Of a DNA stretch of 64,000 nucleotides, positions 1 through 64,000 are shown piece by piece. Every line of letters starts with the position of its first letter. Position 1 is the first letter of the stretch. The notes under the pieces were generated by a model that did not search any database, was not told the DNA's origin, and worked only from the letters and a program-made list of their open reading frames with translations. The stretch is from a gamma proteobacterium endosymbiont of Lamellibrachia anaximandri (GTDB lineage Bacteria; Pseudomonadota; Gammaproteobacteria; Chromatiales; Chromatiaceae). The translations under genes were made by a program, and so were the position numbers. The DNA is taken from assembly GCA_016756835.1 (NCBI GenBank), contig JAESPE010000006.1, positions 1-64,000 on the forward strand. The letters run 5' to 3'.

Positions 1-435
1 CCGGGACGGCCGGGGCACAAACAGGCTGTCGAAGGCCGAGTCGATTTTGGGGACTGGGATGTCCCAAAATCTTTCACGAGGTCGAAGACTCACTTGGATA
101 AGGATGGGAGGTTGGATCATGCAAAGCTTCAGCATGTGTTAGGCGTCTTAGCCTATGGCGCAGACCAGGTATTCATTGCGGATACCTATAACCATAAACT
201 TAAATCAATTGATTTGAAGAAAAGGCATGTCAGCACAATTCTTGGCGACGGAAAACCCGGCAGAGAGAGTAGTGATTCGAGTATGTTTAAGCTGAATGAG
301 CCAGGTGGTCTGGCCCGACTTGGGGGAAATCTATTGATTGCAGATACCAATAATCATCGAATCATTACGTTCGATATTGATAGTGGTCAGGCAAGTGAGT
401 GGAAGCTGACTTTGAACGCCCCATCAGAAGAATAA
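1..435 (+). CDS. NHL-repeat protein, C-terminal part (5' end outside window)
   Basis: The frame is open from base 1 and ends at TAA 433-435, so only the last ~144 codons are present. A TTG at 94 could be read as a start, but the frame continues upstream, so I treat the gene as truncated by the window edge. Two NHL-type beta-propeller blades are visible from the paired motifs IADTYNHKLKSID and IADTNNHRIITFD, each preceded by a hydrophobic strand. NHL propellers are ligand- or protein-binding scaffolds; in many bacterial proteins of this type (NHLRC2-like) they follow a thioredoxin-like domain, which would lie outside the window. The gene converges on the histidine kinase, with 14 nt between the two stop codons. 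The fold is well supported; the function is not known. Confidence 0.8.
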   Translation, partial: PGRPGHKQAVEGRVDFGDWDVPKSFTRSKTHLDKDGRLDHAKLQHVLGVLAYGADQVFIADTYNHKLKSIDLKKRHVSTILGDGKPGRESSDSSMFKLNEPGGLARLGGNLLIADTNNHRIITFDIDSGQASEWKLTLNAPSEE

Positions 436-449
436 AAATATTCTCTCGG

Positions 450-1775
450 TTATCCCCCCCTGGGAATAATGACAAGTGCGACAGTGCCGCTTCCGGGAGC
501 TGCCATTAGTTCAACGCTCCAGCCGTTTGCATCAGCCAGCTGGCGCACGATGGCCAGGCCCAAACCACTGCCCCCGGTGGTGGTGCTGCGGGATTTTTCC
601 AAACGATAGAAAGGGAGGAATACCGACTCCCGTTGATCTGCAGGGATACCCGGTCCCTGATCCTGAATCCTGATTTTGAGCAAGCTCTCGTTACACTCCA
701 ACTCGACCTTGATCGGCTTTGAGTCCCCGTAACGGATTGCATTTCCCAACAGATTGCTGATGACACGGCGCAGCGCCAGTGGATTCAGTTTCCTCATGCA
801 GGAATGGCCGTTCTTCCATTTGATCTCTCTGTCATCGGTGCGTGCGGCCTGGATGATGGCATCCAAAATTTCGGCGATATCCGTCTCTACCTGCTCCTGC
901 TTCTCGAGTTCCATACTGACCTGCATGGTTTCACTGATCAGTCGGTTTATCGTGGCGAGATCTCGTTTGATCCCCGCCATCAATTCCACGTCACCACCTT
1001 CATCAGGCAGCATCTCCAAAGCTAATTGGACCTGGGTGAGCGGGGTGCGGAGGTCGTGGGAGATACCGGCCAACAGCAGTGTCCTGTTGGCCAACAACTC
1101 TTTGACCTGCTGGCTCATCTGATTGAATGTCTGCGTCAGGACCTGCAATTCCTCCGGCCCCTCTTCTCTTATCGGTTTCGGCCAGCTGCCTTTTCCGATC
1201 AGTCGCGCTGACCGGGAAACGCGTTCAAGGGGGATGGTGAGACGTCGCGCGAGGAGTGCTGCAGTAAAAAAAGTAAGGGCCGTGCCGACGCAGAAGAGAA
1301 ACAATAATGCCAGCGGCGGTTGGATGCCGATACGTGAACGGGGAAAACCCAGACGAAGCTTTTGGCTATAGCCGGGTATCTCAGCCCAGATCCACTCATT
1401 GCCTCTGGCATCACGGCTTGTTTTGAGGTGCACATCATCGCCTAGGCGCCGGGCGAGTGCCTGCTCGAGGAAATAGAAATAGGGTAGAAAATCAGTGTTA
1501 TCGGGTAGAGGATTGTCAGTGACCATCAGGGTCAGGCCATGGTTTTTTTTCAGAATCTTGCGAAATGCCGGGCGCTCAAGCCCAGAAAGTTTGTCCCAGT
1601 GCTGAACAGAGTGCGTTATCACTGCCGCCAGATCGTCGGTGGCGCGTTTTCCCAAAGGGACCAATACATAGAAGGCCAATACACTCAGGGTCAGCAGCTG
1701 AAATCCGACAGAGACCAGGGCGATGGTGGCCAGCGTTCTGCCGAACAGGCTGTGAAATCGAAACAGTCCCATCAC
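450..1775 (-). CDS. EnvZ/CpxA-type membrane sensor histidine kinase
   Basis: 441 aa, close to EnvZ in length and layout. An N-terminal membrane helix (about 15-40) is followed by a periplasmic sensing region (about 42-150), a second helix (about 153-178), a HAMP linker, and a HisKA domain with the phospho-accepting H240 in the H-box GISHDLRTPLTQ. The HATPase_c domain has N345 in NLLGNAIRYG, DQGPGIP, and a GSGLGLAIV lid. The H-box, including the proline of RTPL, matches the EnvZ/OmpR class. The start overlaps the stop of the upstream response regulator by 4 bp (ATGA), so the pair is translationally coupled. The input signal cannot be read from the sequence; the periplasmic part has no domain I recognise. 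Whether the adjacent divergent cytochrome/FadL genes are its targets is only an inference from position. Confidence 0.93.
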   Translation of the reverse strand: MMGLFRFHSLFGRTLATIALVSVGFQLLTLSVLAFYVLVPLGKRATDDLAAVITHSVQHWDKLSGLERPAFRKILKKNHGLTLMVTDNPLPDNTDFLPYFYFLEQALARRLGDDVHLKTSRDARGNEWIWAEIPGYSQKLRLGFPRSRIGIQPPLALLFLFCVGTALTFFTAALLARRLTIPLERVSRSARLIGKGSWPKPIREEGPEELQVLTQTFNQMSQQVKELLANRTLLLAGISHDLRTPLTQVQLALEMLPDEGGDVELMAGIKRDLATINRLISETMQVSMELEKQEQVETDIAEILDAIIQAARTDDREIKWKNGHSCMRKLNPLALRRVISNLLGNAIRYGDSKPIKVELECNESLLKIRIQDQGPGIPADQRESVFLPFYRLEKSRSTTTGGSGLGLAIVRQLADANGWSVELMAAPGSGTVALVIIPRGG

Positions 1776-2506
1776 TCTCCGCTACGCGAGAACAGGTAGC
1801 CCGCACCCCAAATCGTGCGTAAAAAGATGGGTTCAGAGGGGTTGGGCTCTATCTTTCGTCGTAGTCGGTTAACGCAGACGTCGATGCTCCTGTCCAGGTG
1901 GGAGCGCTCATAACCTTTGGTGATCTCCATCAGTTTATCCCGGCTGAGTACCCGGCCTGAGTGTTCGAGAAAAACCCGCAGAAGAGTGAACTCTCCATGG
2001 GTCAGGGGTATCTCGTCTCCCTCCCTGGTGAGACGGTATTTTTCCACGTCGAGGGAAAAGGGGCCGAATTCCAGCGCGGATTCTTCTGCCGTTGCCACGG
2101 GTCGATCCGTGTTATTTATGCGGCGCAGGACAGCGCGAATTCGTGCCAGTAATTCTCTCGGGTTGAAGGGTTTGGGGAGATAGTCGTCAGCGCCGACCTC
2201 GAGGCCGATGATTCTGTCCAGCTCCTCTCCCCGGGCCGAAATGATGATGATGGGTTGATTGCCCTGGCTGCGCAGATTGCGGGCAAGCGACAGGCCGTCC
2301 TCTCCCGGCAGCATCAGGTCAAGGATGATCAGGTCGACATGGTGCGTCTTGAGGTGGCGGGTCATCGCGGCCCCGTCTTCCACTGCGGCTACCTGATATC
2401 CCTCATTGGTCAGATACCGCTGCAACAGCGATCGGAGCTCAGCTTCGTCATCCACCACCAGAAGGCGATAACGGGTCTCTTTGTTGGCCATGCTGTGGGC
2501 GCTCAC
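1772..2506 (-). CDS. OmpR/PhoB-family response regulator
   Basis: 244 aa with a receiver domain followed by a winged-helix DNA-binding domain. The acidic pair sits in VVDDE, the phospho-acceptor is D63 in ILDLMLPGEDG, and the conserved lysine is in YLPKPFNPRELLARIRAVLRR. The C-terminal part has the LTHGEFTLLRVFLEHSGRVL and GYERSHLDRSIDVCVNRLRR segments typical of OmpR. The listed start is GTG (2506); an ATG at 2491 is an alternative, and neither has a strong Shine-Dalgarno. It is the first gene of a two-gene operon with the histidine kinase (4-bp overlap). Its upstream region, shared with a divergent cytochrome gene, carries three GTTA repeats that could be its own binding site. Confidence 0.93.
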   Translation of the reverse strand: MSAHSMANKETRYRLLVVDDEAELRSLLQRYLTNEGYQVAAVEDGAAMTRHLKTHHVDLIILDLMLPGEDGLSLARNLRSQGNQPIIIISARGEELDRIIGLEVGADDYLPKPFNPRELLARIRAVLRRINNTDRPVATAEESALEFGPFSLDVEKYRLTREGDEIPLTHGEFTLLRVFLEHSGRVLSRDKLMEITKGYERSHLDRSIDVCVNRLRRKIEPNPSEPIFLRTIWGAGYLFSRSGE

Positions 2507-2532
2507 CTGCTGAAATATTTCTGAAACAACTC

Positions 2533-2559
2533 GTTACAACCTGTTACCGGCTGGTTAAC
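2533..2559. promoter_or_regulatory. Candidate OmpR-type tandem operator between the two-component operon and a cytochrome gene
   Basis: Three direct copies of GTTA(A)C occur at 2533-2537, 2543-2547 and 2554-2559, spaced 10 and 11 bp. OmpR/PhoB-family regulators bind tandem half-sites on one face of the helix at about this period. The site lies 27 bp upstream of the regulator start and about 100 bp upstream of the divergent cytochrome, so it could serve both. This is a pattern call only. Confidence 0.35.
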
Positions 2560-2662
2560 GCCTCGGAAAATAACCCCATCATACTGCGTTTATTGCTCTG
2601 GGGCGGTGCTGCCTGCAACACGGAGCATGACTGAGATTCAGACACTATTGGGAGAAGAAAAC

Positions 2663-3301
2663 ATGCAACGCGTTCAGCGAAAGAATAACACATTTCGAAT
2701 TCACTCACTGCGGAGGGGTTTGGGACTTCTCTATGTTTCCGCCTCGATGTTGTTGTGCGCCGGAGTGACGGTTGCCGGCGAACAGCAGCCGATGACGCCT
2801 GACATGAAACAGGTTCAGCAGTTGATGAAAAAGCAGATTGGCCTGATGAAGCCGGAGTTGCAGAAGCGGGTCAAGGCGCTATCGCCCAAGACCAAAAAGA
2901 TGCTCCTCTCTATCTATGCGCAGCACTCCCGTCACAGCACCAAAGTCACGTTGCGTCAAGTGATGCACGAGGTGCTTTCCGACTACCAGAGCATGGCAGC
3001 CGGCATCATGACCGACAATGCGGAACAGGCTGCCGATAGTGCCCGGCGTCTCGCCAACCATCGTATTCCCAGAGGCGGCCTGCTGCCTTACATGAATCTG
3101 GATCAGATCAGCGACAACAGCCTGGCGGCTCTCGATGGCTTCAACGCCAGCGTGGAAGGCACGGCAAAGCGTCTGGCCGATGCGGCGGAGCAGGGGGACA
3201 TGGGGAAGGCCGCCTCCTATATGGATGACATCACTGGAGGGTGCGTGGGTTGCCACGCCATGTTTCGTGGCGTCCCTGGTCAGTCAAGTTTATTGCGCTG
3301 A
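2663..3301 (+). CDS. Periplasmic cytochrome c'-like monoheme protein
   Basis: 212 aa from the ATG at 2663, chosen because GGGAGAAG lies 6-13 nt upstream and a signal peptide begins there; the frame is open back to 2606. An arginine-rich N-region (MQRVQRK...RRGLG) and a hydrophobic core ending in VTVAGE give a Sec signal. The only heme site is CVGCH at about residue 194, followed by AMFR. A C-terminal CxxCHxxFR is the mark of the four-helix cytochrome c'/c556 family. The protein is longer than a classical cytochrome c', with extra helical sequence before the heme helix. It is divergent from the two-component operon and is followed 45 nt later by a FadL-type porin. Electron carrier, gas binding or stress roles are all possible. 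Confidence 0.75.
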   Translation: MQRVQRKNNTFRIHSLRRGLGLLYVSASMLLCAGVTVAGEQQPMTPDMKQVQQLMKKQIGLMKPELQKRVKALSPKTKKMLLSIYAQHSRHSTKVTLRQVMHEVLSDYQSMAAGIMTDNAEQAADSARRLANHRIPRGGLLPYMNLDQISDNSLAALDGFNASVEGTAKRLADAAEQGDMGKAASYMDDITGGCVGCHAMFRGVPGQSSLLR

Positions 3302-3346
3302 TACAAAAATTATAAATAGAAAATAAAACATCCAGAGGAGTAGAAA

Positions 3347-4525
3347 ATGTTGATGAATAGAGGAAAAAATATCCTGGCAATTGCGCTGCTCGGCAGCCTG
3401 CCAATGGCTGCGAACGCGACCAACGGAGATCAGGTGTTGGGCGTGACCGCGACCCAATGGGGTATGGGTGGAGCCGTGGTGGCAGCACCACAGGATACCG
3501 GTACCCTGCTCACCAATCCGGCGGGAATTGCCGAACTCGGAATCGAAGAGGCCAGGTTCGATCTGAGTCCGGGATTTCTTAATCCCCCAAGAGAGGTCAA
3601 TGGCAACGAGAGTGATTCCAACCTCTTTTTCATGCCGTCCGGGACCGCTGCGTTCAAAATCAACGACCAACTCTATTTTGGTTTGGGTATGGCAGCCATC
3701 TCGGGTTTCGGTGTTGATTTTTCGGATGCCCTTCCAATGCCCAACAATCAGCAGTTCGTGACCACCAAGGGATTTTTTAAGTTGGCCCCATCGATTGCGT
3801 ACAAGGTCAATGACAAGCTCTCACTCGGTGGTTCTGTCAATATCGGCTACCAGAGTCTGGCACTGAGTACACCCGGTTTCACCTTTGCGCAAAATCAGCA
3901 GTTTGGTTTTGGCGTGACACTGGGTGCGATCTATCACCTCAATGACAGGATGCAGCTCGGTGCGTCATGGGTCAGTAAGACGGACGTAAGTGAACATGAA
4001 TTCAATACAGCCGCCGGGAAGTTTGGTGTCGATATTGATATGCCCCAGACTTTTGCACTGGGTTTTGCCTTCCGTCCCCTCGACGGTATGTTGGTCGAAC
4101 TGGATGCCAAATGGATCAACTTCAGCGATACCATGGGATCGGTGAATGTCAGTCACCCTGCCGGTTATACACCGGGAGATTTTGGAATGATGGTGCCGTC
4201 GTCACTCAACTTCGGCTGGGATGACCAACTGGTCATAGCCCTGGGCGTGCAGAAAGAGATAAACCCGAAGACGACTGTGCGGTTTGGCATCAACTATGCG
4301 GAGGCGCCTTTTGGTGAAGAGGATGTGGACAACAATCTCGGCTCCGTGGCGATTCCGGAACTGCATCTCTCTATGGGGCTGACGCGTAAACTTACTGATC
4401 GGATCTCCGGCTCATTCTCCTATACTCACGCCTTTGAAAATGAGTTAACGTCAAACTCCGGCTCCGGCAATACCATATCCATCGAGCAGAACATCGTCTA
4501 CCTGCAGTTGAGCTACGCACTTTGA
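3347..4525 (+). CDS. FadL/TodX (OmpP1)-family outer membrane transporter
   Basis: 392 aa. AGAGGAG at 3334-3340 sits 6 nt before the ATG. A signal peptide ends about MAANA|TNGDQ. The start of the mature protein, NGDQVLGVTATQWGMGGA, followed by DTGTLLTNPAGIAELG, matches the N-terminal hatch of the FadL family, which carries long-chain fatty acids or aromatic hydrocarbons across the outer membrane. The rest is alternating beta strands of a barrel, with an aromatic C-terminal end (IVYLQLSYAL) suited to BAM-dependent assembly. It lies between two cytochrome c'-like genes and a small membrane protein, all on the same strand. The substrate cannot be told from the sequence. Confidence 0.88.
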   Translation: MLMNRGKNILAIALLGSLPMAANATNGDQVLGVTATQWGMGGAVVAAPQDTGTLLTNPAGIAELGIEEARFDLSPGFLNPPREVNGNESDSNLFFMPSGTAAFKINDQLYFGLGMAAISGFGVDFSDALPMPNNQQFVTTKGFFKLAPSIAYKVNDKLSLGGSVNIGYQSLALSTPGFTFAQNQQFGFGVTLGAIYHLNDRMQLGASWVSKTDVSEHEFNTAAGKFGVDIDMPQTFALGFAFRPLDGMLVELDAKWINFSDTMGSVNVSHPAGYTPGDFGMMVPSSLNFGWDDQLVIALGVQKEINPKTTVRFGINYAEAPFGEEDVDNNLGSVAIPELHLSMGLTRKLTDRISGSFSYTHAFENELTSNSGSGNTISIEQNIVYLQLSYAL

Positions 4526-4553
4526 TTCGATCCCATATTAAGTGGAATACATT

Positions 4554-4760
4554 ATGACTATTGATAGAATTGTCCGCCTGATGGCGGGAATGATGATCCT
4601 GCTGAGTCTGGCCCTGACTCACTATATCCATCCCTACTGGGCGTTTTTGACACTGTTTGTCGGCGCTAACCTGATGCAGAGTGGTATCACCAATATCTGT
4701 CCGCTCTCCAGTATCCTGAAAAAGTTTGGGGTGCCGGACGGAACAGCCTGTTCGGGTTGA
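4554..4760 (+). CDS. Small DUF2892 (YgaP-tail-like) inner membrane protein
   Basis: 68 aa from ATG 4554 (GGA 7 nt upstream); a GTG at 4542 in the same frame is an alternative. Two hydrophobic helices (IVRLMAGMMILLSLALTHYI and YWAFLTLFVGANLMQ) are followed by the motif SGITNICPLSSILKKFGV. This is the DUF2892 signature, which also occurs as the membrane tail of the rhodanese YgaP. It begins 28 nt after the FadL stop, so it is probably co-transcribed. In many proteobacteria such proteins lie beside sulfur or redox genes. The molecular role is unknown. Confidence 0.8.
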   Translation: MTIDRIVRLMAGMMILLSLALTHYIHPYWAFLTLFVGANLMQSGITNICPLSSILKKFGVPDGTACSG

Positions 4761-4776
4761 TTACTTGAAATGAACG

Positions 4777-4804
4777 TTCGGGGCGCCTATAGAGACGCCC
4801 CGAA
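4777..4804. terminator. GC-rich hairpin after the DUF2892 gene
   Basis: The arms TTCGGGGCG (4777-4785) and CGCCCCGAA (4796-4804) pair perfectly around a 10-nt loop. It lies 16 nt after the stop codon. There is no T-run on the + strand after it, so it may act as a transcript 3'-end stabiliser or a weak terminator. Confidence 0.45.
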
Positions 4805-4907
4805 TCGAAAAGAGACAGTTATTTTCATGCGTTGCAGGCTAAAATGGCGGCAGCGCAAAATCGGATAAGTAAACTTGGGACTGACCCAAAAAAGGAGAGA
4901 TTCAACC

Positions 4908-5372
4908 ATGTGTAAGACTTGCTGGACCATACTCGCTCTGATGCTGACTGTGATACTGGGCATGGCCTACAAATTTATCGTCGTGGGTAGTGTTGTACAG
5001 GCTACCGACGGGCGTTTGAGCCTGCAGTTGGAACCCGCCGAAAGGGATCTGGTGATGGAGGAGATGCGCGCTTTTCTGGTGACCGTGCAGCAGATCAATG
5101 AAGGCGTTGTTCAGGATGACATGAAAAAGGTTGCCGATGCCGCACGCAAAGTGGGCCGCGCGGCGCAGGAAGCCGTGCCAGTCTCTTTGATGGGGAAACT
5201 GCCCCTCGAATTCAAGAAACTGGGGTTCGATACCCATACCAAATTCGACTCCCTGGCTCTTGATGCCGAGCAGTTCGGCGACAAGGAACAGACCCTGGGC
5301 GCATTGACTGAACTGATGCAGAACTGCATCTCCTGTCATGCGGGTTACCGGATTGATTCGGTTGTGAATTAA
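4908..5372 (+). CDS. Membrane-anchored or exported cytochrome c'-like protein
   Basis: 154 aa from ATG 4908, which has AAAGGAGAG at the right distance; the frame is open back to 4875. The N-terminus MCKTCWTILALMLTVILGMAYK is a hydrophobic export segment. A single C-terminal heme site CISCH at about residue 140 is followed by AGYR, the CxxCHxx(F/Y)R ending of the cytochrome c'/c556 family. The body is helical, with segments rich in A, E and K. It is shorter than the cytochrome at 2663 but shares the C-terminal heme arrangement, so the FadL gene is flanked by two members of the same family. The two cysteines near the N-terminus (CKTC) are not followed by His and are not a heme site. Confidence 0.75.
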   Translation: MCKTCWTILALMLTVILGMAYKFIVVGSVVQATDGRLSLQLEPAERDLVMEEMRAFLVTVQQINEGVVQDDMKKVADAARKVGRAAQEAVPVSLMGKLPLEFKKLGFDTHTKFDSLALDAEQFGDKEQTLGALTELMQNCISCHAGYRIDSVVN

Positions 5373-5499
5373 AACTGGATTCAGCCCGGAATGCATAAAC
5401 CACTCCCGCTCCTTCATGCAGCAGGACTTTCCGTGGGTATAAACCCTGTGTAAACTATCTGGTGAACAAGTTATATAAATCAATTGGTTAAAGGTTATA

Positions 5500-5523
5500 T
5501 GCGCGCACATTCAGGTGCGCGCA
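5500..5523. repeat. Short perfect palindrome upstream of a conserved hypothetical gene
   Basis: TGCGCGCAC (5500-5508) and GTGCGCGCA (5515-5523) pair with a 6-nt loop. The element ends 24 nt before the ATG of the next gene, so it could be an operator or a 5'-leader hairpin. No T-run follows. Confidence 0.4.
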
Positions 5524-5547
5524 CTCAAAGAGCCCTGATATCTCAAT

Positions 5548-5892
5548 ATGTTGAAACTTACCCGATCCATAAACAGTTGGAATACACCTGAGTTCAGGGA
5601 TGTGCTCAAGGATGAAATCGAGCAATTGGATGCCGGACAACTCCCCCTGCAGCAGGGATTGGCAAATAGCAGTTATGTCGGCGAAACGCCCTTTCGTCTG
5701 ATGATCATCGGCGTTTCAGATGACTCAACGGCTGTTCGGGTACACGCCGGTATTTTTTATGCCGGAATCATTGCGGGCTGTAACTGCTCTGATGATCCGA
5801 CGCCTGTCGATGAACAGCCGGAGTATTGTGAAGTGGAAGTCGTTATCGATAAAACCACGTCGGAAGCGAAGGTCACTCTGGTTCAGGACTAG
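5548..5892 (+). CDS. Conserved hypothetical protein with a GCNCSDDPTP motif
   Basis: 114 aa. It is soluble, acidic and has no signal peptide or membrane segment. The central part IRVHAGIFYAGIIAGC-like region leads into CNCSDDPTPVDEQPEYCEVEV, with three cysteines, and a predicted beta-rich C-terminus. I believe similar small proteins are common in beta- and gammaproteobacteria, without a name I can give. The Cys-x-Cys followed by two Asp could bind a metal, but this is only a reading of the motif. A perfect palindrome precedes the gene. It converges on the GGDEF-EAL gene, with 7 nt between the stops. Confidence 0.65.
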   Translation: MLKLTRSINSWNTPEFRDVLKDEIEQLDAGQLPLQQGLANSSYVGETPFRLMIIGVSDDSTAVRVHAGIFYAGIIAGCNCSDDPTPVDEQPEYCEVEVVIDKTTSEAKVTLVQD

Positions 5893-5899
5893 ACGAATA

Positions 5900-7831
5900 T
5901 CAGTCGAGAGGGACAGGGCGGGCGAGCGCGAAACCCTGCCCGTAGTCGACCCCCAGCTTGATCATCTCCTCTTTTATGGCAGCAGACTCCACATGTTCTG
6001 CGATGGTGCTGATACCCAGGCTGCGACTCAGTGTGATAACCGCTTCCACCACTGCACGGTCTACCGGGTCATCGAGTACATCCTTCACGAAATCGCCATC
6101 GATCTTGAGAAAGTCCACCGGCAGATGTTTCAGGTAGGCGAAAGAGCTGAGCCCACTGCCAAAATCATCCAGCGCAAAGCTGCAACCTATCCCCCGCATC
6201 TCTTCGATGAACCGGGAGGCGGTGGACATATTTGCGATGGCCGCGGTCTCAGTTACCTCAAAACAGATGATGCCGGGATCCACCGGGTAGTCGACGAACA
6301 TTCTGCGGATAGCGGTGAGGGTGGTTTCTTCCCCCAGGGAGACGCCGGATAGATTGACGTTGAGCAAGAGGCCGGTTTCTCTGCTTTCAATCAGCCACCG
6401 CAGGCTACGTTCGATCACCCAACGGTCGATGGTCATCATCAGACCGTAGCGTTCAGCTGCGGGCAGGAATTGCCCGGGAAGTATGATTTCGCCCCTTTCT
6501 CCTTGCAGACGCAGGAGGATCTCCGCCCGGCACTTCTCTTTGGTGCTTGTGTTGAAGGGTACGATATCCTGTTTGTAGATCAGAAATCGATCTTCATCCA
6601 AGGCACCGCGTAACTGGCTAACCCAGTGGTATTCGATGCGGCGCTGTGCGAGTTCCTTGTCGCTCTTCTCATAGAGGTGTACCCGTCCGCGACCGAGATC
6701 TTTGGCGGCGTAACAGGCCATGTCCGCATCGCTGAGTATGGTGTCGGCTCCGGCGCTCTCCTGGTCGATGCAGACTACGCCGATACTGGCGTTGACCTGG
6801 AACCGTTTGCCTTCCCAGAAAAATTGGAACCCTTCCACGGTTTGCTGAAAGGTGTGGGCGATCTCCATCCCTTTATTCAGAGAACAACCGTCCAGCAGGA
6901 TGCCGAATTCATCCCCGCCCAAGCGCGCCAGAATGTCTGAGCTGCGCAGTTTTGGCTCCAGTATCACGGCAAGCTCGCGCAGCAGTTCGTCGCCTGCGGC
7001 GTGACCGCAGGTGTCGTTAACGATTTTAAACTGATCCAGATCCATATAGATGCAGACATGTTGCCGGTGTTCCCGTTGTGCATTATCCAGTGCCTGTTCG
7101 AGGCGGTGTTCGAACTCGCGCCGGTTGTTGAGACCGGTCAGAGGGTCGTGGCTGGCCTGGAAGGAGAGTTCGTCGTTGGCTGAAGTGATGCTTCTGGGCA
7201 GTTCACGGTTTTCCATTCTCAGAGCGAGCGATCGCGAGATACTGCGTGCATAGTTGCGGCCGGTTACAATGACAAGGATCAGATAGATGATCACCATGCC
7301 TGCCATGGCCTGGTTGGTGATATCCCCTCGGGTGAGCAGCAGTATCAACAGTGGGGTGATGACCGGTGCAGAAAATCCCAGATAGACAGGAAAAACAACG
7401 GCGTTGGAGGGGATCGCGCCCGCAGTCAGACCGGTCAGCAGCAGGAACATGGCGACTTGATAGGGCAGAGGCCAGCCGAAATCGAGAAACAGAGCGAAAA
7501 GTCCCCAAAGGATGCCGGAGAGGATGGCGCCTGCCATATAGGCGGTCTGCCAGCTGATTCCCGGGAGCGGCCGCCCATTGTGTTTGTGGAAGGAACGCAG
7601 CAAGAACTCACGGGCGAAGTTGACGATGCCCAGGGCGAAAAACCAGAAGAGCAGCAGCGAATGCTCGATGGGACGCCAAAAAATTGCAACTGCCACCAGT
7701 GCGGTGGCTTGGTTGGCCAGCAGGGCAACATGCCCCATGGAATAGAGCAGTTTGAGCCGCTCGACGTTGAGTCGCTGAAAGTCTGCCGCCGTGACAGGTG
7801 TGGGTTTGTTGTCAGTGTGCCCTGTTTTCAA
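5900..7831 (-). CDS. Membrane-bound GGDEF-EAL dual c-di-GMP protein
   Basis: 643 aa. The N-terminal third carries about six hydrophobic helices forming a membrane sensor. A GGDEF domain follows with an intact RLGGDEFGILL signature (about residue 305), so diguanylate cyclase activity is possible. The EAL domain reads AEILLRL at its signature, keeping the metal-binding Glu but with Ile for Ala. The other phosphodiesterase residues are present: NVNLSG, FEVTETAA, DDFGSGLSSFAYL, KIDGDFV, AEHVES and YGQGFALARP. It may therefore make or break c-di-GMP, and both activities look retained. It stands alone and leftward; the 295 nt between it and the glycosyltransferase upstream show nothing I recognise. 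Confidence 0.92.
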   Translation of the reverse strand: MKTGHTDNKPTPVTAADFQRLNVERLKLLYSMGHVALLANQATALVAVAIFWRPIEHSLLLFWFFALGIVNFAREFLLRSFHKHNGRPLPGISWQTAYMAGAILSGILWGLFALFLDFGWPLPYQVAMFLLLTGLTAGAIPSNAVVFPVYLGFSAPVITPLLILLLTRGDITNQAMAGMVIIYLILVIVTGRNYARSISRSLALRMENRELPRSITSANDELSFQASHDPLTGLNNRREFEHRLEQALDNAQREHRQHVCIYMDLDQFKIVNDTCGHAAGDELLRELAVILEPKLRSSDILARLGGDEFGILLDGCSLNKGMEIAHTFQQTVEGFQFFWEGKRFQVNASIGVVCIDQESAGADTILSDADMACYAAKDLGRGRVHLYEKSDKELAQRRIEYHWVSQLRGALDEDRFLIYKQDIVPFNTSTKEKCRAEILLRLQGERGEIILPGQFLPAAERYGLMMTIDRWVIERSLRWLIESRETGLLLNVNLSGVSLGEETTLTAIRRMFVDYPVDPGIICFEVTETAAIANMSTASRFIEEMRGIGCSFALDDFGSGLSSFAYLKHLPVDFLKIDGDFVKDVLDDPVDRAVVEAVITLSRSLGISTIAEHVESAAIKEEMIKLGVDYGQGFALARPVPLD

Positions 7832-8126
7832 GACCCTCTCCGTGTGGCTGTACTTCCATCATTTTCATCTGTACCGCTCTTGGCGACAGGGAGAAATCAA
7901 GCCGCAAGCGCTGTATAAAAGTGGCACTTCTCGCCAAATTCAGTGATATGAGTCAATCGGGATCCCCGTAGTAGGAATATATATCATTTACGCAGAAGCG
8001 GCAGAAAACGGCGGGGTATTTTTGTTAAGTTACTTGATGCTTAGCTTCGGTAGGGACTTTTATTCCTGATTAAAGAGGGGTAGGAAGATTTTTTGAGCTT
8101 TTGAAGTCGAGTCTGCGGGGCGGTAT

Positions 8127-9155
8127 TTAATGCTGGGTTTTTTCCCGGTAACGAAAGAACAGCCAGGAGGCCCTGAACCAGAGCCAGACCAAACCTGCGG
8201 TCAAATAGTCGAAAAGGACGAAGTTGGTCAGAGGTTTGAATATTCGGTCGTGCAGGGTTAAAAACGGACGTTTTTTAAATCCAAAAAAATAGAGCAGTGT
8301 GATATCGAGATAGAAGAAGGGCTGCCACGCATGGCCGAGCACATAGTGACCGGTGGCAACCCAGCGCTTGCGGGCGACCCCGGGTTTCGCCTCTCTGTTG
8401 AGCCTATCGATAAGTTGGAATATCGGTGAGAGTTGCAAAGGACCGGTCTCATTTTGGTTGCGATAGACCTTGCCGGCTCTTTGAAAGAATTCGATAAATC
8501 CGATCTGGTGGAAGTTCATGATAAGGGCAGAGAGGATCATGCGGCGCCCGAGTCCTTCCTTTTCGAAGCGGCGCGCAGAAGTCTGCAACTCTCCCGGCAG
8601 GGTTATCCAACAGCCCTTGAGGCGAATGGTCTCCGCCAGACGCTGATCTTCGAGAAACCAGAGAGATTCATCGAAACCGCCCAGCTGGTTGAAGAACTCC
8701 TGCGACATCAGAAATCCCTGATCGCCGTTGGTGCACTCCATCCGGTTCAGTGCGCTCTTCTCCTCGTAATAGCGGTAGGTGAGATTTCGGCCTGGATTGT
8801 CGCGCAGAAATCGCAGACGGAAATGGCCTGCGATACGCTGGTGTCCTGCTGCTGCAATCTGTTGCTGCAAACTCTTGAGCGCATCTGACAGCTGTGATCG
8901 TGAGGTTAGCTCGGAATCGGCGTGCAGAAACAGCAGGTAGGGTGCGTTGCACTGCGAGAGTGCGCCGTTCATCTGTCGCCCCCGCCCGGGAGTCGTCTCA
9001 GCAACCTTGGCGCCGGCACGCGCTGCCAACGCCACAGTGTCATCGTCCGAACCTCCGTCAGCCACAATAATCTCAAGGTCTATGGCCTCCTGCTCCAACA
9101 ACTGATTGAGCAGTGACGGCAGTTGTCTCCCCTCATTGAGGGTGGGAATGATCAC
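8127..9155 (-). CDS. Family 2 glycosyltransferase (TIGR04283-like)
   Basis: 342 aa from GTG 9155. A GT-A fold is clear: IIPTLNEGRQLPSLL, IIVADGGSDDDT, then GRGRQMNGAL, LFLHADSEL (DxD-like) and the GGFDESLWFLEDQRL acceptor-side motif. The spacing is like the TIGR04283 glycosyltransferases often found with selenium/arsenosugar-type rSAM genes, none of which is seen here. The C-terminal 100 residues hold two or three hydrophobic segments (YLDITLLYFFGF, FVLFDYLTAGLVWLWFRASWLFF), suggesting membrane association. The GTG start would clip the first beta strand and lacks a Shine-Dalgarno; an in-frame ATT at 9194 lies 7 nt after a perfect AGGAG. The gene follows the acetolactate synthase by 49 nt from GTG (10 nt from ATT), so the two are probably co-transcribed. 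Confidence 0.85.
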   Translation of the reverse strand: MIIPTLNEGRQLPSLLNQLLEQEAIDLEIIVADGGSDDDTVALAARAGAKVAETTPGRGRQMNGALSQCNAPYLLFLHADSELTSRSQLSDALKSLQQQIAAAGHQRIAGHFRLRFLRDNPGRNLTYRYYEEKSALNRMECTNGDQGFLMSQEFFNQLGGFDESLWFLEDQRLAETIRLKGCWITLPGELQTSARRFEKEGLGRRMILSALIMNFHQIGFIEFFQRAGKVYRNQNETGPLQLSPIFQLIDRLNREAKPGVARKRWVATGHYVLGHAWQPFFYLDITLLYFFGFKKRPFLTLHDRIFKPLTNFVLFDYLTAGLVWLWFRASWLFFRYREKTQH

Positions 9156-9204
9156 GCAGAGGTCGGGTTGTCTGTCAGACGGATGGGGTGAAATTCTCTT
9201 TCTC

Positions 9205-10845
9205 CTAAATCGGGCAGATCAGTTTGCCCAGTTTTTCGGTCAATTTCATATTCTCCGAGTAGTCCACCGGGACATCAACCACTACGACGGTCTCATCGGC
9301 AAAGGCCTGCTCCAAAGTCGGAATGAGTGATTCGGCACTCTCCACCCGGTATCCCCTGGCGCCGAAGGATTCAGCGTATTTCATGAAGTCGGGGTTGTTG
9401 AAGCTGATATGTCCGGTGCGTCCGAAGTGGCGCTGTTGATGCCACTTGATCAGCCCATATTCACTGTCGTGCCAGATCATGATCACTATGGCGATGTTGT
9501 GCCGCAGTGCAGTCTCGATCTCCTGGGAGTTCATCATGAAACCTGCGTCACCGGTAATCGTCATCACCCGGCGTTGCGGAAACACCATCTTCGCCGAGAT
9601 CGCACCGGGTACGCCGATCCCCATGGAGGCGAATCCGTTGGAGATGATGCAGGTGTTGGGCCGCTCACAGCGGTAGAGCCGGGCTATCCACATCTTGTGG
9701 GCGCCGACATCGGAGATCAAAATATCCTCTGGTCCCATCACCTGCCGTGTATCGTAGAGAATCTTCTGGGGTTTGACGGGGTAACTGTCGTCATCGGCAT
9801 ACTGATCCAGCTCGTTGATGATAAGTTCCCGCAGTGCGCTGGTCGGCGCCACATCGCGGGGTTTTGCCAGTTTCTCTATGCGTTGCAGGGATTCGGTGAT
9901 GTCTCCGATTACACCGGCTTCAAGGACGTAGTGTGCATCAACCTCCGCATAGGTCTGATCGATGTGGACAATCTTTTTGTCAGCGTTGGGATGCCAGAGA
10001 TGGGGGTGGTACTCCACCATATCGAAACCAATACAGAGGATGAGGTCGGCACGGCTGAAGCCGCAGGCGACATAGTCATTGGCCTGTAAGCCGACGGTGC
10101 CGAGACTGAGTGGATGGGAAAAGGGGATGCACCCTTTTGCCATGAATGTCTGGGCTACCGGGATATTGAGGTTCTCCGCAAATTTTACCAGGGCATCACT
10201 GGCATTGCTTCGGATCACGCCGTTGCCCGCCATGATGATCGGTGCCTTGGCATCGGAAATCAGATCCGCCACCTGTCCGATCTTCTCATAAGGCGGAGAG
10301 GAGGGGGTCGGGGCCTGAGCCCTGAGTGGCTTGGTCGCCTCACTCACCTGGCTGCCGGCAATATTTTCCGGAAAGCTGATGAAGGCGCCGCCGGGCTTCT
10401 CTGTTTGTGCGTCTTTGAATGCCTTGCGTACGATCTCCGGTACGACCCCGGGTTCGAGGATTTCGGTACTGTATTGGGAGATAGGTGCAAATAGATTGAC
10501 CAGATCGAGTACCTGATGGCTCTCCTTGTGCATCCGGGTGGTGGCGCCCTGTCCGGCGATGGCGACAATGGGTGCCCGGTCCATATTTGCATCCGCGAAG
10601 CCGGTGATCAGGTTGGTCGCGCCAGGCCCGAGGGTTGCGAGACAAACCCCCGCCCGGCCGGTAAGCCTTCCGTAGACATCGGCCATAAAGGCGGCGCCCT
10701 GTTCATGTCGAACGGTGACGAACTTGATGCTGCTATCCAGCAGCGCATCCATGACATCGAGGTTCTCTTCTCCCGGTATCCCGAAAATAGTATCGACACC
10801 TTCATTTTCGAGGCATTTGATGAACAACCGTGCGGCGCTGGGCAT
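9205..10845 (-). CDS. Acetolactate synthase, large (catalytic) subunit
   Basis: 546 aa, a thiamine-diphosphate enzyme joining two pyruvates to 2-acetolactate. The N-terminal Pyr domain starts FGIPGEENLDVMDALLD and carries the catalytic Glu in VRHEQGAAFMADVYGR, then GATNLITGFADANMDRAP. The central domain is followed by the TPP-binding ITGDAGFMMNSQEIETAL motif. The IPGEENLD opening is that of the PRK08322-type (AlsS-like) synthases rather than of biosynthetic IlvB/IlvG, which usually read IPGGAILP. No IlvN-type regulatory subunit and no acetolactate decarboxylase lie nearby. The stop codon TAG overlaps the AGGAG that serves the next gene, a glycosyltransferase. The physiological role (branched-chain amino acids or acetoin) is open. 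Confidence 0.9.
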   Translation of the reverse strand: MPSAARLFIKCLENEGVDTIFGIPGEENLDVMDALLDSSIKFVTVRHEQGAAFMADVYGRLTGRAGVCLATLGPGATNLITGFADANMDRAPIVAIAGQGATTRMHKESHQVLDLVNLFAPISQYSTEILEPGVVPEIVRKAFKDAQTEKPGGAFISFPENIAGSQVSEATKPLRAQAPTPSSPPYEKIGQVADLISDAKAPIIMAGNGVIRSNASDALVKFAENLNIPVAQTFMAKGCIPFSHPLSLGTVGLQANDYVACGFSRADLILCIGFDMVEYHPHLWHPNADKKIVHIDQTYAEVDAHYVLEAGVIGDITESLQRIEKLAKPRDVAPTSALRELIINELDQYADDDSYPVKPQKILYDTRQVMGPEDILISDVGAHKMWIARLYRCERPNTCIISNGFASMGIGVPGAISAKMVFPQRRVMTITGDAGFMMNSQEIETALRHNIAIVIMIWHDSEYGLIKWHQQRHFGRTGHISFNNPDFMKYAESFGARGYRVESAESLIPTLEQAFADETVVVVDVPVDYSENMKLTEKLGKLICPI

Positions 10846-11395
10846 AGTAACTCCTGAGTTAGGATGATCTTTATATTTTTCCTGGAAAAGCCTATTGGTT
10901 TGTACGAACCAATGGTGCCTGCTGGATGCATATGCTTTGAAACTGAACGAGTCCTAATGTGATGTTTAGAAGATAAATGCACTTTTTTCAAAGAGGATGA
11001 CGATGAAGGGCTTTCTGAGCTGGATTTCCCCTGCCACGGTGATCGGCCCTGAATGCCGTTGACAAGTGTTCCTGATTGCCCATGAATCAGTGACTGGTAT
11101 TGAAAGTTAAAACCAGTGATTTAGAGCCGATATAAGAAGCTATTTCTTTAAGCACTGCATTAATGTTTTTGTAATCAGTTATGAAGTTACTGAATGCGAA
11201 TTTAAATATTTATATGCTATATATAACTCCATGAAAAATAACAAGAAAATATTTAATTCTTGTGTGCGGATGTGGGGTTTTAGAATGATTTTACGAATTT
11301 GTGACGTTGTTCTATAAAATACACGTTGTTGGGTATGGCGCTTTGCGGGGTGGAACGATATTCTATGGCCCATTGCTGAACAAGGTCTTTGCATT
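10846..11395. other. 550-bp AT-richer intergenic region
   Basis: This is the shared upstream region of the leftward acetolactate synthase and the rightward lipoprotein. The AT content rises from about 11100 to 11340. A TTGACA at 11059-11064 has no good -10 partner at 17 bp, and a TATAAA at 11313-11318 has only a weak -35. No RNA gene, repeat or coding sequence is recognised. Confidence 0.5.
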
Positions 11396-12040
11396 ATGAC
11401 TTCCCACACTTCAAATATACTTAGGTTTCTGGCTTGTGCTTTGGCAAGTCTGACGCTTGTTGCCTGTGGTGTAGACGATAGTGTGACTGTCGATACGACT
11501 TCCGAGGCTGTCGGTAGCTCCCGTGAGCCGGTGGCGAACCCTGATGCCGCCACTACCGTCGAAGGTCAGGAGGTTGTTTTCAGCGTGCTGGATAACGACA
11601 CTGCCGAGGATATAAGTGCGGTTTCTGTCTCTATCCTGACACAGGCTGCCCACGGCGCCCTGTTCATTGGCCTGGACAACATGATTACCTACGTGCCTGA
11701 TGCTTCATTCACCGGCACAGATTCGTTTCTCTATCAAATTACCGACCTTAGCGGGGCGGTCTCCATGGCGATGGTTTCCATCTCTGTGGACTGTGGCGCG
11801 ATCTCCTGCACCTATCCGATTCAACTCTCCTGGAGTGCAGGCAGCAATACAGATGTTTCCGGTTACTATGTCTATCATGGAGAGGTATCCGGCGAGTATG
11901 ACGAGAAGGTCTGGGTCGATGGCGATACGGTGGCGGAGTTCACTGTCAGCGGTCTGGGCACTCACTACTTCGCGGTAACGGCAGTGAGCCTGAGCGGCAT
12001 TGAGTCCTCCTATTCCCCCGAAGCGCGTGTTCTTCTCTAA
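11396..12040 (+). CDS. Lipoprotein with cadherin-like Ig and FnIII-like domains
   Basis: 214 aa. A signal peptide ends in the lipobox LVAC (Cys about 23), so the mature protein is lipid-anchored. Residues about 42-120 (ANPDAATTVEGQEVVFSVLDND, then TYVPDASFTGTDSFLYQI) form a VCBS/cadherin-like Ig domain. The C-terminal ~90 residues (IQLSWSAGSNTDVSGYYVYHG to YFAVTAVSLSGIESSYS) resemble a fibronectin type III domain. The same two-domain ending occurs at the C-terminus of the large protein at 58634-60670 in this window. Likely a surface or periplasmic adhesive or carbohydrate-contacting protein. It stands alone, followed by the SRP RNA gene. Confidence 0.8.
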   Translation: MTSHTSNILRFLACALASLTLVACGVDDSVTVDTTSEAVGSSREPVANPDAATTVEGQEVVFSVLDNDTAEDISAVSVSILTQAAHGALFIGLDNMITYVPDASFTGTDSFLYQITDLSGAVSMAMVSISVDCGAISCTYPIQLSWSAGSNTDVSGYYVYHGEVSGEYDEKVWVDGDTVAEFTVSGLGTHYFAVTAVSLSGIESSYSPEARVLL

Positions 12041-12089
12041 CACCTGATAGTTGATCCCGGTGATTGCCGGTTCCGGGTCACATCCTCCA

Positions 12090-12117
12090 TTGTTTTCATT
12101 CCGATAGGGCGTATAAT
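12090..12117 (+). promoter_or_regulatory. Sigma-70-type promoter of the SRP RNA gene
   Basis: TTGTTT (12090-12095) and a perfect TATAAT (12112-12117) are separated by 16 bp. Transcription would begin near 12124, about 20 nt before the 5' strand of the SRP RNA stem. Confidence 0.6.
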
Positions 12118-12141
12118 CACGCCGCTTCATCACTGTTTCTA

Positions 12142-12258
12142 TGGTGGCTGATATCGGTCCCCCCGCAACGTGAAGCTGTGAACCCCGTCAGGCCCGGAAG
12201 GGAGCAGCGGCAGCAGTGGACTCGTGTGCCGGGGTGTGGCTGGTGTCGGCCGCCACCC
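12142..12258 (+). ncRNA. ffs: Signal recognition particle 4.5S RNA
   Basis: The conserved SRP RNA apex is present: GTCAGGCCCGGAAGGGAGCA (from about 12187) with its GGAA tetraloop and asymmetric internal loop. On the 3' side the expected CGTGTGCCGGGGTGTGGCTG follows, as in E. coli 4.5S RNA. The ends pair as GGTGGC (12143-12148) with GCCACC (12252-12257), closing a single long hairpin of about 115 nt, the small bacterial type without an Alu domain. The product binds Ffh and targets membrane proteins co-translationally. It lies upstream of dnaX-ybaB-recR, a frequent neighbourhood. The ends are approximate. Confidence 0.95.
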
Positions 12259-12264
12259 TTTTCC

Positions 12265-12318
12265 TAGGGCCTGTTAACACTCTGTCGATGGGTATCCGCA
12301 GAGTGTTAACAGGCCCTA
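12265..12318. repeat. 20-bp perfect inverted repeat after the SRP RNA gene
   Basis: TAGGGCCTGTTAACACTCTG (12265-12284) is exactly complementary to the sequence at 12299-12318, with a 14-nt loop. It begins 7 nt after the SRP RNA. The + strand is followed by an A-run rather than a T-run, so it is not a classical terminator for the RNA gene. It could be a processing or stability hairpin, or a small mobile-element remnant. Confidence 0.6.
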
Positions 12319-12409
12319 AAAAGAACCCTATGCATTGGCGATGATTCAGGCAAGATCTTGGGTTACACTCATTGCCTCTCTATCCATATAGAATTACGTA
12401 CCGGCTTCC

Positions 12410-14041
12410 ATGTCCTATCAGGTTCTTGCCCGAAAATGGCGTCCTCAACTGTTCAGCCAGCTGGTTGGGCAGGAACATGTCGTCAGGGCGCTTGCCAATG
12501 CCCTCGATAATGACCGGCTCCACCATGCCTATCTGTTTACAGGTACCCGCGGTGTCGGTAAGACAACCCTGGCAAGAATCTTTGCCAAATCGCTCAACTG
12601 CGAGGAGGGGGTCAGCTCAACGCCCTGCGGTGTCTGCTCCGCCTGTCGGGAGATAGACGAAGGGCGGTTTGTCGACCTGTTGGAAGTGGATGCGGCTTCC
12701 CGGACCAAAGTTGATCAGACCAGAGAACTGTTGGAAAACGTTCCCTATGCGCCGGTCAGAGGACGTTACAAAGTTTATCTGATTGATGAAGTTCACATGT
12801 TTTCCGCCAGTAGTTTCAATGCCTTATTGAAAACACTTGAGGAACCGCCTCCACATGTGAAATTTATTTTGGCAACAACTGATCCCCAGAAAGTGCCGGT
12901 GACCGTGCTCTCCCGCTGTCTGCAGTTCAATCTCAAGCGTCTCTCCCGGGAACAGATCGGCGGACAGCTCAGTCATATCCTGGGACAGGAGCGGATTGGA
13001 TTTGATGATGAGTCGCTCTCACTGCTCTCTCGTGGGGCCGATGGCAGTATGCGTGACGGACTGAGTCTTTTGGATCAGGCCATCGCCTTTGGCGGCGGAG
13101 CACTGCAGGCTGCGGATGTCGGGGCAATGCTCGGTACCATTGCCGGGGATTCGATTCACGCGCTGGCGGACGCACTTGCCGGGAATGATGCCGCCGGCCT
13201 GTTGCAGCGCATCGCTGAGATGTCGGAATTGGCGGCTGATTTTGCCACTGCCACCCAGAACCTTCTAGCCTTACTGCATCAGATCGCCCTGTGCCAGTTG
13301 GTGCCCGATTTTCAGCCGGATGACGCATTCGATGCGGCCCAGGTAAAGCGGCTTGCACAGAGCCTCGCTCCGGAAGATGTACAGCTTTACTACCAGATCG
13401 GTTTGAGTGGGCAGCGGGAGTTGTCACTCGCACCGGATCCCCGCAGTGGCTTCGAGATGTTGCTGTTGCGCATGCTGGCCTTCAGACCGGAGACTGCCGG
13501 ATCTGGTTCGAATGCGCGAAAAAGCACTCAGGCGCCATCAGGATCACCTCAGCCGAATGCGACCGCTTCAGTTGACGGAAAACAGGTAAGAAGAGAGCGC
13601 GCGCCAGCTCAGGCGGCTAAACCCCAACCGGCACAGACGGAGAAGCGGGAGCAGGTCACCGACCCCAGCCGTTGGGATGAGTTTGCGGCAGGTCTCAGGC
13701 TTGGCGGCATTGCCAGCCAGTTGGCCAATAATTGTGTCTTCTCCGGGTGGGATGGGAAGGTGCTCAAGCTCAAGCTTGACCCTGCCTCCAGACAACTCAA
13801 GGGTGGGCAGGCGGAGAAGCGTCTGCTGGACGGTATCCGGTCCGTATTGGGTGCAGAGGTCAAAATCGACTTTGTGGTGGAAACCTCCGACAAGGAGACT
13901 CCCGCCATGCGGCAGAAACGAAACCTGAATGAGCGCCAGCAGGCAGCGGAGGCCTCCATGGCTGAAGATCCGCTGGTGAGAGAGCTGGAAGAGCATCTCT
14001 CTGCGCGAGTGGTCAGTGGCTCCGTCAAACCGCTAGATTGA
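12410..14041 (+). CDS. dnaX: DNA polymerase III subunit gamma/tau
   Basis: 543 aa. This is the clamp-loader ATPase that holds the polymerase III holoenzyme together. The N-terminus YQVLARKWRPQLFSQLVGQE is diagnostic. Walker A is GTRGVGKTT (45-53), and a zinc module has C64, C73, C76 and C79. Walker B is YLIDEVHM and the sensor region contains ATTDPQKVPVTVLSRCLQF. The P/Q/A-rich linker (about 365-430) and a compact C-terminal domain (WDEFAAGLRLGG onward) correspond to the tau-specific part. The gene is shorter than E. coli dnaX (643 aa) but like that of many gammaproteobacteria. No convincing A AAA AAG slippery site for making gamma is seen. It heads the dnaX-ybaB-recR cluster. Confidence 0.97.
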   Translation: MSYQVLARKWRPQLFSQLVGQEHVVRALANALDNDRLHHAYLFTGTRGVGKTTLARIFAKSLNCEEGVSSTPCGVCSACREIDEGRFVDLLEVDAASRTKVDQTRELLENVPYAPVRGRYKVYLIDEVHMFSASSFNALLKTLEEPPPHVKFILATTDPQKVPVTVLSRCLQFNLKRLSREQIGGQLSHILGQERIGFDDESLSLLSRGADGSMRDGLSLLDQAIAFGGGALQAADVGAMLGTIAGDSIHALADALAGNDAAGLLQRIAEMSELAADFATATQNLLALLHQIALCQLVPDFQPDDAFDAAQVKRLAQSLAPEDVQLYYQIGLSGQRELSLAPDPRSGFEMLLLRMLAFRPETAGSGSNARKSTQAPSGSPQPNATASVDGKQVRRERAPAQAAKPQPAQTEKREQVTDPSRWDEFAAGLRLGGIASQLANNCVFSGWDGKVLKLKLDPASRQLKGGQAEKRLLDGIRSVLGAEVKIDFVVETSDKETPAMRQKRNLNERQQAAEASMAEDPLVRELEEHLSARVVSGSVKPLD

Positions 14042-14107
14042 ATTGAATCAAGTCCCCCGCCGTAAGCTGCGGGGAATTAAACCCAAAAGATTAATGAGGA
14101 TTCGGTA

Positions 14108-14431
14108 ATGAAGGGTGGTATAGGCAACCTGATGAAACAGGCCCAGAAGATGCAGGCCGAGATGCAACAGGCCCAGGAGCGGCTGGCGCAGGAAGAGATT
14201 ACCGGCGAGTCCGGTGGTGGCATGGTGAAAGTGATCATGAACGGCAAGCATGAGGTGCGTCGCGTCTCTATCGATGACGCTCTCATGGAGGACGACAAAG
14301 AGATGCTCGAAGATCTGATCGCAGCGGCCATGAACGATGCGGCTCAGCGGGTCTCCCAGAAGATGCAGGAGAGCATGTCCGGTCTGACTGCCGGGATGGG
14401 GCTGCCGCCGGGTATGAAACTGCCATTCTGA
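14108..14431 (+). CDS. ybaB: YbaB/EbfC nucleoid-associated protein
   Basis: 107 aa, the usual family length. TGAGGA lies 8 nt before the ATG. The sequence has the family hallmarks: [21 protein letters not shown] in the first helix, the [15 protein letters not shown] strand pair, and a helical [17 protein letters not shown] segment, ending [10 protein letters not shown]. The dimer binds DNA without strict sequence preference. Its place between dnaX and recR is conserved across bacteria. The spacing is 66 nt after dnaX and 7 nt before recR, so it forms an operon with recR. Confidence 0.95.
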
Positions 14432-14438
14432 TCGACCG

Positions 14439-15035
14439 ATGTCTTCACAGAGTCTGCTCGACCAACTGATAGGGGCGTTGCGCTGCCTGCCCGGCGTGGG
14501 TTCAAAGACTGCCCAGCGGATGGCCTACTATCTGCTGGAGCGGGACCGTGAAGGGGGTAGGCATCTCTCCCACATCATGGCCGAGGCAATGGAGCGGATT
14601 GGCCGCTGCAGCCGCTGCCGGACCTTGACTGAGTTGGAGGTTTGTCGTCTCTGCACCAATCCTCACCGCGACGCTGCCCAGTTGTGTGTGGTGGAAACGC
14701 CGGCAGACCAGACCATCCTTGAGCAGGCTATCGACTACCGTGGACTCTATTTTGTGCTGGGTGGTCATCTCTCACCCCTGGACGGGATTGGGCCGCGCGA
14801 GATCGGCCTGGATCTGCTGGATGCAAGGTTCGCAGAGGGAGAAGTCAAGGAGGTCATACTCGCCACCAATCCGACGGTGGAGGGCGAAGCGACAGCCCAG
14901 TACATCCACGATATGGCAAATGCCCGGGGCATCCGTACCACGCGCATTGCCCAGGGCGTCCCGATGGGGGGTGAACTGGAGTATGTCGACGGGGCGACCA
15001 TCGCTCACGCCTTTTCCGGCCGTTCCGAATTTTGA
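14439..15035 (+). CDS. recR: Recombination mediator RecR
   Basis: 198 aa. With RecO (and RecF) it loads RecA on gapped DNA. A helix-hairpin-helix ([20 protein letters not shown]) is followed by a C4 zinc finger at C57, C60, C69 and C72. The Toprim domain ([15 protein letters not shown], then [12 protein letters not shown]) and the C-terminal [17 protein letters not shown] complete the family pattern. The start is 7 nt after ybaB. Confidence 0.97.
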
Positions 15036-15155
15036 GAGGGACAACCGGCTCCAATTGGTGTCTATCATCATAGTGTGCCTGAATGGCAAGCCATTCCAAC
15101 AACCATCACCAAGCCCGTTTGACTGACCGGGCACTGTTCCGAGCAAGGAGTAACC

Positions 15156-15500
15156 ATGAGTGATTGTCTGTTCTGTAAAATGGTCAGCGGCGACATCCAG
15201 CCGAATGTGGTTTACGAGGATGATGACGTCCTGGCATTCCGGGATCTGAACCCCCAGGCGCCGACCCATATCCTGGTGATTCCAAAGCGACATATCTCCA
15301 CCCTGAACGACCTTGAACCCGGTGATGAGGCCTTGATGGGCAATCTTGTCCTGACTGCTGCCAGGATCGCCGGGAAAGAGGGTATCGCCGAGGCTGGCTA
15401 TCGCACCCTGCTGAACTGCAACGCCGAGGCGGGTCAGACTGTATTTCACATCCACCTGCACCTGTTGGGCGGGCGCCCGATGGGCTGGCCCCCTGGTTGA
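15156..15500 (+). CDS. hinT: HIT-family nucleotide hydrolase (HinT type)
   Basis: 114 aa, the normal length for HinT, a purine nucleoside phosphoramidase. AAGGAG precedes the ATG by 5 nt. It opens with [21 protein letters not shown], continues with [19 protein letters not shown], and has the histidine triad HIHLHLLGG near the C-terminus. It lies 16 nt before the copper ATPase and might be co-transcribed with it, though no functional link is known to me. Confidence 0.93.
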
Positions 15501-15516
15501 CCTGGGCCGGTCTGAC

Positions 15517-17391
15517 ATGATCTCCCCGGCAGCAGACACGGGCGAGGACTCCTATCTCATCGCCATTGAGGGCATGAGTTGCGGCCACTGCGTGGCGGCG
15601 GTGGAGAAATCGGTGTTAGCGGTGGCGGATGTTGCCAGTGTCGAGGTCGACCTGGAGAAGCAGTTCGCTCAAGTCAGCGGAGGTCTGCCCCATAAGGTCA
15701 TAGCGGCGATAGTGGAAGCGGGCTACACCGCCCGCCCTCTGCCGCAGATTCCAGCCGATTGTCCCATTCCTGATCCCACTGTTCCTTCGTCTGCAGCAGA
15801 AAAACAGATCACCGGCGATTATGAGATTGCCATCGGCGACATGACCTGCTCCAGCTGTGTGGCTGCCGTGGAGCGCGCTATCCGATCGGTTCCGGGCGTC
15901 AGCGAGACCTCTGTGAATCTGGTGGAGAAGCGGACACAGGTCGTGGGTGGTGATCCCGGGGCAGTGGTCAACGTTGTAATAGACCAGGGGTACAGCGCCC
16001 GGTTGCTGGTGCGTCCCAAGGTCAGCGACAGCCTGCTGTTCTCAGTGCCGGGCCTCGGCGAAACGGTGTCGCCCGCGGCCCTGGAAACGCTCATCTACAG
16101 CCTGGATGTCACTGCGAAAGTGGCGATTGAAGGCGAAACGTTTTCCGTGACCACCACCTCGCATCCTGCCGATCTGCTGATTGCGCTGCACTCGGCGGGC
16201 TATGAGAGCAAACTGTTGGAGCAGTTTGTCGACCCCTATGTAGAACAGGGGTTGGAGGCGCAGCAGGAGATCCGCCGCTCCCGGCAACGGGCGCTGCTGG
16301 CAGCCCTTGTCGGTGGTGGGTTGATGGCGGCGAATCTTGCAGGTTGGCTGCCTGCACTGACAGATGCCGATGGTACGATTGGACTCAGCGGTCAGGCCTT
16401 CTGGGGGCTGGTCGCCGGGGTCTGCCTGTTCGTGATGTGGTTCAGCGGGCGTAACTACTATCGTGGAGCATGGAAACAGGCCAGACATTTTGCCGCCAAC
16501 ATGGATACCCTGGTGGCTCTGGGGACCGGCGCTGCCTGGCTCTCTTCGGTAATACTCATCATCCGGCCGGACTTTATTCCCGGCGGCGGTCATCTCTATC
16601 TCGACGCCTCGGTGCTCATCCTCGCCTTTCTGCAGTTCGGTCATGTGCTGGAGACGGGGGCAAAACGGACCACCAGCGAGGCGATCGGCAGTCTGGTGGG
16701 GCTGGCGCCAAAATCTGCAGTTGTCGAGCGGGAGTTTGGCGAGGCGGAGATACCGGTTTCGCTGTTGCGGCTCGGGGATCATGTCCGGGTGCGCCCGGGG
16801 GAACGGATGCCTATCGACGGCGAAGTCATCGATGGGCGTTCCAGCGTCGACGAATCGATGTTGACTGGCGAGTCGATGCCGGTGGCCAAACAGCCGGGAG
16901 ATCAGGTGATCGGCGGCACCATGAATCGTAGCGGCACGCTGTTGTTTCGCATTACCCGGTTGGGCGAGGAGACGACCCTGGCCCACATCATCACCATGGT
17001 GAAGCGTGCGCAGATGAGCAAGCCTCCCATCGGCCGTTTGGTGGATCGGGTGGCGGCGGTCTTTGTCCCAATTGTGATCGTTATTGCGCTGCTGACCTTT
17101 GTTGTCTGGTATCAGATTGGGCCTGATCCCCGCGCTGCCTACGCCCTGACTGCGGGTATCGCAGTTCTGGTGATTGCCTGCCCCTGCGCCTTGGGACTGG
17201 CGACGCCGATTGCGATTATGGTCGGTACCGGCCGGGCCGCCCAGCTGAATATTCTGATCCGAAACAGCGACGCTCTGCAGAGCGCCAGCCGTTTGACCCA
17301 TCTGGTGGTCGACAAGACCGGCACCCTGACTGAGGGGCGTCCCGCGGTGACTGCCTCCACCCCGCCGGGACTACTCTGGAGAGCGAAGTGA
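15517..17391 (+). CDS. copA: Cu+-exporting P1B-type ATPase, N-terminal part (split by frameshift)
   Basis: 624 aa up to the premature stop. Two heavy-metal-associated domains carry C22-GH-C25 and C111-SS-C114. A third HMA-like stretch (about 168-240, [21 protein letters not shown] to [13 protein letters not shown]) has lost its CxxC. Membrane helices follow, then the actuator motif [14 protein letters not shown], the metal-binding C555-P-C557 in the membrane, and the phosphorylation site D599 in [11 protein letters not shown]. About 20 codons later the frame ends at TGA. The rest of the enzyme (P and N domains, last helices) is intact in the -1 frame from about 17370. Rejoined, the protein would be about 983 aa. 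By its CPC motif and the YN and MxxSS motifs downstream it is a Cu+ exporter (P1B-1). Confidence 0.85.
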
Positions 17392-18467
17392 TCCGCCTTG
17401 CTGCAATGGTCGAGACAGGCTCGGAGCATCCCCTGGCCGAAGCCGTGGTTGAGGCTGCAAGAAGTCGTGGTCTCGATATTGCGGGGGTGAGTGATTTTCA
17501 GGCCCTGGAGGGGAGGGGCGTTTCAGGACAGGCCGAGGGGCGCAGGCTTCTGCTTGGTAATCATCATTTGATGGAGGAGCAGGGTGTCATCATCCCGCCA
17601 ACCTTGCTGAAGGAGGCTTCGCGGCAGGCCGCCAGTGCGGCCACGCCGGTTTGGCTGGCAGTGGATTCGCAGATTGCGGGATTGCTGGCAGTGAACGATC
17701 CGATTCGCACCGACAGTTTTGCTGCTGTGGAGGCCCTGCAGCGTGAAGGTGTCAGGGTCGTGATGTGCACTGGAGACAACCGGGCGACGGCAGAGGCGGT
17801 AGCCGCCGACCTGAAAATCGACGAGGTTCACAGCGAACGCCTGCCGGGAGAGAAGCTCGACGTGGTGAAGTCGTTGCAGCGGCAGGGATGCCGGGTCGGC
17901 ATGGTGGGTGACGGCATCAATGACGCCCCTGCGCTGGCCCAGGCGGATACCGGTTTCGCTGTCGGTAGTGGCGCCGATGTCGCTATCGATAACGCCGATA
18001 TCACCCTGGCGGGAGACTCGCTGGCCGATGTGAGTAGTGCGATTGCCATATCCAGCGCCACGATTCGTAATATCAAGCAGAATCTGTTCGGCGCTTTTAT
18101 CTATAATGTGATCGGCATACCCATGGCTGCCGGGGTGCTGTTCCCTGTCACCGGCTGGCTGCTGCCGCCGATGTTCGCCAGCGCCGCCATGGCATTGTCA
18201 TCGGTGACGGTGGTTTTCAATGCCAACCGGCTGCGTTTTTTTCAACCACTGAGAATGGAGAGTTCCGTGTCTATCAAACTCAATGTCACCGGCATGACCT
18301 GCCCCCACTGCGTGAATCATGTTACCAAGGCCTTGCAGGGCGTCGGGGGCGTGGAAACTGTCGAGGTCAGCCTCGATGCAGGTGAGGCGGTGATTACCGG
18401 CTCCGCTGCGGTTGATCTGCTTGTTGCTGCGGTAAAGGATGCGGGTTACAGCGCAGAGACGGTTTGA
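17388..18467 (+). CDS. copA: Cu+-exporting P1B-type ATPase, C-terminal part with an extra HMA domain
   Basis: Open in the frame -1 to the N-terminal part and overlapping its stop by 4 nt; the readable homology begins upstream of the GTG at 17388 ([21 protein letters not shown]). It carries the HP motif [10 protein letters not shown], the hinge [18 protein letters not shown] in FIYNVIGIP, and MxxSS in [18 protein letters not shown]. An additional HMA domain follows the last helix: [21 protein letters not shown] to [15 protein letters not shown]-terminal HMA is unusual, since most CopA proteins carry theirs at the N-terminus. It looks like a CopZ chaperone fused in frame. Whether this half is made separately, by frameshifting, or is dead cannot be told; a sequencing error is possible. 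Confidence 0.8.
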
Positions 18468-18514
18468 CCTGGTAGGCTATAATCTGCATTCGGACATAGG
18501 CCAAGACGAATCAA

Positions 18515-18814
18515 GTGAAGATTTCAGGTTCACTCACTCTTCCCCTTGAACGGCGCTTACTCACGCGAGAGTCGGCGTCGGTGCCTCGTGGGATGGAGGA
18601 GATGCTTCAGTCGCAGCAAACGGCCCTGCCGCGCCAAGTGCCTTCCGTCATCGAGGCGGAGGCTTTGATACTCAGGACCAGAACCAGAGAAACCCCCTAT
18701 CAAGTCGATCTGGAGCCCCATTCCTATCGGGCGATCAGTGCCTATGCATCCACAGCAGGGAGTGATGAGCGAGCCTATGTTAGCGCCCTGCTGGGGATCG
18801 ACGAATACGCCTAA
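18515..18814 (+). CDS. Small hypothetical protein
   Basis: 99 aa from GTG 18515, with only a weak ribosome site. It is soluble, has no cysteines or membrane segments, and has several prolines and arginines. The C-terminal part (YRAISAYASTAGSDERAYVSALLGIDEYA) reads like a real helical protein. Proteins ending this way occur as unnamed genes in sulfur-oxidising gammaproteobacteria as far as I recall; I cannot assign a function. It lies 47 nt after the copper ATPase. Confidence 0.5.
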   Translation: MKISGSLTLPLERRLLTRESASVPRGMEEMLQSQQTALPRQVPSVIEAEALILRTRTRETPYQVDLEPHSYRAISAYASTAGSDERAYVSALLGIDEYA

Positions 18815-18827
18815 CCGTAATCTGTAG

Positions 18828-18853
18828 GCCGGTTCAAGCGCAGCGGAACCGGC
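18828..18853. repeat. Inverted repeat between converging genes
   Basis: GCCGGTT (18828-18834) and AACCGGC (18847-18853) flank CAAGCGCAGCGG. The wording TAGGCCGGTTCAAGCGCAGCGGAACCGGC is of the type of dispersed extragenic palindromes found between bacterial genes. It can form a hairpin on the transcripts of both converging genes. Confidence 0.45.
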
Positions 18854-18914
18854 AAAACCCGTTGGTTAAATCAGGACCTTTGCCTGATCCGCAGCGCTTG
18901 ATTATGCCTACGAA

Positions 18915-20177
18915 CTAGCCAGATGCTGGAACGAAGCGGTCGGCCTCGAAATTCAGCGTGGCGAAATAGTCATCCAGCGTCTCTTCGCGACGGATCAGTT
19001 CGACGCTGCCGTCGGTCTTCAGCAGCAGCTCCTTTGGCCGTACCTTGCCGTTGTAGTTGAAACCCATTGCCTGGCCGTGTGCGCCGGTGTCGTGAATGTA
19101 GAGGATGTCTCCGTCCTCGATCTTCGGCAAACTGCGCTGGACGGCAAACTTGTCATTGTTCTCGCAAAGTGAGCCCGCTACATCCACCGTCTCATCGTCA
19201 CCGCTTTTACCCAATACGTCGATATGATGGTAGGCCCCATACATGCCGGGACGCATCAGGGCCGACATGCAAGCATCCACGCCGACATAGGTGCGGTAGA
19301 TCTCCTTGCGGTTGATCGCCTGGGTGACCAGAACGCCGTGGGGGCCGCTCATGTAACGGCCGCTCTCAACATAGAGTTTGGGGGCATAACCGTTATGGGA
19401 CTTGAAGGTATCAAAGAGCGCGGTGATCTCCCGGCCCATGGACTGGATGTCGAGGGCTTCGTCTTCAGGACGGTAGGGAATGCCCAGGCCACCGCCGATA
19501 TTGATGAAATCGAAGGTGATGCCCAGTTGCGACGATATCCACTCGACCCGCTCCAGCAGGGTGCGGGCGGTCTCCACCATGTAGGTGTAGTTCAGCTCGT
19601 TGGATGCGAGCATGGTGTGCAGACCAAAGCGTTTGGCGCCGCGTTCCTTGGTTGCTTTGTAGGCATCCAGCAGCTGGTCATGGGTGACGCCGTATTTGGC
19701 TTCCACCGGGTTGCCGATGATGCTGTTGCCGGTGCGGCGTTCACCTGGGTTGTAACGAAAACAGACCAGTTCAGGCATCTCCGGCACTTTGTCGATCAGG
19801 GAGATGTCGTCGAGATTGAGCACGCAGCCACCCTGGGCTGCTGCCGCCTCGAACTCCGCCGGACTGGTGTTGTTTGAGGTGAACATGATGTCCTCGCCGG
19901 AGGCGCCGATATCGCGGCTGAGGATCAGTTCTGCGATGGAACTGCAGTCGAAGCCGAATCCCATCGACTGCATGATCTGCATAATCCTGGGATTGGGCAG
20001 CGCCTTGACTGCGAAGTACTCGCGGAAGCCCGCGATGCCGGAAAACGCCTCGGTCAGCGTTTTTCCGGTATCGAGAATGCCCTGCTCATCGTAGAGATGA
20101 AAAGGGGTGCCATAGTGCTCGACGATGTTCTTCAGAACAGGGGAGAGCCGGTGCTTGAAATCTTGGGATATTGGCAT
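18915..20177 (-). CDS. lysA: Diaminopimelate decarboxylase
   Basis: 420 aa from ATG 20177, which has AGGAAA upstream and begins MPISQDFKHR; the frame is open 37 codons further back into dapL, but those lack homology. This PLP enzyme of the alanine-racemase/ornithine-decarboxylase fold turns meso-DAP into lysine. K58 in YFAVKALPNP is the PLP lysine. FINIGGGLGIPY binds the phosphate, YVESGRYMSGPHG is the following motif, and GSLCENNDKF with DTGAHGQAMGFNYNG lies at the active-site dimer interface. It is the last gene of a leftward operon, 23 nt after dapL. This LysA version resembles those that occur beside dapL, consistent with the direct DAP aminotransferase route. Confidence 0.93.
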   Translation of the reverse strand: MPISQDFKHRLSPVLKNIVEHYGTPFHLYDEQGILDTGKTLTEAFSGIAGFREYFAVKALPNPRIMQIMQSMGFGFDCSSIAELILSRDIGASGEDIMFTSNNTSPAEFEAAAAQGGCVLNLDDISLIDKVPEMPELVCFRYNPGERRTGNSIIGNPVEAKYGVTHDQLLDAYKATKERGAKRFGLHTMLASNELNYTYMVETARTLLERVEWISSQLGITFDFINIGGGLGIPYRPEDEALDIQSMGREITALFDTFKSHNGYAPKLYVESGRYMSGPHGVLVTQAINRKEIYRTYVGVDACMSALMRPGMYGAYHHIDVLGKSGDDETVDVAGSLCENNDKFAVQRSLPKIEDGDILYIHDTGAHGQAMGFNYNGKVRPKELLLKTDGSVELIRREETLDDYFATLNFEADRFVPASG

Positions 20178-20200
20178 CGTGGTTTCCTGCTGGCGACGGA

Positions 20201-21421
20201 TTAGAGCGCGTCTTTGATCCGGGACATCGCTTCCTGGACGTTTTCGAAACTGTTGAAGGCGCTGATGCGGATGTAGCCCTCGCCGCATTTGCCGAAACCG
20301 GCGCCGGGGGTGCAGACCACGCCGGTATTGTTCAGCAGTTTATCGAAGAGCTCCCAGGAGTCGCCTTTGGCATCGATCCAGATGTAGGGTGAGTTCTCGC
20401 CGCCCATGCAGTCGTAACCCAGCGACTCCATCTGTTCACGGATATATTTGGCGTTCTTCAAGTAGTAGGAGACCAGTTCCTGCACCTGGGCCTGCCCCTC
20501 CGGGCTGAAGACCGCTTCGGCTGCGCGCTGCACCGGGTAGGAGACGCTGTTGAACTTGGTGGTGTGGCGACGGTTCCAGAGCGCATGAACAGAGGCCTTC
20601 TCGCCGGACTCGGTGTAGGCCATGCAGGCTTTTGGGACTACCGTGTAGGCACAGCGTGTACCGGTGAAGCCAGCGGTCTTGGAGAAGCTGCGGAATTCGA
20701 TCGCTACCTCTTTGGCGCCCTCTATTTCGTAAATGGAGCGGGGCAGGCTCTCGTCCTGCACGAAGGCCTCGTAGGCTGCATCGAAGAGGATCAGCGCCTT
20801 GTTGTCACGGGCGTAGTCGACCCAGGCCTTCAGCTGCGCCTTGGTGGCAGTGGCTCCGGTCGGGTTGTTGGGGAAACAGAGATAGATGAGATCGACCGGC
20901 ATTTTCGGCAGATCGGGGATGAAGTCATTTTCCTTGGTGGCGTCCAGATAGACCAGTCCTTCGTAGCGGCCATCTTTTGCCTCGCCGGTACGGCCGGCCA
21001 TTACGTTGGTATCGACGTAGACAGGGTAGACGGGATCAGGGATGGCAACGGTGGCGTCGGTGGCGAAGATCTCCTGAAAGTTACCGGAGTCGCATTTTGC
21101 TCCGTCGCTGACGAAGATCTCCTCGGCTTCGATATCAGCGCCACGGGATTGGAAGTCACCTTTGGCGATGGCCTCGCGCAGGAAGTCGTATCCCTGTTCC
21201 GGGCCATAGCCATGAAAAGAGTTGTCGCTGGCCATCTCGTCCACTGCGGCATGAAGCGCCTTGATGCAGGCGTCCGGCAGGGCGCGGGTGACGTCGCCGA
21301 TACCGAGGCGAATGATGCTCTGATCAGGGTTCGCCTCAGTGTGGGCGGTGACCCGTTTGGCGATATCGGAGAACAGATACGAGGCCTGGAGTTTATTGTA
21401 GTTCTCGTTGATTTTGATCAT
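20201..21421 (-). CDS. dapL: LL-diaminopimelate aminotransferase
   Basis: 406 aa, fold-type I PLP enzyme. It converts tetrahydrodipicolinate and glutamate directly to LL-DAP, bypassing DapD, DapC and DapE. Family hallmarks: [14 protein letters not shown] at the N-terminus, [62 protein letters not shown], and the Schiff-base lysine K248 in [14 protein letters not shown]. The length and wording match the plant/Chlamydia/Desulfo-type DapL. It sits between yffB and lysA in one leftward operon where other gammaproteobacteria have dapE next to yffB. The presence of dapD in the same operon makes the set redundant. Confidence 0.94.
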
Positions 21422-21524
21422 GCGGCAATCCCGGAAAAACGAAAACGCGCCATTATACAGGAAATCGGGGGGGGTGGTGGACTCCCCTAAACCCGATGTG
21501 TGGAGGGGTATTGGTGAAACTCAG

Positions 21525-21872
21525 TTATTTACAAAATATCCTCAGGTAGCCTGCCTCACTGAATCCAACGTGCATCTCATTGCCATCATCCAAAACCGGA
21601 CGTTTTATGATCGACGGTGTCTCCAGCATGATGCGAATGGCGCTGCTTTCGTCGATGTTGTCCCTTGCCTCCTGATCCAGCTTGCGCCACATCATACCTC
21701 GTTTGTTGAGCAGTTTTTCCCAGCCGACTGCTTCAATCCACTGCAACAACAGTGTTTCGTCCAGCCCCTCTTTTTTGAAATTGTGGAAGTGGTAGTCGAT
21801 ACCCTGGTCATCGAGCCACTTGCGGGCTTTTTTCATGGTATCGCAGTTGGGAATGCCATAGATCGTCGTCAT
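21525..21872 (-). CDS. yffB: ArsC/Spx-like thioredoxin-fold protein YffB
   Basis: 115 aa, usual YffB length. It begins TTIYGIPNCDTMKKARKWLD, with the single cysteine C10 followed by DTMKK, then DYHFHNFKKEGLD and the cis-Pro region SSAIRIMLETPSIIKRPVL. ArsC-family proteins reduce arsenate or act as thiol regulators; YffB is considered glutathione-linked, but its substrate is not settled. In E. coli yffB lies next to dapE. Here it lies between dapD and dapL, which suggests that dapL replaced dapE at this site. Confidence 0.9.
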   Translation of the reverse strand: MTTIYGIPNCDTMKKARKWLDDQGIDYHFHNFKKEGLDETLLLQWIEAVGWEKLLNKRGMMWRKLDQEARDNIDESSAIRIMLETPSIIKRPVLDDGNEMHVGFSEAGYLRIFCK

Positions 21873-21942
21873 CTGTTTTCGTGAAATTTAGAGATTGGGA
21901 TTCCGGACTATACACGCAGAATCCGGTGGTTGTCATACGGCT

Positions 21943-22773
21943 TCAGATATCTCTTAACAGTTCATTGATGCTGATCCTGGAGCGGGTCTTTTCGTCAACT
22001 TGCTTGACGATTACGGCGCAGTAGAGACTGTGGCTGCCATCGTCAGCTGGCAGATTGCCCGGTACCACGACGGAGCCGGCGGGGACGCGGCCATAGACGA
22101 TCTCTTTCGTTTGGCGGTTGTAGATTCTTGTGCTCTGACTGATGTGGACACCCATGGAGATCACACAACCCGTTTCTACGATTACCCCCTCTACAATGTT
22201 GGAGTGTGAGCCGATGAAGCAGTTGTTCTCGATGATCGTCGGTGTTGCCTGCAGGGGGTCAAGCATACCGCCGATCTCAACATTACCTGAAATGTGGACG
22301 TTTTGGCCGATCTGGGCACAGGATCCGATAGTTGACCAAGTGTCAACCATAGTGCCGCTATCGATATAGGCGCCGATGTTGATGTAGGCGGGCATGAGAA
22401 TGCAGGAAGGTGCGATATAGGCACCCCGGCGTGCACTGGCGGGAGGGACCACGCGCACATGGTCACTGCGGAAATCCCTGGTGTTGTAATCGGCGTATTT
22501 CGAGGAGACTTTGTCGTAGTAGTTGGTAAATCCTCCCTTTATAAAATCGTTATTAGAAAAACGGAAGGAGAGTAGAACCGCCTTTTTTATCCAGTGATTG
22601 ACCTGCCAGTCACCATCGATTTTTTCCGCGACGCGGATTGTGCCATGGTCGAGTTGATTGATGATTTCATCAACAGCGTCTCTGATGAGTGTGTCGGCGG
22701 AAAGCGGCGTAATGTCGGCGCGTTTTTCGAAAGCATCGTTTATGATGGACTTGAGATCGTTCACTGGATTCAC
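21943..22773 (-). CDS. dapD: Tetrahydrodipicolinate N-succinyltransferase
   Basis: 276 aa from GTG 22773; the first residues [20 protein letters not shown] fit the family. DapD transfers succinyl from succinyl-CoA to tetrahydrodipicolinate as the first step of the succinylase branch. The C-terminal half is a left-handed parallel beta-helix of hexapeptide repeats ([34 protein letters not shown], and so on). Active-site wording such as [20 protein letters not shown] is conserved. No clear Shine-Dalgarno precedes the GTG. It is the first gene of dapD-yffB-dapL-lysA. Its product would need DapC/ArgD and DapE, neither of which is in the window. Confidence 0.94.
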
Positions 22774-22944
22774 CGCTCACGCGTGCCCTGTCTGATCTGT
22801 GATTTGCACTGCATCAGCGCACTCTTGAAAACATCTGCTCTTAGTCCCGTGGGAAGTGTCAAAGATAGCCCAATTCCCGAAAATGACGGATAAAATAGAA
22901 GTATAGATTACTGATAAGATATTTGTATTTCAGAGAGGAGATTG

Positions 22945-23295
22945 ATGACGATGCAGGATAAACAAAGTGGCCTGGATTTGAGTTGTCCGGTGCCGAGCCC
23001 ACCAGATATGTCTGATATCCATGTGATTGAATTTATTGCAGAGAAACCGTTGAAAGACTATCTGGAGGCGATGAAGGTGGCTGATAGTTTTGCAGGTAAG
23101 CGGTTTGCAGACTATATGTTGATATCCTGGTATGACCGGGATCGTGATTTTGAGTCCCCTCAACATTCCAGCGAGTGTCATCAGGATAGCGCGGTGCCCG
23201 GTTATGTGGACTATGGTATTCACCATGGTGCCAAGCTGAAGGTGGATTTCGAACGGGGCCGATTCGTTTTTTTCTATATGCCAGTTGATTTATGA
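22945..23295 (+). CDS. AF1514-like (DUF5619-type) small protein
   Basis: 116 aa from ATG 22945; GAGAGGAG (22933-22940) is just upstream, and a TTG at 22942 and an ATG at 22951 are alternatives. It is soluble with no signal peptide. The core HVIEFIAEKPLKDYLEAMK, FAGKRFADYMLISWYDRDRDFESPQH, then GYVDYGIHHGAKLKVDFERGRFVFFY is strongly patterned. I recall it as the AF1514/DUF5619 family found in sulfate reducers, archaea and sulfur bacteria. It has one C/H-containing stretch (SSECHQDSAVPG) that might bind a metal. The function is unknown. It is divergent from dapD and otherwise isolated. Confidence 0.65.
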   Translation: MTMQDKQSGLDLSCPVPSPPDMSDIHVIEFIAEKPLKDYLEAMKVADSFAGKRFADYMLISWYDRDRDFESPQHSSECHQDSAVPGYVDYGIHHGAKLKVDFERGRFVFFYMPVDL

Positions 23296-23942
23296 CCTCT
23301 AACATGTGGGGTTGCCCTTCTTCCATCTTTGCCTACTACGGCATTGCCAGTAACCTGCGTGCCTTGCAGAAAGTGTATAGGTTCGTGGAACGATTTTGGC
23401 TAAAGATGCTTTGCGGTGGAAGTCAAAAGAGTAATGTCCGGTAGGAGGTTTTCCTCTGGATCAAAGCGCGATTTCCGTTACAGCAACCAAAGCTTAGGTT
23501 TCCCTGTGGGGAGTTGCGAGTGTAAACCTCCCCAGATTAGCGCCAGTCTTTTTAAAGGCTCTCCACAATAAATACGCGCTGAAGGAAAATCCTATGCGCA
23601 AATCACGATCACGTGTGTGCAATGACACCACAGATGAGTCTGGTGATTTCTTATTTGATCCTGTTAGCTGAAGTGAGCGTCTCTAGGAGCGCTGGTTTTA
23701 GTATGCGTTATTTCCCACACAACTGCGTTAAATGACACAAAAAACACCCTAACTTAGTCGAATGTCGAAAAAATCAACGAATAGCATTGTAAGTGAATGT
23801 TCGTCTTGATATATAAATTTCAACTAATGCTCTAGAGCGAAGCACCTCGCGAATATCTGCACCCCTGGCTCAGGCGCTCGTATGGCTAGGCGTATTAATA
23901 ATCTGGTCCTTAACAAAAACAATCCATCAATATGGAGTTCCC
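23296..23942. other. 647-bp intergenic region upstream of the TonB receptor
   Basis: No coding frame or RNA family is recognised. A short hairpin GAGGttttCCTC lies near 23445. The last 200 bp become AT-rich and probably hold the promoter of the receptor gene. I looked for a B12-box type riboswitch and did not find one. ATGGAG just before the ATG at 23943 supplies the ribosome site. Confidence 0.4.
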
Positions 23943-26204
23943 ATGAAGCAGTATATGCACCACTATCGGCGCCCCCTACTCGTCACGTTGGTTGCCGCCG
24001 TGGCCCAAGGCCCGGCATTCGCCGAGGAGGTACAGCTTCCGGCAATTACGGTCACTGAGTCGTCGCCGCTCGATGCTCAGCTACCGAACGCCATGGATAT
24101 TGACGCGAAAGCGCTACGAACCCTGCGCCCTGCCACCTCGGACACCGCCAGTCTTCTGAAAAACATTCCCGGTGTTAACATCCAGAATGCGGGCGGCGTT
24201 TCCAGTCTCCCCGTCATTCGCGGCATGGCCGATGACCGTCTGCGCATCAAGGTTGACGGCATGGATTTAATCTCAGCCTGCGGCAACCACATGAATCCTC
24301 CGCTCTCCTACATCGATCCGACCAGCGTTGACAGCGCCACGGTCTTCGCCGGCATCACGCCGGTCAGTGTGGGTGGTGACAGCATCGGCAGTACGATCCT
24401 GGTGGATTCCCCTGCTCCAGAGTTCGCCTGGGCCGGCGAAGGCACGCTATTCAAGGGTGAAGTCGGGATGTCCTTTCGCAGCAACGGCAATGCAATCAGC
24501 GGCAATGCCGCCGCGACGGCCGCCAACGAAAAATTTAGCGTGAGCTATCGTGGGTCGACGACCAAGGCGGACGACTACAAGGCGGGCGAAGACTTCAAGC
24601 CGGCAGGGCCTGCGGCCGCTGGGCGGGAGTGGCTGGATGGCGACGAGGTCGGTTCCAGCATGTACAAGTCGACCAATCACTCACTTGACTTTGGGATGCG
24701 TCATGAAAACCATCTGCTTGAACTAAAGTTTGGGGTTCAAGATATCCCCTACCAGGGTTGGCCCAATCAGCGCATGGATATGACCGGCAACGACAGCAAC
24801 CAAGTCAATCTGCACTACGAAGGGGAATTCGACTGGGGTACTTTGGATGTGCGCGGCTATCGTGAACATACGCGTCACAAGATGCAGTTTTTCGATGACA
24901 AGCTCTTCTGGTATGGCTCCGATACGAAAACCACGGCTCTCTTGGATGGCATCCCGTGCACACCGAGTGGAGGACCGTTGGGCTGCGCCGCTGGCATGCC
25001 TATGGACACAGAGGGCGACAACACAGGCCTGGTTGTCAAGAGCAATATCGTTCTTTCCGAGCGTGACCTGCTCAGGGTGGGTGCTGAAGCCCAGAAATAC
25101 CGCTTGGATGACTGGTGGGATCCGTCCGGCAGAGGGATGTGGCCAGATACCTTCTGGAACATCAACAACGGCGAACGCGACCGGTTGGCGGCCTTTTCCG
25201 AATGGGAAGCTCAATGGAATCCGCAGTTGTTGACGCAACTCGGTATACGCTACGAAAGAGTCCACATGGATACGGGCGAGGTGCAGGGGTATAACGTAGA
25301 TAAGTACGGGGTTGAAGCCGATGCCTTTAATGCTGCCGACCGCAAGAAGTCCGACGACAATATCGATCTGACCGCGTTGGCTCGCTTCGCACCGGATGCC
25401 ACCCGCACCATCGAGTTCGGCTATGCACGGAAGACTCGTTCGCCCAATCTGTACGAGCGCTACGTTTGGTCGACCGGCGGTATGGCCATGCGCATGATCA
25501 ACATGACCGGTGACGGAAATGGCTATGTCGGCAACCTCGACCTGGAGCCGGAAACCGCCCATACCGTCAGCGCGTCCTTTGATTGGCATGATGCTGCCCA
25601 GGAGGAGTGGGGTCTGACGGTGGCGCCTTACTACACCTACGTCAATGATTACATCGATGCCCGTCGCATCGACCCGGCCGACACCTCTACCGACGCCTTC
25701 GTCTACCTCCAGTTCGTCAATCAATCCGCGCACATGTATGGCGTGGATATCTCCGGTCAACAGGTTCTGGCGGAAAACACCCAGTACGGCGATTTCACCG
25801 CAACTGGCATGCTGAATTATGTCCGCGGCAAGAACCAGACTACCGATGACAACCTCTATAACATCATGCCGCTGAATGCCCAACTGGCAATAGAGCATCG
25901 TACGGGCGGCTTGACCAACATTATCGAGCTTGAGCTGGTGGATGAGAAGACCCGTGTCTCACAGGTCAGGAATGAACTCCAGACTATAGGCTACGGCCTG
26001 TTCCACCTGCGGAGCAACTACCAGTGGAAACAGGTCCGCTTTGATTTTGGAATCGAGAACATTCTCGATAAGTTCTACGCCCACCCGCTGGGTGGTGCCT
26101 ACACTGGTGAGGGCAAGACTATGACCGGAACCGACGTTCCTTGGGGCGTCCCGGTTCCGGGCATGGGGCGTTCACTCTATGCTGGAGTGAACGTCACGTT
26201 CTAG
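23943..26204 (+). CDS. TonB-dependent outer membrane receptor, OprC/NosA-like (probable copper)
   Basis: 753 aa. A signal peptide ends at PAFA|EEV, followed by a TonB-box-like stretch (LPAITVTES). The plug domain contains SLLKNIPGVNIQNAGG and VIRGMADDRLRIKVDGM; then a long barrel ends in an aromatic residue (YAGVNVTF). The plug carries C113-GNH-M117 in a CxxxMNPPLSYIDP context. In Pseudomonas OprC and the related NosA, a CxxxM pair at this point binds copper. Met-rich stretches (GGMAMRMINMTGDG, HPLGGAYTGEGKTMTG) fit that assignment. It lies 5.5 kb from a Cu+ ATPase but in a separate unit. A strong terminator follows. Copper is the best guess for the substrate. Confidence 0.85.
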   Translation: MKQYMHHYRRPLLVTLVAAVAQGPAFAEEVQLPAITVTESSPLDAQLPNAMDIDAKALRTLRPATSDTASLLKNIPGVNIQNAGGVSSLPVIRGMADDRLRIKVDGMDLISACGNHMNPPLSYIDPTSVDSATVFAGITPVSVGGDSIGSTILVDSPAPEFAWAGEGTLFKGEVGMSFRSNGNAISGNAAATAANEKFSVSYRGSTTKADDYKAGEDFKPAGPAAAGREWLDGDEVGSSMYKSTNHSLDFGMRHENHLLELKFGVQDIPYQGWPNQRMDMTGNDSNQVNLHYEGEFDWGTLDVRGYREHTRHKMQFFDDKLFWYGSDTKTTALLDGIPCTPSGGPLGCAAGMPMDTEGDNTGLVVKSNIVLSERDLLRVGAEAQKYRLDDWWDPSGRGMWPDTFWNINNGERDRLAAFSEWEAQWNPQLLTQLGIRYERVHMDTGEVQGYNVDKYGVEADAFNAADRKKSDDNIDLTALARFAPDATRTIEFGYARKTRSPNLYERYVWSTGGMAMRMINMTGDGNGYVGNLDLEPETAHTVSASFDWHDAAQEEWGLTVAPYYTYVNDYIDARRIDPADTSTDAFVYLQFVNQSAHMYGVDISGQQVLAENTQYGDFTATGMLNYVRGKNQTTDDNLYNIMPLNAQLAIEHRTGGLTNIIELELVDEKTRVSQVRNELQTIGYGLFHLRSNYQWKQVRFDFGIENILDKFYAHPLGGAYTGEGKTMTGTDVPWGVPVPGMGRSLYAGVNVTF

Positions 26205-26230
26205 CGGAAATTGTTGTCTACACTTTTTTA

Positions 26231-26258
26231 ACGCCGACGTCAGTCGGCGTTTTTTTTT
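26231..26258 (+). terminator. Rho-independent terminator of the TonB receptor gene
   Basis: ACGCCGAC (26231-26238) pairs with GTCGGCGT (26243-26250) around GTCA, followed by a run of eight T. It starts 27 nt after the stop codon. Confidence 0.9.
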
Positions 26259-26315
26259 GAATCAATCCGGCAATTGAAAAGGCACGGAATTTCTAACAAT
26301 CCCAATCGCAGTTCA

Positions 26316-27713
26316 CTAAAACTGGGTTAATGTTACCGATATGTGCTGGTTCTGTGCAGCCACTTTATTCCACACCCCCGCGTTTTCCACTAGGTATGGA
26401 TTTGTGTAAGGCGCCACTGGATCATCATATCCGGAGAGGCCAACCTCCACCTCTATAGCGCCATCCACCAAGGACGGAGCAGTATCCAGATAATTGCTAA
26501 ACCCAATGGTCTGTACAATGGTTTGCACGCCATCAGTTGCCGATAAATCACGAGAAAAAATACACTCGCTCATCTTTGTCTCGGCATCTGCCAAATGCAG
26601 TAACTCCTGATCACCTCTTTGCAGGCAAAAATTACCCATATGCGCTCTCAACGAAAGGGTTCCCCGAAATCCAGTTGCGGTCAGATGATCCAGCACCTGT
26701 GAAAGCCAGGAAACCCGCTTATCACCAAAGGGTACGTGATTATATGCAAATGTACCCTCTTGGTTCATCGCCCACTCCAGTGCATGCACAAGCGCTTTAT
26801 TATCCTGTGCATTCTCCGCATTCAGTGGCAATACCTGCTGGGATACAAAACTCTCTTGCTTGGCAGTCAACTTCTCAAGCATGTTTACCTGATTGGCAAG
26901 TCTCCCTCGCTCCTGTTCAAGCGCAGCCAGTTGGCCGGCATATTTTATCTGCTCCAGATTGCTCTCTTTACCGATGGTCCAATAGAGCAGTGCACCGAAA
27001 AACAGCAGCAGTACCAACAATCCTCCATTCGAAAGCCGGCCGGCTTTTTTATCCAGCGTGAGTCTGGCTTCCGATAATTTCCCATCGACATCATCAAAAC
27101 GCTGTAACAGGTTTTGCTGGGTCTCTTGCGATGTAACCTGGAATTCCTGATTAATCAACCGATGTTGATGTGCCAGCATTCGCGCTATTCTCTTCCTTGT
27201 CTGATCATGGTTCCGGATTGACTCAACACTATTGACCGACTCCACCAACCCTGTGCCGCCCACAGAGACTTCATACGTGGCGCTGTTTTCAACATCGAAG
27301 TCTTCCACGTGATCCAGAACCACTTCCGTGGACTCGTGCGCCGTGAGCAAATTGAGTTGCTCCATTGCGCTTTGCACCTCTTCTTTCCCCATCAGTTTGG
27401 GTAACACACCAACCGCGCCAAGTGCGCGTGCCTGGCTGACTGTCAGCCCCTCCTCTCGGGAGGTGTACATCATTACAGGGATTTTCGATGTTCTGGCATT
27501 CGACTTGAGCACTCTCAAAGTCTGGTAGCCATCCATCCCCGGCATTTCGAAATCCATGAAAATGGCATCGGGAAGTTTTTTTACCAAATAATCAACGGCG
27601 GTTCCGGCAGATTCAACGCTGTCGATATCAACATCGTACGAGATCAGCTTTTTTTTCAGGACTTCCCTGGCAGTGCGGGAATCGTCCACGATGAGAACGC
27701 ATTTTCGGGTCAT
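26316..27713 (-). CDS. Response regulator receiver fused to a membrane anchor and extracytoplasmic domain
   Basis: 465 aa. Residues 1-120 are a receiver domain (VLIVDDSR, phospho-acceptor D54 in IFMDFEMPGMDG, T84/S85, K106 in VLPKLMG). A linker and a helical stretch (about 165-225) precede one transmembrane helix at about 230-247 (LLVLLLFFGALLYWTIG). After it come a coiled coil (about 250-295) and a C-terminal domain of about 165 residues on the other side of the membrane. The segment FRGTLSLRAHMGNFCLQRGDQELL might be OmpA/MotB-like, but the peptidoglycan residues are not clear. No output enzyme or DNA-binding domain is present. The design is unusual: a receiver whose output must pass across the membrane or act by oligomerisation. 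No kinase is adjacent. Confidence 0.75.
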   Translation of the reverse strand: MTRKCVLIVDDSRTAREVLKKKLISYDVDIDSVESAGTAVDYLVKKLPDAIFMDFEMPGMDGYQTLRVLKSNARTSKIPVMMYTSREEGLTVSQARALGAVGVLPKLMGKEEVQSAMEQLNLLTAHESTEVVLDHVEDFDVENSATYEVSVGGTGLVESVNSVESIRNHDQTRKRIARMLAHQHRLINQEFQVTSQETQQNLLQRFDDVDGKLSEARLTLDKKAGRLSNGGLLVLLLFFGALLYWTIGKESNLEQIKYAGQLAALEQERGRLANQVNMLEKLTAKQESFVSQQVLPLNAENAQDNKALVHALEWAMNQEGTFAYNHVPFGDKRVSWLSQVLDHLTATGFRGTLSLRAHMGNFCLQRGDQELLHLADAETKMSECIFSRDLSATDGVQTIVQTIGFSNYLDTAPSLVDGAIEVEVGLSGYDDPVAPYTNPYLVENAGVWNKVAAQNQHISVTLTQF

Positions 27714-28040
27714 GGTCAGTCCGTGTAAAAAAGACTATTTCCACGCAGAATATAAGTATTAATATCGCGCGGACTATCGAATAGCTCACATTCTTGCACT
27801 GCTAACCTACAGCTTATATGGGGAGTAATACCCAATGATCAATTGGATTGAAGTTAGATGTGAGCTTCAGTCAGGTGACAGAGAGTGGAAAAAGAAATTA
27901 TTTGAAAGGTGTCTTGTTTAGGTTTTGGAGCAATGCAAGAAGTGCTGGATTCACCGGTGATGAAACGGGAATAGACGGGGATGAGTCTCGGTCATGATGC
28001 CCTGTACAGTTGTATTAACCCTCAATTTAACGTTTATTTA
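27714..28040. other. 327-bp intergenic region
   Basis: It separates the leftward amylase gene from the leftward receiver gene. The stretch is AT-rich with no reading frame or RNA I recognise; it probably holds the promoter of the receiver gene and the 3' end of the amylase transcript. Confidence 0.4.
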
Positions 28041-29972
28041 TCACCCGTAGACAACAAAACCGAAAGCCGGCACGCGAACATGAATGGCTGATCCATTGCG
28101 TGCCTGAACCGAAGTCTTCTGCCCTAGTTGCCTCGAATCGGTGGAGACAATACAGGTGAGTTCTCCGGCGGCTTGATGGGTGGGGTGGTCGAGGGTAACC
28201 CAAACTTCCAAATCCTTGTCGGCAGTGTTGATGGCACAGAGGTATTCGCTGCCTGCGAACATGCGTGACCAGGCCACGACCCATTTCAGTTGTTCACCTA
28301 CAAGTTCAGGGTAGTAGAAGTGCTCTCCATCCTGCGAAACCTGCCGCAGGTATTGACGGCCACGGCGCAGAGCGATGTGCTTTTTTCGGGCTTCACTCAG
28401 GCGCTGGATGAACTGATAGGTTTCATGGTTTTCTTTGAAGAAGTGCCTGCCGGTGCTCTGAAACGAACCGAAGGGACCACCAAACATGCACTCCCTCAGG
28501 AAGACGTCACTGTAGGCGTCCTGCTCTTTGCGTGGATCGGAACCATTGAAGTTCTGCTCGGTGCCGTAGTAGATGCAGGGGATGCCCGCCGTGGTGAGAT
28601 TCAACCCCAGCGCCAGGGGAAGGTAACGGTAACTCTCCGGGTGGTCGCCACAGAAGCGATACTTATGCTTGGTGCCCACCTGATCGTGGTCATCGAACAT
28701 GGTGACGATGTGCTTTGCGTACCATTGGTGCGTGTGTTTGTCGTCCAGAAGGCTGTTGCGAAACAGGTCGAAGTAGCCTTCATGTTCGTCGGTATCAGGG
28801 TTGCCCGGACTGCGGTAGCCTTTGGCCAGGTATTCCAGTTTGTCCGGGATGTCGTTAATGCCCAGGGCGGCATCGATGCCGGTTGTGTTGACCAGATTCA
28901 CTGCGTGACCACGCCCGCCGGTGATCTCTCCGATGATGTAGAAGTTCTCCTTGCCGAGGGACTGGGCGAACTCGTGGATAACGTTGGCGAAGTAACGCAC
29001 AGCGCCAGGCTCCATGTGTTTCACGGTATCCAGCCGGAAGCCGTCGATATCGGCATAAGCGATCCAGAATTGGTAGACCTTGCAGAGTTGTTCCAGGGTT
29101 GGAGAGTGGTGAAATTCCCGGATACGACGCTGAATGTCCCAGGCGATGGCCGGATCTTTGTTGGCCCGGCCATGATTAAGCTCCTTCAGGCTGAAGAAGT
29201 CGCCGTCCAGGTACTCAGGGTAGGCATCCCAATTCCGGATCTGTCCCTGTGCAGCCCAGCTTTCAGGGGAGCGGAATTCGCTGGGCCAGACGGCACTGTC
29301 CGGCCATGCGTCGGGATGGGTTTCCATATGTTCGAATGGGACACTGCCGGGATCGCCCCGCCTTTTCCGGTAACCCTGAACCGGCCAGCGTCTCCCCTGG
29401 TGATAGAAATAGGTATGGTTATCCCGGTAGGTAAAGACATCCCCGGCATGATTAAGGATGATGTCGAGAATCACCCGGATACCATTCTCATGGGCTGCTG
29501 CCACGAACGCTTTTAGTTGCTCGCGGGTTCCATAGTGGGGATCCACGTCGAGAAAGTTTTGAATGCCGTAGCCGTGGTAGTCGTCACTGTCCGTTACCTG
29601 CCTGAAAACCGGACTCAGCCAGACGGCGCTGATGCCGAGGCGCTTGAGATATCCCAGTTTGTCTTTCAGGCCGGAGATGGAACCACCGCACCAACCGCGA
29701 CCATCCTGAAACCATCGATCCCAATCTGCCTTGAAAGCGTCATGTTGGAGCTTGAAAAGCGGTGTGGAGCGATTGCCGTCCCGGGTTACCGGATCTCCCT
29801 TGATGTTGGAGAAGTTCCCGAACTCCTTTCCGTCGGAGAAGCGGTCAATAAAGAGGAAATAGAGTAGCTCATCCTCCCAGGCGGCGGGAGAGGGGTAGTA
29901 ATTGCGTTTGTTGGTAAGGTCGGCAAAATCGATCTCCGCCAGACTCTGTTCCACCTGAGACTGAATAGGCAT
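28041..29972 (-). CDS. GH13 alpha-amylase-family glycoside hydrolase
   Basis: 643 aa, cytoplasmic by its lack of a signal peptide. The (beta/alpha)8 barrel motifs are ordered: LGISAVWLSPVF, VILDIILNHAGDVF (region I), DGFRLDTVKHM with the nucleophile D315 (region II), IIGEITGG with the acid/base E349 (region III), and FDDHDQ with D430 (region IV, with Asp in place of the usual Asn before His). A C-terminal beta domain follows. The large insert between regions I and II and the FRFSDGK-type N-terminus resemble amylases acting on glycogen or maltodextrins, or trehalose-type enzymes; the exact specificity is open. It is a single leftward gene; the promoter probably lies around 30000, next to the cold-shock gene leader. 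Confidence 0.9.
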   Translation of the reverse strand: MPIQSQVEQSLAEIDFADLTNKRNYYPSPAAWEDELLYFLFIDRFSDGKEFGNFSNIKGDPVTRDGNRSTPLFKLQHDAFKADWDRWFQDGRGWCGGSISGLKDKLGYLKRLGISAVWLSPVFRQVTDSDDYHGYGIQNFLDVDPHYGTREQLKAFVAAAHENGIRVILDIILNHAGDVFTYRDNHTYFYHQGRRWPVQGYRKRRGDPGSVPFEHMETHPDAWPDSAVWPSEFRSPESWAAQGQIRNWDAYPEYLDGDFFSLKELNHGRANKDPAIAWDIQRRIREFHHSPTLEQLCKVYQFWIAYADIDGFRLDTVKHMEPGAVRYFANVIHEFAQSLGKENFYIIGEITGGRGHAVNLVNTTGIDAALGINDIPDKLEYLAKGYRSPGNPDTDEHEGYFDLFRNSLLDDKHTHQWYAKHIVTMFDDHDQVGTKHKYRFCGDHPESYRYLPLALGLNLTTAGIPCIYYGTEQNFNGSDPRKEQDAYSDVFLRECMFGGPFGSFQSTGRHFFKENHETYQFIQRLSEARKKHIALRRGRQYLRQVSQDGEHFYYPELVGEQLKWVVAWSRMFAGSEYLCAINTADKDLEVWVTLDHPTHQAAGELTCIVSTDSRQLGQKTSVQARNGSAIHVRVPAFGFVVYG

Positions 29973-30427
29973 AGTCGGATACCTCCATGTTGACAGGATA
30001 GACTATCCTTATGCTGGCTGAAGCGCCATAACGTCAGAATACAGTTTGTGCCTTTTTTGTTTTTAGGATTTGACCTCTTTGGTTCCCAGTGTCCTAATCT
30101 GAAATGCCGCTTCAGAGGGTTTGAGCGGTACTCTCCTCCGGCCTTGCGTCATCAAGCCCCGGAAAGCGGGTAAGGATGCCCCGCGCTTGCTCAATTAGGA
30201 TCCGTGAGGTTGAGCGCCTATATATTTTTGGTAATACCCGTTGACTATGGGAAAAAGCTATATATAATCTGAGGTACCTGAAAGTACGTCTTATATTTAT
30301 GTTTATGCACGCTTTTTCGATGACAGTCTTTAGTACCTCGTCCTGTTTTTCATAAGTAATAGCAAAGCTTCCAGTTAAACGGCCCCTCAAAAGGCTTCAG
30401 TTACTCTTGATTTAATAGGATATGATT
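29973..30427. promoter_or_regulatory. Intergenic region with probable long 5' leader of a cold-shock gene
   Basis: 455 bp lie between the divergent amylase and cold-shock genes. The 30200-30420 part is AT-rich and has no convincing coding frame. cspA-family mRNAs typically carry long structured leaders that act as cold thermosensors, and the length here would allow one. I cannot point to a defined promoter or a cold box. Confidence 0.35.
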
Positions 30428-30634
30428 ATGTCTACTACCACCGGTACCGTTAAATGGTTCAACGAATCTAAAGGTTTTGGTTTTATCGAGCAGGAATCCG
30501 GCCCCGATGTGTTCGCACACTTCAGCGCCATCACCGGCTCGGGTTTCAAAACCCTGGTTGAAGGCCAGGAGGTCGAGTTCACTGTTACCCAGGGTCAGAA
30601 AGGTCCCCAGGCAGAGAACATCGTACCGCTCTAA
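30428..30634 (+). CDS. CspA-family cold-shock protein
   Basis: 68 aa from ATG 30428; AGGA lies 7 nt upstream of it, which is better than for ATG 30422. A single OB fold with RNP1 (KGFGFI) and RNP2 (VFAHF) and the family opening [10 protein letters not shown]; it ends [10 protein letters not shown]. It binds single-stranded nucleic acid and melts RNA structure. A second copy lies at 33391. A rho-independent terminator follows. Confidence 0.96.
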
Positions 30635-30707
30635 GTTGTTGAGCTGCGATTTGGCATTGCATTGAACGCAATGCAGGCCTCACTCCCTTTTGGGGGTTGA
30701 GGACCGG

Positions 30708-30739
30708 AAAAGGCAGGGCCTGAGGGTTCTGCCTTTTTT
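30708..30739 (+). terminator. Rho-independent terminator of the cold-shock gene
   Basis: AAAAGGCAG (30708-30716) pairs with CTGCCTTTT (30729-30737); the T-run continues to 30739. The loop is 12 nt (GGCCTGAGGGTT). Confidence 0.85.
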
Positions 30740-30888
30740 ATTGCCTGAAGGTGCGGCTCGCTTTTCGCTTGTCGATATCTCCTTGGATGAGTGCTGGCAG
30801 GTTATAGGATTAAGTGCTAAAAGTAGAATAATTCCTTATTCCGGTACCCTGGGTGTCTGGTTCATGATTACTGAAAGGAGTCAGGTAA

Positions 30889-31968
30889 ATGCCACTTGAG
30901 TTGGGTGATCTCCGCTTCTATATGGGGCCGCAAGAACTGGGCGGCCCGGATGATCTCGAATCTCCCATAGTGGAGTTTATCGAGCAGGCACAAAAAAGGC
31001 TCGATGTGGCCATTCAGGAACTTGAGTCTGAACCGATAGCCCGGGCTTTGGTTAACGCAGCGCAAAATGGGGTTAGCGTCAGACTTGTGCTTGAGGGGGA
31101 CTATCTCATTGAGCGCGAAGATCTTGATGACGTGTTCGTCCGCTGTGGTGAAAAAGAGCAGAACCGTTCGATGCTAAACGCCCTGCATCGCGCAGGAATC
31201 AATGCAAAACTCGACTATAACCCCAGGATATTCCATCAGAAATTTATAGTTCGGGATCGCAGTGCTGTACTCACAGGCTCCACCAACTTCACCCCTACCG
31301 GTACCCAAAAAAACCTGAATCATCTTGTTACTATCCAGGATGAGAAAGTCGCCAGGGAGTATGCCGTCGAATTCCGTGAGATCTGGAGTGGTGCCTTTGG
31401 GAAACGTCACTTCAAAAGCCGTAAAGCGCCGAAGGAGACCGATGTTTCGGGTGTCAGGGTCAAGGTCCTCTTTGCCCCCGATCACGCCCCCGAAATGGAG
31501 ATCATGAAGCAGATGCTGAAGGCGCGAGAGCGGATCGATTTTGCGATTTTTACCTTCTCCAAGTCCTCCGGTATTGATGATGCCATGATTGCACGCCGGT
31601 TGGGGGGGGTTCCGATCAGAGGCATCTTTGATGCAGGGCAGGGCAATCAGCGCTGGGCAGCGAGCAAGGGACTTGCCGAGAGTGGTGCCGAAGTCTATCT
31701 GGCGCGAAAGGGGCGGGGTTGGAGTCCAGGGCGGCTCGGAAAGCTGCACCACAAGCTGATGGTTATCGATGACAGCGTTATCATTGCCGGAAGCTTTAAC
31801 TACACGAAACCCGCAAATACACTTAACGATGAGAATATTATTATCATCGGTGATTTAGAGGAAGGCAGGGCGGCATCACGTGACGCTCAAGCCAGTTTGT
31901 GTCGCTATGCCAGAAAGGAGATCGACCGTATTATTGACAAGCATGGACACAAACTGACAAGTGGATAG
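30889..31968 (+). CDS. Phospholipase D-family phosphodiesterase
   Basis: 359 aa, with AAGGAG about 9 nt before the ATG. Two HKD motifs are intact: FHQKFIVRDRSAVLTGSTNF and LHHKLMVIDDSVIIAGSFNY, each followed by the Asn-containing segment typical of the family. The two halves form one active site that works through a phosphohistidine. It has no signal peptide or membrane helix, which argues against cardiolipin synthase and for a nuclease or cytosolic phospholipase; the spacing is like PLD-type endonucleases and helicase-associated PLDs. It is a single gene between a cold-shock gene and a diguanylate cyclase. The substrate is unknown. Confidence 0.85.
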   Translation: MPLELGDLRFYMGPQELGGPDDLESPIVEFIEQAQKRLDVAIQELESEPIARALVNAAQNGVSVRLVLEGDYLIEREDLDDVFVRCGEKEQNRSMLNALHRAGINAKLDYNPRIFHQKFIVRDRSAVLTGSTNFTPTGTQKNLNHLVTIQDEKVAREYAVEFREIWSGAFGKRHFKSRKAPKETDVSGVRVKVLFAPDHAPEMEIMKQMLKARERIDFAIFTFSKSSGIDDAMIARRLGGVPIRGIFDAGQGNQRWAASKGLAESGAEVYLARKGRGWSPGRLGKLHHKLMVIDDSVIIAGSFNYTKPANTLNDENIIIIGDLEEGRAASRDAQASLCRYARKEIDRIIDKHGHKLTSG

Positions 31969-32096
31969 TTTGTCTGGATGACCCTTCTGAAACCTACCGA
32001 ACGCATGAAATACGAGAGCATTGCTTCTTAACCTGAATCATTAATAATGGTATTTTAAAGTCGGTTGATTTCTCTCCATTTAGCTAAACTATTCGT

Positions 32097-33158
32097 ATGA
32101 AAGAACAGAAAGAGGAAAGTGCCAGCCCTGCGCTGTTTCACCCCGATACGCCGGATCAGTCAGGTGAGTTTTTTCGCTTGACCATCCCTTTGCTCGCCAA
32201 ACATCAGCTTCCCATAAACCCTGTTAACTTCTCCCTCTTCTACAACTATATGGCGGGAAGAGATGCCCGTTTGAAGGAGAAACTCGACAGCTTTCTGGAA
32301 GGTCAGGGAGATTGGTCACAAGAGGGTGCGGATAAACTCTTCCGGCGTTTCCTCTATAGTTGTGATGAAGTGGTTCTGGACGATCTAAGAGAGGAACTGC
32401 TTGCCATTGTCGCCCAGACTATCGGTGTGCTGGTGGACATTGCAGGCAAAGCCGCTATCTCAAATGATAAACTCGAACAGTACATCAACTGTTTAGCCGA
32501 GAGTCAGAAGGCTGAAGATGTGCTTGCTGTCGTGACTAACATCATGTCGGATACTCGTGTTCTCGCGATGGAGAGCAAACGGTTGGAGAGGCAGTTGACG
32601 ACCTCTTCCAATGAGATGGACAAACTCAAGAATGAGTTGGAGTCTGCCAAGCAAGAAGCATACGTCGATGTGCTGACGGGTGTCTTTAACCGTCGGGGTT
32701 TTGATCAAACACTGGATCATCTGATTGCTGATGCAGAGCGCCGACAGGCAGCTGACTTTTCGCTGATACTGGTGGATCTGGATCAGTTCAAGGAGATCAA
32801 TGATACACATGGGCATCTCGTGGGCGACAAGGTACTGAACGCGATAGGGAAACTTTTGAAAACTCACACCAAGGGGAGTGATAGCACTGCCCGTATTGGG
32901 GGGGATGAGTTTGCGCTCCTGCTCCCGGAAACGAGTATCTCCAGCGCCTTTAGCCTGGCGGAAAATCTACGCAAAAATATCAAAAAGCTGGTTCTTAAGC
33001 GCCCGAGCACTGGTGAGACGCTGGTGGATGTCTCTGCCTCATTGGGTGTTGCATCGTTTAGGTTGGGGGAATCCGCAAATAACTTTCTTAGCCGGTGTGA
33101 TAAATCCATGTATCGGGCGAAGAAGCTTGGGAAGGGTAGGGTGGTTCTGGCCGATTAG
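32097..33158 (+). CDS. Diguanylate cyclase with an N-terminal helical sensor
   Basis: 353 aa. Residues 1-150 are a soluble, all-helical region (FFRLTIPLLAKHQLPINPVNFSLFYNYMAG) of the type common in front of GGDEF domains in Pseudomonas-like bacteria. A coiled coil (about 160-190) leads into the GGDEF domain, starting DVLTGVFNRRGFDQ and containing the intact signature RIGGDEFALLLPE (about residue 268). The inhibitory I-site (RxxD) reads KGSD, so product inhibition may be weakened. No membrane helices and no EAL domain are present. It makes c-di-GMP and is the second c-di-GMP gene of the window. Confidence 0.92.
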   Translation: MKEQKEESASPALFHPDTPDQSGEFFRLTIPLLAKHQLPINPVNFSLFYNYMAGRDARLKEKLDSFLEGQGDWSQEGADKLFRRFLYSCDEVVLDDLREELLAIVAQTIGVLVDIAGKAAISNDKLEQYINCLAESQKAEDVLAVVTNIMSDTRVLAMESKRLERQLTTSSNEMDKLKNELESAKQEAYVDVLTGVFNRRGFDQTLDHLIADAERRQAADFSLILVDLDQFKEINDTHGHLVGDKVLNAIGKLLKTHTKGSDSTARIGGDEFALLLPETSISSAFSLAENLRKNIKKLVLKRPSTGETLVDVSASLGVASFRLGESANNFLSRCDKSMYRAKKLGKGRVVLAD

Positions 33159-33390
33159 AGATCTCCCCAAACCTGCAGAGAAACCCAAGTGGTTTTCGTG
33201 TTGCCTGAAGATTGATAACTCCGTGATTAATATAATATTTTTTTGGCGCATGTGCCTGTAAGTTCTATTTGCCCGGTCGGTAAAGTTGGCAGGCCAATTT
33301 TTTTGCTAATCCGTACGCAAAAAACTACAATCAGAACGTTAGTCTACTGTTTGAGTGGGCTGTTTTACTAATATTACAGAGGTTCTTCAA

Positions 33391-33600
33391 ATGTCTGAAC
33401 AGCAAACAGGCACCGTTAAATGGTTCAATGATGAGAAGGGTTACGGATTTATCCAAAGGGAAAATGGTGCCGATCTCTTCGTTCATTTCCGCTCAATCGT
33501 AGGGACTGGTCGCCGGACCCTGGCGGAAGGACAGTCAGTTCAGTTCACCGTAGGTGAAGGGAAAAAAGGTCCCCAGGCTGAAGACGTAACGCCGCTGTAA
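33391..33600 (+). CDS. CspA-family cold-shock protein (second copy)
   Basis: 69 aa from ATG 33391, with AGAGG 8 nt upstream; the frame is open back to 33355. The OB fold has KGYGFI (RNP1) and LFVHF (RNP2). It differs from the copy at 30428 at many positions, so the two are paralogues rather than a recent duplication. Followed by a dispersed palindrome at 33757 and by epmB on the opposite strand. Confidence 0.95.
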
Positions 33601-33756
33601 TTTTTTACACCACAGCCTTTTGGAAGGCCGGCCAGGGTTGACCTGACCGGTCTTCTCTACAATTCAACACAACCCACCAGCGGGATATTGCCTCGCCGGA
33701 ATCTCTCTTTCGTCTCGAAACTTCCCAACCTCTTCGGGTCTGTTTCCCCGCAGTTT

Positions 33757-33777
33757 GCGGCGAGGCGCCGCTCCTAC
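33757..33777. repeat. Dispersed extragenic palindrome (single unit)
   Basis: On the minus strand this reads GTAGGAGCGGCGCCTCGCCG followed by C. The same unit occurs in pairs at 36435-36498 and 38487-38552. It begins exactly at the stop codon of epmB: the TAG of GTAGGAG is that stop. Confidence 0.75.
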
Positions 33778-34847
33778 GACTTAATATCGTTCGCTTGCTC
33801 CGATAGATCGAACCCCTCTGGTCTTTTCGATGCCTCTCCAGCGGTTTCACGCACCAGTTTGGGGACCATATACCCCGGCAGCTGGGATAGCAGGCCACTG
33901 TATAATGAATGGATACGCGCCTGCTCGACCTCGAAATGGGCGGCTCCCTCCACTCGATCCAGCAGATGCAGATAATAGGGCATGACCCCCGCTTCGAACA
34001 GGCGTTCACTAAGTTCCACCAATACCGCAGTCTGATCATTGACGCCACGCAGCAACACGCTTTGGTTCAGTAAAAGTACGCCGGCCTTCTGCAACGCCTT
34101 CAACTTCCCGGCCACTCTGCCGGAGAGTTCACGAGGGTGGTTGGCGTGTATCACCAGAACAGATTTGAGATGATTTTCCCGCAGATGGGTGAGTAGTTCA
34201 GGGGTGATGCGTTCCGGAAGAACGACCGGCAGACGGCTGTGCAGACGCAGACGCTGCAAATGGGGGATTTCGCTGAGTTGCTGCATCCACCGGCCAAGCT
34301 TTTCATCGCCCAGCATCAGCGGGTCGCCACCGCTGAGAATGACCTCGTTGATTGTTGGATGTTCGCGTAGGTAGGCGAGCAACGCTTCCCACTGGCGAGG
34401 CGTTGCACTACCGTTTTCGTAGGGATAGTGGCGCCGAAAACAGTAACGACAGTGTATGGCGCAGGCGCCGGTGGTGATGAGTAGCGCACGTCCATGGTAT
34501 TTGTGCAGCAGTCCGGTAACCGCATGGGCCTCCAGGTCGCCGACGGGATTGCGGGAGAAACCCTGGACATGCGCCGACTCATTCTGAAGTGGCAGGACCT
34601 GACGCAGGAGAGGATCCCCTGGGTCGCCTCTCCTCATCAGGTCCGCAAAACCTCTGGGCACGCGCATGCTGAATTCGGAGCTGAATTCCACTGGAATGCT
34701 CTCTTGTTCGATTCCGAGGTAGTCCAGCAGCGCCGTTGGCTGGGTAAATGCCTCGCTGAGCGCCTGCTGCCAAAGAGGAGTCTGCAAAGTTAACCCACTC
34801 TCAGGTATGATATGCGCCGCAATCGATATGTTTCGTGAGGAAGTCAT
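33774..34847 (-). CDS. epmB: EF-P--lysine 2,3-aminomutase (radical SAM)
   Basis: 357 aa as written. EpmB (YjeK) turns alpha-lysine into (R)-beta-lysine, which EpmA then attaches to EF-P. The 4Fe-4S/SAM site is C129-AIH-C133-RY-C136 within [16 protein letters not shown], followed by [13 protein letters not shown] and the PLP-binding C-terminal region. The length and the [25 protein letters not shown]-terminal stretch match EpmB rather than clostridial aminomutases. The ATG at 34847 overlaps the start codon of the divergent efp gene by 2 bp; the first ~20 residues have no homology I recall, so the true start may be further in, for example a TTG at the [13 protein letters not shown] segment. The stop lies in a dispersed repeat. 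Confidence 0.93.
34806..34811 (+). promoter_or_regulatory. Candidate -10 element for efp
   Basis: TATGAT lies 35 nt before the efp ATG. A -35 at 17 bp upstream is poor (TGCAAA at 34783). If right, the promoter lies within the 5' end of the epmB frame as written. GTGAGGAAG at 34835-34843 is the ribosome site. Confidence 0.35.
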
Positions 34848-35418
34848 GGCAAGTTACAGCACCAGCGAGTTTAAGGGCGGTCTGAAGATCATGATGGACG
34901 GTGATCCCTGCTCCATCATTGAGAACGAATTTGTTAAACCTGGCAAAGGCCAAGCCTTCAGCCGGGTAAAGATCCGCAATCTGAAGACTGGCAGGGTGCT
35001 GGAGAAGACCTTCAAATCCGGCGAGTCGGTGGAAGCGGCTGATGTCATGGAGGTTGACCTGCAGTATCTCTATGCTGATGGTGAATTCTGGCACTTTATG
35101 GATCCGGAGAGCTTCGAGCAAGTCAGTGCTGATGAAAAAGCCGTCGGTGATGCCATAAAGTGGATGAAGGAGCAGGATCTCTGCACCATTACCCTTTGGA
35201 ACGGTTCCCCCATCATCGTTGCGCCGCCGAACTTTGTGGTGCTGACTGTTACAGATACCGACCCGGGCCTCAAGGGGGATACCTCCGGCAGTGGCGGTAA
35301 ACCGGCGACCCTTGAGAGCGGCGCCGTGGTTCGGGTGCCGCTTTTTGTACAGATCGGTGAGATGATCAAAGTCGATACTCGCACCGGCGAGTATGTTTCC
35401 CGCGTCAAGGAAGGTTGA
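34846..35418 (+). CDS. efp: Elongation factor P
   Basis: 190 aa from ATG 34846 ([10 protein letters not shown]), with GAGGAAG upstream; the frame is open to 34807. EF-P rescues ribosomes stalled at polyproline. The modification site K34 lies in KPGKGQAF, the loop form used by the EpmA/EpmB (beta-lysyl) pathway rather than by rhamnosylation (Arg). The three beta-barrel domains are recognisable, including [17 protein letters not shown] and the C-terminal [23 protein letters not shown]. epmB lies divergent on the left, and epmA overlaps its stop on the right, so all parts of the pathway are together. Confidence 0.97.
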
Positions 35419-36410
35419 CCTCCGGCAATCCGGCAAATTCGGATTGGCGTCCTGTCGCCACGCAGGAGATGCTGCGGGCACGTGCAGGGCTGCTGGCGGA
35501 TATCCGGACATTTTTCAGACAGGCCGGGGTCTTGGAGATCGAAACCCCCGTCTGCTCCCGCTTTGGGGTGACCGACCCCTCCATAGAGAGTTTCACCACC
35601 CGTTACACCGGTCCCGCTGCGGCACACGGTGAAACCCTCTATCTCCACACTTCTCCGGAATTCCCCATGAAACGTCTGCTGGCGGCTGGCAGCGGGCCTA
35701 TCTACCAGATCTGCAAGGTATTCCGGGGAGGGGAACTCGGTACCCGGCATAATCCGGAGTTTACCCTGCTCGAGTGGTATCGGCCGGGGTTTGATCACTT
35801 TGGTCTGATGGATGAGGTGGCATCCCTGGTGAATGATGTACTACCGTCCTCCCTGCCGGTGGAACATGTGAGCTACGGGGAGGCTTTTCAGCGCTATCTT
35901 GGCATCGATCCGCACGCCGCTTCGGCTGAAAGCTTGCGCCAATGCGCCATCGACGCGGGCATCTCCGATGCTGAAACCCTGTCCCTGGATAATGCTGATG
36001 CCTGGCTCGACCTGCTGCTGACCCAGCGCATCGAGCCCCACCTTGGCAGGGAGCGGTTGAGCTTTCTATTCGACTATCCGGCGAGTCAGGCGGCATTGGC
36101 AAAGGTGCGTCCGGGTACGCCAGCCGTGGCTGAACGTTTCGAGTTCTATCTGGAGGGGATTGAGATTGCCAACGGCTTCCATGAACTGACCGATGCCCAA
36201 GAGCAGCAGCGTCGATTCGAGCAGGAGAATGCGATCCGTGAAGAGAGGGGCTTGCCGACAGTGCCGATGGACAGAAATTTACTATCCGGTCTGGCGTCCG
36301 GGATGCCCGATTGCGCCGGTGTTGCTTTGGGTATAGACCGGCTCTTGATGCGAGTGACGGATGTGGCGTCTATCGAAGAGGTGTTGGCGTTTCCCTATCT
36401 GCGTGCCTGA
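35415..36410 (+). CDS. epmA: EF-P lysyl(beta-lysyl)-transferase (GenX/PoxA)
   Basis: 331 aa. A LysRS-like class II synthetase without the anticodon-binding domain, it activates (R)-beta-lysine and puts it on K34 of EF-P. Motif 2 reads [27 protein letters not shown]; motif 3 is [15 protein letters not shown]. The start is TTG 35415 within a 4-bp TTGA overlap with the efp stop, giving translational coupling; AAGGAAGG lies just upstream. The first residues before [16 protein letters not shown] are typical of the family. Confidence 0.95.
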
Positions 36411-36434
36411 GGCGGCGTAATTTTCCGTAACTGG

Positions 36435-36498
36435 CAGGAGCGGCGCCCCGCCGCGATAACTCCGTAGATGGGCGCATCGCGGCAGAGCGCAGTTCCTG
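36435..36498. repeat. Paired dispersed palindrome (BIME-like)
   Basis: A unit CAGGAGCGGCGCCCCGCCGC on the + strand is followed, after a short spacer, by a degraded inverted copy (GCATCGCGGCAGAGCGCAGT then TCCTG). It fills the space between converging epmA and the DUF3570 gene. It is of the same family as the elements at 33757 and 38487. Confidence 0.65.
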
Positions 36499-36571
36499 CA
36501 ATTTAATACCATGCCTGCTTGCAGCAGGGTGGTTTATAGTGTGTTTCTGAACGACTCTACCCTTGCTGTAA

Positions 36572-37720
36572 TCAATAATAGACCGAGAGATAGAGCCGCA
36601 TCACATTGGCGGACAGTTCGTAAAGTGGTTCCTGTCCTACTGCTTCCGACTGGCTGATATCACGGAAATCCCGGTAGTTGAAATAGAGGTAGTTGTAGGC
36701 GAGATTGAGGCTGGCGCTGTCCAGCAGTTTCCAGCTCTCCCGGTGCAGTTTGTAACTCATGCCGAAGCCGAGCGAGTGGCTGGAGAAACTGCTCAGCTCC
36801 TTGTCACGCGCCAGGTAGTTCTGTGCCTGAATCCGCGGGAAGAGGTCGCTGTAGAAATCCGCGGCGTTCTGCGTGTAATAGCGGTAGCTGAGATCGAAGG
36901 TCCACTTGTCTCCCAGTGGGTGAGTGTAGCCGAGTTCGGTATTGTGGGCGGTGATACCCCAGGTGTCGGAAAAATAACGATACTCCCCCGAGAGCGCCGC
37001 GCGGTATGGCAGATGGTAGCGCAGGCGGGCCGACAGTGCATTGCTGGTACGGGTTCGGGGGTAGACTTCGGATTCAAAGCTGTAACCTGTCGGACTGGAT
37101 GCATCCAGGTAACGCACCGAGCGGTAGGGGTTATTGAGAAAACCCTCGTCAGCGATGGTCTCCCAGGAGAGGGCGAACAGGGTGTTGGCGGTGACCACCT
37201 GATTCAGGGCGAGACTGAAGCTGTTACGCGTCACCTCGTCGCTGAAGTCGGCGTCACCATTGCGCCGTACTTCATCACTGCCCCGGCTGTAACCCAGGGT
37301 GACGTTGGTGAGGTCTCCAAGCAGATCCTGTCCGATACTGAAATGGACTGTATCGGCGCTGTAGTCGCTCTCCTCGCTGCTGGTATAGCCGAGGTTCATC
37401 TGCGAATCGCCATACAGGTAGTCCACCGATGCGCTGATTTCAGTGCGATTTTCGGTGTAGGGGCTGGCGGTGGTCACCACGTCAATGGAGGCACTGGAGA
37501 TGGCGTCGACATAGTAGTTGGCGGAGGCAGATAGGCTCTCGCCGAACTGTTTGCGTACCAGGATGGAGGGGCCGCTGACTGTCACCCCGCCACCGTCGTA
37601 GAGGTGGTACATGGCATCCGCCCGCTCCTCTGGCAGTTGTGCCGCCAGTACCGGCAAGGCAACGGCGAAGCTGCCGATCAGCAGCAGTCGGTTGGTTTTT
37701 TCGATCTCAGTTACAGCCAC
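36572..37720 (-). CDS. DUF3570 outer membrane barrel protein
   Basis: 382 aa from GTG 37720, chosen because GGGAGG lies 5 nt upstream and the start falls in the last codons of the DUF4266 gene; a longer frame starts at 37777. Signal peptide about 8-28 (TNRLLLIGSFAVALPVLA). The mature part DAMYHLYDGGGVTVSGPSILVRK, followed by alternating amphipathic strands, matches DUF3570, and it ends in an aromatic residue (RLYLSVYY). It is the last gene of the leftward operon HZS-alpha-like, SH3-barrel, barrel, TlpA, DUF4266, DUF3570. In other genomes, as I recall, DUF3570 and DUF4266 occur together with a thioredoxin and ApbE, as they do here. The function is unknown. Confidence 0.85.
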   Translation of the reverse strand: MAVTEIEKTNRLLLIGSFAVALPVLAAQLPEERADAMYHLYDGGGVTVSGPSILVRKQFGESLSASANYYVDAISSASIDVVTTASPYTENRTEISASVDYLYGDSQMNLGYTSSEESDYSADTVHFSIGQDLLGDLTNVTLGYSRGSDEVRRNGDADFSDEVTRNSFSLALNQVVTANTLFALSWETIADEGFLNNPYRSVRYLDASSPTGYSFESEVYPRTRTSNALSARLRYHLPYRAALSGEYRYFSDTWGITAHNTELGYTHPLGDKWTFDLSYRYYTQNAADFYSDLFPRIQAQNYLARDKELSSFSSHSLGFGMSYKLHRESWKLLDSASLNLAYNYLYFNYRDFRDISQSEAVGQEPLYELSANVMRLYLSVYY

Positions 37721-37931
37721 AGCCGCCTCCCTGACCAACTTCGGCGCCGCGTGCAGCCTCTCGTGCCTGATAGACATGGTTCAGGTAGCTGTCTGCCACC
37801 GGGTTGCGACTGAAGCTCATGATCGGATCGGCCAGCTTTGCCCGTTCGTAGGGTTTGACCCAGGGTTCCACGGCGCAACCGGCCAATGACGTCAGCACCA
37901 GGAGCGTCGCAGAGAGGGTGATCACTTGCAT
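37707..37931 (-). CDS. DUF4266 mini-lipoprotein ending GGGCGCN
   Basis: 74 aa, with GGAG 6 nt before the ATG. The signal peptide ends in the lipobox SLAGC (C19), so the mature lipoprotein is only about 56 residues. The core AVEPWVKPYERAKLADPIM and NPVADSYLNHVYQAREAARG is the DUF4266 signature. The tail is GQGGGCGCN, with C71 and C73 at the very end. A conserved terminal Cys-Gly-Cys on a tiny lipoprotein suggests a thiol, metal or modification site. It is 3 nt downstream of the TlpA stop, and its end overlaps the start of DUF3570. It may be a substrate of the adjacent thioredoxin. Confidence 0.85.
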   Translation of the reverse strand: MQVITLSATLLVLTSLAGCAVEPWVKPYERAKLADPIMSFSRNPVADSYLNHVYQAREAARGAEVGQGGGCGCN

Positions 37932-37934
37932 GGT

Positions 37935-38438
37935 CTACTCCTTCACCAGTTGCCGAATCTGCTCCTGATAGGCTTGTTCGTAACCGGGCCGATAACCTTG
38001 GTGCAGGAATCGTTGATTGCCATCCCGGTCGATCAGCAGGGTGGTCGGCATGGCGGATACGGCATAGCTTTTGCTGACCCGGTTGTTTTTGTCGAACAGG
38101 ATTGGAAAGCTCACCCCCAGCTCCTTGGCCAGCTTGCGTACCTTGGTATCATCCTGCTCCACATTGATCCCCAGCAGGGTAAACCCGAGCGGCTGGTAGC
38201 GTTGATAGAGCGCTTCAAGCAGCGGCATCTCCTGTCTGCAGGGGCCGCACCAGCTTGCCCAGAAATTGATCATCACCACCTCTCCGCGCAGTTCGCTGAG
38301 ACGCAGGTTCTCGCCGCTCAGACTCTTCAGGGTGAAGTCAGGGGCCAGCTGAGTGGCCGCCCATAGTGGTGTGAACTGCAATGTCATGGTTAGCAGGAAG
38401 GTGAGCAATATCGGATGTCGTCTGACAGTGGTCATCAT
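37935..38438 (-). CDS. TlpA/ResA-like exported thioredoxin
   Basis: 167 aa from ATG 38438, with AAGGA about 8 nt upstream; the open frame extends to 38567 but runs through a repeat element and lacks homology. Signal peptide about 8-30 (PILLTFLLTMTLQFTPLWAA). The thioredoxin fold carries the active site WASWCGPCRQEMPLLEAL, then INVEQDDTKVRKLAKELGV and a cis-Pro in SAMPTTLLIDRDG. Such proteins reduce periplasmic disulfides, often for cytochrome c maturation or metal-site assembly. It sits directly upstream of the CGCN-tailed DUF4266 lipoprotein and in an operon with c-type cytochromes, so either could be its partner. Confidence 0.9.
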   Translation of the reverse strand: MMTTVRRHPILLTFLLTMTLQFTPLWAATQLAPDFTLKSLSGENLRLSELRGEVVMINFWASWCGPCRQEMPLLEALYQRYQPLGFTLLGINVEQDDTKVRKLAKELGVSFPILFDKNNRVSKSYAVSAMPTTLLIDRDGNQRFLHQGYRPGYEQAYQEQIRQLVKE

Positions 38439-38486
38439 GCTTGATTCCTTTATGTTTGATTCCCCGCATCTTGTTGCGAAGTGATG

Positions 38487-38552
38487 GTAGGAGCGGCGCC
38501 TCGCCGCGATTAATCTGCCAACGGAGCAATCGCGGCGGGGCGCCGCTCCTAC
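38487..38552. repeat. Paired dispersed palindrome (BIME-like) within the operon
   Basis: The left unit at 38487-38510 (starting GTAGGAGCGGCGCCTCGCC) and the right unit at 38529-38552 (ending GGGGCGCCGCTCCTAC) are inverted copies with one mismatch over 24 bp and an 18-nt spacer. It lies between the barrel gene (stop 38564) and the tlpA-like gene (start 38438), so transcripts of the operon carry a large hairpin here. Confidence 0.85.
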
Positions 38553-38563
38553 AGGCGGGGTTT

Positions 38564-39247
38564 TCAAAAGAACAGGCTCAGGCCAGCGCTCAACTCGATG
38601 TTGTGGGTGGTCTTATCCTCTCCCAGCAGGTCGCTGTCGAAGATGTGGTCCCGCACGTCAAGACGCAGAGCGAAGGCATCGGTGAGCAGAAAACGGTAAC
38701 CCAGGCCGAGGTTGATGCTGAAATGGTCATCGCCGGCAAAGGTGGTGTTGCCGGCGCCGCCGATCAGATAGAGATGGGTGTTGAAGGTCCGCCCCTTGCC
38801 GAAAAATACCTCTCCGGGTAACAGGTTGTAACCCAAAGAGAGGTTGTAGTAGGTGAAATCGCGTTCGCTGTCGGTGAGCAGCTGTGCACTACCGCTTAAC
38901 AGTTCGTAGCTGGTCTTGCTGGCGCGGGAGTAGCCTGCATCCGCCTCCAGGAAAAAATCTTCGCTGAGGTGGTAGTTGAGACGCGCGCCGTAGACCGGGT
39001 TGGTGCCAAAGTCCTCGATGCTGAGCGCACCGGCAAACAGGCTGATCTCGAAGTCTTCGGTATCGATCTCAGGCTCGACGATCTCGCGCCGATCGAGGTC
39101 GGGCAGAATCACCGGCTCCCTGCCGCTCTCCATCCCCCCGGCTGCTGACAGGGATTGCCAGGGCAGCAGTGCTATCAGCAGCCAGAAGCCGACAGATCGT
39201 CTGATCGGTCGGCTTTTCAGAAGAAGAAAGCGATACCTAATTTCCAT
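38564..39247 (-). CDS. Small outer membrane beta-barrel protein (OMP_myx_plus-like)
   Basis: 227 aa. Signal peptide about 15-36 (VGFWLLIALLPWQSLSAAG). A short acidic linker (ILPDLDRREIVEPEIDTEDFEISLFAGALSIEDFG) leads into eight or more strands such as NPVYGARLNYHLSEDFFLEADAGYS, ending NIELSAGLSLFF. The pattern matches the TIGR04565 group of small barrels first noted in myxobacteria; Agl-Glt gliding clusters encode comparable barrels. The start overlaps the end of the SH3-barrel gene by 31 bp. A dispersed palindrome follows its stop. Confidence 0.8.
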   Translation of the reverse strand: MEIRYRFLLLKSRPIRRSVGFWLLIALLPWQSLSAAGGMESGREPVILPDLDRREIVEPEIDTEDFEISLFAGALSIEDFGTNPVYGARLNYHLSEDFFLEADAGYSRASKTSYELLSGSAQLLTDSERDFTYYNLSLGYNLLPGEVFFGKGRTFNTHLYLIGGAGNTTFAGDDHFSINLGLGYRFLLTDAFALRLDVRDHIFDSDLLGEDKTTHNIELSAGLSLFF

Positions 39248-39978
39248 TCCGAGTACTCCTCGTTGTCGTCACGACTGGTGAACACCAGTCGGTTTTTGTA
39301 TTCACCGCGCAACATGAAACGGCGCCCCAGGTTGAGGCGCGCCCCGAGTCCTACGTTCGCGGTCTGGTCAGTGCGGTCCTCGCTCTGCACCAGGGTGCTG
39401 CGTGGACGCGTGTGGATGAGGCCGGTGCCGATGGTGAAGAAAGGCGAGATTCTCCATTCAGGGAAAGGCTGGGCAACAAGATTTATGTCTGCCATCAGTT
39501 GGCTTGAGACGTCCCCCAAGGCGTGGGAGAAGGCGAGCTCGGCACTGAGATTCTGCGACAGAGCGAAGCCGCCGTATGCGCTGAGCAGGGCGGCGCCTTC
39601 AAAATAGCCGCCCAGCAGGCCCGCTTCCCAGCGGCGTCGGCTGAAGTCGTCCAGTCGAGGTGCATCCAGACGCAGCGGCTCGCCCTGGTGGTCGAGGTTT
39701 CCACTGAGTTGATCCAGATGGACCCAACCCTCAACGCCTTTGTGGGTACGCAGTTTGAACCAGTCGGTGCGGCGTTTGAGGATCTCCACCCGCTCGCCCC
39801 GCCCTACGGCATGAATAGCGGGAAAGGCGCGTCCCGGGCCGGTCTGTAACTCAATGAAGGGTGCACTGATCTCCACCTCCCGGTAACGCTCTTCCGCTGC
39901 TGCAAGCGTACTCAACAGCCAGAGCGGAAGCAGGTAGATCAGGGATAAGTGCGGGTGGGCAGAGGCCATCGGGTTCAT
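39217..39978 (-). CDS. SH3-domain protein with a C-terminal outer membrane barrel
   Basis: 253 aa from ATG 39978, which gives a 4-bp ATGA overlap with the stop of the upstream gene; the frame is open to 40035. A signal peptide (LSLIYLLPLWLLSTLAAA) is followed by a bacterial SH3 domain (about 40-95: FIELQTGPGRAFPAIHAVGRG, WFKLRTHKGVEGWVH) that may contact peptidoglycan. From about 115 on, short strands (WEAGLLGGYFEGAALLSAYGG to YSEWKLGIAFFF) form a barrel of the same type as its neighbour. The two barrel genes are thus paralogues, one of them with an added wall-binding module. Role inferred: an outer-membrane part of the neighbouring envelope machine. Confidence 0.8.
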   Translation of the reverse strand: MNPMASAHPHLSLIYLLPLWLLSTLAAAEERYREVEISAPFIELQTGPGRAFPAIHAVGRGERVEILKRRTDWFKLRTHKGVEGWVHLDQLSGNLDHQGEPLRLDAPRLDDFSRRRWEAGLLGGYFEGAALLSAYGGFALSQNLSAELAFSHALGDVSSQLMADINLVAQPFPEWRISPFFTIGTGLIHTRPRSTLVQSEDRTDQTANVGLGARLNLGRRFMLRGEYKNRLVFTSRDDNEEYSEWKLGIAFFF

Positions 39979-42632
39979 TCTTCGACGGGAATGTCGAAGG
40001 GGTTGTTCCAATACTGGGCACCGATGTCGAGCCATTCGGACAACAGCCGCAGTTCGGCCGGGCTCAGATAACCTTCGTGGGAGCCGCCCATCGTGAAGCG
40101 GTCAAAAAAATAGCTGGTCTGTGAGGAACCGGCCCGCATCGAGGGACCGGGGGCACGTATCGGCACCATTGTCGGGATCGGCAGGCCGTCGGCGTCGAGG
40201 ATAAGATTACCGTCAGCGTCGGTTTCGAACAGGAGGTTACCCGCATTATCGGTTGCCTGCACCAGCTGGTCGAGCAACAGACCGTTGATGATCTCCTGCA
40301 CATTGTCGGAAAAGAGCAGTTCCCGGTATGCCTTGAAATGGTCGGATTGAGCGTCCGAAGGGCCGTCACTCAGGTCAAGCTGACCGGCGGAAACCTGCAA
40401 TGCGCCGTTTTCGTCGATGGTTCCATGACACAGGTTGCAGCGGCGATCTTCAATCAGCTGGCCGTTTTCGTCCAGCAGCGGACGTGGGACATTCCAGAGA
40501 GGATGGATATGTTGTTCATAGTGGATTACCGTGCGGCAAAGACGGGACCAGTTCTGCTGGCAGGACTCGGTGGTGGGAGCCGCAGCGTTCACGTCGGCGT
40601 AGCGATAGCTGAAAGCGGGATCCTTTGCCCGCACAGCGGGGTCGGTCCAGTGATCCTCAAACAGCAGGTCGACGTCGGGACTGAGGGCGGCACAGTCACT
40701 CTGGCAGATGATGCGGCCGCGGGCCTGGGCCATGGTTTCGCCCTGGTTGGCCCAGATCGCCGGATCGCTGTTGGGAAAGGGCAGGCCGTCCCCCAGAGCG
40801 CCGACGTTGACTGCGACCGGCAGGGCATCCTTGCGGCCGTGAGGTACGGTGTCGTCAGGGTCGTGACAGCCGTGGCACGTGAGTGTTTCTCCGGGACGCA
40901 GATGCAGCCAGTGGTCATGGCGATCACTGATCCGTTGCCCATTCCGGTCGAGCAGGCTGAAGCTGAAAGGGGTGTCGGCCGGAACCTTGATATTCACCGA
41001 GCCGTCGGGTTCGATGGGAGCGTAACCGAGGATCTCGCGCATTCCCAGGCTTCGGTTGCGGCCGAAGGCGCTGCCGGGTATATCCAACAGATCGTCGGGA
41101 GGGAGTGCCACCGGTTTGAACAGGCGCAGGAAACGCAGTGGACGCTGGTCGGCTGTGGTCAGCGCCGGATCTGCCAGGCTGACAAGGTCGGGAACGGCAG
41201 TGTCCTGGCCGTCCAGATCGTAAACGCTGCGGATCTGCAGCAGTCCTACGCCCTCTTCCGCCAGCAGAATATCGGGAATATTGTCAAAGATTATGGCCGG
41301 GGCTTTGCGCGCCTGTAACGCCACCACCTCTTCGTAGACTACCCCGTCGGTGGGGCTGAGCACCGGCATCTGGGTCGCCTCGGCCGGATCATAGACGTAG
41401 ATACCGTAGAGTGGGGGGGCTTCCACGGCGCGGGGGTCGGTAAGATTTTCCTCTGTGCAGGGCAGGGTGAGGTTCTCGATTCGCAGGCGGCACTGACTCC
41501 AGCTCAGCAGAAGCCGGTCTGTGCCGTCCCGGAGCGGAAAGGCGTCACGGTAGCGGCCACCGGTGGAAGGGGCGCTATCGGTGCGCACCAGGTTTATCGT
41601 GGCTGGCGGCTGGGCTGTGCCCGGCAGGGTTTCGCCGCCGCTGAGCGGACGGTTGTGGTCGACGAAATTATCGATATCGATCCGCACCAGATCGCCACCA
41701 TCCAGATTGTTGAAGGGTCGTAACAGGGCAAGCAAGCCGCCGTCAGGCAGTTCGCGGGGGCGCAGGAACTGCACCGCTGCGCCGTCAGTTCCGGTGGCGT
41801 GGCTGTCGGCGCCGTAGAGAAGCTGCAGATTGGTGCCGTCAGGATTCATCTGATAGAGGTCGATTGCCTCGTTTCCACTGCGTTCCCAGCGGCTAAACAC
41901 CACTCGTCCGTCGCTCAGCACTGTGGGGTCCAGGTCGTGACTCTGGTTGAAGGAGATCTGTTGGATGTCGCTGCCGTCCGCCTGCATCACATGCAGCACG
42001 AATATGGGCTCCTGGCCGGATTCGTTGATCGCGGCGTACTGCGGCTTGCCTTCGTCCAGCAGCAGCGCCTTGGCACTCTTCTGCCGGCTGGAACTGAACA
42101 ATATCCGGCCGTCCGGCAGATAGTGGGGGGCGATGTCATGGCCCGCTTCAGCATGGGTGTCGGAGGTGATGACGCGGCGCAGACTATTGTCGGCATAGTT
42201 GTACTCCCAGATGTTCCAGCTCGGCTGATCTACCTCGTCCAGACCTTCGATCAGAGGCAGGCGAAGTGAGAACAGCAGTCGCTCGCCATCATAGGAGACC
42301 TGCAGATCCCGAACGTCCCCCCCTCCACCAGTGAGTTGATGGGTGAGATTGTGCTCATCTGCGCTGGGTGAAGCGCGTTCGCGCAAGTAGAGATCGGCGC
42401 CGGGATTGAAGGTGATCAGGCGGCGCATGTCCTCCTGTTCGATACCGGTGACAGGACGTTTTACATAGGCAACCGGGTGGTCCACTACCACGGGGTCTGC
42501 TGTCTGCTCGGCTCCACCGCAAGCAACCAATAAGATTGGAGCCAGGATGCCGGAAAGATATCGGCATGCCGTCGGATGTTTCTTAATAAAAGTAAACAAG
42601 AACATCAGTCGATGATTTCCATGATCCATCAT
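39975..42632 (-). CDS. Diheme lipoprotein with hydrazine synthase alpha-like domain
   Basis: 885 aa as written; ATG at 42605 is an alternative start and neither has a clear ribosome site. The signal peptide ends in the lipobox LLVAC. The first ~330 residues hold TolB/PD40-like propeller repeats (LQVSYDGERLLFSLRL, YLPDGRILFSSSRQ, LSDGRVVFSRWER). The middle part (GYAPIEPDGSVNIKVPADT, FSLLDRNGQRI, LHLRPGETLTCHGCHDP) matches the HZS-alpha domain of anammox hydrazine synthase. Heme sites are C586-HG-C589-H and C732-NL-C735-H. Such relatives occur widely outside anammox bacteria, so hydrazine chemistry is not implied. It heads the leftward operon, divergent from another cytochrome gene. Confidence 0.82.
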   Translation of the reverse strand: MMDHGNHRLMFLFTFIKKHPTACRYLSGILAPILLVACGGAEQTADPVVVDHPVAYVKRPVTGIEQEDMRRLITFNPGADLYLRERASPSADEHNLTHQLTGGGGDVRDLQVSYDGERLLFSLRLPLIEGLDEVDQPSWNIWEYNYADNSLRRVITSDTHAEAGHDIAPHYLPDGRILFSSSRQKSAKALLLDEGKPQYAAINESGQEPIFVLHVMQADGSDIQQISFNQSHDLDPTVLSDGRVVFSRWERSGNEAIDLYQMNPDGTNLQLLYGADSHATGTDGAAVQFLRPRELPDGGLLALLRPFNNLDGGDLVRIDIDNFVDHNRPLSGGETLPGTAQPPATINLVRTDSAPSTGGRYRDAFPLRDGTDRLLLSWSQCRLRIENLTLPCTEENLTDPRAVEAPPLYGIYVYDPAEATQMPVLSPTDGVVYEEVVALQARKAPAIIFDNIPDILLAEEGVGLLQIRSVYDLDGQDTAVPDLVSLADPALTTADQRPLRFLRLFKPVALPPDDLLDIPGSAFGRNRSLGMREILGYAPIEPDGSVNIKVPADTPFSFSLLDRNGQRISDRHDHWLHLRPGETLTCHGCHDPDDTVPHGRKDALPVAVNVGALGDGLPFPNSDPAIWANQGETMAQARGRIICQSDCAALSPDVDLLFEDHWTDPAVRAKDPAFSYRYADVNAAAPTTESCQQNWSRLCRTVIHYEQHIHPLWNVPRPLLDENGQLIEDRRCNLCHGTIDENGALQVSAGQLDLSDGPSDAQSDHFKAYRELLFSDNVQEIINGLLLDQLVQATDNAGNLLFETDADGNLILDADGLPIPTMVPIRAPGPSMRAGSSQTSYFFDRFTMGGSHEGYLSPAELRLLSEWLDIGAQYWNNPFDIPVEE

Positions 42633-43124
42633 TAAAGAAAGAATTGGTTCGATCTGTTGAGCAGAAAAATGTCAAAAGTAATGTTTTTCCGGGTTGGTAA
42701 CAAAGATCTGTCACTGCTTTGTTTTTTGCATTCGTCTCTTTTTATTCGTGCTCAACCAAGTGAGTTCATTATGAATGGGAGAGCAGTATAAAAACTGCAA
42801 AGGTGGTCACATTGGGTGTGGTGGGATTCGTATCCAAGTCACAGAAACAACTCATCCATGTCTGCATTATTTAGTTCAAGAGATATTTATCGGGTCTTAT
42901 TCTGAAGATAAAAGTGCTTCAGGCTATTGATAACAAAATAAGCAACCACCAATAAAAACATTGGTAAAATGAAAATATCAATTCGATAAGCAGGGCAGGT
43001 GTTAATCGAAAAATATCACCGTACAAAGTAGTTGGCCTGAATAGTAAAAAGCAGTTCCGTCTATTGCGAAGAATAAAATATTTTGTCGTAAGGCAATCGA
43101 TATATATACAAGGTAGGGATAAAA
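42633..43124. promoter_or_regulatory. Divergent promoter region of the two envelope-machine operons
   Basis: 492 bp, clearly more AT-rich than the flanking genes, with no reading frame of note. Both operons must be driven from here. Several A/T tracts and TATA-like words occur (for example around 43100), but no -35/-10 pair is convincing. AGGTAGGGA at 43111-43119 serves the rightward first gene. Confidence 0.5.
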
Positions 43125-44309
43125 ATGGGTCTACATATGAGGAGGGGATTGTCCGTTAGTGATGCGCTGATGCTGGGTTGTCTGGTTCTATTCCTCGTTA
43201 TCTCCCACCCATTGTTGGCGGGTGCAAAGGAACAGGCCCGGCGGATGCACGATCGCATTGCGGGGGTGCCGCCGAGCCAATTGGTGTTGGACCAAGTGGA
43301 GACGGAGATAAACGTCAACGGCGACCCGGTTGCCGCGGCTTATATCGCCATGGAAAACCCGTCTTTCTACAATGTGACCCTGAAGAATTTTGCCGCTCCC
43401 TGGAGCAATGAGGAGCAGAGCGGTTTCGTGCCGCTCAACGACTACACCGCCACGGTGATCGGCATGGTGCGCGACGAGGTGCCCTTCAATCAGTTGTTGT
43501 CGGCGGATCTGCTCTATATCGGTGATCCGGCCTTGGGCCTGCCCGGCTATTCATCTGCAAACAATGATCACTACGAGGCGTTGGAACAGCGCGGAATCGA
43601 TCTCAAGGCAGGATTGGTGGAGTCACAGCAGTCGGAATTGGGTGGTTTGCCTGCCTCCGCCACCGCTGGCGTCGTGACCACCCGGCAGGCGGCGAGGGCA
43701 TTCTTTTCCGCCGGGACCAACAGATCCATGTACCGATTCACCCTGCTGAATCATCTGTGTGTCGACCTGGAACAGATCAAGGATACCACCCGTTCCGCTG
43801 ACCGCATCCGTCAGGATATTCCCCGCAGTCCAGGCGGTGACAGCCGGCTCTTTCTCAACAACTGCATCGGTTGTCACACCGGCATGGATCCACTGGTCCA
43901 GGCCTATGCCTACTACGACTTCGATGAAAGCGCCGACCGCCTTGTCTATACGCCGGGTGTGGTACAAGCCAAGTACCTGATCAATGCCGACAACTTCAAA
44001 TACGGCTATGTGACGACCGACGATCGCTGGGACAACTACTGGCGCACAGGGTCCAACGCCCTGCTTGGCTGGGATCCGGCTCTGCCGGGTGGAGGCAACG
44101 GTGCTAAATCCCTTGGCGTGGAGCTGGCAAATAGCCAGGCATTCGCCAGCTGTCAGGCAAAAAAGGTTTTCAAGAGCGTCTGTCTGCGGGAACCGGTGGA
44201 CGCTGCCGATCATGCCCAGGTCGAAATCATGAGCGCTTCCTTCAAGTCCGATAACTACAGCATGAAACGACTGTTCGCCGAATCGGCGGTCTATTGCCGG
44301 GGTGATTGA
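43125..44309 (+). CDS. Exported monoheme cytochrome c-like protein
   Basis: 394 aa; a second ATG at 43137 is possible. Signal peptide about 10-33, ending HPLLAGA. The only heme site is C247-IG-C250-H in LFLNNCIGCHTGMDP. The CxxCHxxMDP wording recalls the DUF1588/DUF1592 proteins of planctomycetes and proteobacteria, where the same motif precedes a Phe/Tyr-rich segment (here YAYYDFDES). The regions YIAMENPSFYNVTLKNFAAPWSN and VPLNDYTATVIGMVRDEVPF fit the same superfamily, whose enzymology is unknown. It is the first gene of the rightward operon, 3 nt before a GTG-led alternative start of the next gene. Probably periplasmic. Confidence 0.7.
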   Translation: MGLHMRRGLSVSDALMLGCLVLFLVISHPLLAGAKEQARRMHDRIAGVPPSQLVLDQVETEINVNGDPVAAAYIAMENPSFYNVTLKNFAAPWSNEEQSGFVPLNDYTATVIGMVRDEVPFNQLLSADLLYIGDPALGLPGYSSANNDHYEALEQRGIDLKAGLVESQQSELGGLPASATAGVVTTRQAARAFFSAGTNRSMYRFTLLNHLCVDLEQIKDTTRSADRIRQDIPRSPGGDSRLFLNNCIGCHTGMDPLVQAYAYYDFDESADRLVYTPGVVQAKYLINADNFKYGYVTTDDRWDNYWRTGSNALLGWDPALPGGGNGAKSLGVELANSQAFASCQAKKVFKSVCLREPVDAADHAQVEIMSASFKSDNYSMKRLFAESAVYCRGD

Positions 44310-44345
44310 GCGGTGCGTGCGGTCAGCGGAGATATGAGGCTAAAG

Positions 44346-46805
44346 ATGGTAGTCGCTAAACAGAAAATGGCGTTGATTGGCGGCTTATGGCTACTTGCCG
44401 CTGTGTCGTTGAGCGGCTGCATGGAGGGGGTCAGCACCAGCGAAAACCCTGTCACCAGTGCTCAGGAGGAGAGTAGCTACAAGGGACCGGCGGCGCGTAC
44501 CAGTGATGTCCAGGCGTTTCGGATCAGTCTGTGGGAGAACCTGCGCTCCACCAGCCGTTGCGGCAACTGTCATGATGAAGCTGGCCAGTCGCCCCTGTTT
44601 GCGCGCAACGATGATGTCAATCTGGCCTACAATGCGGCCAATTCGCTGGTTGATCTGGTCAGCCCCGGCGATTCACGTCTGGTGACCAAGACAGGTGGTG
44701 GGCACAATTGCTGGCTTGCCAGTGATATTGCCTGTGCAGACACTATCACCGCCTATATCGAAGCCTGGGCCAACAGCAGCGGCATTGGTGGTGGCCGTCA
44801 GATTGAACTCAATGCCCCGACGATCAAGGAAGTGGGTGACTCGCGCATCCTGCCGGACGATTTCGGTCTCTTCTCTGTCACCGTCTATCCACTGCTTACC
44901 AGCCACTGTGCCGAGTGTCATAACGAAAATGCCGTCACCCCGGAGGCTCCCTACTTTGCCGGTCCCGATGTGGCGGTGGCCTATGAAGCGGTGGCTTCCA
45001 AGCTCGATCTGAACCGGCCGGAGGCATCGCGCCTGGTGGTACGGTTGCGCACTGAGTTTCACAACTGCTGGAGCGGCGAATGCCTGGCGGATGCGGATGA
45101 CATGGAGGCACAGGTGGCCGCCTTTGCCGCCCAAGTGCCGATCTCACAGGTCGATCCCGCGTTGGTGTTGAGCAAAGCCCTCAACCTGGCGGATGGAGTG
45201 ATCGCCAGCGGTGGCAGCCGCCACGAGACAAATCAGATCGCCCTTTATGAATTCAAGACCGGTGAAGGTGATGTCGCCTACGATACCAGCGGTGTGGAGC
45301 CGGGACTCAATCTTACCCTTAGTGGTGAGGTGGCCTGGGTCGGTGGTTGGGGGCTGGAGTTCAGCGGCGGCAAGGCACAGGGGTCCACTGGCACCAGCAG
45401 CAAGTTGAATGAGCTGATTCAGGCCACTGGTGAATACAGCATCGAGGCCTGGGTGGTGCCGGCCAATGTAACTCAGGAGGGGCCGGCCCGTATCGTCAGT
45501 TATTCCGGCGGCACAGATACCCGCAACTTCACCCTGGGCCAGACCCGCTATAACTACGACTTTCTGCAGCGCTCCAACCAGACCGGAGCGAATGGTGAAC
45601 CTGCCCTCTCCACCGCAGATGCGGACGAGCGCCTGCAGGCCACAGAGCAGCATGTGGTAGTCACCTTCGACCCGGTGAATGGTCGTAGCATCTACGTCAA
45701 CGGCCGCTTCACCGATGATCTCGACCCGATTCCGGGGGGCAACCTGAACGATTGGGATGACACCTTCGCTCTGGTGCTGGGTAACGAGGTTTCGGGAAAC
45801 CGTCCCTGGCAGGGCAAACTTCGAATGCTGGCGATCCACAATCGCGCCATGACGCCTGAGCAGATCGACCGTAACCTGGTGGCCGGAGTGGGAGAGAAGT
45901 ACTTCCTGCTGTTCAGCGTGAGTGAGTTGGTGGGTTTGCCGGAGAGCTACATCCTGTTCGAAGTCACCCAGTACGATAGCTACAGCTATCTCTTCAACCA
46001 GCCCCGGTTCATCAGTTTGGATGCGGGTGTGCAGCCTACGGGTCTTCCCCTCGCCGGTATGCGCCTCGGTATGAACGGTCGTGAGGTGGAGGTGGGCCAG
46101 ACTTACAACAATCTCGATCTCACTATTGGAGGCAGTGCCTATTCGGCTGAACAGGGCCAACTGCTTTCGCCACTTGGAACGGCGATCGCCAGTGAGTTGG
46201 GCGTGGCGGGGGATGAATTCTTCCTCAGTTTCGAACGGCTTGGCAGTCAGAGTAACGTCTATACCGAGCCGCTGCCGCTGGCCCCACCACCCCCTGCCGA
46301 TGGCGAGCCGCAATCGGTGATTGGACTGCGTACTTTTGATGAGATCAACGCCAGCATGTCAGCGCTGACCGGTGTCAGTTCGACCCGCCCGGAGGTGAGT
46401 ACCACCTTCGAGAGTGTCAAACAGCAACTGCCGGCGATTGAGACCATCGGGGGTTTCCTCTCCGCCCATCAGGTGGCGGTGTCGCAGCTGGCGATCGAAT
46501 ACTGCAATGCTTTGGTGGACGACCCTGTCTTGCGCAGTGGCTACTTCCCCGGCTTCCCTTTCGACAGCGAGCCGCAGAGCGCTTTTACCACTAGCCGGGA
46601 CTTGATGCTCGACCCTTTGATGACGCGGATGCTGGGCGGGGGCTTGGCTGATCAGCCCAGTGAGACAAATGTGCGCGTCGAGTTGGATCAACTCACTGAC
46701 CTGCTGATCGCCTGTGGTGCCGGTTGTGAACCGGGTCGCACCGCTGTGGTGGTCAAAGCCAACTGCGCCGCGCTGCTCGGCAGTGCAGTTCTGCTGTTGC
46801 AATAA
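44346..46805 (+). CDS. Diheme LamG-domain lipoprotein
   Basis: 819 aa from ATG 44346 (TGAGG 6 nt upstream); GTG 44313 and ATG 44334 are alternatives. A signal peptide ends in the lipobox SLSGC. Heme sites are C72-GN-C75-H and C188-AE-C191-H, in two similar ~115-residue segments (each followed by GGGHNCW or EFHNCWSGEC), so the N-terminus is a tandem duplication. Residues about 290-520 form a LamG/concanavalin jelly roll (YSIEAWVVPANVTQEGPARI, VVTFDPVNGRSIYVNGRF, LRMLAIHNRAMTPEQI). The last 250 residues are unassigned, helical, with a Cys pair (CGAGC). A heme-bearing carbohydrate-type binding lipoprotein is an unusual combination. Confidence 0.75.
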   Translation: MVVAKQKMALIGGLWLLAAVSLSGCMEGVSTSENPVTSAQEESSYKGPAARTSDVQAFRISLWENLRSTSRCGNCHDEAGQSPLFARNDDVNLAYNAANSLVDLVSPGDSRLVTKTGGGHNCWLASDIACADTITAYIEAWANSSGIGGGRQIELNAPTIKEVGDSRILPDDFGLFSVTVYPLLTSHCAECHNENAVTPEAPYFAGPDVAVAYEAVASKLDLNRPEASRLVVRLRTEFHNCWSGECLADADDMEAQVAAFAAQVPISQVDPALVLSKALNLADGVIASGGSRHETNQIALYEFKTGEGDVAYDTSGVEPGLNLTLSGEVAWVGGWGLEFSGGKAQGSTGTSSKLNELIQATGEYSIEAWVVPANVTQEGPARIVSYSGGTDTRNFTLGQTRYNYDFLQRSNQTGANGEPALSTADADERLQATEQHVVVTFDPVNGRSIYVNGRFTDDLDPIPGGNLNDWDDTFALVLGNEVSGNRPWQGKLRMLAIHNRAMTPEQIDRNLVAGVGEKYFLLFSVSELVGLPESYILFEVTQYDSYSYLFNQPRFISLDAGVQPTGLPLAGMRLGMNGREVEVGQTYNNLDLTIGGSAYSAEQGQLLSPLGTAIASELGVAGDEFFLSFERLGSQSNVYTEPLPLAPPPPADGEPQSVIGLRTFDEINASMSALTGVSSTRPEVSTTFESVKQQLPAIETIGGFLSAHQVAVSQLAIEYCNALVDDPVLRSGYFPGFPFDSEPQSAFTTSRDLMLDPLMTRMLGGGLADQPSETNVRVELDQLTDLLIACGAGCEPGRTAVVVKANCAALLGSAVLLLQ

Positions 46806-46819
46806 GACGGATTAAAGCG

Positions 46820-48406
46820 ATGAAACGACGAGTCAGAAACCTCTCCCCGGATGCGCCACTGCTCTATCCGGACCATCCGCGCCCCGTCAGCCGGCGCGAT
46901 TTCATCCGTCAGGGGCTGGCCGCCGGGCTTGGTGCGGTGACCGCGCCCGGGCTGTTCGGCCTGTTCGCCAATCCCCGCCAGGCCAGTGCTGCCCTCTCCA
47001 GCGATCTGGAGAACCTGAAACAGTCCTGCGGCATTGCTGTTCAGGGAGCCGGCAAGATTCCCTTCATCTGCTTCGACCTGGCCGGTGGCGCCAATATTGC
47101 GGGCTCCAACGTGCTGGTGGGCCAGCAGGGTGGGCAACTCGATTTCCTTACAACCGCCGGATATAGCCGCCTCGGTCTGCCAGGCGATATGATCCCGCCG
47201 CTGGCCAACCCCCAGTCGGCATCCGGTGATTTCACCAACAGTGAGCTTGGGCTTGGTTTTCACTCCGACAGCGCCTTTCTGCGCGGTATCCTGGAGCGTG
47301 TCTCCCCCGCCACCGCCGCCAACATCAACGGTGCGGTGATCCCGGCGCGTTCCGACAACGATACCGGCAACAATCCCCACAACCCCATGTACGGCATCAA
47401 CCGCGCAGGTGCCGACGGTGAGTTGTTGACCCTGATCGGCTCACGCAATTCCGAGTCGGGTGGCAATTCGGTGGCGCCGGCGGGAATGATCGACCCCAGC
47501 CTGCGTCCCACCAAGGTCGATCGCCCCAGTGATGTCACCGGGCTGGTGGACACCGGCAAACTGGTAGGGCTGCTTAGCCAGGGGGATGCGGTGGCGGTGA
47601 TGGAGTCGATCCAGCGCATCAGCGACATGCGGCTGGACCGGGTAGATACCCGTATCAGCAGTGACGCAGTGATCAAGGAACTGGTGCGCTGCGGTTATGT
47701 GAAGAGTGCCGACCTGGTGGACCGTTACGGTGATCCCGCCGCCCTCAACCCCTCCCTCGATCCGGACATCATCGGGCCGATATTCAGCGAGGCGGAGTAC
47801 GACGGTGACAGTGAATTCCGCAAGACCGCTTCTGTGATGAAGCTGGTGCTCAACGGTTATGCCGGTGCCGGCACCATCACCATGGGCGGCTTTGACTATC
47901 ACACCGGCAACCGGTCGGTGGGGGAGATACGTGATCTGCGCGCCGGACGCTGCATGGGCGCCTGCCTGGAGTACGCAGCGCGGCTCGGTGTGCCGTTGAT
48001 GCTCTATGTTTTCAGTGACGGCTCAGTGGCCAGTAACGGCGCGGTGGACAACTCCATCGAGGGGCGCGGGAAAGGGGTCTGGACCGGCGACAATGGTTCG
48101 ACCGCAGCCTCCTGCTTCCTGGTCTACAATCCGGCGGGCCGTCCCGGTTTGCTCGGCGCTACCCCGGAACAGCAGGCGCAGCACCAGCAGATCGGTTTCT
48201 TCCGCGGTGACGGTTCGGTGGAGACCAGCGCCGCCCCCGCAGCCAACAACGTCAATCTGCTGGTGGAAACAGTGGTGCTCAACTACATGGCACTGCATGG
48301 TGAACAAGGTGATTTCAGCGGGCGGTTTCCCGGCCACGGACTGGGTAATGCGGCGATGCTTGACCAGCTCACTGCCTTCCAACCCATCGTCAATGGAACT
48401 CTCTGA
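46820..48406 (+). CDS. Tat-exported protein, DUF1501-like
   Basis: 528 aa. A twin-arginine signal, SRRDFIRQGLAAG (about 24-36), is followed by a hydrophobic stretch and ASA, so the protein is folded before export. The mature part starts with IPFICFDLAGGANIAGSNVLVG and has repeated GG/NP-rich loops (NDTGNNPHNPMYGINRAG), MGGFDYHTGNRSVGEIRD and LMLYVFSDGSVASNG. The layout resembles DUF1501 proteins of the alkaline-phosphatase superfamily, which commonly pair with heme-carrying DUF1592/DUF1800-type genes, as here with the cytochromes upstream. No metal-ligand set is certain. It ends 1 nt inside the next start (TGATG). Confidence 0.7.
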   Translation: MKRRVRNLSPDAPLLYPDHPRPVSRRDFIRQGLAAGLGAVTAPGLFGLFANPRQASAALSSDLENLKQSCGIAVQGAGKIPFICFDLAGGANIAGSNVLVGQQGGQLDFLTTAGYSRLGLPGDMIPPLANPQSASGDFTNSELGLGFHSDSAFLRGILERVSPATAANINGAVIPARSDNDTGNNPHNPMYGINRAGADGELLTLIGSRNSESGGNSVAPAGMIDPSLRPTKVDRPSDVTGLVDTGKLVGLLSQGDAVAVMESIQRISDMRLDRVDTRISSDAVIKELVRCGYVKSADLVDRYGDPAALNPSLDPDIIGPIFSEAEYDGDSEFRKTASVMKLVLNGYAGAGTITMGGFDYHTGNRSVGEIRDLRAGRCMGACLEYAARLGVPLMLYVFSDGSVASNGAVDNSIEGRGKGVWTGDNGSTAASCFLVYNPAGRPGLLGATPEQQAQHQQIGFFRGDGSVETSAAPAANNVNLLVETVVLNYMALHGEQGDFSGRFPGHGLGNAAMLDQLTAFQPIVNGTL

Positions 48407-48939
48407 TGAAAACCAGCCTGCCGAAAATCCTCCGGTTGTTGGCACTGTTGCTGCTATCCCTGTCTATTGTGGGCCAGTCTCAGGCCGATGAACCCGCCGA
48501 CCTGCAGAGCCAGGTGCGGTCGCTGAAGAAGGCGGTGGTAGCACTAAACCGGGATCTCTTTTTGTTGGAGGAAGAGCTGCTTTTTCCCGGCCACACCCAA
48601 GTCTCGGTCTTCCTCTCCCTTGACCTGGGTGAGTTCTTCACCCTTGACTCTGTGCAGTTGAAGATCGATGACAAGGCGTTGGCCAACCACCTCTACACCG
48701 AACGGGAGCTGGCGGCGTTACGCCGTGGCGGGGTGCAGCGGCTCTTTCTCGGCAATCTGAAGAGCGGTGAGCATGAGCTGGTCGCCTTTTTTACCGGTAT
48801 CGGTCCCGCCGGCCGCGACTATCGTCGCGCTACCAGCCTCAAGTTCACCAAGGGGGTAAGCCCCAAGTTGCTGGAGCTGCGGATCGTCGATTTGGAAGCG
48901 AGGCAGCAGCCGGAGTTTGACGTCCGGGAGTGGGAGTGA
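48406..48939 (+). CDS. Exported coiled-coil protein of the envelope machine
   Basis: 177 aa. A signal peptide ends SQADE. Residues about 33-60 (LQSQVRSLKKAVVALNRDLFLLEEELLF) form a coiled coil. The rest is beta-rich (TQVSVFLSLDLGEFFTLDSVQLKIDD, GVQRLFLGNLKSGEHELVAFF), like an Ig or PEGA fold. It has no cysteine in its mature part. I recall proteins of this shape beside TPR, ExbB and ExbD genes, without a proper name. It overlaps both neighbours (stop/start TGATG upstream, GTGA downstream). Likely a periplasmic structural part. Confidence 0.7.
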   Translation: MKTSLPKILRLLALLLLSLSIVGQSQADEPADLQSQVRSLKKAVVALNRDLFLLEEELLFPGHTQVSVFLSLDLGEFFTLDSVQLKIDDKALANHLYTERELAALRRGGVQRLFLGNLKSGEHELVAFFTGIGPAGRDYRRATSLKFTKGVSPKLLELRIVDLEARQQPEFDVREWE

Positions 48940-50795
48940 GCCAGGCAGGATTCATCTTGCGGCTGGGTGTTGGCCTGCTGGGGGCTTTGCTGAACAGCGC
49001 GACGCTGGGTGGATCTGTACCGGCCGGGATCGGGGTGCGTGATCTCCACTATGGCGAAGCACTGTTCCAGCTCTTCCAGCAGCGCAACTTCACTGCCATT
49101 ACCCATCTGCAAATGGCCCAGGCCAAGGGGGCGATGACCGCCCAGGGTGATGAGCCGGAGCTGGTCCTGGGCGGACTCTATCTCGCCTACGGTCTTTACG
49201 ACGAGGCGGAACAGCTGTTCATGCGGCTGCTGGAAAAGGCGGCAAAACCCGCAGTACGTGACCGGGCCTGGTTCCAGCTGGCGCGGCTGCATCAGCAGCA
49301 GGGTCGGCCTAAACGGGCGGCCGCAGCCTTCGCGCGCATCGGCGATGCTCTGCCCGATACTCTGCATGAACAGCAGCGCGAGCTGGCCGGTCTGATTGCA
49401 ATGGCGCAGGGTGATCACCCGCTCGCTGTGCAGCGGCTGATGTCTCCCGATGGAAGGTCAGCGTGGCAGGGATTCCATCTCTTCAACCGGGCACTGGCCC
49501 AGCTTGGTCAGGGCAGTGAGCAGGAGGGCCGCGATCTGCTGGATCAGCTGGCCGGACTCGACGCCGATGATGAGGAGCACCGCGCATTGCGCGACCGCGC
49601 CAATCTCCTGCATGGACAATTATTACTTGAAGCCGGAGAGAATGCTGCGGCACAGGAGCGCTTGCAGCAGGTGCGGCTGCAGGGTCTCCACTCCAATCAG
49701 GCGCTGTTGGCGTTGGGTTGGGCATCCTTTCGCCAAGACCAGTTTGAAGAGGCGCTGACTCCCTGGATGGCGTTGGCGTTACGTGACCCGGACGATCCGG
49801 CAGTACAGCAGGGGCTGCTGCTGGCTCCCCAGGCGCTGCAGCAGTTGGGGGCGGAAGCCGAGGCGCTCAAACGCTACCGCCAGGCGCTGAAATTTTACCA
49901 GGCGGAGCTGGCCGAGCTGGGCCTATCGTTACAGGCAGTGGCGAAGGGTGTGCTGCTGCCGGATCTGTCTATGTTCGACGGAGGAGGTGCAGCAGACGGG
50001 TTGCTGTTGGCGAGCGACCCGGATCAGCGCCGTCGTCTGCGGGGACTGCTGGCAAAGCACCGCTTCCGCCAGGCCTACGACGACTATGTCGATGTGGGTT
50101 TTCTCAGTGCCAATCTCCACCGCTGGTCCTCCACCATCGAGACCTACGACCACATGCTGGAGGTGCGGCAGGCCGCCTATGCCGAGCAGTTGCCGAGGGT
50201 GGAGGCGGCGCTATCCGATCAGCGTCTTCAGGGCTTGCGGCAGCGTCGTGAAAAGTTGCTTGAGAGGCAAAAAGAGCTGGCTGACAACCGTCTGCCACTG
50301 CGGTTGGCGAATGCCGAAGAACAGGCCCAACTGGCCCGTATGCAGGCGATTGAAGCGAAAATGGATCAAATGGGTGATGCTGTTCAACTTGAGGCCAAAC
50401 GCCAGCGGCTGAGGCTGATGAAGGGGATACTGCACTGGCAGGTGGAGACCGACTTCAAACCCCGCTTGTGGCAGTTCAGCAAATCACTCCGTTCGGCTGG
50501 TGATGAGCTTGAGCAGAGCCGGCAATTGTGTGAAAGGCTACAAGTGGCGCTAGAGCAGGCGCCCAGCCGTTTCGAAGGTTTTTCGGGGCGAATCGAATCG
50601 CTGAAAGCGCGCATTGCAGAGCTGCAAGCTAGCGTGAATGTGACCCTGAAGGCACAGGCCGGAGCGCTGAATCTCATGGCCAGCGAATCACTGCAGCAGC
50701 GTCGGCAAGGCCTCGAAGCGCTGCAGGTCCGCACTCGCTTCGCGCTGGCTCAGTTGCAGGACCGGGCCGCTGCCCGCAATGAGGCGGGGCCATGA
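48936..50795 (+). CDS. TPR-repeat periplasmic protein with coiled coil
   Basis: 619 aa from GTG 48936, which overlaps the upstream stop as GTGA; GTG 48930 is in frame too. A signal peptide (about 5-28) precedes TPR-like helices (EALFQLFQQRNFTAITHLQMA, GLYDEAEQLFMRLLEKA, AWFQLARLHQQQGRPKRAAAAF). The C-terminal 250 residues are coiled coil (RQRREKLLERQKELAD, ESLKARIAELQASVNV). It is soluble in the periplasm by prediction. TPR proteins of similar design (GltD, GltE) form the periplasmic part of the Agl-Glt machine, and this position matches. The last codon overlaps the start of the next gene (ATGA). Confidence 0.75.
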   Translation: MSQAGFILRLGVGLLGALLNSATLGGSVPAGIGVRDLHYGEALFQLFQQRNFTAITHLQMAQAKGAMTAQGDEPELVLGGLYLAYGLYDEAEQLFMRLLEKAAKPAVRDRAWFQLARLHQQQGRPKRAAAAFARIGDALPDTLHEQQRELAGLIAMAQGDHPLAVQRLMSPDGRSAWQGFHLFNRALAQLGQGSEQEGRDLLDQLAGLDADDEEHRALRDRANLLHGQLLLEAGENAAAQERLQQVRLQGLHSNQALLALGWASFRQDQFEEALTPWMALALRDPDDPAVQQGLLLAPQALQQLGAEAEALKRYRQALKFYQAELAELGLSLQAVAKGVLLPDLSMFDGGGAADGLLLASDPDQRRRLRGLLAKHRFRQAYDDYVDVGFLSANLHRWSSTIETYDHMLEVRQAAYAEQLPRVEAALSDQRLQGLRQRREKLLERQKELADNRLPLRLANAEEQAQLARMQAIEAKMDQMGDAVQLEAKRQRLRLMKGILHWQVETDFKPRLWQFSKSLRSAGDELEQSRQLCERLQVALEQAPSRFEGFSGRIESLKARIAELQASVNVTLKAQAGALNLMASESLQQRRQGLEALQVRTRFALAQLQDRAAARNEAGP

Positions 50796-53599
50796 AGTTT
50801 CTGACCCTGATACTGCTTCTGCCTCTGCTGCAGGGGTGCGTCTCCTGGTTGCAGCGGCAACCCGAGCCACCCACTCTGGCCAGTCCGCCGAACCGGGAAA
50901 GCGAGGTGGAAGCAGAGCCGGTCGAGGCATTGACGCCGGAGAGGGTGATGGAGGACTACCGGGCACTGCTGCAACAGCCTGCGCCTCCCGAGCTGACCCA
51001 TGAAGCGACCCGGCGGTTGGCGGACCTGCAGCTGGGACAGGGTGAACGGCGCCTCGCAGGGGAGACCCAAGGTTTGCCGGCGGAGGCTGTCTTCGACAGT
51101 GCGATCAAACTCTATCGGCAACTGCTGGAGCAGAATGACGACATAACCGGGCGTGACCGGCTCTACTATCAGCTGGCTCGGGCCGAGGTGCTGGTCGGCC
51201 GGTTGGAGGCGTCGCAGCAGACCCTTGATCGTCTGGTGCACGAACATCCGGAGAGTCTCTATTTCCAGGAGGCTCAGTTTCGACGGGGTGAGTGGTTGTT
51301 CGCCCGTGCTGACTATGCCGCAGCCCAGCGAGCCTATGCCGCCGCCGTGGCTGCGGGTGGGGATTCGCCGTTCCACCAACGTGCCCTGTTCAAACTCGGT
51401 TGGGCACTGTTCAAACAACAGCAATTCAATGCGGCTCTGGATGCCTTCGTGGCCCTGCTCGATCTGCGTGCGGATACGCTCAGCCGCCTCGACAGCAACA
51501 CCCTGACCCCTAGTGACCGGGAGCTGATGCAGGATACCCTGCGGGTTACCAGCCTCTGTTTTACCCAGCAGGGGGGTGCCGCAGGGATCGACCGATATTT
51601 TCAGTCAAATGGCGAACGTCCCTGGCTGCATCGGGTCTATCGCAGTCTTGGAGACCTCTATCTCAAACAGGAGCGTGTCCTTGACGGGGCGGATGCCTAT
51701 CTTTCATTCGTGCGACGGAGTCCCAGCCATCCACAGGCGCCGCCGCTCCAACTGCTGGCAATCGAGAGTTACCAGACTCACGATTTTCCCGGTCAGGCAC
51801 TGGCGGCGAAAAGAGCGCTGGCGCAACGCTACCGGCAGGATGGTGAGGCCTGGAAGGGACTGGAACATGAGAGCCGGCTCGCCCTCACCCCCCATCTGCG
51901 AAAGTATCTGCGGGATCTGGCGAGCCATTATCATGCCCTGACACAACAGCCCGGCAAGGTGAAAAAGGGGCAGCGCGATACCTGGTTCAGCGAAGCGGTT
52001 GTCTGGTATCGCCACTACCTGAGCCGTTTTCCCGGCGAGGCACAAAGCGGTCGGATCAACTTTCTACTGGCGGAGTTGCAGTTTGAGCGGGGTGAATTTG
52101 GCCAGGCGGTAGTGGAGTACCAGCGCACTGCTTACGACTATCCACCACACAAAGACGCTGCCGAGGCGGGTTACGCTGCGCTGCTCGCCTTTGACCGACA
52201 GAAGTCGCTCCTGCCTGAGGCCCAGCGCCCGGAGTGGCAGCGTCAGACGGCAGAGAGCGGTTTGCGTTTTGCTGACCGTTTTCCCGCTGATAAACGAACC
52301 GCCGGGGTGCTGAGTCGTAGCGCTCAACAGTTGTTTCAACTGGGGGATTATGGCCAGGCCAGAAAAGTGGCGCAGCGCAGCCTGGAGGGGAAAACCGGGC
52401 TGGATGTAAAGGGCCAAAGGGTGAGTTGGGCAGTGGCCGCCCACGCTGCCTTCGAACTGGCCGACTATGCTGAAGCGGAAACCGGCTACAACAAGCTGCT
52501 GCAACTGTCGGCGGGAGACAAGACGGGTCAGGGGACGATCCGGGAAAAGCTCGCGGCTGCTATCTACCAGCAGGGGCGGATCCTGAGTGAAAAGGGTGAG
52601 GCAGCGGCAGCGGCCCAACACTATCTGCGCGTGGGCCGGGTGGTGCCCGGCGCGTCGATTCGTACCACTGCTGAATACGATGGCGCTGCCAGCCTGATTG
52701 CTGCGGGGCGATGGGCGTCGGCTACCGAGGTGCTGGAGGGATTTCGTCAGCGCTATCCCGAGCATGAGCTGACGATCGATGTCGAGCGTAAACTGGCCCT
52801 TGCCTATCTGCAAAATGGGCAGCCGCTGGAGGCGGCGGTGGTGTTCGAGCGGGTGGCAGTTGCGCCTCTGGCGATGGAAGTGCAGCAGCAGGCGGCCTGG
52901 CAGGCAGCGGAACTCTACCAGAAGGCGGGCAGTGACAAGCGGGCGGTAAGTGCATTCAAGCGCTACGTAAAACGTTTTCCCCAGCCTCTGGAACCGGCGA
53001 TGGAGGCCCGCCAGCAGTTGGTGGAGCTCTATCAACGGCTGCAGGAACCTGCCAAGCGCGACTACTGGTTGCGCCAGCTCGTTTCTGTTGAGCGCAAGGC
53101 CGGTGCCGCCGGTAGTGAGCGCAGCCGCTATCTCGCTGCCCAGGCGGCGCTGAGACTGGCTGAACCGGAATACACGGCCTTTGTAAAAATTCCCCTGAAA
53201 CGGCCGCTGGCGCGCAGTCTGAAGCGCAAAAAGCGCCAGATGCAACGCGCCATCAATGCCTATGACCTGGCGGCGGGTTTTGCCCAGGCCGATGTGACCA
53301 CCCTGGCAACCTTCCGCCTGGCTGAGATCTATCGGCTCTTCGGCGAGTCCCTGCTGACTTCGGAACGTCCCGCCGGGCTTTCGGCGGAAGAGTTGGAACA
53401 GTATGAACTGCTACTGGAGGAGCAGGCATATCCCTTCGAGGAGAAGGCGATCGAGGCCCATGAGCTGAACGCCCGGCGGGCGGTACAGGGTGTCTACGAC
53501 GACTGGGTTCGTCAGAGCTTCAGTCAGCTGGCGCAATTGAACCCGGCGCGTTACGCCAAACAGGAACAGGGGGAGCGGGTGTTCGATGAGATGCGTTAG
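50792..53599 (+). CDS. Large TPR-repeat lipoprotein
   Basis: 935 aa. The lipobox LLQGC lies about residue 16, so it is lipid-anchored. It carries at least ten TPR-like units across the whole length (LYYQLARAEVLVGRLEASQQ, HQRALFKLGWALFKQQQFNA, AEYDGAASLIAAGRWASATE, and others), comparable in style to myxobacterial GltE/AglT and the long TPR proteins of gliding clusters. It overlaps its neighbours by 4 and 14 bp. It would make an extended scaffold between the membranes. Confidence 0.8.
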   Translation: MKFLTLILLLPLLQGCVSWLQRQPEPPTLASPPNRESEVEAEPVEALTPERVMEDYRALLQQPAPPELTHEATRRLADLQLGQGERRLAGETQGLPAEAVFDSAIKLYRQLLEQNDDITGRDRLYYQLARAEVLVGRLEASQQTLDRLVHEHPESLYFQEAQFRRGEWLFARADYAAAQRAYAAAVAAGGDSPFHQRALFKLGWALFKQQQFNAALDAFVALLDLRADTLSRLDSNTLTPSDRELMQDTLRVTSLCFTQQGGAAGIDRYFQSNGERPWLHRVYRSLGDLYLKQERVLDGADAYLSFVRRSPSHPQAPPLQLLAIESYQTHDFPGQALAAKRALAQRYRQDGEAWKGLEHESRLALTPHLRKYLRDLASHYHALTQQPGKVKKGQRDTWFSEAVVWYRHYLSRFPGEAQSGRINFLLAELQFERGEFGQAVVEYQRTAYDYPPHKDAAEAGYAALLAFDRQKSLLPEAQRPEWQRQTAESGLRFADRFPADKRTAGVLSRSAQQLFQLGDYGQARKVAQRSLEGKTGLDVKGQRVSWAVAAHAAFELADYAEAETGYNKLLQLSAGDKTGQGTIREKLAAAIYQQGRILSEKGEAAAAAQHYLRVGRVVPGASIRTTAEYDGAASLIAAGRWASATEVLEGFRQRYPEHELTIDVERKLALAYLQNGQPLEAAVVFERVAVAPLAMEVQQQAAWQAAELYQKAGSDKRAVSAFKRYVKRFPQPLEPAMEARQQLVELYQRLQEPAKRDYWLRQLVSVERKAGAAGSERSRYLAAQAALRLAEPEYTAFVKIPLKRPLARSLKRKKRQMQRAINAYDLAAGFAQADVTTLATFRLAEIYRLFGESLLTSERPAGLSAEELEQYELLLEEQAYPFEEKAIEAHELNARRAVQGVYDDWVRQSFSQLAQLNPARYAKQEQGERVFDEMR

Positions 53600-54239
53600 A
53601 CCGATTGCAGTTCTCCTTTTTTGCTCGTTGCTGCTGGCGGGCTGCGCTAATCAGGCACCGCGCCGGGATCTGGCGTCACCTGCTACAGCAGGGTCGCCGC
53701 CGTTGGAAAAAACAGAGCGGGAGAGTGCGCCTGAGTTGCCGGAACAAGCCCGTTTGCAGCTGAGCCAGGCGCTCATTGCGATGCGTGATAGCCGGGATGA
53801 GGAGGCCGAGCCACTGCTGAGGGCGCTGGCGGATGAGTTCCCCGGTTTTGTCTCGCCGCGGCTCAACCTGGGCATCCTGCTGCTCAGGGGGAATCAGGCA
53901 GAGGCTGCGGAGACGGCATTGCGCCAGGTGTTGCAGATCGACGCGGAGAATTCGGTGGCACAACACCAGCTGGCTATTCTGATGCGTCGCCAGGGACGTT
54001 TCCAGGAGGCGCTGACGGTATACAGGAAACTGTTGGAGGGCAAACCGGACCATGCCCTGGCTCACCGCAACCTGGGCATCCTCTATGACCTCTATCTCGA
54101 CGAACCCCGCCAGGCACTGGCCCACTACCAGCAGTTTGCGGCGCTCTCCGCCGATGGCAAGCAGGAGACAAAAATGTGGATTATGGAGCTGAAAAGACGC
54201 ATCGGCACCGGGGAAAAACTGGCGGCAGGGGCAAAATGA
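53586..54239 (+). CDS. TPR-repeat lipoprotein, small
   Basis: 217 aa. The signal peptide ends in the lipobox LLAGC. Four TPR units follow (SRDEEAEPLLRALADEFPGFVSP, NQAEAAETALRQVLQIDAEN, GRFQEALTVYRKLLEGKPDH, and LGILYDLYLDEPRQALAHY). It is a PilF/GltE-sized protein. It starts inside the previous gene (14-bp overlap) and ends in an ATGA overlap with the next. Confidence 0.82.
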   Translation: MRCVRPIAVLLFCSLLLAGCANQAPRRDLASPATAGSPPLEKTERESAPELPEQARLQLSQALIAMRDSRDEEAEPLLRALADEFPGFVSPRLNLGILLLRGNQAEAAETALRQVLQIDAENSVAQHQLAILMRRQGRFQEALTVYRKLLEGKPDHALAHRNLGILYDLYLDEPRQALAHYQQFAALSADGKQETKMWIMELKRRIGTGEKLAAGAK

Positions 54240-54520
54240 GTAGGAATAGAGGTGTTTTTCGATGGACGCTGCTGCTGGCGACGCTGCTGAATCCGTGGAT
54301 GGCCCAGGCAGAGCAGCGGATGGAACTGGACGGTACGGCGGTAGTTGGCAGCCGGGAGTCCCCTCAGGTGCTCTATCTGGTGCCCTGGCGGAAATCGGGG
54401 CCGGGTGATCCGTTAGGCATGCCGCCGTTGGAGAGCGGAGACGATCTGCGGGTCCCGTTGGAGCGGGCGGTGTTTCGGCGGCAGCTCGACTATTTCAGTG
54501 CCGCCAATGAACAACCATGA
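54236..54520 (+). CDS. Small exported protein of the envelope machine
   Basis: 94 aa from ATG 54236, inside an ATGA overlap with the previous stop. A signal peptide ends WMAQAE. The mature 70 residues (MELDGTAVVGSRESPQVLYLVPWRK, then PLGMPPLESGDDLRVPLERAVFRRQLDYF) are compact and charged and have no cysteine. The VLYLVPWRK/RAVFRRQLDYF pattern seems to recur before ExbB genes in similar clusters, as far as I recall. The function is unknown. Confidence 0.7.
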   Translation: MSRNRGVFRWTLLLATLLNPWMAQAEQRMELDGTAVVGSRESPQVLYLVPWRKSGPGDPLGMPPLESGDDLRVPLERAVFRRQLDYFSAANEQP

Positions 54521-54593
54521 ACGAAACGCCGTACGACCTGCAGAACAAGGTCATTAATAGATCAATCTGAATAATCGCTACAGAGGAACCATT

Positions 54594-55238
54594 ATGGACA
54601 ACTATCTTTTTATCATTCGATTTTTTCAAGAGGGAGGGGTGTTCATGTACCCGATCCTGCTGATTTTTGCCCTCGGCCTGGCGATAGCTGTAGAGCGTTA
54701 CGTCTACCTGGCAAGCGCGAAACTGCGCAACAGCCGTTTCTGGGCGAGGGTGCTGCCACAGCTGAATGAAGGTGAATTCAAACAGGCGCTGCAATCGGCC
54801 AGCGACTCCAGCACCGCCCTGGGGCGCATCCTGGTTTACGGGCTGTCCCGCACACACAATGCACGGCGCCGGGGAGACATTGAGATGGCAATGGAAGAGG
54901 GGCTGATGGAGGAGATCCCACGTTTTGAGAAACGCACTCACTATCTGAGCACTCTGGCCAATATCGCCACGCTTCTTGGCCTCTTGGGAACCATTATCGG
55001 TCTGATCAACGCCTTCACCGCAGTCGCTGCTGCCGATCCTGCGGAGAAGGCGGACCTGCTCTCCGCCAGCATCTCGGTGGCGATGAATACCACCGCTTTC
55101 GGTTTGATGGCGGCGATCCCGCTATTGCTTGTCTACACGCTGCTGCAGAGCCGTACCACCCAGGTTGTCGATAGTCTGGAGATGGTTTCTGTGAAGTTCC
55201 TCAATATCGTCACCGAGCGGGCCGGGAGCACAAAATGA
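54594..55238 (+). CDS. ExbB/TolQ/MotA-family proton channel subunit
   Basis: 214 aa. Three membrane helices: about 15-35 (MYPILLIFALGLAIAVERYVY), about 120-145 (LANIATLLGLLGTIIGLINAF) and about 160-185 (ISVAMNTTAFGLMAAIPLLL). GLLGTIIGLINAF and the NTTAFGLMAAIP stretch are the TolQ/ExbB signature with the Thr and Pro of the proton path. With two ExbD subunits it should form a proton-motive-force motor in the inner membrane, as AglR does with AglQ and AglS in Myxococcus. It starts 73 nt after the small exported protein and ends in an ATGA overlap with exbD1. Confidence 0.92.
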   Translation: MDNYLFIIRFFQEGGVFMYPILLIFALGLAIAVERYVYLASAKLRNSRFWARVLPQLNEGEFKQALQSASDSSTALGRILVYGLSRTHNARRRGDIEMAMEEGLMEEIPRFEKRTHYLSTLANIATLLGLLGTIIGLINAFTAVAAADPAEKADLLSASISVAMNTTAFGLMAAIPLLLVYTLLQSRTTQVVDSLEMVSVKFLNIVTERAGSTK

Positions 55239-55750
55239 GACGCAGGTCGCGTCGTTATGCAGAAGAGGCGGAGCTGAATATCACCGCCTTTATGAATCTG
55301 ATGGTGATACTGGTGCCCTTTCTCCTGATCACCGCCACCTTCTCTCGCATGGCAGTGCTGGATCTCCACCTGCCGCCGGCCAGTGAGGGCAGCAGTGCTG
55401 CCAAGGGAGAACTCCAGTTGGAGGTTATTGTGCGCCACGACGCCATCGAGATTGCCGATCGTCGTGGAGGTCTGATTCAGCGCATCGAACAGCAGGAGTC
55501 GGGACAACATCTGCAGCAGCTTTCACAGGTGCTGCAGGCACTCAAGGCGCGTTATCCCGAAAAGCGCAACGTATACATCCTGTCGGAACCGGAGGTCTCA
55601 TATGACGATCTGGTGCAGGTGATGGACCGGGTGCGGATTACCGATCTGGTGCAGGCAGGTTCGGTGGTGCAGGCGGAGCTGTTTCCCGATATCTCCCTGG
55701 GCGATGCGCCTCCGCTGTCAGGGGCGGCAACCAGGGGCAAAGGCTCATGA
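55235..55750 (+). CDS. ExbD/TolR-family motor subunit 1 (Asn for the usual Asp)
   Basis: 171 aa. A short Arg-rich cytoplasmic N-terminus, one membrane helix (ELNITAFMNLMVILVPFLLITA) and a periplasmic domain (ELQLEVIVRHDAIEIAD, YPEKRNVYILSEPEVSYDDL). In ExbD and TolR the helix holds an Asp that carries the proton (LVDVMLVL-type); here the aligned residue is Asn (FMNLMVIL). The same wording is found in one of the two ExbD proteins of such clusters, so this may be a structural partner rather than a proton carrier. ATGA overlaps on both sides. Confidence 0.9.
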   Translation: MRRRSRRYAEEAELNITAFMNLMVILVPFLLITATFSRMAVLDLHLPPASEGSSAAKGELQLEVIVRHDAIEIADRRGGLIQRIEQQESGQHLQQLSQVLQALKARYPEKRNVYILSEPEVSYDDLVQVMDRVRITDLVQAGSVVQAELFPDISLGDAPPLSGAATRGKGS

Positions 55751-56268
55751 AGATGTCACGCCGGGCGAAACGCATGCAACGGCACCACAAGCGCAACCGG
55801 TGACGCGGCGGCATCAACCTGGTATCGCTGATGGATATATTCACTATCCTGGTCTTTTTCCTGTTGGTGAACTCCTCAGAGGTGCAGGTGCTGCCCAACG
55901 CCAAGGCCCTCAAGCTGCCTGAGTCGAGCGCAGAGCAGCGTGCAAAAGAGACCATGGTGGTGATGCTCAATACAGAGGAGATTCGGCTGCAGGGAGAGGT
56001 TGTGGTGCAGCTCGACCGGCTGGCAGACTCCACTACGGAGATGATCGAGCCGCTGCGGCAGGCACTGGATGAACGGCTGAAGATAGCGCTTCCTGCTGTG
56101 GGGAAGGAAGCTGATGGCATAGGTGAAATCACCATCATGGCGGACAGGCAGGTCCCTTACAGCCTGCTGAAACGGGTGATGCTGACCTGTGCGGAGAGCG
56201 AGTTCGGCAATATCTCCCTGGCAGTAGTGAGACGCCCGGAGGAAGGTGAGTCAGAGGTGGCGCTATGA
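55747..56268 (+). CDS. ExbD/TolR-family motor subunit 2, frame broken by TGA at codon 19
   Basis: The frame starts at ATG 55747 in an ATGA overlap with exbD1, and ends in an ATGA overlap with the TonB-like gene; it would be 173 aa. Codon 19, at 55801-55803, is TGA, between HHKRNR and RGGINLVSLMD. After it the ExbD helix INLVSLMDIFTILVFFLLVNS carries the proton-binding Asp that exbD1 lacks, followed by a normal periplasmic domain (EEIRLQGEVVVQLDRLA, EITIMADRQVPYSLLKRVM). An ATG at 55831 could restart translation, but without a ribosome site and losing the cytoplasmic end. Possible explanations: a sequencing error, readthrough of TGA-C, a nonsense mutation, or reassignment. The rest of the gene shows no decay. 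Confidence 0.82.
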
Positions 56269-57236
56269 GTGTGATGACACATCGGCTGGAACTGCCCTGG
56301 AACAGTGCGCACTGGGAAGACCGGCAGTTCCGCCGGTTGCAACTGGTGATGGTAGGTGCAGCGCTGCTGCTTGGGATGGTGCTCTCCCTGGTGGAACTGC
56401 CGCAACAGGAACGGTTTACACGCGTCACCCCGCCACGGCTGGCGAAACTCATTCTGGAACGCCGTCCGATAAAACCGGTAGAGCGTAAGCCGCCGGAAGT
56501 CGAGATACCCGTGGTTAAACCAAAACCGGTTGCCAAGCCGAAACCCAAGCCCAAGCCGGTAGTGAAAAAAAAGCCGAAAAGACAACCTTCCAAGGTGGCG
56601 AAGAAGCAGAAAAAAAGCGACCCGGCCGCAGCAAGACGCAAGGCCAGACAATCGGGTCTGCTGGCTGTTGCCGACGAGTTGGCGGAGCTGCGTTCCGCAC
56701 CTGCGGTGAGCAGCGTGGCGTCATCCCGCAGCCTCTCCAAAGCAGGTAACAAGGCAAATCGGGTGGAGCGCTCGCTGGTAACTGCGGGTGCCTCCCGTGG
56801 TAGTGACGGCATCAACACCGCGAAACTAAGCCGGGATACCGGCTCTCAAGGGTTGAGTGGTCGAAAAACGACCCAGGTGCGATCCGCAGTGCAGGGCAAC
56901 GGAGGTGGCGGTAGCCGGGCTAAAAAGGTGGCGAAAGACTACTCTGCCCAGCGTACTGAAGAGGAGGTTCAACTGGTGTTCGATCGCAACAAAGGGGCGC
57001 TCTACTCCATCTACAACCGGGCACTGCGAAAGAACCCCTCATTGATGGGAAAGATGCTGCTGGAGATTACCATTGCACCCTCGGGCAAGGTGACTACCTG
57101 TCGTTTGCTCTCCTCTGAGCTGGAGAACCGGAAACTGGAGCGAAAGCTGCTCGCGAGAATAAGGATGTTCGATTTTGGCTCCAAAGAGGTGGAGACCACT
57201 GTTGTCTCCTACCCGATCGACTTTCTTCCCTCATGA
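56265..57236 (+). CDS. TonB-like protein with AgmX/PglI-type C-terminal domain
   Basis: 323 aa. One membrane helix (about 28-48, LVMVGAALLLGMVLSLVELP) is followed by a Pro/Lys-rich TonB-like linker (VKPKPVAKPKPKPKPVVKKK, about 82-120) and a Ser/Gly-rich spacer. The C-terminal ~95 residues (EEVQLVFDRNKGALYSIYNR, KMLLEITIAPSGKVTTCRLL, FPID-like end) match the AgmX/PglI C-terminal domain known from gliding motility genes. In the Agl-Glt machine such proteins carry motor energy across the periplasm. ATGA overlaps both exbD2 and apbE. Confidence 0.88.
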   Translation: MSVMTHRLELPWNSAHWEDRQFRRLQLVMVGAALLLGMVLSLVELPQQERFTRVTPPRLAKLILERRPIKPVERKPPEVEIPVVKPKPVAKPKPKPKPVVKKKPKRQPSKVAKKQKKSDPAAARRKARQSGLLAVADELAELRSAPAVSSVASSRSLSKAGNKANRVERSLVTAGASRGSDGINTAKLSRDTGSQGLSGRKTTQVRSAVQGNGGGGSRAKKVAKDYSAQRTEEEVQLVFDRNKGALYSIYNRALRKNPSLMGKMLLEITIAPSGKVTTCRLLSSELENRKLERKLLARIRMFDFGSKEVETTVVSYPIDFLPS

Positions 57237-58207
57237 GAGGTGTAATGGTTCGGGTGCTGGCGGTGCTGCTGGGATTTGCCAGCTTCGGTGCCGAGGCGCA
57301 GTGGTTATGGCGAAGCGCCGATATCATGGGTACCCGAATTACGTTGCAACTGTGGTGTGAATCTACAGAGCAGGGTGAGGCTGCCATAGAGGCTGTGCTG
57401 AAGGAGATGCACCGCATCGATCGAGCGATGAGTCCGTTTCGCTCTGACAGTGAATTGTCACGGGTCAACCGGGAGGCGGGTCAGGGAGTGGTGGCGATCA
57501 GTGGTGAGTTGTTCAGGTTGCTGGAGAAGTCACGGCAGATATCTGAATTGACAGACGGGGCCTTCGACATCACCTTTGCCAGCGTCGGTGACCATTATGA
57601 CTATCGTCGTGGCATCAAACCCAGTGACGCGACACTGGGAGGGCTGTTGCCCGCCATCGATTATCATCATGTTTTGCTCCAGGCGGACCCGTCCGGCGTG
57701 CGGTTTGCTCGACCGCAGGTGCGTATCGATCTTGGTGGAATAGCCAAAGGCTATGCGGTTGATCGGAGCATAACGATCCTGCGACGTCACGGCATCGAAC
57801 ACGCTACTCTGAGTGCTGGTGGCGATAGCCGTTTTCTTGGTGACCGACGTGGCCGTTCATGGCGGGTGGGTATCCGCGATCCGGATGACAAGAAGGGCAT
57901 CAAGGCGTTGCTGCCTTTGAATGAATCCGCGCTCTCTACCTCCGGCGACTATGAGCGTTTTTTTATGCTGGATGGTGTGCGCCACCACCACATTCTGAAT
58001 CCCAAATCGGGCCGCTCGGCCGAAGGGGTGCGTAGTGTCTCGATTGTGGGGCCGGAGGCGGTGACTACGGATGCGCTGGCCACAGCGATATTCGTTATGG
58101 GCGAATCGGCTGGTATGGCGCTGGTGGAGCGGCTGTCGGGTATTGAGGCGGTATTTGTGGGTCCAACCGGTGAGATTCGCTTCTCCTCTGGGCTTGCAGC
58201 GCAATGA
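57233..58207 (+). CDS. apbE: FAD:protein FMN transferase ApbE
   Basis: 324 aa; ATG 57245 is an alternative to ATG 57233, which lies in an ATGA overlap. A signal peptide (VRVLAVLLGFASFGAEA) sends it to the periplasm. Family motifs in order: DIMGTRITLQL, MSPFRSDSELSRVNRE, LTDGAFDITFASVG, RIDLGGIAKGYAVDRS, LSAGGDSRFLG, HHHILNPKSGRSAEG and TTDALATAIFVMGESAG. ApbE links FMN to a Thr/Ser of exported redox proteins. No FMN_bind domain or S-G-A-T-like target site is obvious among its neighbours. It is the last gene of the rightward operon. Confidence 0.95.
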   Translation: MRGVMVRVLAVLLGFASFGAEAQWLWRSADIMGTRITLQLWCESTEQGEAAIEAVLKEMHRIDRAMSPFRSDSELSRVNREAGQGVVAISGELFRLLEKSRQISELTDGAFDITFASVGDHYDYRRGIKPSDATLGGLLPAIDYHHVLLQADPSGVRFARPQVRIDLGGIAKGYAVDRSITILRRHGIEHATLSAGGDSRFLGDRRGRSWRVGIRDPDDKKGIKALLPLNESALSTSGDYERFFMLDGVRHHHILNPKSGRSAEGVRSVSIVGPEAVTTDALATAIFVMGESAGMALVERLSGIEAVFVGPTGEIRFSSGLAAQ

Positions 58208-58295
58208 AACTGTGCTAAGTAGTTGCGTCGCCTATTCCTGCGCATCCGATATCATCAGGTCGCATAGTTGATTCCCATCCATAAACATCAAGATT

Positions 58296-58390
58296 ACTCT
58301 CGCAAAGGCGCAAAGAACGTCGAGAAACAATTATTATGCGTTGAATAACAATAAGTTATAACTTTGCGATCTTAGCGTCTTAGCGAGAGT
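58296..58390. repeat. Imperfect inverted-repeat element downstream of apbE
   Basis: ACTCTCGCAAAGGCGCAAAG (58296-58315, plus A) pairs with the sequence at 58370-58390 at 18 of 21 positions, with a 53-nt middle. The CGCAAAGGCGCAAAG wording is that of a widespread class of extragenic repeats in bacteria. The rest of 58208-58633 shows nothing else I recognise. Confidence 0.6.
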
Positions 58391-58633
58391 CGCTGTTTCA
58401 GGATGGACACAGGTTGGTGCAATTATCAGATGCCGTAAGGCAATTCGGAATACGTTCACAATTTGGATAAATACTCATTTATTTCGTTTAATAATTATTG
58501 GATTTAGCGAGTCGTCACATTTTTCACCAGTAGTGATGGATGGGTTTCACATGTTTTTGAAAGGCGGATTTTTTCTGTTTTCCTAACGGCTAGACTCACT
58601 CCCATTGAATTGATTACCGATGGGTTGACGCAG

Positions 58634-60670
58634 ATGTTTGCGCAGATTGGAAAACTTGTATTTGTTGTGGTTACTGCTTTTTCACTTGCTGCATGTGGCA
58701 GTGGATCAGGGGATACATCATCTGTTTCAGATACAACAGGAAGTACTGTACTGAAGACGACAGCAAATCGTATCTCATCATCGATGGATGATGTTGAAGA
58801 GGAGGTTAGTGGGTCCATCTACTCAAACAGCAGTGATCTGGAGTTGATCAACGACGATCAAGACCAGGTAATTGGCATGCGGTTTGTGATGGATGTACCG
58901 CAGGGTGCCGTTATTGATAAAGCCAGTGTACGGTTTACCGTTGACGAAGTTTCCACTGGAGCAGGTGATCTGGAAATATTTGCAGAACACGCTATTGATG
59001 CGGAAAGTTTCGCGAGCAGTAATTACAATGTCTCTTCCCGGATAACTTTTTCCGAAACCGTCAGCTGGAAACCGGGTAGCTGGAATGTTGTTGGTGAGTC
59101 CGGTCATGAGCAGGAGACCCCGGATCTTGCAGCATTGATTCAAAAGGTAGTGGATCAGCCTCAATGGCAGCCAGGGCATCATCTTGTTCTGGTCATCAGA
59201 GGTAGTGGAAGAAGAACCGCGTCATCTTATGATGGCGATGCAGCCAGTGCGCCTTTACTGAATGTCGATTATTTCGATGGCGGGAATACCGGCGGCACCG
59301 GAACAGATCCTGTGCAGCCCAATCGGCCGCCTGAATTGTCGGGAACTCCAGCACTTACAGTAGCGGAAGGTGAGGGCTATGTTTTCACGCCAGTAGCTGT
59401 GGATGCCGATAATGACGCATTGGTATTCTCGATAAGTAATTTGCCTTCATGGGCGAACTTCAGTGCGGTAAACGGCGGACTGTCTGGAACGCCGGATTTC
59501 AATCAATCAGGTACTTATACCAACATCAGTATATCCGTAACCGATGGGGCTGAGACTGTGTCTCTCGCACCTTTTTCCATCACCGTAACTGATGTGAACC
59601 GTGCGCCCGTAATCAGTGGCCTGGCACCCACCCAGGTTGTGGCAGGTGGCAGCTACCAGTTTACTCCGAGTGCTGTTGATCAGGATGGAGATGCGTTGAT
59701 ATTCTCTATTACGGGCAAACCTGCTTGGGCAACCTTCGATTCATCGACGGGTCGTTTGTTTGGAACGCCTTCGGTGGCAGATGCCGGAAACTATGAGAAT
59801 GTCGGAATTGCCGTTTCCGATGGCGTATACAACGTCGCGTTGCCCGGTTTTTCGATTAGTGTGAGTTTGGCAAATAGTGCGCCGACGATCAGTGGTACCC
59901 CATTGAATGAGGTGACTGAAGGCGCGCTATATCAATTTACGCCCGTTGCCGGCGATGCAGATAATAACCCACTTGTTTTTTCTATTATCAACATGCCTTC
60001 CTGGGCTGTGTTTAACAGCGCAAACGGCAGACTCAGTGGCACTCCATCCGGGGACTACATTGGTGAATACAATGATATTCGTATCAGTGTAAGCGACGGA
60101 GTGGCGAGTGCAGCTCTCGCGGCATTTTCCATCAATGTGCTGGGCATTAATCATCAACCTGTTGCGAATGATGATCTGGTATCTGCAACGGCGGGCCAGG
60201 TGGTGCCGATTGCTGTGCTGAATAACGACAGCGGCCTTGAGGATGGGCCGATTACTCTGAGCGTGCTGCAGAATACAACGAAGGGGAGCCTCTCGATCAA
60301 TGGGGATAATACCTTTTCATACCTCCCGGATGCTGGATACAGTGGTTTGGATTCGTTTACCTACCAGGTTGTGGATATTGACGGTGAGAGTGCCACGGCA
60401 ACCGTAACCCTCAGCGTGACTTGCGAGGGAGAATGCACTACACACATGGCCAGAATCAGCTGGAGTCAAAGCAGTGGTGTGGGAGTTCAGGAATATCGTG
60501 TTCACTTTGGAACTCAGTCGGGTGTTTACACCCAGTGGGTCGTGGCTGACACTATGACCTCCCATGATGTGACGGTTCCTGGTGGTGGTGCCTGGTATTT
60601 CTCAGTGACTGCGGTTGACAGTCTTGGTGTTGAGTCCGGTTTCGCTGATGAGGTCAGTTTAACTTTTTAG
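58634..60670 (+). CDS. Modular lipoprotein: DNRLRE-like domain, three Ig repeats, cadherin-like and FnIII-like domains
   Basis: 678 aa from ATG 58634 (a TTG at 58610 is in frame). The signal peptide ends in the lipobox SLAAC. Residues about 45-210 form a beta-sandwich domain (ISSSMDDVEEE, YSNSSDLELINDD, FVMDVPQGAVIDKASVRFTV, GSGRRTASSYDG), of the kind that often joins secreted enzymes. Three ~95-residue putative-Ig/cadherin-like repeats follow (YVFTPVAVDADNDALVFSI, then LPSWANF, SGTPDF). The last part (VANDDLVSATAGQVVPIAVLNND, then ISWSQSSGVGVQEYRVHFG) repeats the two-domain ending of the lipoprotein at 11396. A likely surface protein binding sugars or the extracellular matrix. No catalytic domain is seen. 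Confidence 0.82.
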   Translation: MFAQIGKLVFVVVTAFSLAACGSGSGDTSSVSDTTGSTVLKTTANRISSSMDDVEEEVSGSIYSNSSDLELINDDQDQVIGMRFVMDVPQGAVIDKASVRFTVDEVSTGAGDLEIFAEHAIDAESFASSNYNVSSRITFSETVSWKPGSWNVVGESGHEQETPDLAALIQKVVDQPQWQPGHHLVLVIRGSGRRTASSYDGDAASAPLLNVDYFDGGNTGGTGTDPVQPNRPPELSGTPALTVAEGEGYVFTPVAVDADNDALVFSISNLPSWANFSAVNGGLSGTPDFNQSGTYTNISISVTDGAETVSLAPFSITVTDVNRAPVISGLAPTQVVAGGSYQFTPSAVDQDGDALIFSITGKPAWATFDSSTGRLFGTPSVADAGNYENVGIAVSDGVYNVALPGFSISVSLANSAPTISGTPLNEVTEGALYQFTPVAGDADNNPLVFSIINMPSWAVFNSANGRLSGTPSGDYIGEYNDIRISVSDGVASAALAAFSINVLGINHQPVANDDLVSATAGQVVPIAVLNNDSGLEDGPITLSVLQNTTKGSLSINGDNTFSYLPDAGYSGLDSFTYQVVDIDGESATATVTLSVTCEGECTTHMARISWSQSSGVGVQEYRVHFGTQSGVYTQWVVADTMTSHDVTVPGGGAWYFSVTAVDSLGVESGFADEVSLTF

Positions 60671-60736
60671 TCCCTTTTCTGATTACCCCCTATAACTCAG
60701 CTACTATAGGGAAAGAGATTTATCCGCGAATAACGC

Positions 60737-60788
60737 AAAAAGCGCAAGGTCGTAGAGAGTGAAACAACTCTACGACCTTGCGCTTTTT
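60737..60788. terminator. Long perfect hairpin between the two modular surface protein genes
   Basis: A 21-bp arm at 60737-60757 (AAAAAGCGCAAGGTCGTAGA, plus G) is exactly complementary to 60768-60788, with a 10-nt loop. The right arm ends in TTTTT, so it can serve as a terminator in either direction. It sits 66 nt after the upstream stop codon. It resembles the class of the element at 58296. Confidence 0.75.
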
Positions 60789-61024
60789 ACGTTTAATCTT
60801 CTGGTTATCTGAAGGTCAATGAACAAATATTCTATTGAATGATTTCGTTCACAAAAAAATATATTCAATCTGTTTGTTCTTAAAATATATGCATAAATCC
60901 GGCAGGCATCACACATTGAAATCAGTGTGAAAAATTGTGTCACATGTTTGATTTTATGAGCTGTTCATCCATCCTATGATTGCCAACAATGTAGCCATAA
61001 CGAGTTGTGTTGTGGATTATAAAT

Positions 61025-64000
61025 ATGTTGTTGGAAAAATTATTTTGTAAGCGTTTCTCTTTTTCTCTGATCATCATCCTATGTGTGTTTTTCGTGATGC
61101 CGATTTTCACGGATTTGCAAGCCGCTGATGCAGGTGTTGTGTCAACACGTATTGAGCAGAGAATCTCGGCCTCCATGGATGACGTGGAAGAGGAAGAGAG
61201 TGGCAATATCTACGTTAACAGTTCAGACCTGGAGCTGGTATACGATGGTGAATATCAAGTTATTGGACTCCGCTTTGCTCTGAATATTCCACAAGGTGTT
61301 CGTGTCGACGAGGCAAAACTTCAGTTTACCGTTGATGAGGTTTCAACCGATCCGACAAGCCTGGGGATTTATCTGGAAAATAGTCTGGATGCGCAGCCAT
61401 TCAGCAATCTGAGTTATAACGTCTCCTCCCGCACATTTTTTCGTCAAAGCGTGCCATGGCTTCCTGCGGATTGGACGAGTGTAGGGGAAGCTGGTACAGC
61501 ACAGCAGACGCCCGATATTTCAGCGCTGATACAGGCGGCAGTCGATCAACCTGACTGGAAATCCGGAAGCCATGTAGTAGTTGTGATTAAAGGCAGTGGC
61601 CGGCGTACTGCATCCTCTTATGACGGCGAAATGAATAAGGCGCCGCTGCTGTCTGTTTTATACACAAATAGTGAGACAGCTCCTGTTCCCGAGGAGCCGG
61701 TGATAGAAGAGCCTGTAGTTTCAAAACAGTTCACCAGTCGCATCTCCTCATCTCTTGATGATGTGGAAGAGGAAGAGGATGGAAATATCTATGCCAATAG
61801 TTCTGATATTGAACTGATATACGATGGTGAGTATCAGGTTGTCGGACTTCGCTTCGCTGTTGATCTGCCACAGGGCGCCCGCATTGATGAGGCGAACCTC
61901 CAGTTTACTGTCGATAAGGTTTCCCGCGGTGACAGCAGCCTTCAAATTGGTGTGGAACAGGCGTCCAATGCAGCGCCGTTCCAGAAAAGCAGTTATAACG
62001 TTTCATCACGCACGCTTTTTGCAAAGTCTGTTGCATGGTCTCCATCAGTTTGGAGAAAAAGGGGAAGAGCAGGTGCTGGGCAACGGACGCCAGATATCTC
62101 CGCACTGATACAGGCTGCGGTTGACCAACCGGATTGGCAAGCCGGGAATCATCTGGCGGTGGTCATAAAAGGTAGCGGACGCCGTGTGGCCTCTTCTTTT
62201 GACGGCAAGGCAGATAAAGCCCCTCTTTTGGTCATCAACTACCAGGCTAGCGACGGCGGCGGCACTACAGATCCACAGCTACCGAATCATGCGCCGACCA
62301 TTTCCGGTCTCCCTGCATCGGTTGTAGCAGAAAATACGCCTTACTATTTTGCGCCTGCAGCCGAAGATGCCGATGGCGATAAACTGAACTTTAGTGTTCG
62401 CAATCTGCCTGCTTGGGCAAGTTTTGATCCTGCAACCGGGATTATCTCCGGTACCCCCGGCTTTGATGCGGCAGGCAACTACGACCTTATCAGCATCAGT
62501 GTAACTGACGGCACGGAGAGCGCTACGCTGGCTGGTTTTTCCATCACTGTCAGCGACACAAACCGCTTGCCGACCATCAGCGGGTCTCCTGGTGGCAGTA
62601 TCACTGAAGGCTCGACCTACAGCTTTACCCCCAACGCATCCGATGCGGATGGCGATGCACTGGCCTTCCGTATCAGCAACAAGCCGGTCTGGGCCGGCTT
62701 CAACACTGCGACCGGAAATCTAACGGGTACGCCTGGTGCAGGAACGGCAGGCAGCTATGACAATATCAGCATCAGCGTAACCGACAGCGCAGGCAGTGCT
62801 TCGTTGGCCAGCTTCACCATTTCCGTAACCGCAAGCAATAATAATCAGGCACCGACCATTTCCGGCTCCCCGGCTACAAGCATTGCCGAAAGAGCGACTT
62901 ATACCTTCACTCCGAGTGCCTCCGATGCGGACGGTGATGCACTGAGCTTCAGCATCACCAACAAACCGAACTGGGCCGGCTTCGACCTCACCACCGGTCG
63001 ACTGTTCGGCAACCCCGGCTACAATGATGCCGGACTCTGGAGCGATATCCTTATCAGCGTGACCGACGGCACGGATAGCGCCTCACTGGCCAGTTTTTCC
63101 ATCACCGTCAGCAACACAAACCAGACACCGGTCATCAGTGGGTCACCTGCCAGTAGTGTCGCTGAAGGCTCGGCCTACAGCTTCACCCCCAGCGCATCTG
63201 ATGCGGATGGCGATGTACTGACCTTCAGCATTAGCAACAAGCCAATCTGGGCCAGCTTCAACACCGCCAGCGGACAGCTCTCCGGCACACTTGGCACAGG
63301 CACGGCCGGCAGCTATAGCAATATCGGCATCTCTGTCTCCGACGGTACTGAGAGCGCAACACTGAACGCCTTCCAGATCATCGTCACCGCACCCGCGCCA
63401 GGCGGGGGTAACAACCTCTATGTTGACCCGCTCATCGGCGCGTCGAGTTGCAACGATTACGATGTTGGCAGCCGTGCCTGCGGTGCGGGTTCCGACACGG
63501 CTTTTCGCAACCTGAGCGGGGCCGCCGCGGCTGCCGTCGCCGGTGAAACCGTTTTGATTCGCGAGGGTAGCTATAACGAACAGCTGATTCCGCAACGTTC
63601 CGGCACGCCCGGAAACTACATCACCTATCGCAATTACGAATCAGAGCAGGCGACGATCACCGGCACCAATCTCAGCCCAGCCATCGACATCTCCAATCGC
63701 GAATACCTTATTCTGCAGGGATTGCGGGTCCAGGACGTCTATCGCTGGATGTACGCCCTCAACGCCCATCACAACATTCTGCAGTACAACAGTTTTCTGC
63801 GGGCAAACCACGGCAGCACCAGTGCCAAGACCGGCCTGTTCTTTCAGGAGTCGACACATAACAAGATACTCAACAACACCATCGAGGACTCCTCCCAGGA
63901 TAACCTTGCCCTGATCAAATCGGACTACAATCTGGTGGAGGGCAACACCTTTGTGCGCGCCAGCCACACGCTCTGGGTGATCAAGTGCGGCAACTTCAAC
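61025..64000 (+). CDS. Large modular secreted protein with a parallel beta-helix domain (3' end outside window)
   Basis: At least 992 codons are open from ATG 61025 to the window end. A Sec signal (FSFSLIIILCVFFVMPIF, cleavage near LQAAD) starts it. Two tandem ~185-residue domains (beginning RISASMDDVEEEESGNIYVNS and RISSSLDDVEEEEDGNIYANS) are strongly similar to the N-terminal domain of the protein before it. Four putative-Ig repeats follow (for example YYFAPAAEDADGDKLNFSV, YSFTPNASDADGDALAFRI), each about 95 residues. Then a right-handed beta-helix begins (NLYVDPLIGASSCNDYDVG, AGETVLIREGSYNEQLIPQ, HHNILQYNSFLRANHGSTS, HNKILNNTIEDSSQDN), as in pectate-lyase-type or adhesin proteins. Polysaccharide binding or cleavage is likely. 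Confidence 0.82.
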   Translation, partial: MLLEKLFCKRFSFSLIIILCVFFVMPIFTDLQAADAGVVSTRIEQRISASMDDVEEEESGNIYVNSSDLELVYDGEYQVIGLRFALNIPQGVRVDEAKLQFTVDEVSTDPTSLGIYLENSLDAQPFSNLSYNVSSRTFFRQSVPWLPADWTSVGEAGTAQQTPDISALIQAAVDQPDWKSGSHVVVVIKGSGRRTASSYDGEMNKAPLLSVLYTNSETAPVPEEPVIEEPVVSKQFTSRISSSLDDVEEEEDGNIYANSSDIELIYDGEYQVVGLRFAVDLPQGARIDEANLQFTVDKVSRGDSSLQIGVEQASNAAPFQKSSYNVSSRTLFAKSVAWSPSVWRKRGRAGAGQRTPDISALIQAAVDQPDWQAGNHLAVVIKGSGRRVASSFDGKADKAPLLVINYQASDGGGTTDPQLPNHAPTISGLPASVVAENTPYYFAPAAEDADGDKLNFSVRNLPAWASFDPATGIISGTPGFDAAGNYDLISISVTDGTESATLAGFSITVSDTNRLPTISGSPGGSITEGSTYSFTPNASDADGDALAFRISNKPVWAGFNTATGNLTGTPGAGTAGSYDNISISVTDSAGSASLASFTISVTASNNNQAPTISGSPATSIAERATYTFTPSASDADGDALSFSITNKPNWAGFDLTTGRLFGNPGYNDAGLWSDILISVTDGTDSASLASFSITVSNTNQTPVISGSPASSVAEGSAYSFTPSASDADGDVLTFSISNKPIWASFNTASGQLSGTLGTGTAGSYSNIGISVSDGTESATLNAFQIIVTAPAPGGGNNLYVDPLIGASSCNDYDVGSRACGAGSDTAFRNLSGAAAAAVAGETVLIREGSYNEQLIPQRSGTPGNYITYRNYESEQATITGTNLSPAIDISNREYLILQGLRVQDVYRWMYALNAHHNILQYNSFLRANHGSTSAKTGLFFQESTHNKILNNTIEDSSQDNLALIKSDYNLVEGNTFVRASHTLWVIKCGNFN

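Follow-up and report, generated by a model that had tools for sequence, protein, structure and literature searches.

What does an in-frame stop codon mean when it falls at the start of a motor gene whose remaining codons are undamaged? In the window analysed here, a stretch of 64,000 nucleotides, codon 19 of the exbD2 frame at 55747-56268 is TGA (55801-55803), as the preliminary description had reported and as translation confirms. Read across the stop, the frame gives MKMSRRAKRMQRHHKRNR, stop, RGGINLVSLMDIFTILVFF..., so that the ExbD2 peptide is 18 residues long before termination. As set out below, no novel use of the genetic code is involved: the stop is a common kind of single-base lesion, or else a sequencing error. 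The present genome is designated G000, and its congeners, five other genomes of the same genus, G001 to G005; the genus seems to consist of seep-tubeworm symbionts. Features of the operon, all on the plus strand, are as follows.

48930-50795, plus strand: TPR protein, GltC/GltD-like, assigned by position (Pfam TPR; gene order as in the core complex, PMC3169522)
50792-53599, plus strand: large TPR protein, GltC/GltD-like (Pfam and NCBIfam TPR)
53586-54239, plus strand: TPR protein whose top-ranked NCBIfam match is GltE, far below the curated cut-off (NF033758 gliding_GltE, 1.1e-10, 41 bits vs 225)
54236-54520, plus strand: small orphan protein of 94 aa, no Pfam or NCBIfam match
54594-55238, plus strand: MotA/TolQ/ExbB subunit, AglR-like (PF01618, 1e-28)
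55235-55750, plus strand: ExbD1, AglS/AglQ-like, Asn at the proton-binding place (PF02472, 9.7e-19)
55747-56268, plus strand: ExbD2, AglQ/AglS-like, carrying the Asp, broken by TGA at codon 19 (PF02472)
55801-55803, plus strand: in-frame TGA; GGA in G001, G002, G004 and G005, GGG in G003 (congener comparison)
55831-56268, plus strand: open frame past the stop, starting at ATG 55831 and 145 aa long; MDIFTILVFFLLV... could be made by re-initiation (open frame)
56265-57236, plus strand: GltG/TonB-like force transducer with AgmX/PglI C-terminal domain (NF033768, 3.9e-18, 65.3 bits vs 40)
57233-58207, plus strand: ApbE (FAD:protein FMN transferase), end of the operon (PF02424, 8.1e-81)

The core complex described by Luciano et al. 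(2011) comprises gltC, gltD, gltE and gltG together with aglR, aglQ and aglS (PMC3169522). Clusters encoding it, whose function is unknown, also occur in Gammaproteobacteria, where they contain one extra gene (PMC3169522). Judged from its sequence, the present operon matches such a gammaproteobacterial Glt/Agl core complex. Its motor genes lie side by side at 54594-56268 with matches to PF01618, PF02472 and PF02472, that is, one ExbB-type and two ExbD-type subunits. The TPR genes are assigned to GltC, GltD or GltE by position only, and on the transducer the GltG model itself scores 9.9e-10, below its own cut-off. The 94-aa orphan may be the "additional gene" of core complexes outside the deltaproteobacteria (PMC3169522).

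The start of exbD2 at 55747 was considered firm in the preliminary description, and it holds: the gene is flanked by ATGA overlaps with the ExbD1 gene (55747-55750) and with the transducer gene (56265-56268), and the beginning MKMSRRAKRM is common to every congener. Two further observations made there, a C directly 3' of the TGA and undamaged codons after it, were both seen again. The frame past the TGA is open and conserved up to 56268. This part alone matches PF02472 (8.2e-13, 49 bits against a cut-off of 25.4) and retains the membrane Asp (SLMDIFTILVFF); its identity to the intact genes of the five congeners is 92-97%. Since it scores as an ExbD and is so close to intact congener genes, the frame after the stop is beyond chance. 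What the break removes is the basic N-terminus. No second intact copy of exbD2 was found elsewhere in the genome, a draft of 4.14 Mb in 263 contigs.

The two ExbD subunits differ at the proton-binding place, where ExbD1 has Asn (AFMNLM; surrounding sequence AFMNLMVILVPF) and ExbD2 has Asp (SLMDIF), so the earlier alignment of the two proteins stands. The same division, Asn in ExbD1 and Asp in ExbD2, occurs in 83 of 83 loci; the Asp of ExbD2 is partly built into this count, as one search peptide contains it, while the Asn of ExbD1 is not. A search of solved structures with ExbD1 gave weak TolR/ExbD matches only, and our literature searches found no report of such an Asn/Asp split. In Myxococcus, proton conductance is abolished by the AglQ substitution D28N, and the machine is paralysed (PMC3858216). 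Since ExbD1 naturally carries Asn at this place, an operon without ExbD2 should lack the proton site. The proposal that the motor of this operon depends on ExbD2 is thus supported. ExbD2 had also been called the only ExbD with the proton-binding Asp, which is true within the operon but not within the genome: three further Asp-bearing ExbD/TolR genes (LIDVVF, LIDMVF and YIDVML) are found elsewhere, each near its own ExbB/TolQ-like gene.

We wondered what stands at codon 19 in related bacteria. An intact exbD2 frame of 175 aa is present in all five congeners, and their codon 19 encodes glycine, as GGA in four and as GGG in the fifth. Given that GGA is the common congener codon, TGA is a single G-to-T step away. 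No stop interrupts the frame at codon 19 in about 80 loci from the wider Gammaproteobacteria, where the residue at this place is variable. Among the sequences compared, the stop is private to the G000 genome. The preliminary description had predicted a sense codon in close relatives if the stop were an error or a fresh mutation, and GGA and GGG are such codons. Further sequences of this species were sought as well: scanning viral_contigs for the exact pattern gave no match, and genome_contigs gave other species only.

Machinery and signals for recoding were searched for in the genome. The SelB winged-helix domain (SelB-wing_2) had no hit, with a positive E. coli control. No tRNA-Sec scored above the cut-off, and sub-threshold hits coincide with ordinary tRNAs. 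Among genome tRNAs read by ARAGORN (44 tRNA hits, two weak ones unnamed), none has a UCA anticodon. Downstream of the TGA no unusual RNA structure was detected, the folding z-score being -0.05 against shuffles. Selenocysteine was rejected on the lack of SelB and of a tRNA-Sec above the cut-off, and an RNA element after the stop on its folding score. Suppressor tRNA or stop reassignment was likewise rejected: none of the tRNAs read has the UCA anticodon, and TGA ends neighbouring genes. Programmed UGA recoding is not in agreement with the comparison either, as the in-frame stop is not conserved and a sense codon is present in five of five congeners and in about 80 further loci.

Two ways of rescuing ExbD2 nevertheless deserve consideration. 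If the TGA were read through, by leakiness of UGA-C, by a suppressor tRNA or by selenocysteine, full-length ExbD2 would be made. UGA-C is a leaky stop context, the downstream codons are intact, and variability of the residue at codon 19 in relatives implies that almost any insertion would be tolerated. Against this, the TGA occurs in one genome only and serves as the ordinary stop of neighbouring genes, and we consider readthrough very improbable. With a private TGA, neither selenocysteine machinery nor UCA tRNAs found and no unusual downstream structure, this option of the preliminary description is not borne out. Just as improbable is the more far-reaching version, in which efficient UGA readthrough would yield full-length ExbD2, throttling the proton motor; in a milder version, the Glt/Agl core complex would work as a motor built obligatorily of Asn/Asp heterodimers, each dimer having one proton site, and would be in the course of being lost in tubeworm symbionts. 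The other rescue is a restart at ATG 55831 after termination, giving a short ExbD that begins MDIFTILV and keeps some motor function. This ATG is in frame and 27 nt past the stop, and with stop/start overlaps (ATGA) already in use in the operon, ribosomes that terminate may initiate again. On the other hand, no Shine-Dalgarno-like sequence is visible upstream of 55831, and the ATG is merely the conserved Met of SLMD in relatives. Missing from the product would be the basic N-terminus, a feature conserved widely among the compared loci, and the beginning of the transmembrane helix; about 11 hydrophobic residues would remain after the Asp. Re-initiation, likewise raised earlier, is therefore feasible as far as the in-frame ATG goes, but would yield a truncated helix; we regard it as quite unlikely.

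Of its four options, namely readthrough, re-initiation, a fresh mutation and a sequence error, the preliminary description had preferred none; the choice now lies between a real lesion and an error. We lean, with some reserve, towards a recent private nonsense substitution, or a strain variant, affecting the ExbD subunit that carries the Asp in a core-complex motor of Glt/Agl type. By this account one G-to-T change would have turned GGA into TGA, ending the ExbD2 peptide after 18 residues; with Asn in ExbD1 at the place where protons bind, the rest of the operon would be unable to form a motor that conducts protons; and the lesion would be tolerated because the lineage, or a part of the population sampled, can dispense with the motor. 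Such a lesion must be young, since private changes in G000 exbD2 (four synonymous and two nonsynonymous) resemble those of the five intact copies, which have 0-3 nonsynonymous ones. The downstream transducer gene has four synonymous private changes in G000 and no nonsynonymous ones. A less probable account, yet one with a substantial share of our belief, is that the real gene is intact and that the TGA arose by mistake in base calling, consensus building or assembly, or entered the consensus from a minor strain. It is favoured by the draft state of the assembly (263 contigs), by the change being one base only, by another private lesion of one base on the 74-kb contig that holds exbD2 (at 17356, where a heavy-metal P-type ATPase gene has lost 1 nt), and by exbD2 showing constraint like intact copies, with no sign of relaxed selection. 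Neither of these lesions, however, lies in a homopolymer, the setting of the commonest assembly errors, and the draft is not generally poor.

The last statement comes from a comparison of 796 kb of G000 with 1.99 Mb of the single-contig genome G003 (291 kb aligned), which took in 169 genes, about 155 of them outside one IS family. Most flagged cases proved on inspection to be start-codon over-extensions or members of this IS family. Clear internal lesions in the approximately 155 genes are two in G000 (the exbD2 TGA and the deletion at 17356) and none in G003, numbers too small to tell a mutation from an error. The genes compared give no indication of decay across the genome. An error is further opposed, and a real lesion in G000 favoured, by independent damage to the same operon in a sister species, where a large lesion is clearly not due to sequencing: G001 (locus L133) lacks 192 nt in frame, opposite window positions 57036-57227, a clean deletion in the GltG-like transducer that takes most of the AgmX/PglI C-terminal domain. 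The weights that we attach to the nonsense substitution, to the error and to the two rescue readings together are a matter of judgement and were not computed.

Other differences in the operon were observed among the congeners. The large TPR gene of G001 has also lost 1 nt beside a run of G (opposite window position 51580). Between the small orphan gene and exbB, four congeners carry an element of 158 nt whose inverted ends are of the GTAGGTCGGGTTAG type (window position 54533); it is absent from G000 and G003, apparently deleted between short CGACC repeats.

Elsewhere in the window, the heavy-metal P-type ATPase gene (15517-18467) has an HMA domain at either end, and its deletion, which is private relative to G003, divides it into frames 15517-17391 and 17388-18467; the second begins with a GTG overlapping the premature stop. 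An 885-aa protein on the minus strand (39975-42632) gives a match to PF18582, the middle domain of hydrazine synthase alpha (5.1e-17). This is probably a generic domain, and the bacterium is not expected to make hydrazine. Stretches of 62260-64000 match several places in G001, G003 and G004 with 71-83% identity, which suggests a repetitive protein or gene family.

Being a private break or an error, the stop codon itself is of small importance. The operon has been struck independently in two of six congeneric genomes, by the exbD2 TGA in G000 and by the 192-nt deletion in G001, an indication that these symbionts can do without the machine; the damaged operons represent natural knock-outs for comparison. 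The Asn/Asp division deserves more attention than the stop. Its strictness raises the question whether this 5:2-type motor runs on a single proton site.

Compared with known systems, the operon shares with the Glt/Agl core complex (PMC3169522) three TPR proteins, a small extra gene, motor subunits of which one is of ExbB type and two are of ExbD type, and a TonB-like transducer bearing the AgmX/PglI domain at its C-terminus; it differs in that a stop codon cuts ExbD2 and that an ApbE gene follows. As in private nonsense mutations of other draft bacterial genomes, the stop is one base away from the sense codon of relatives, confined to one genome and followed by undamaged codons, and it is distinctive only in striking a key motor subunit. 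With respect to the ExbD/TolR family (PF02472), the scores of both ExbD genes exceed the cut-off and ExbD2 keeps the membrane Asp, whereas ExbD1 has Asn at the Asp position and ExbD2 lacks an intact frame in G000.
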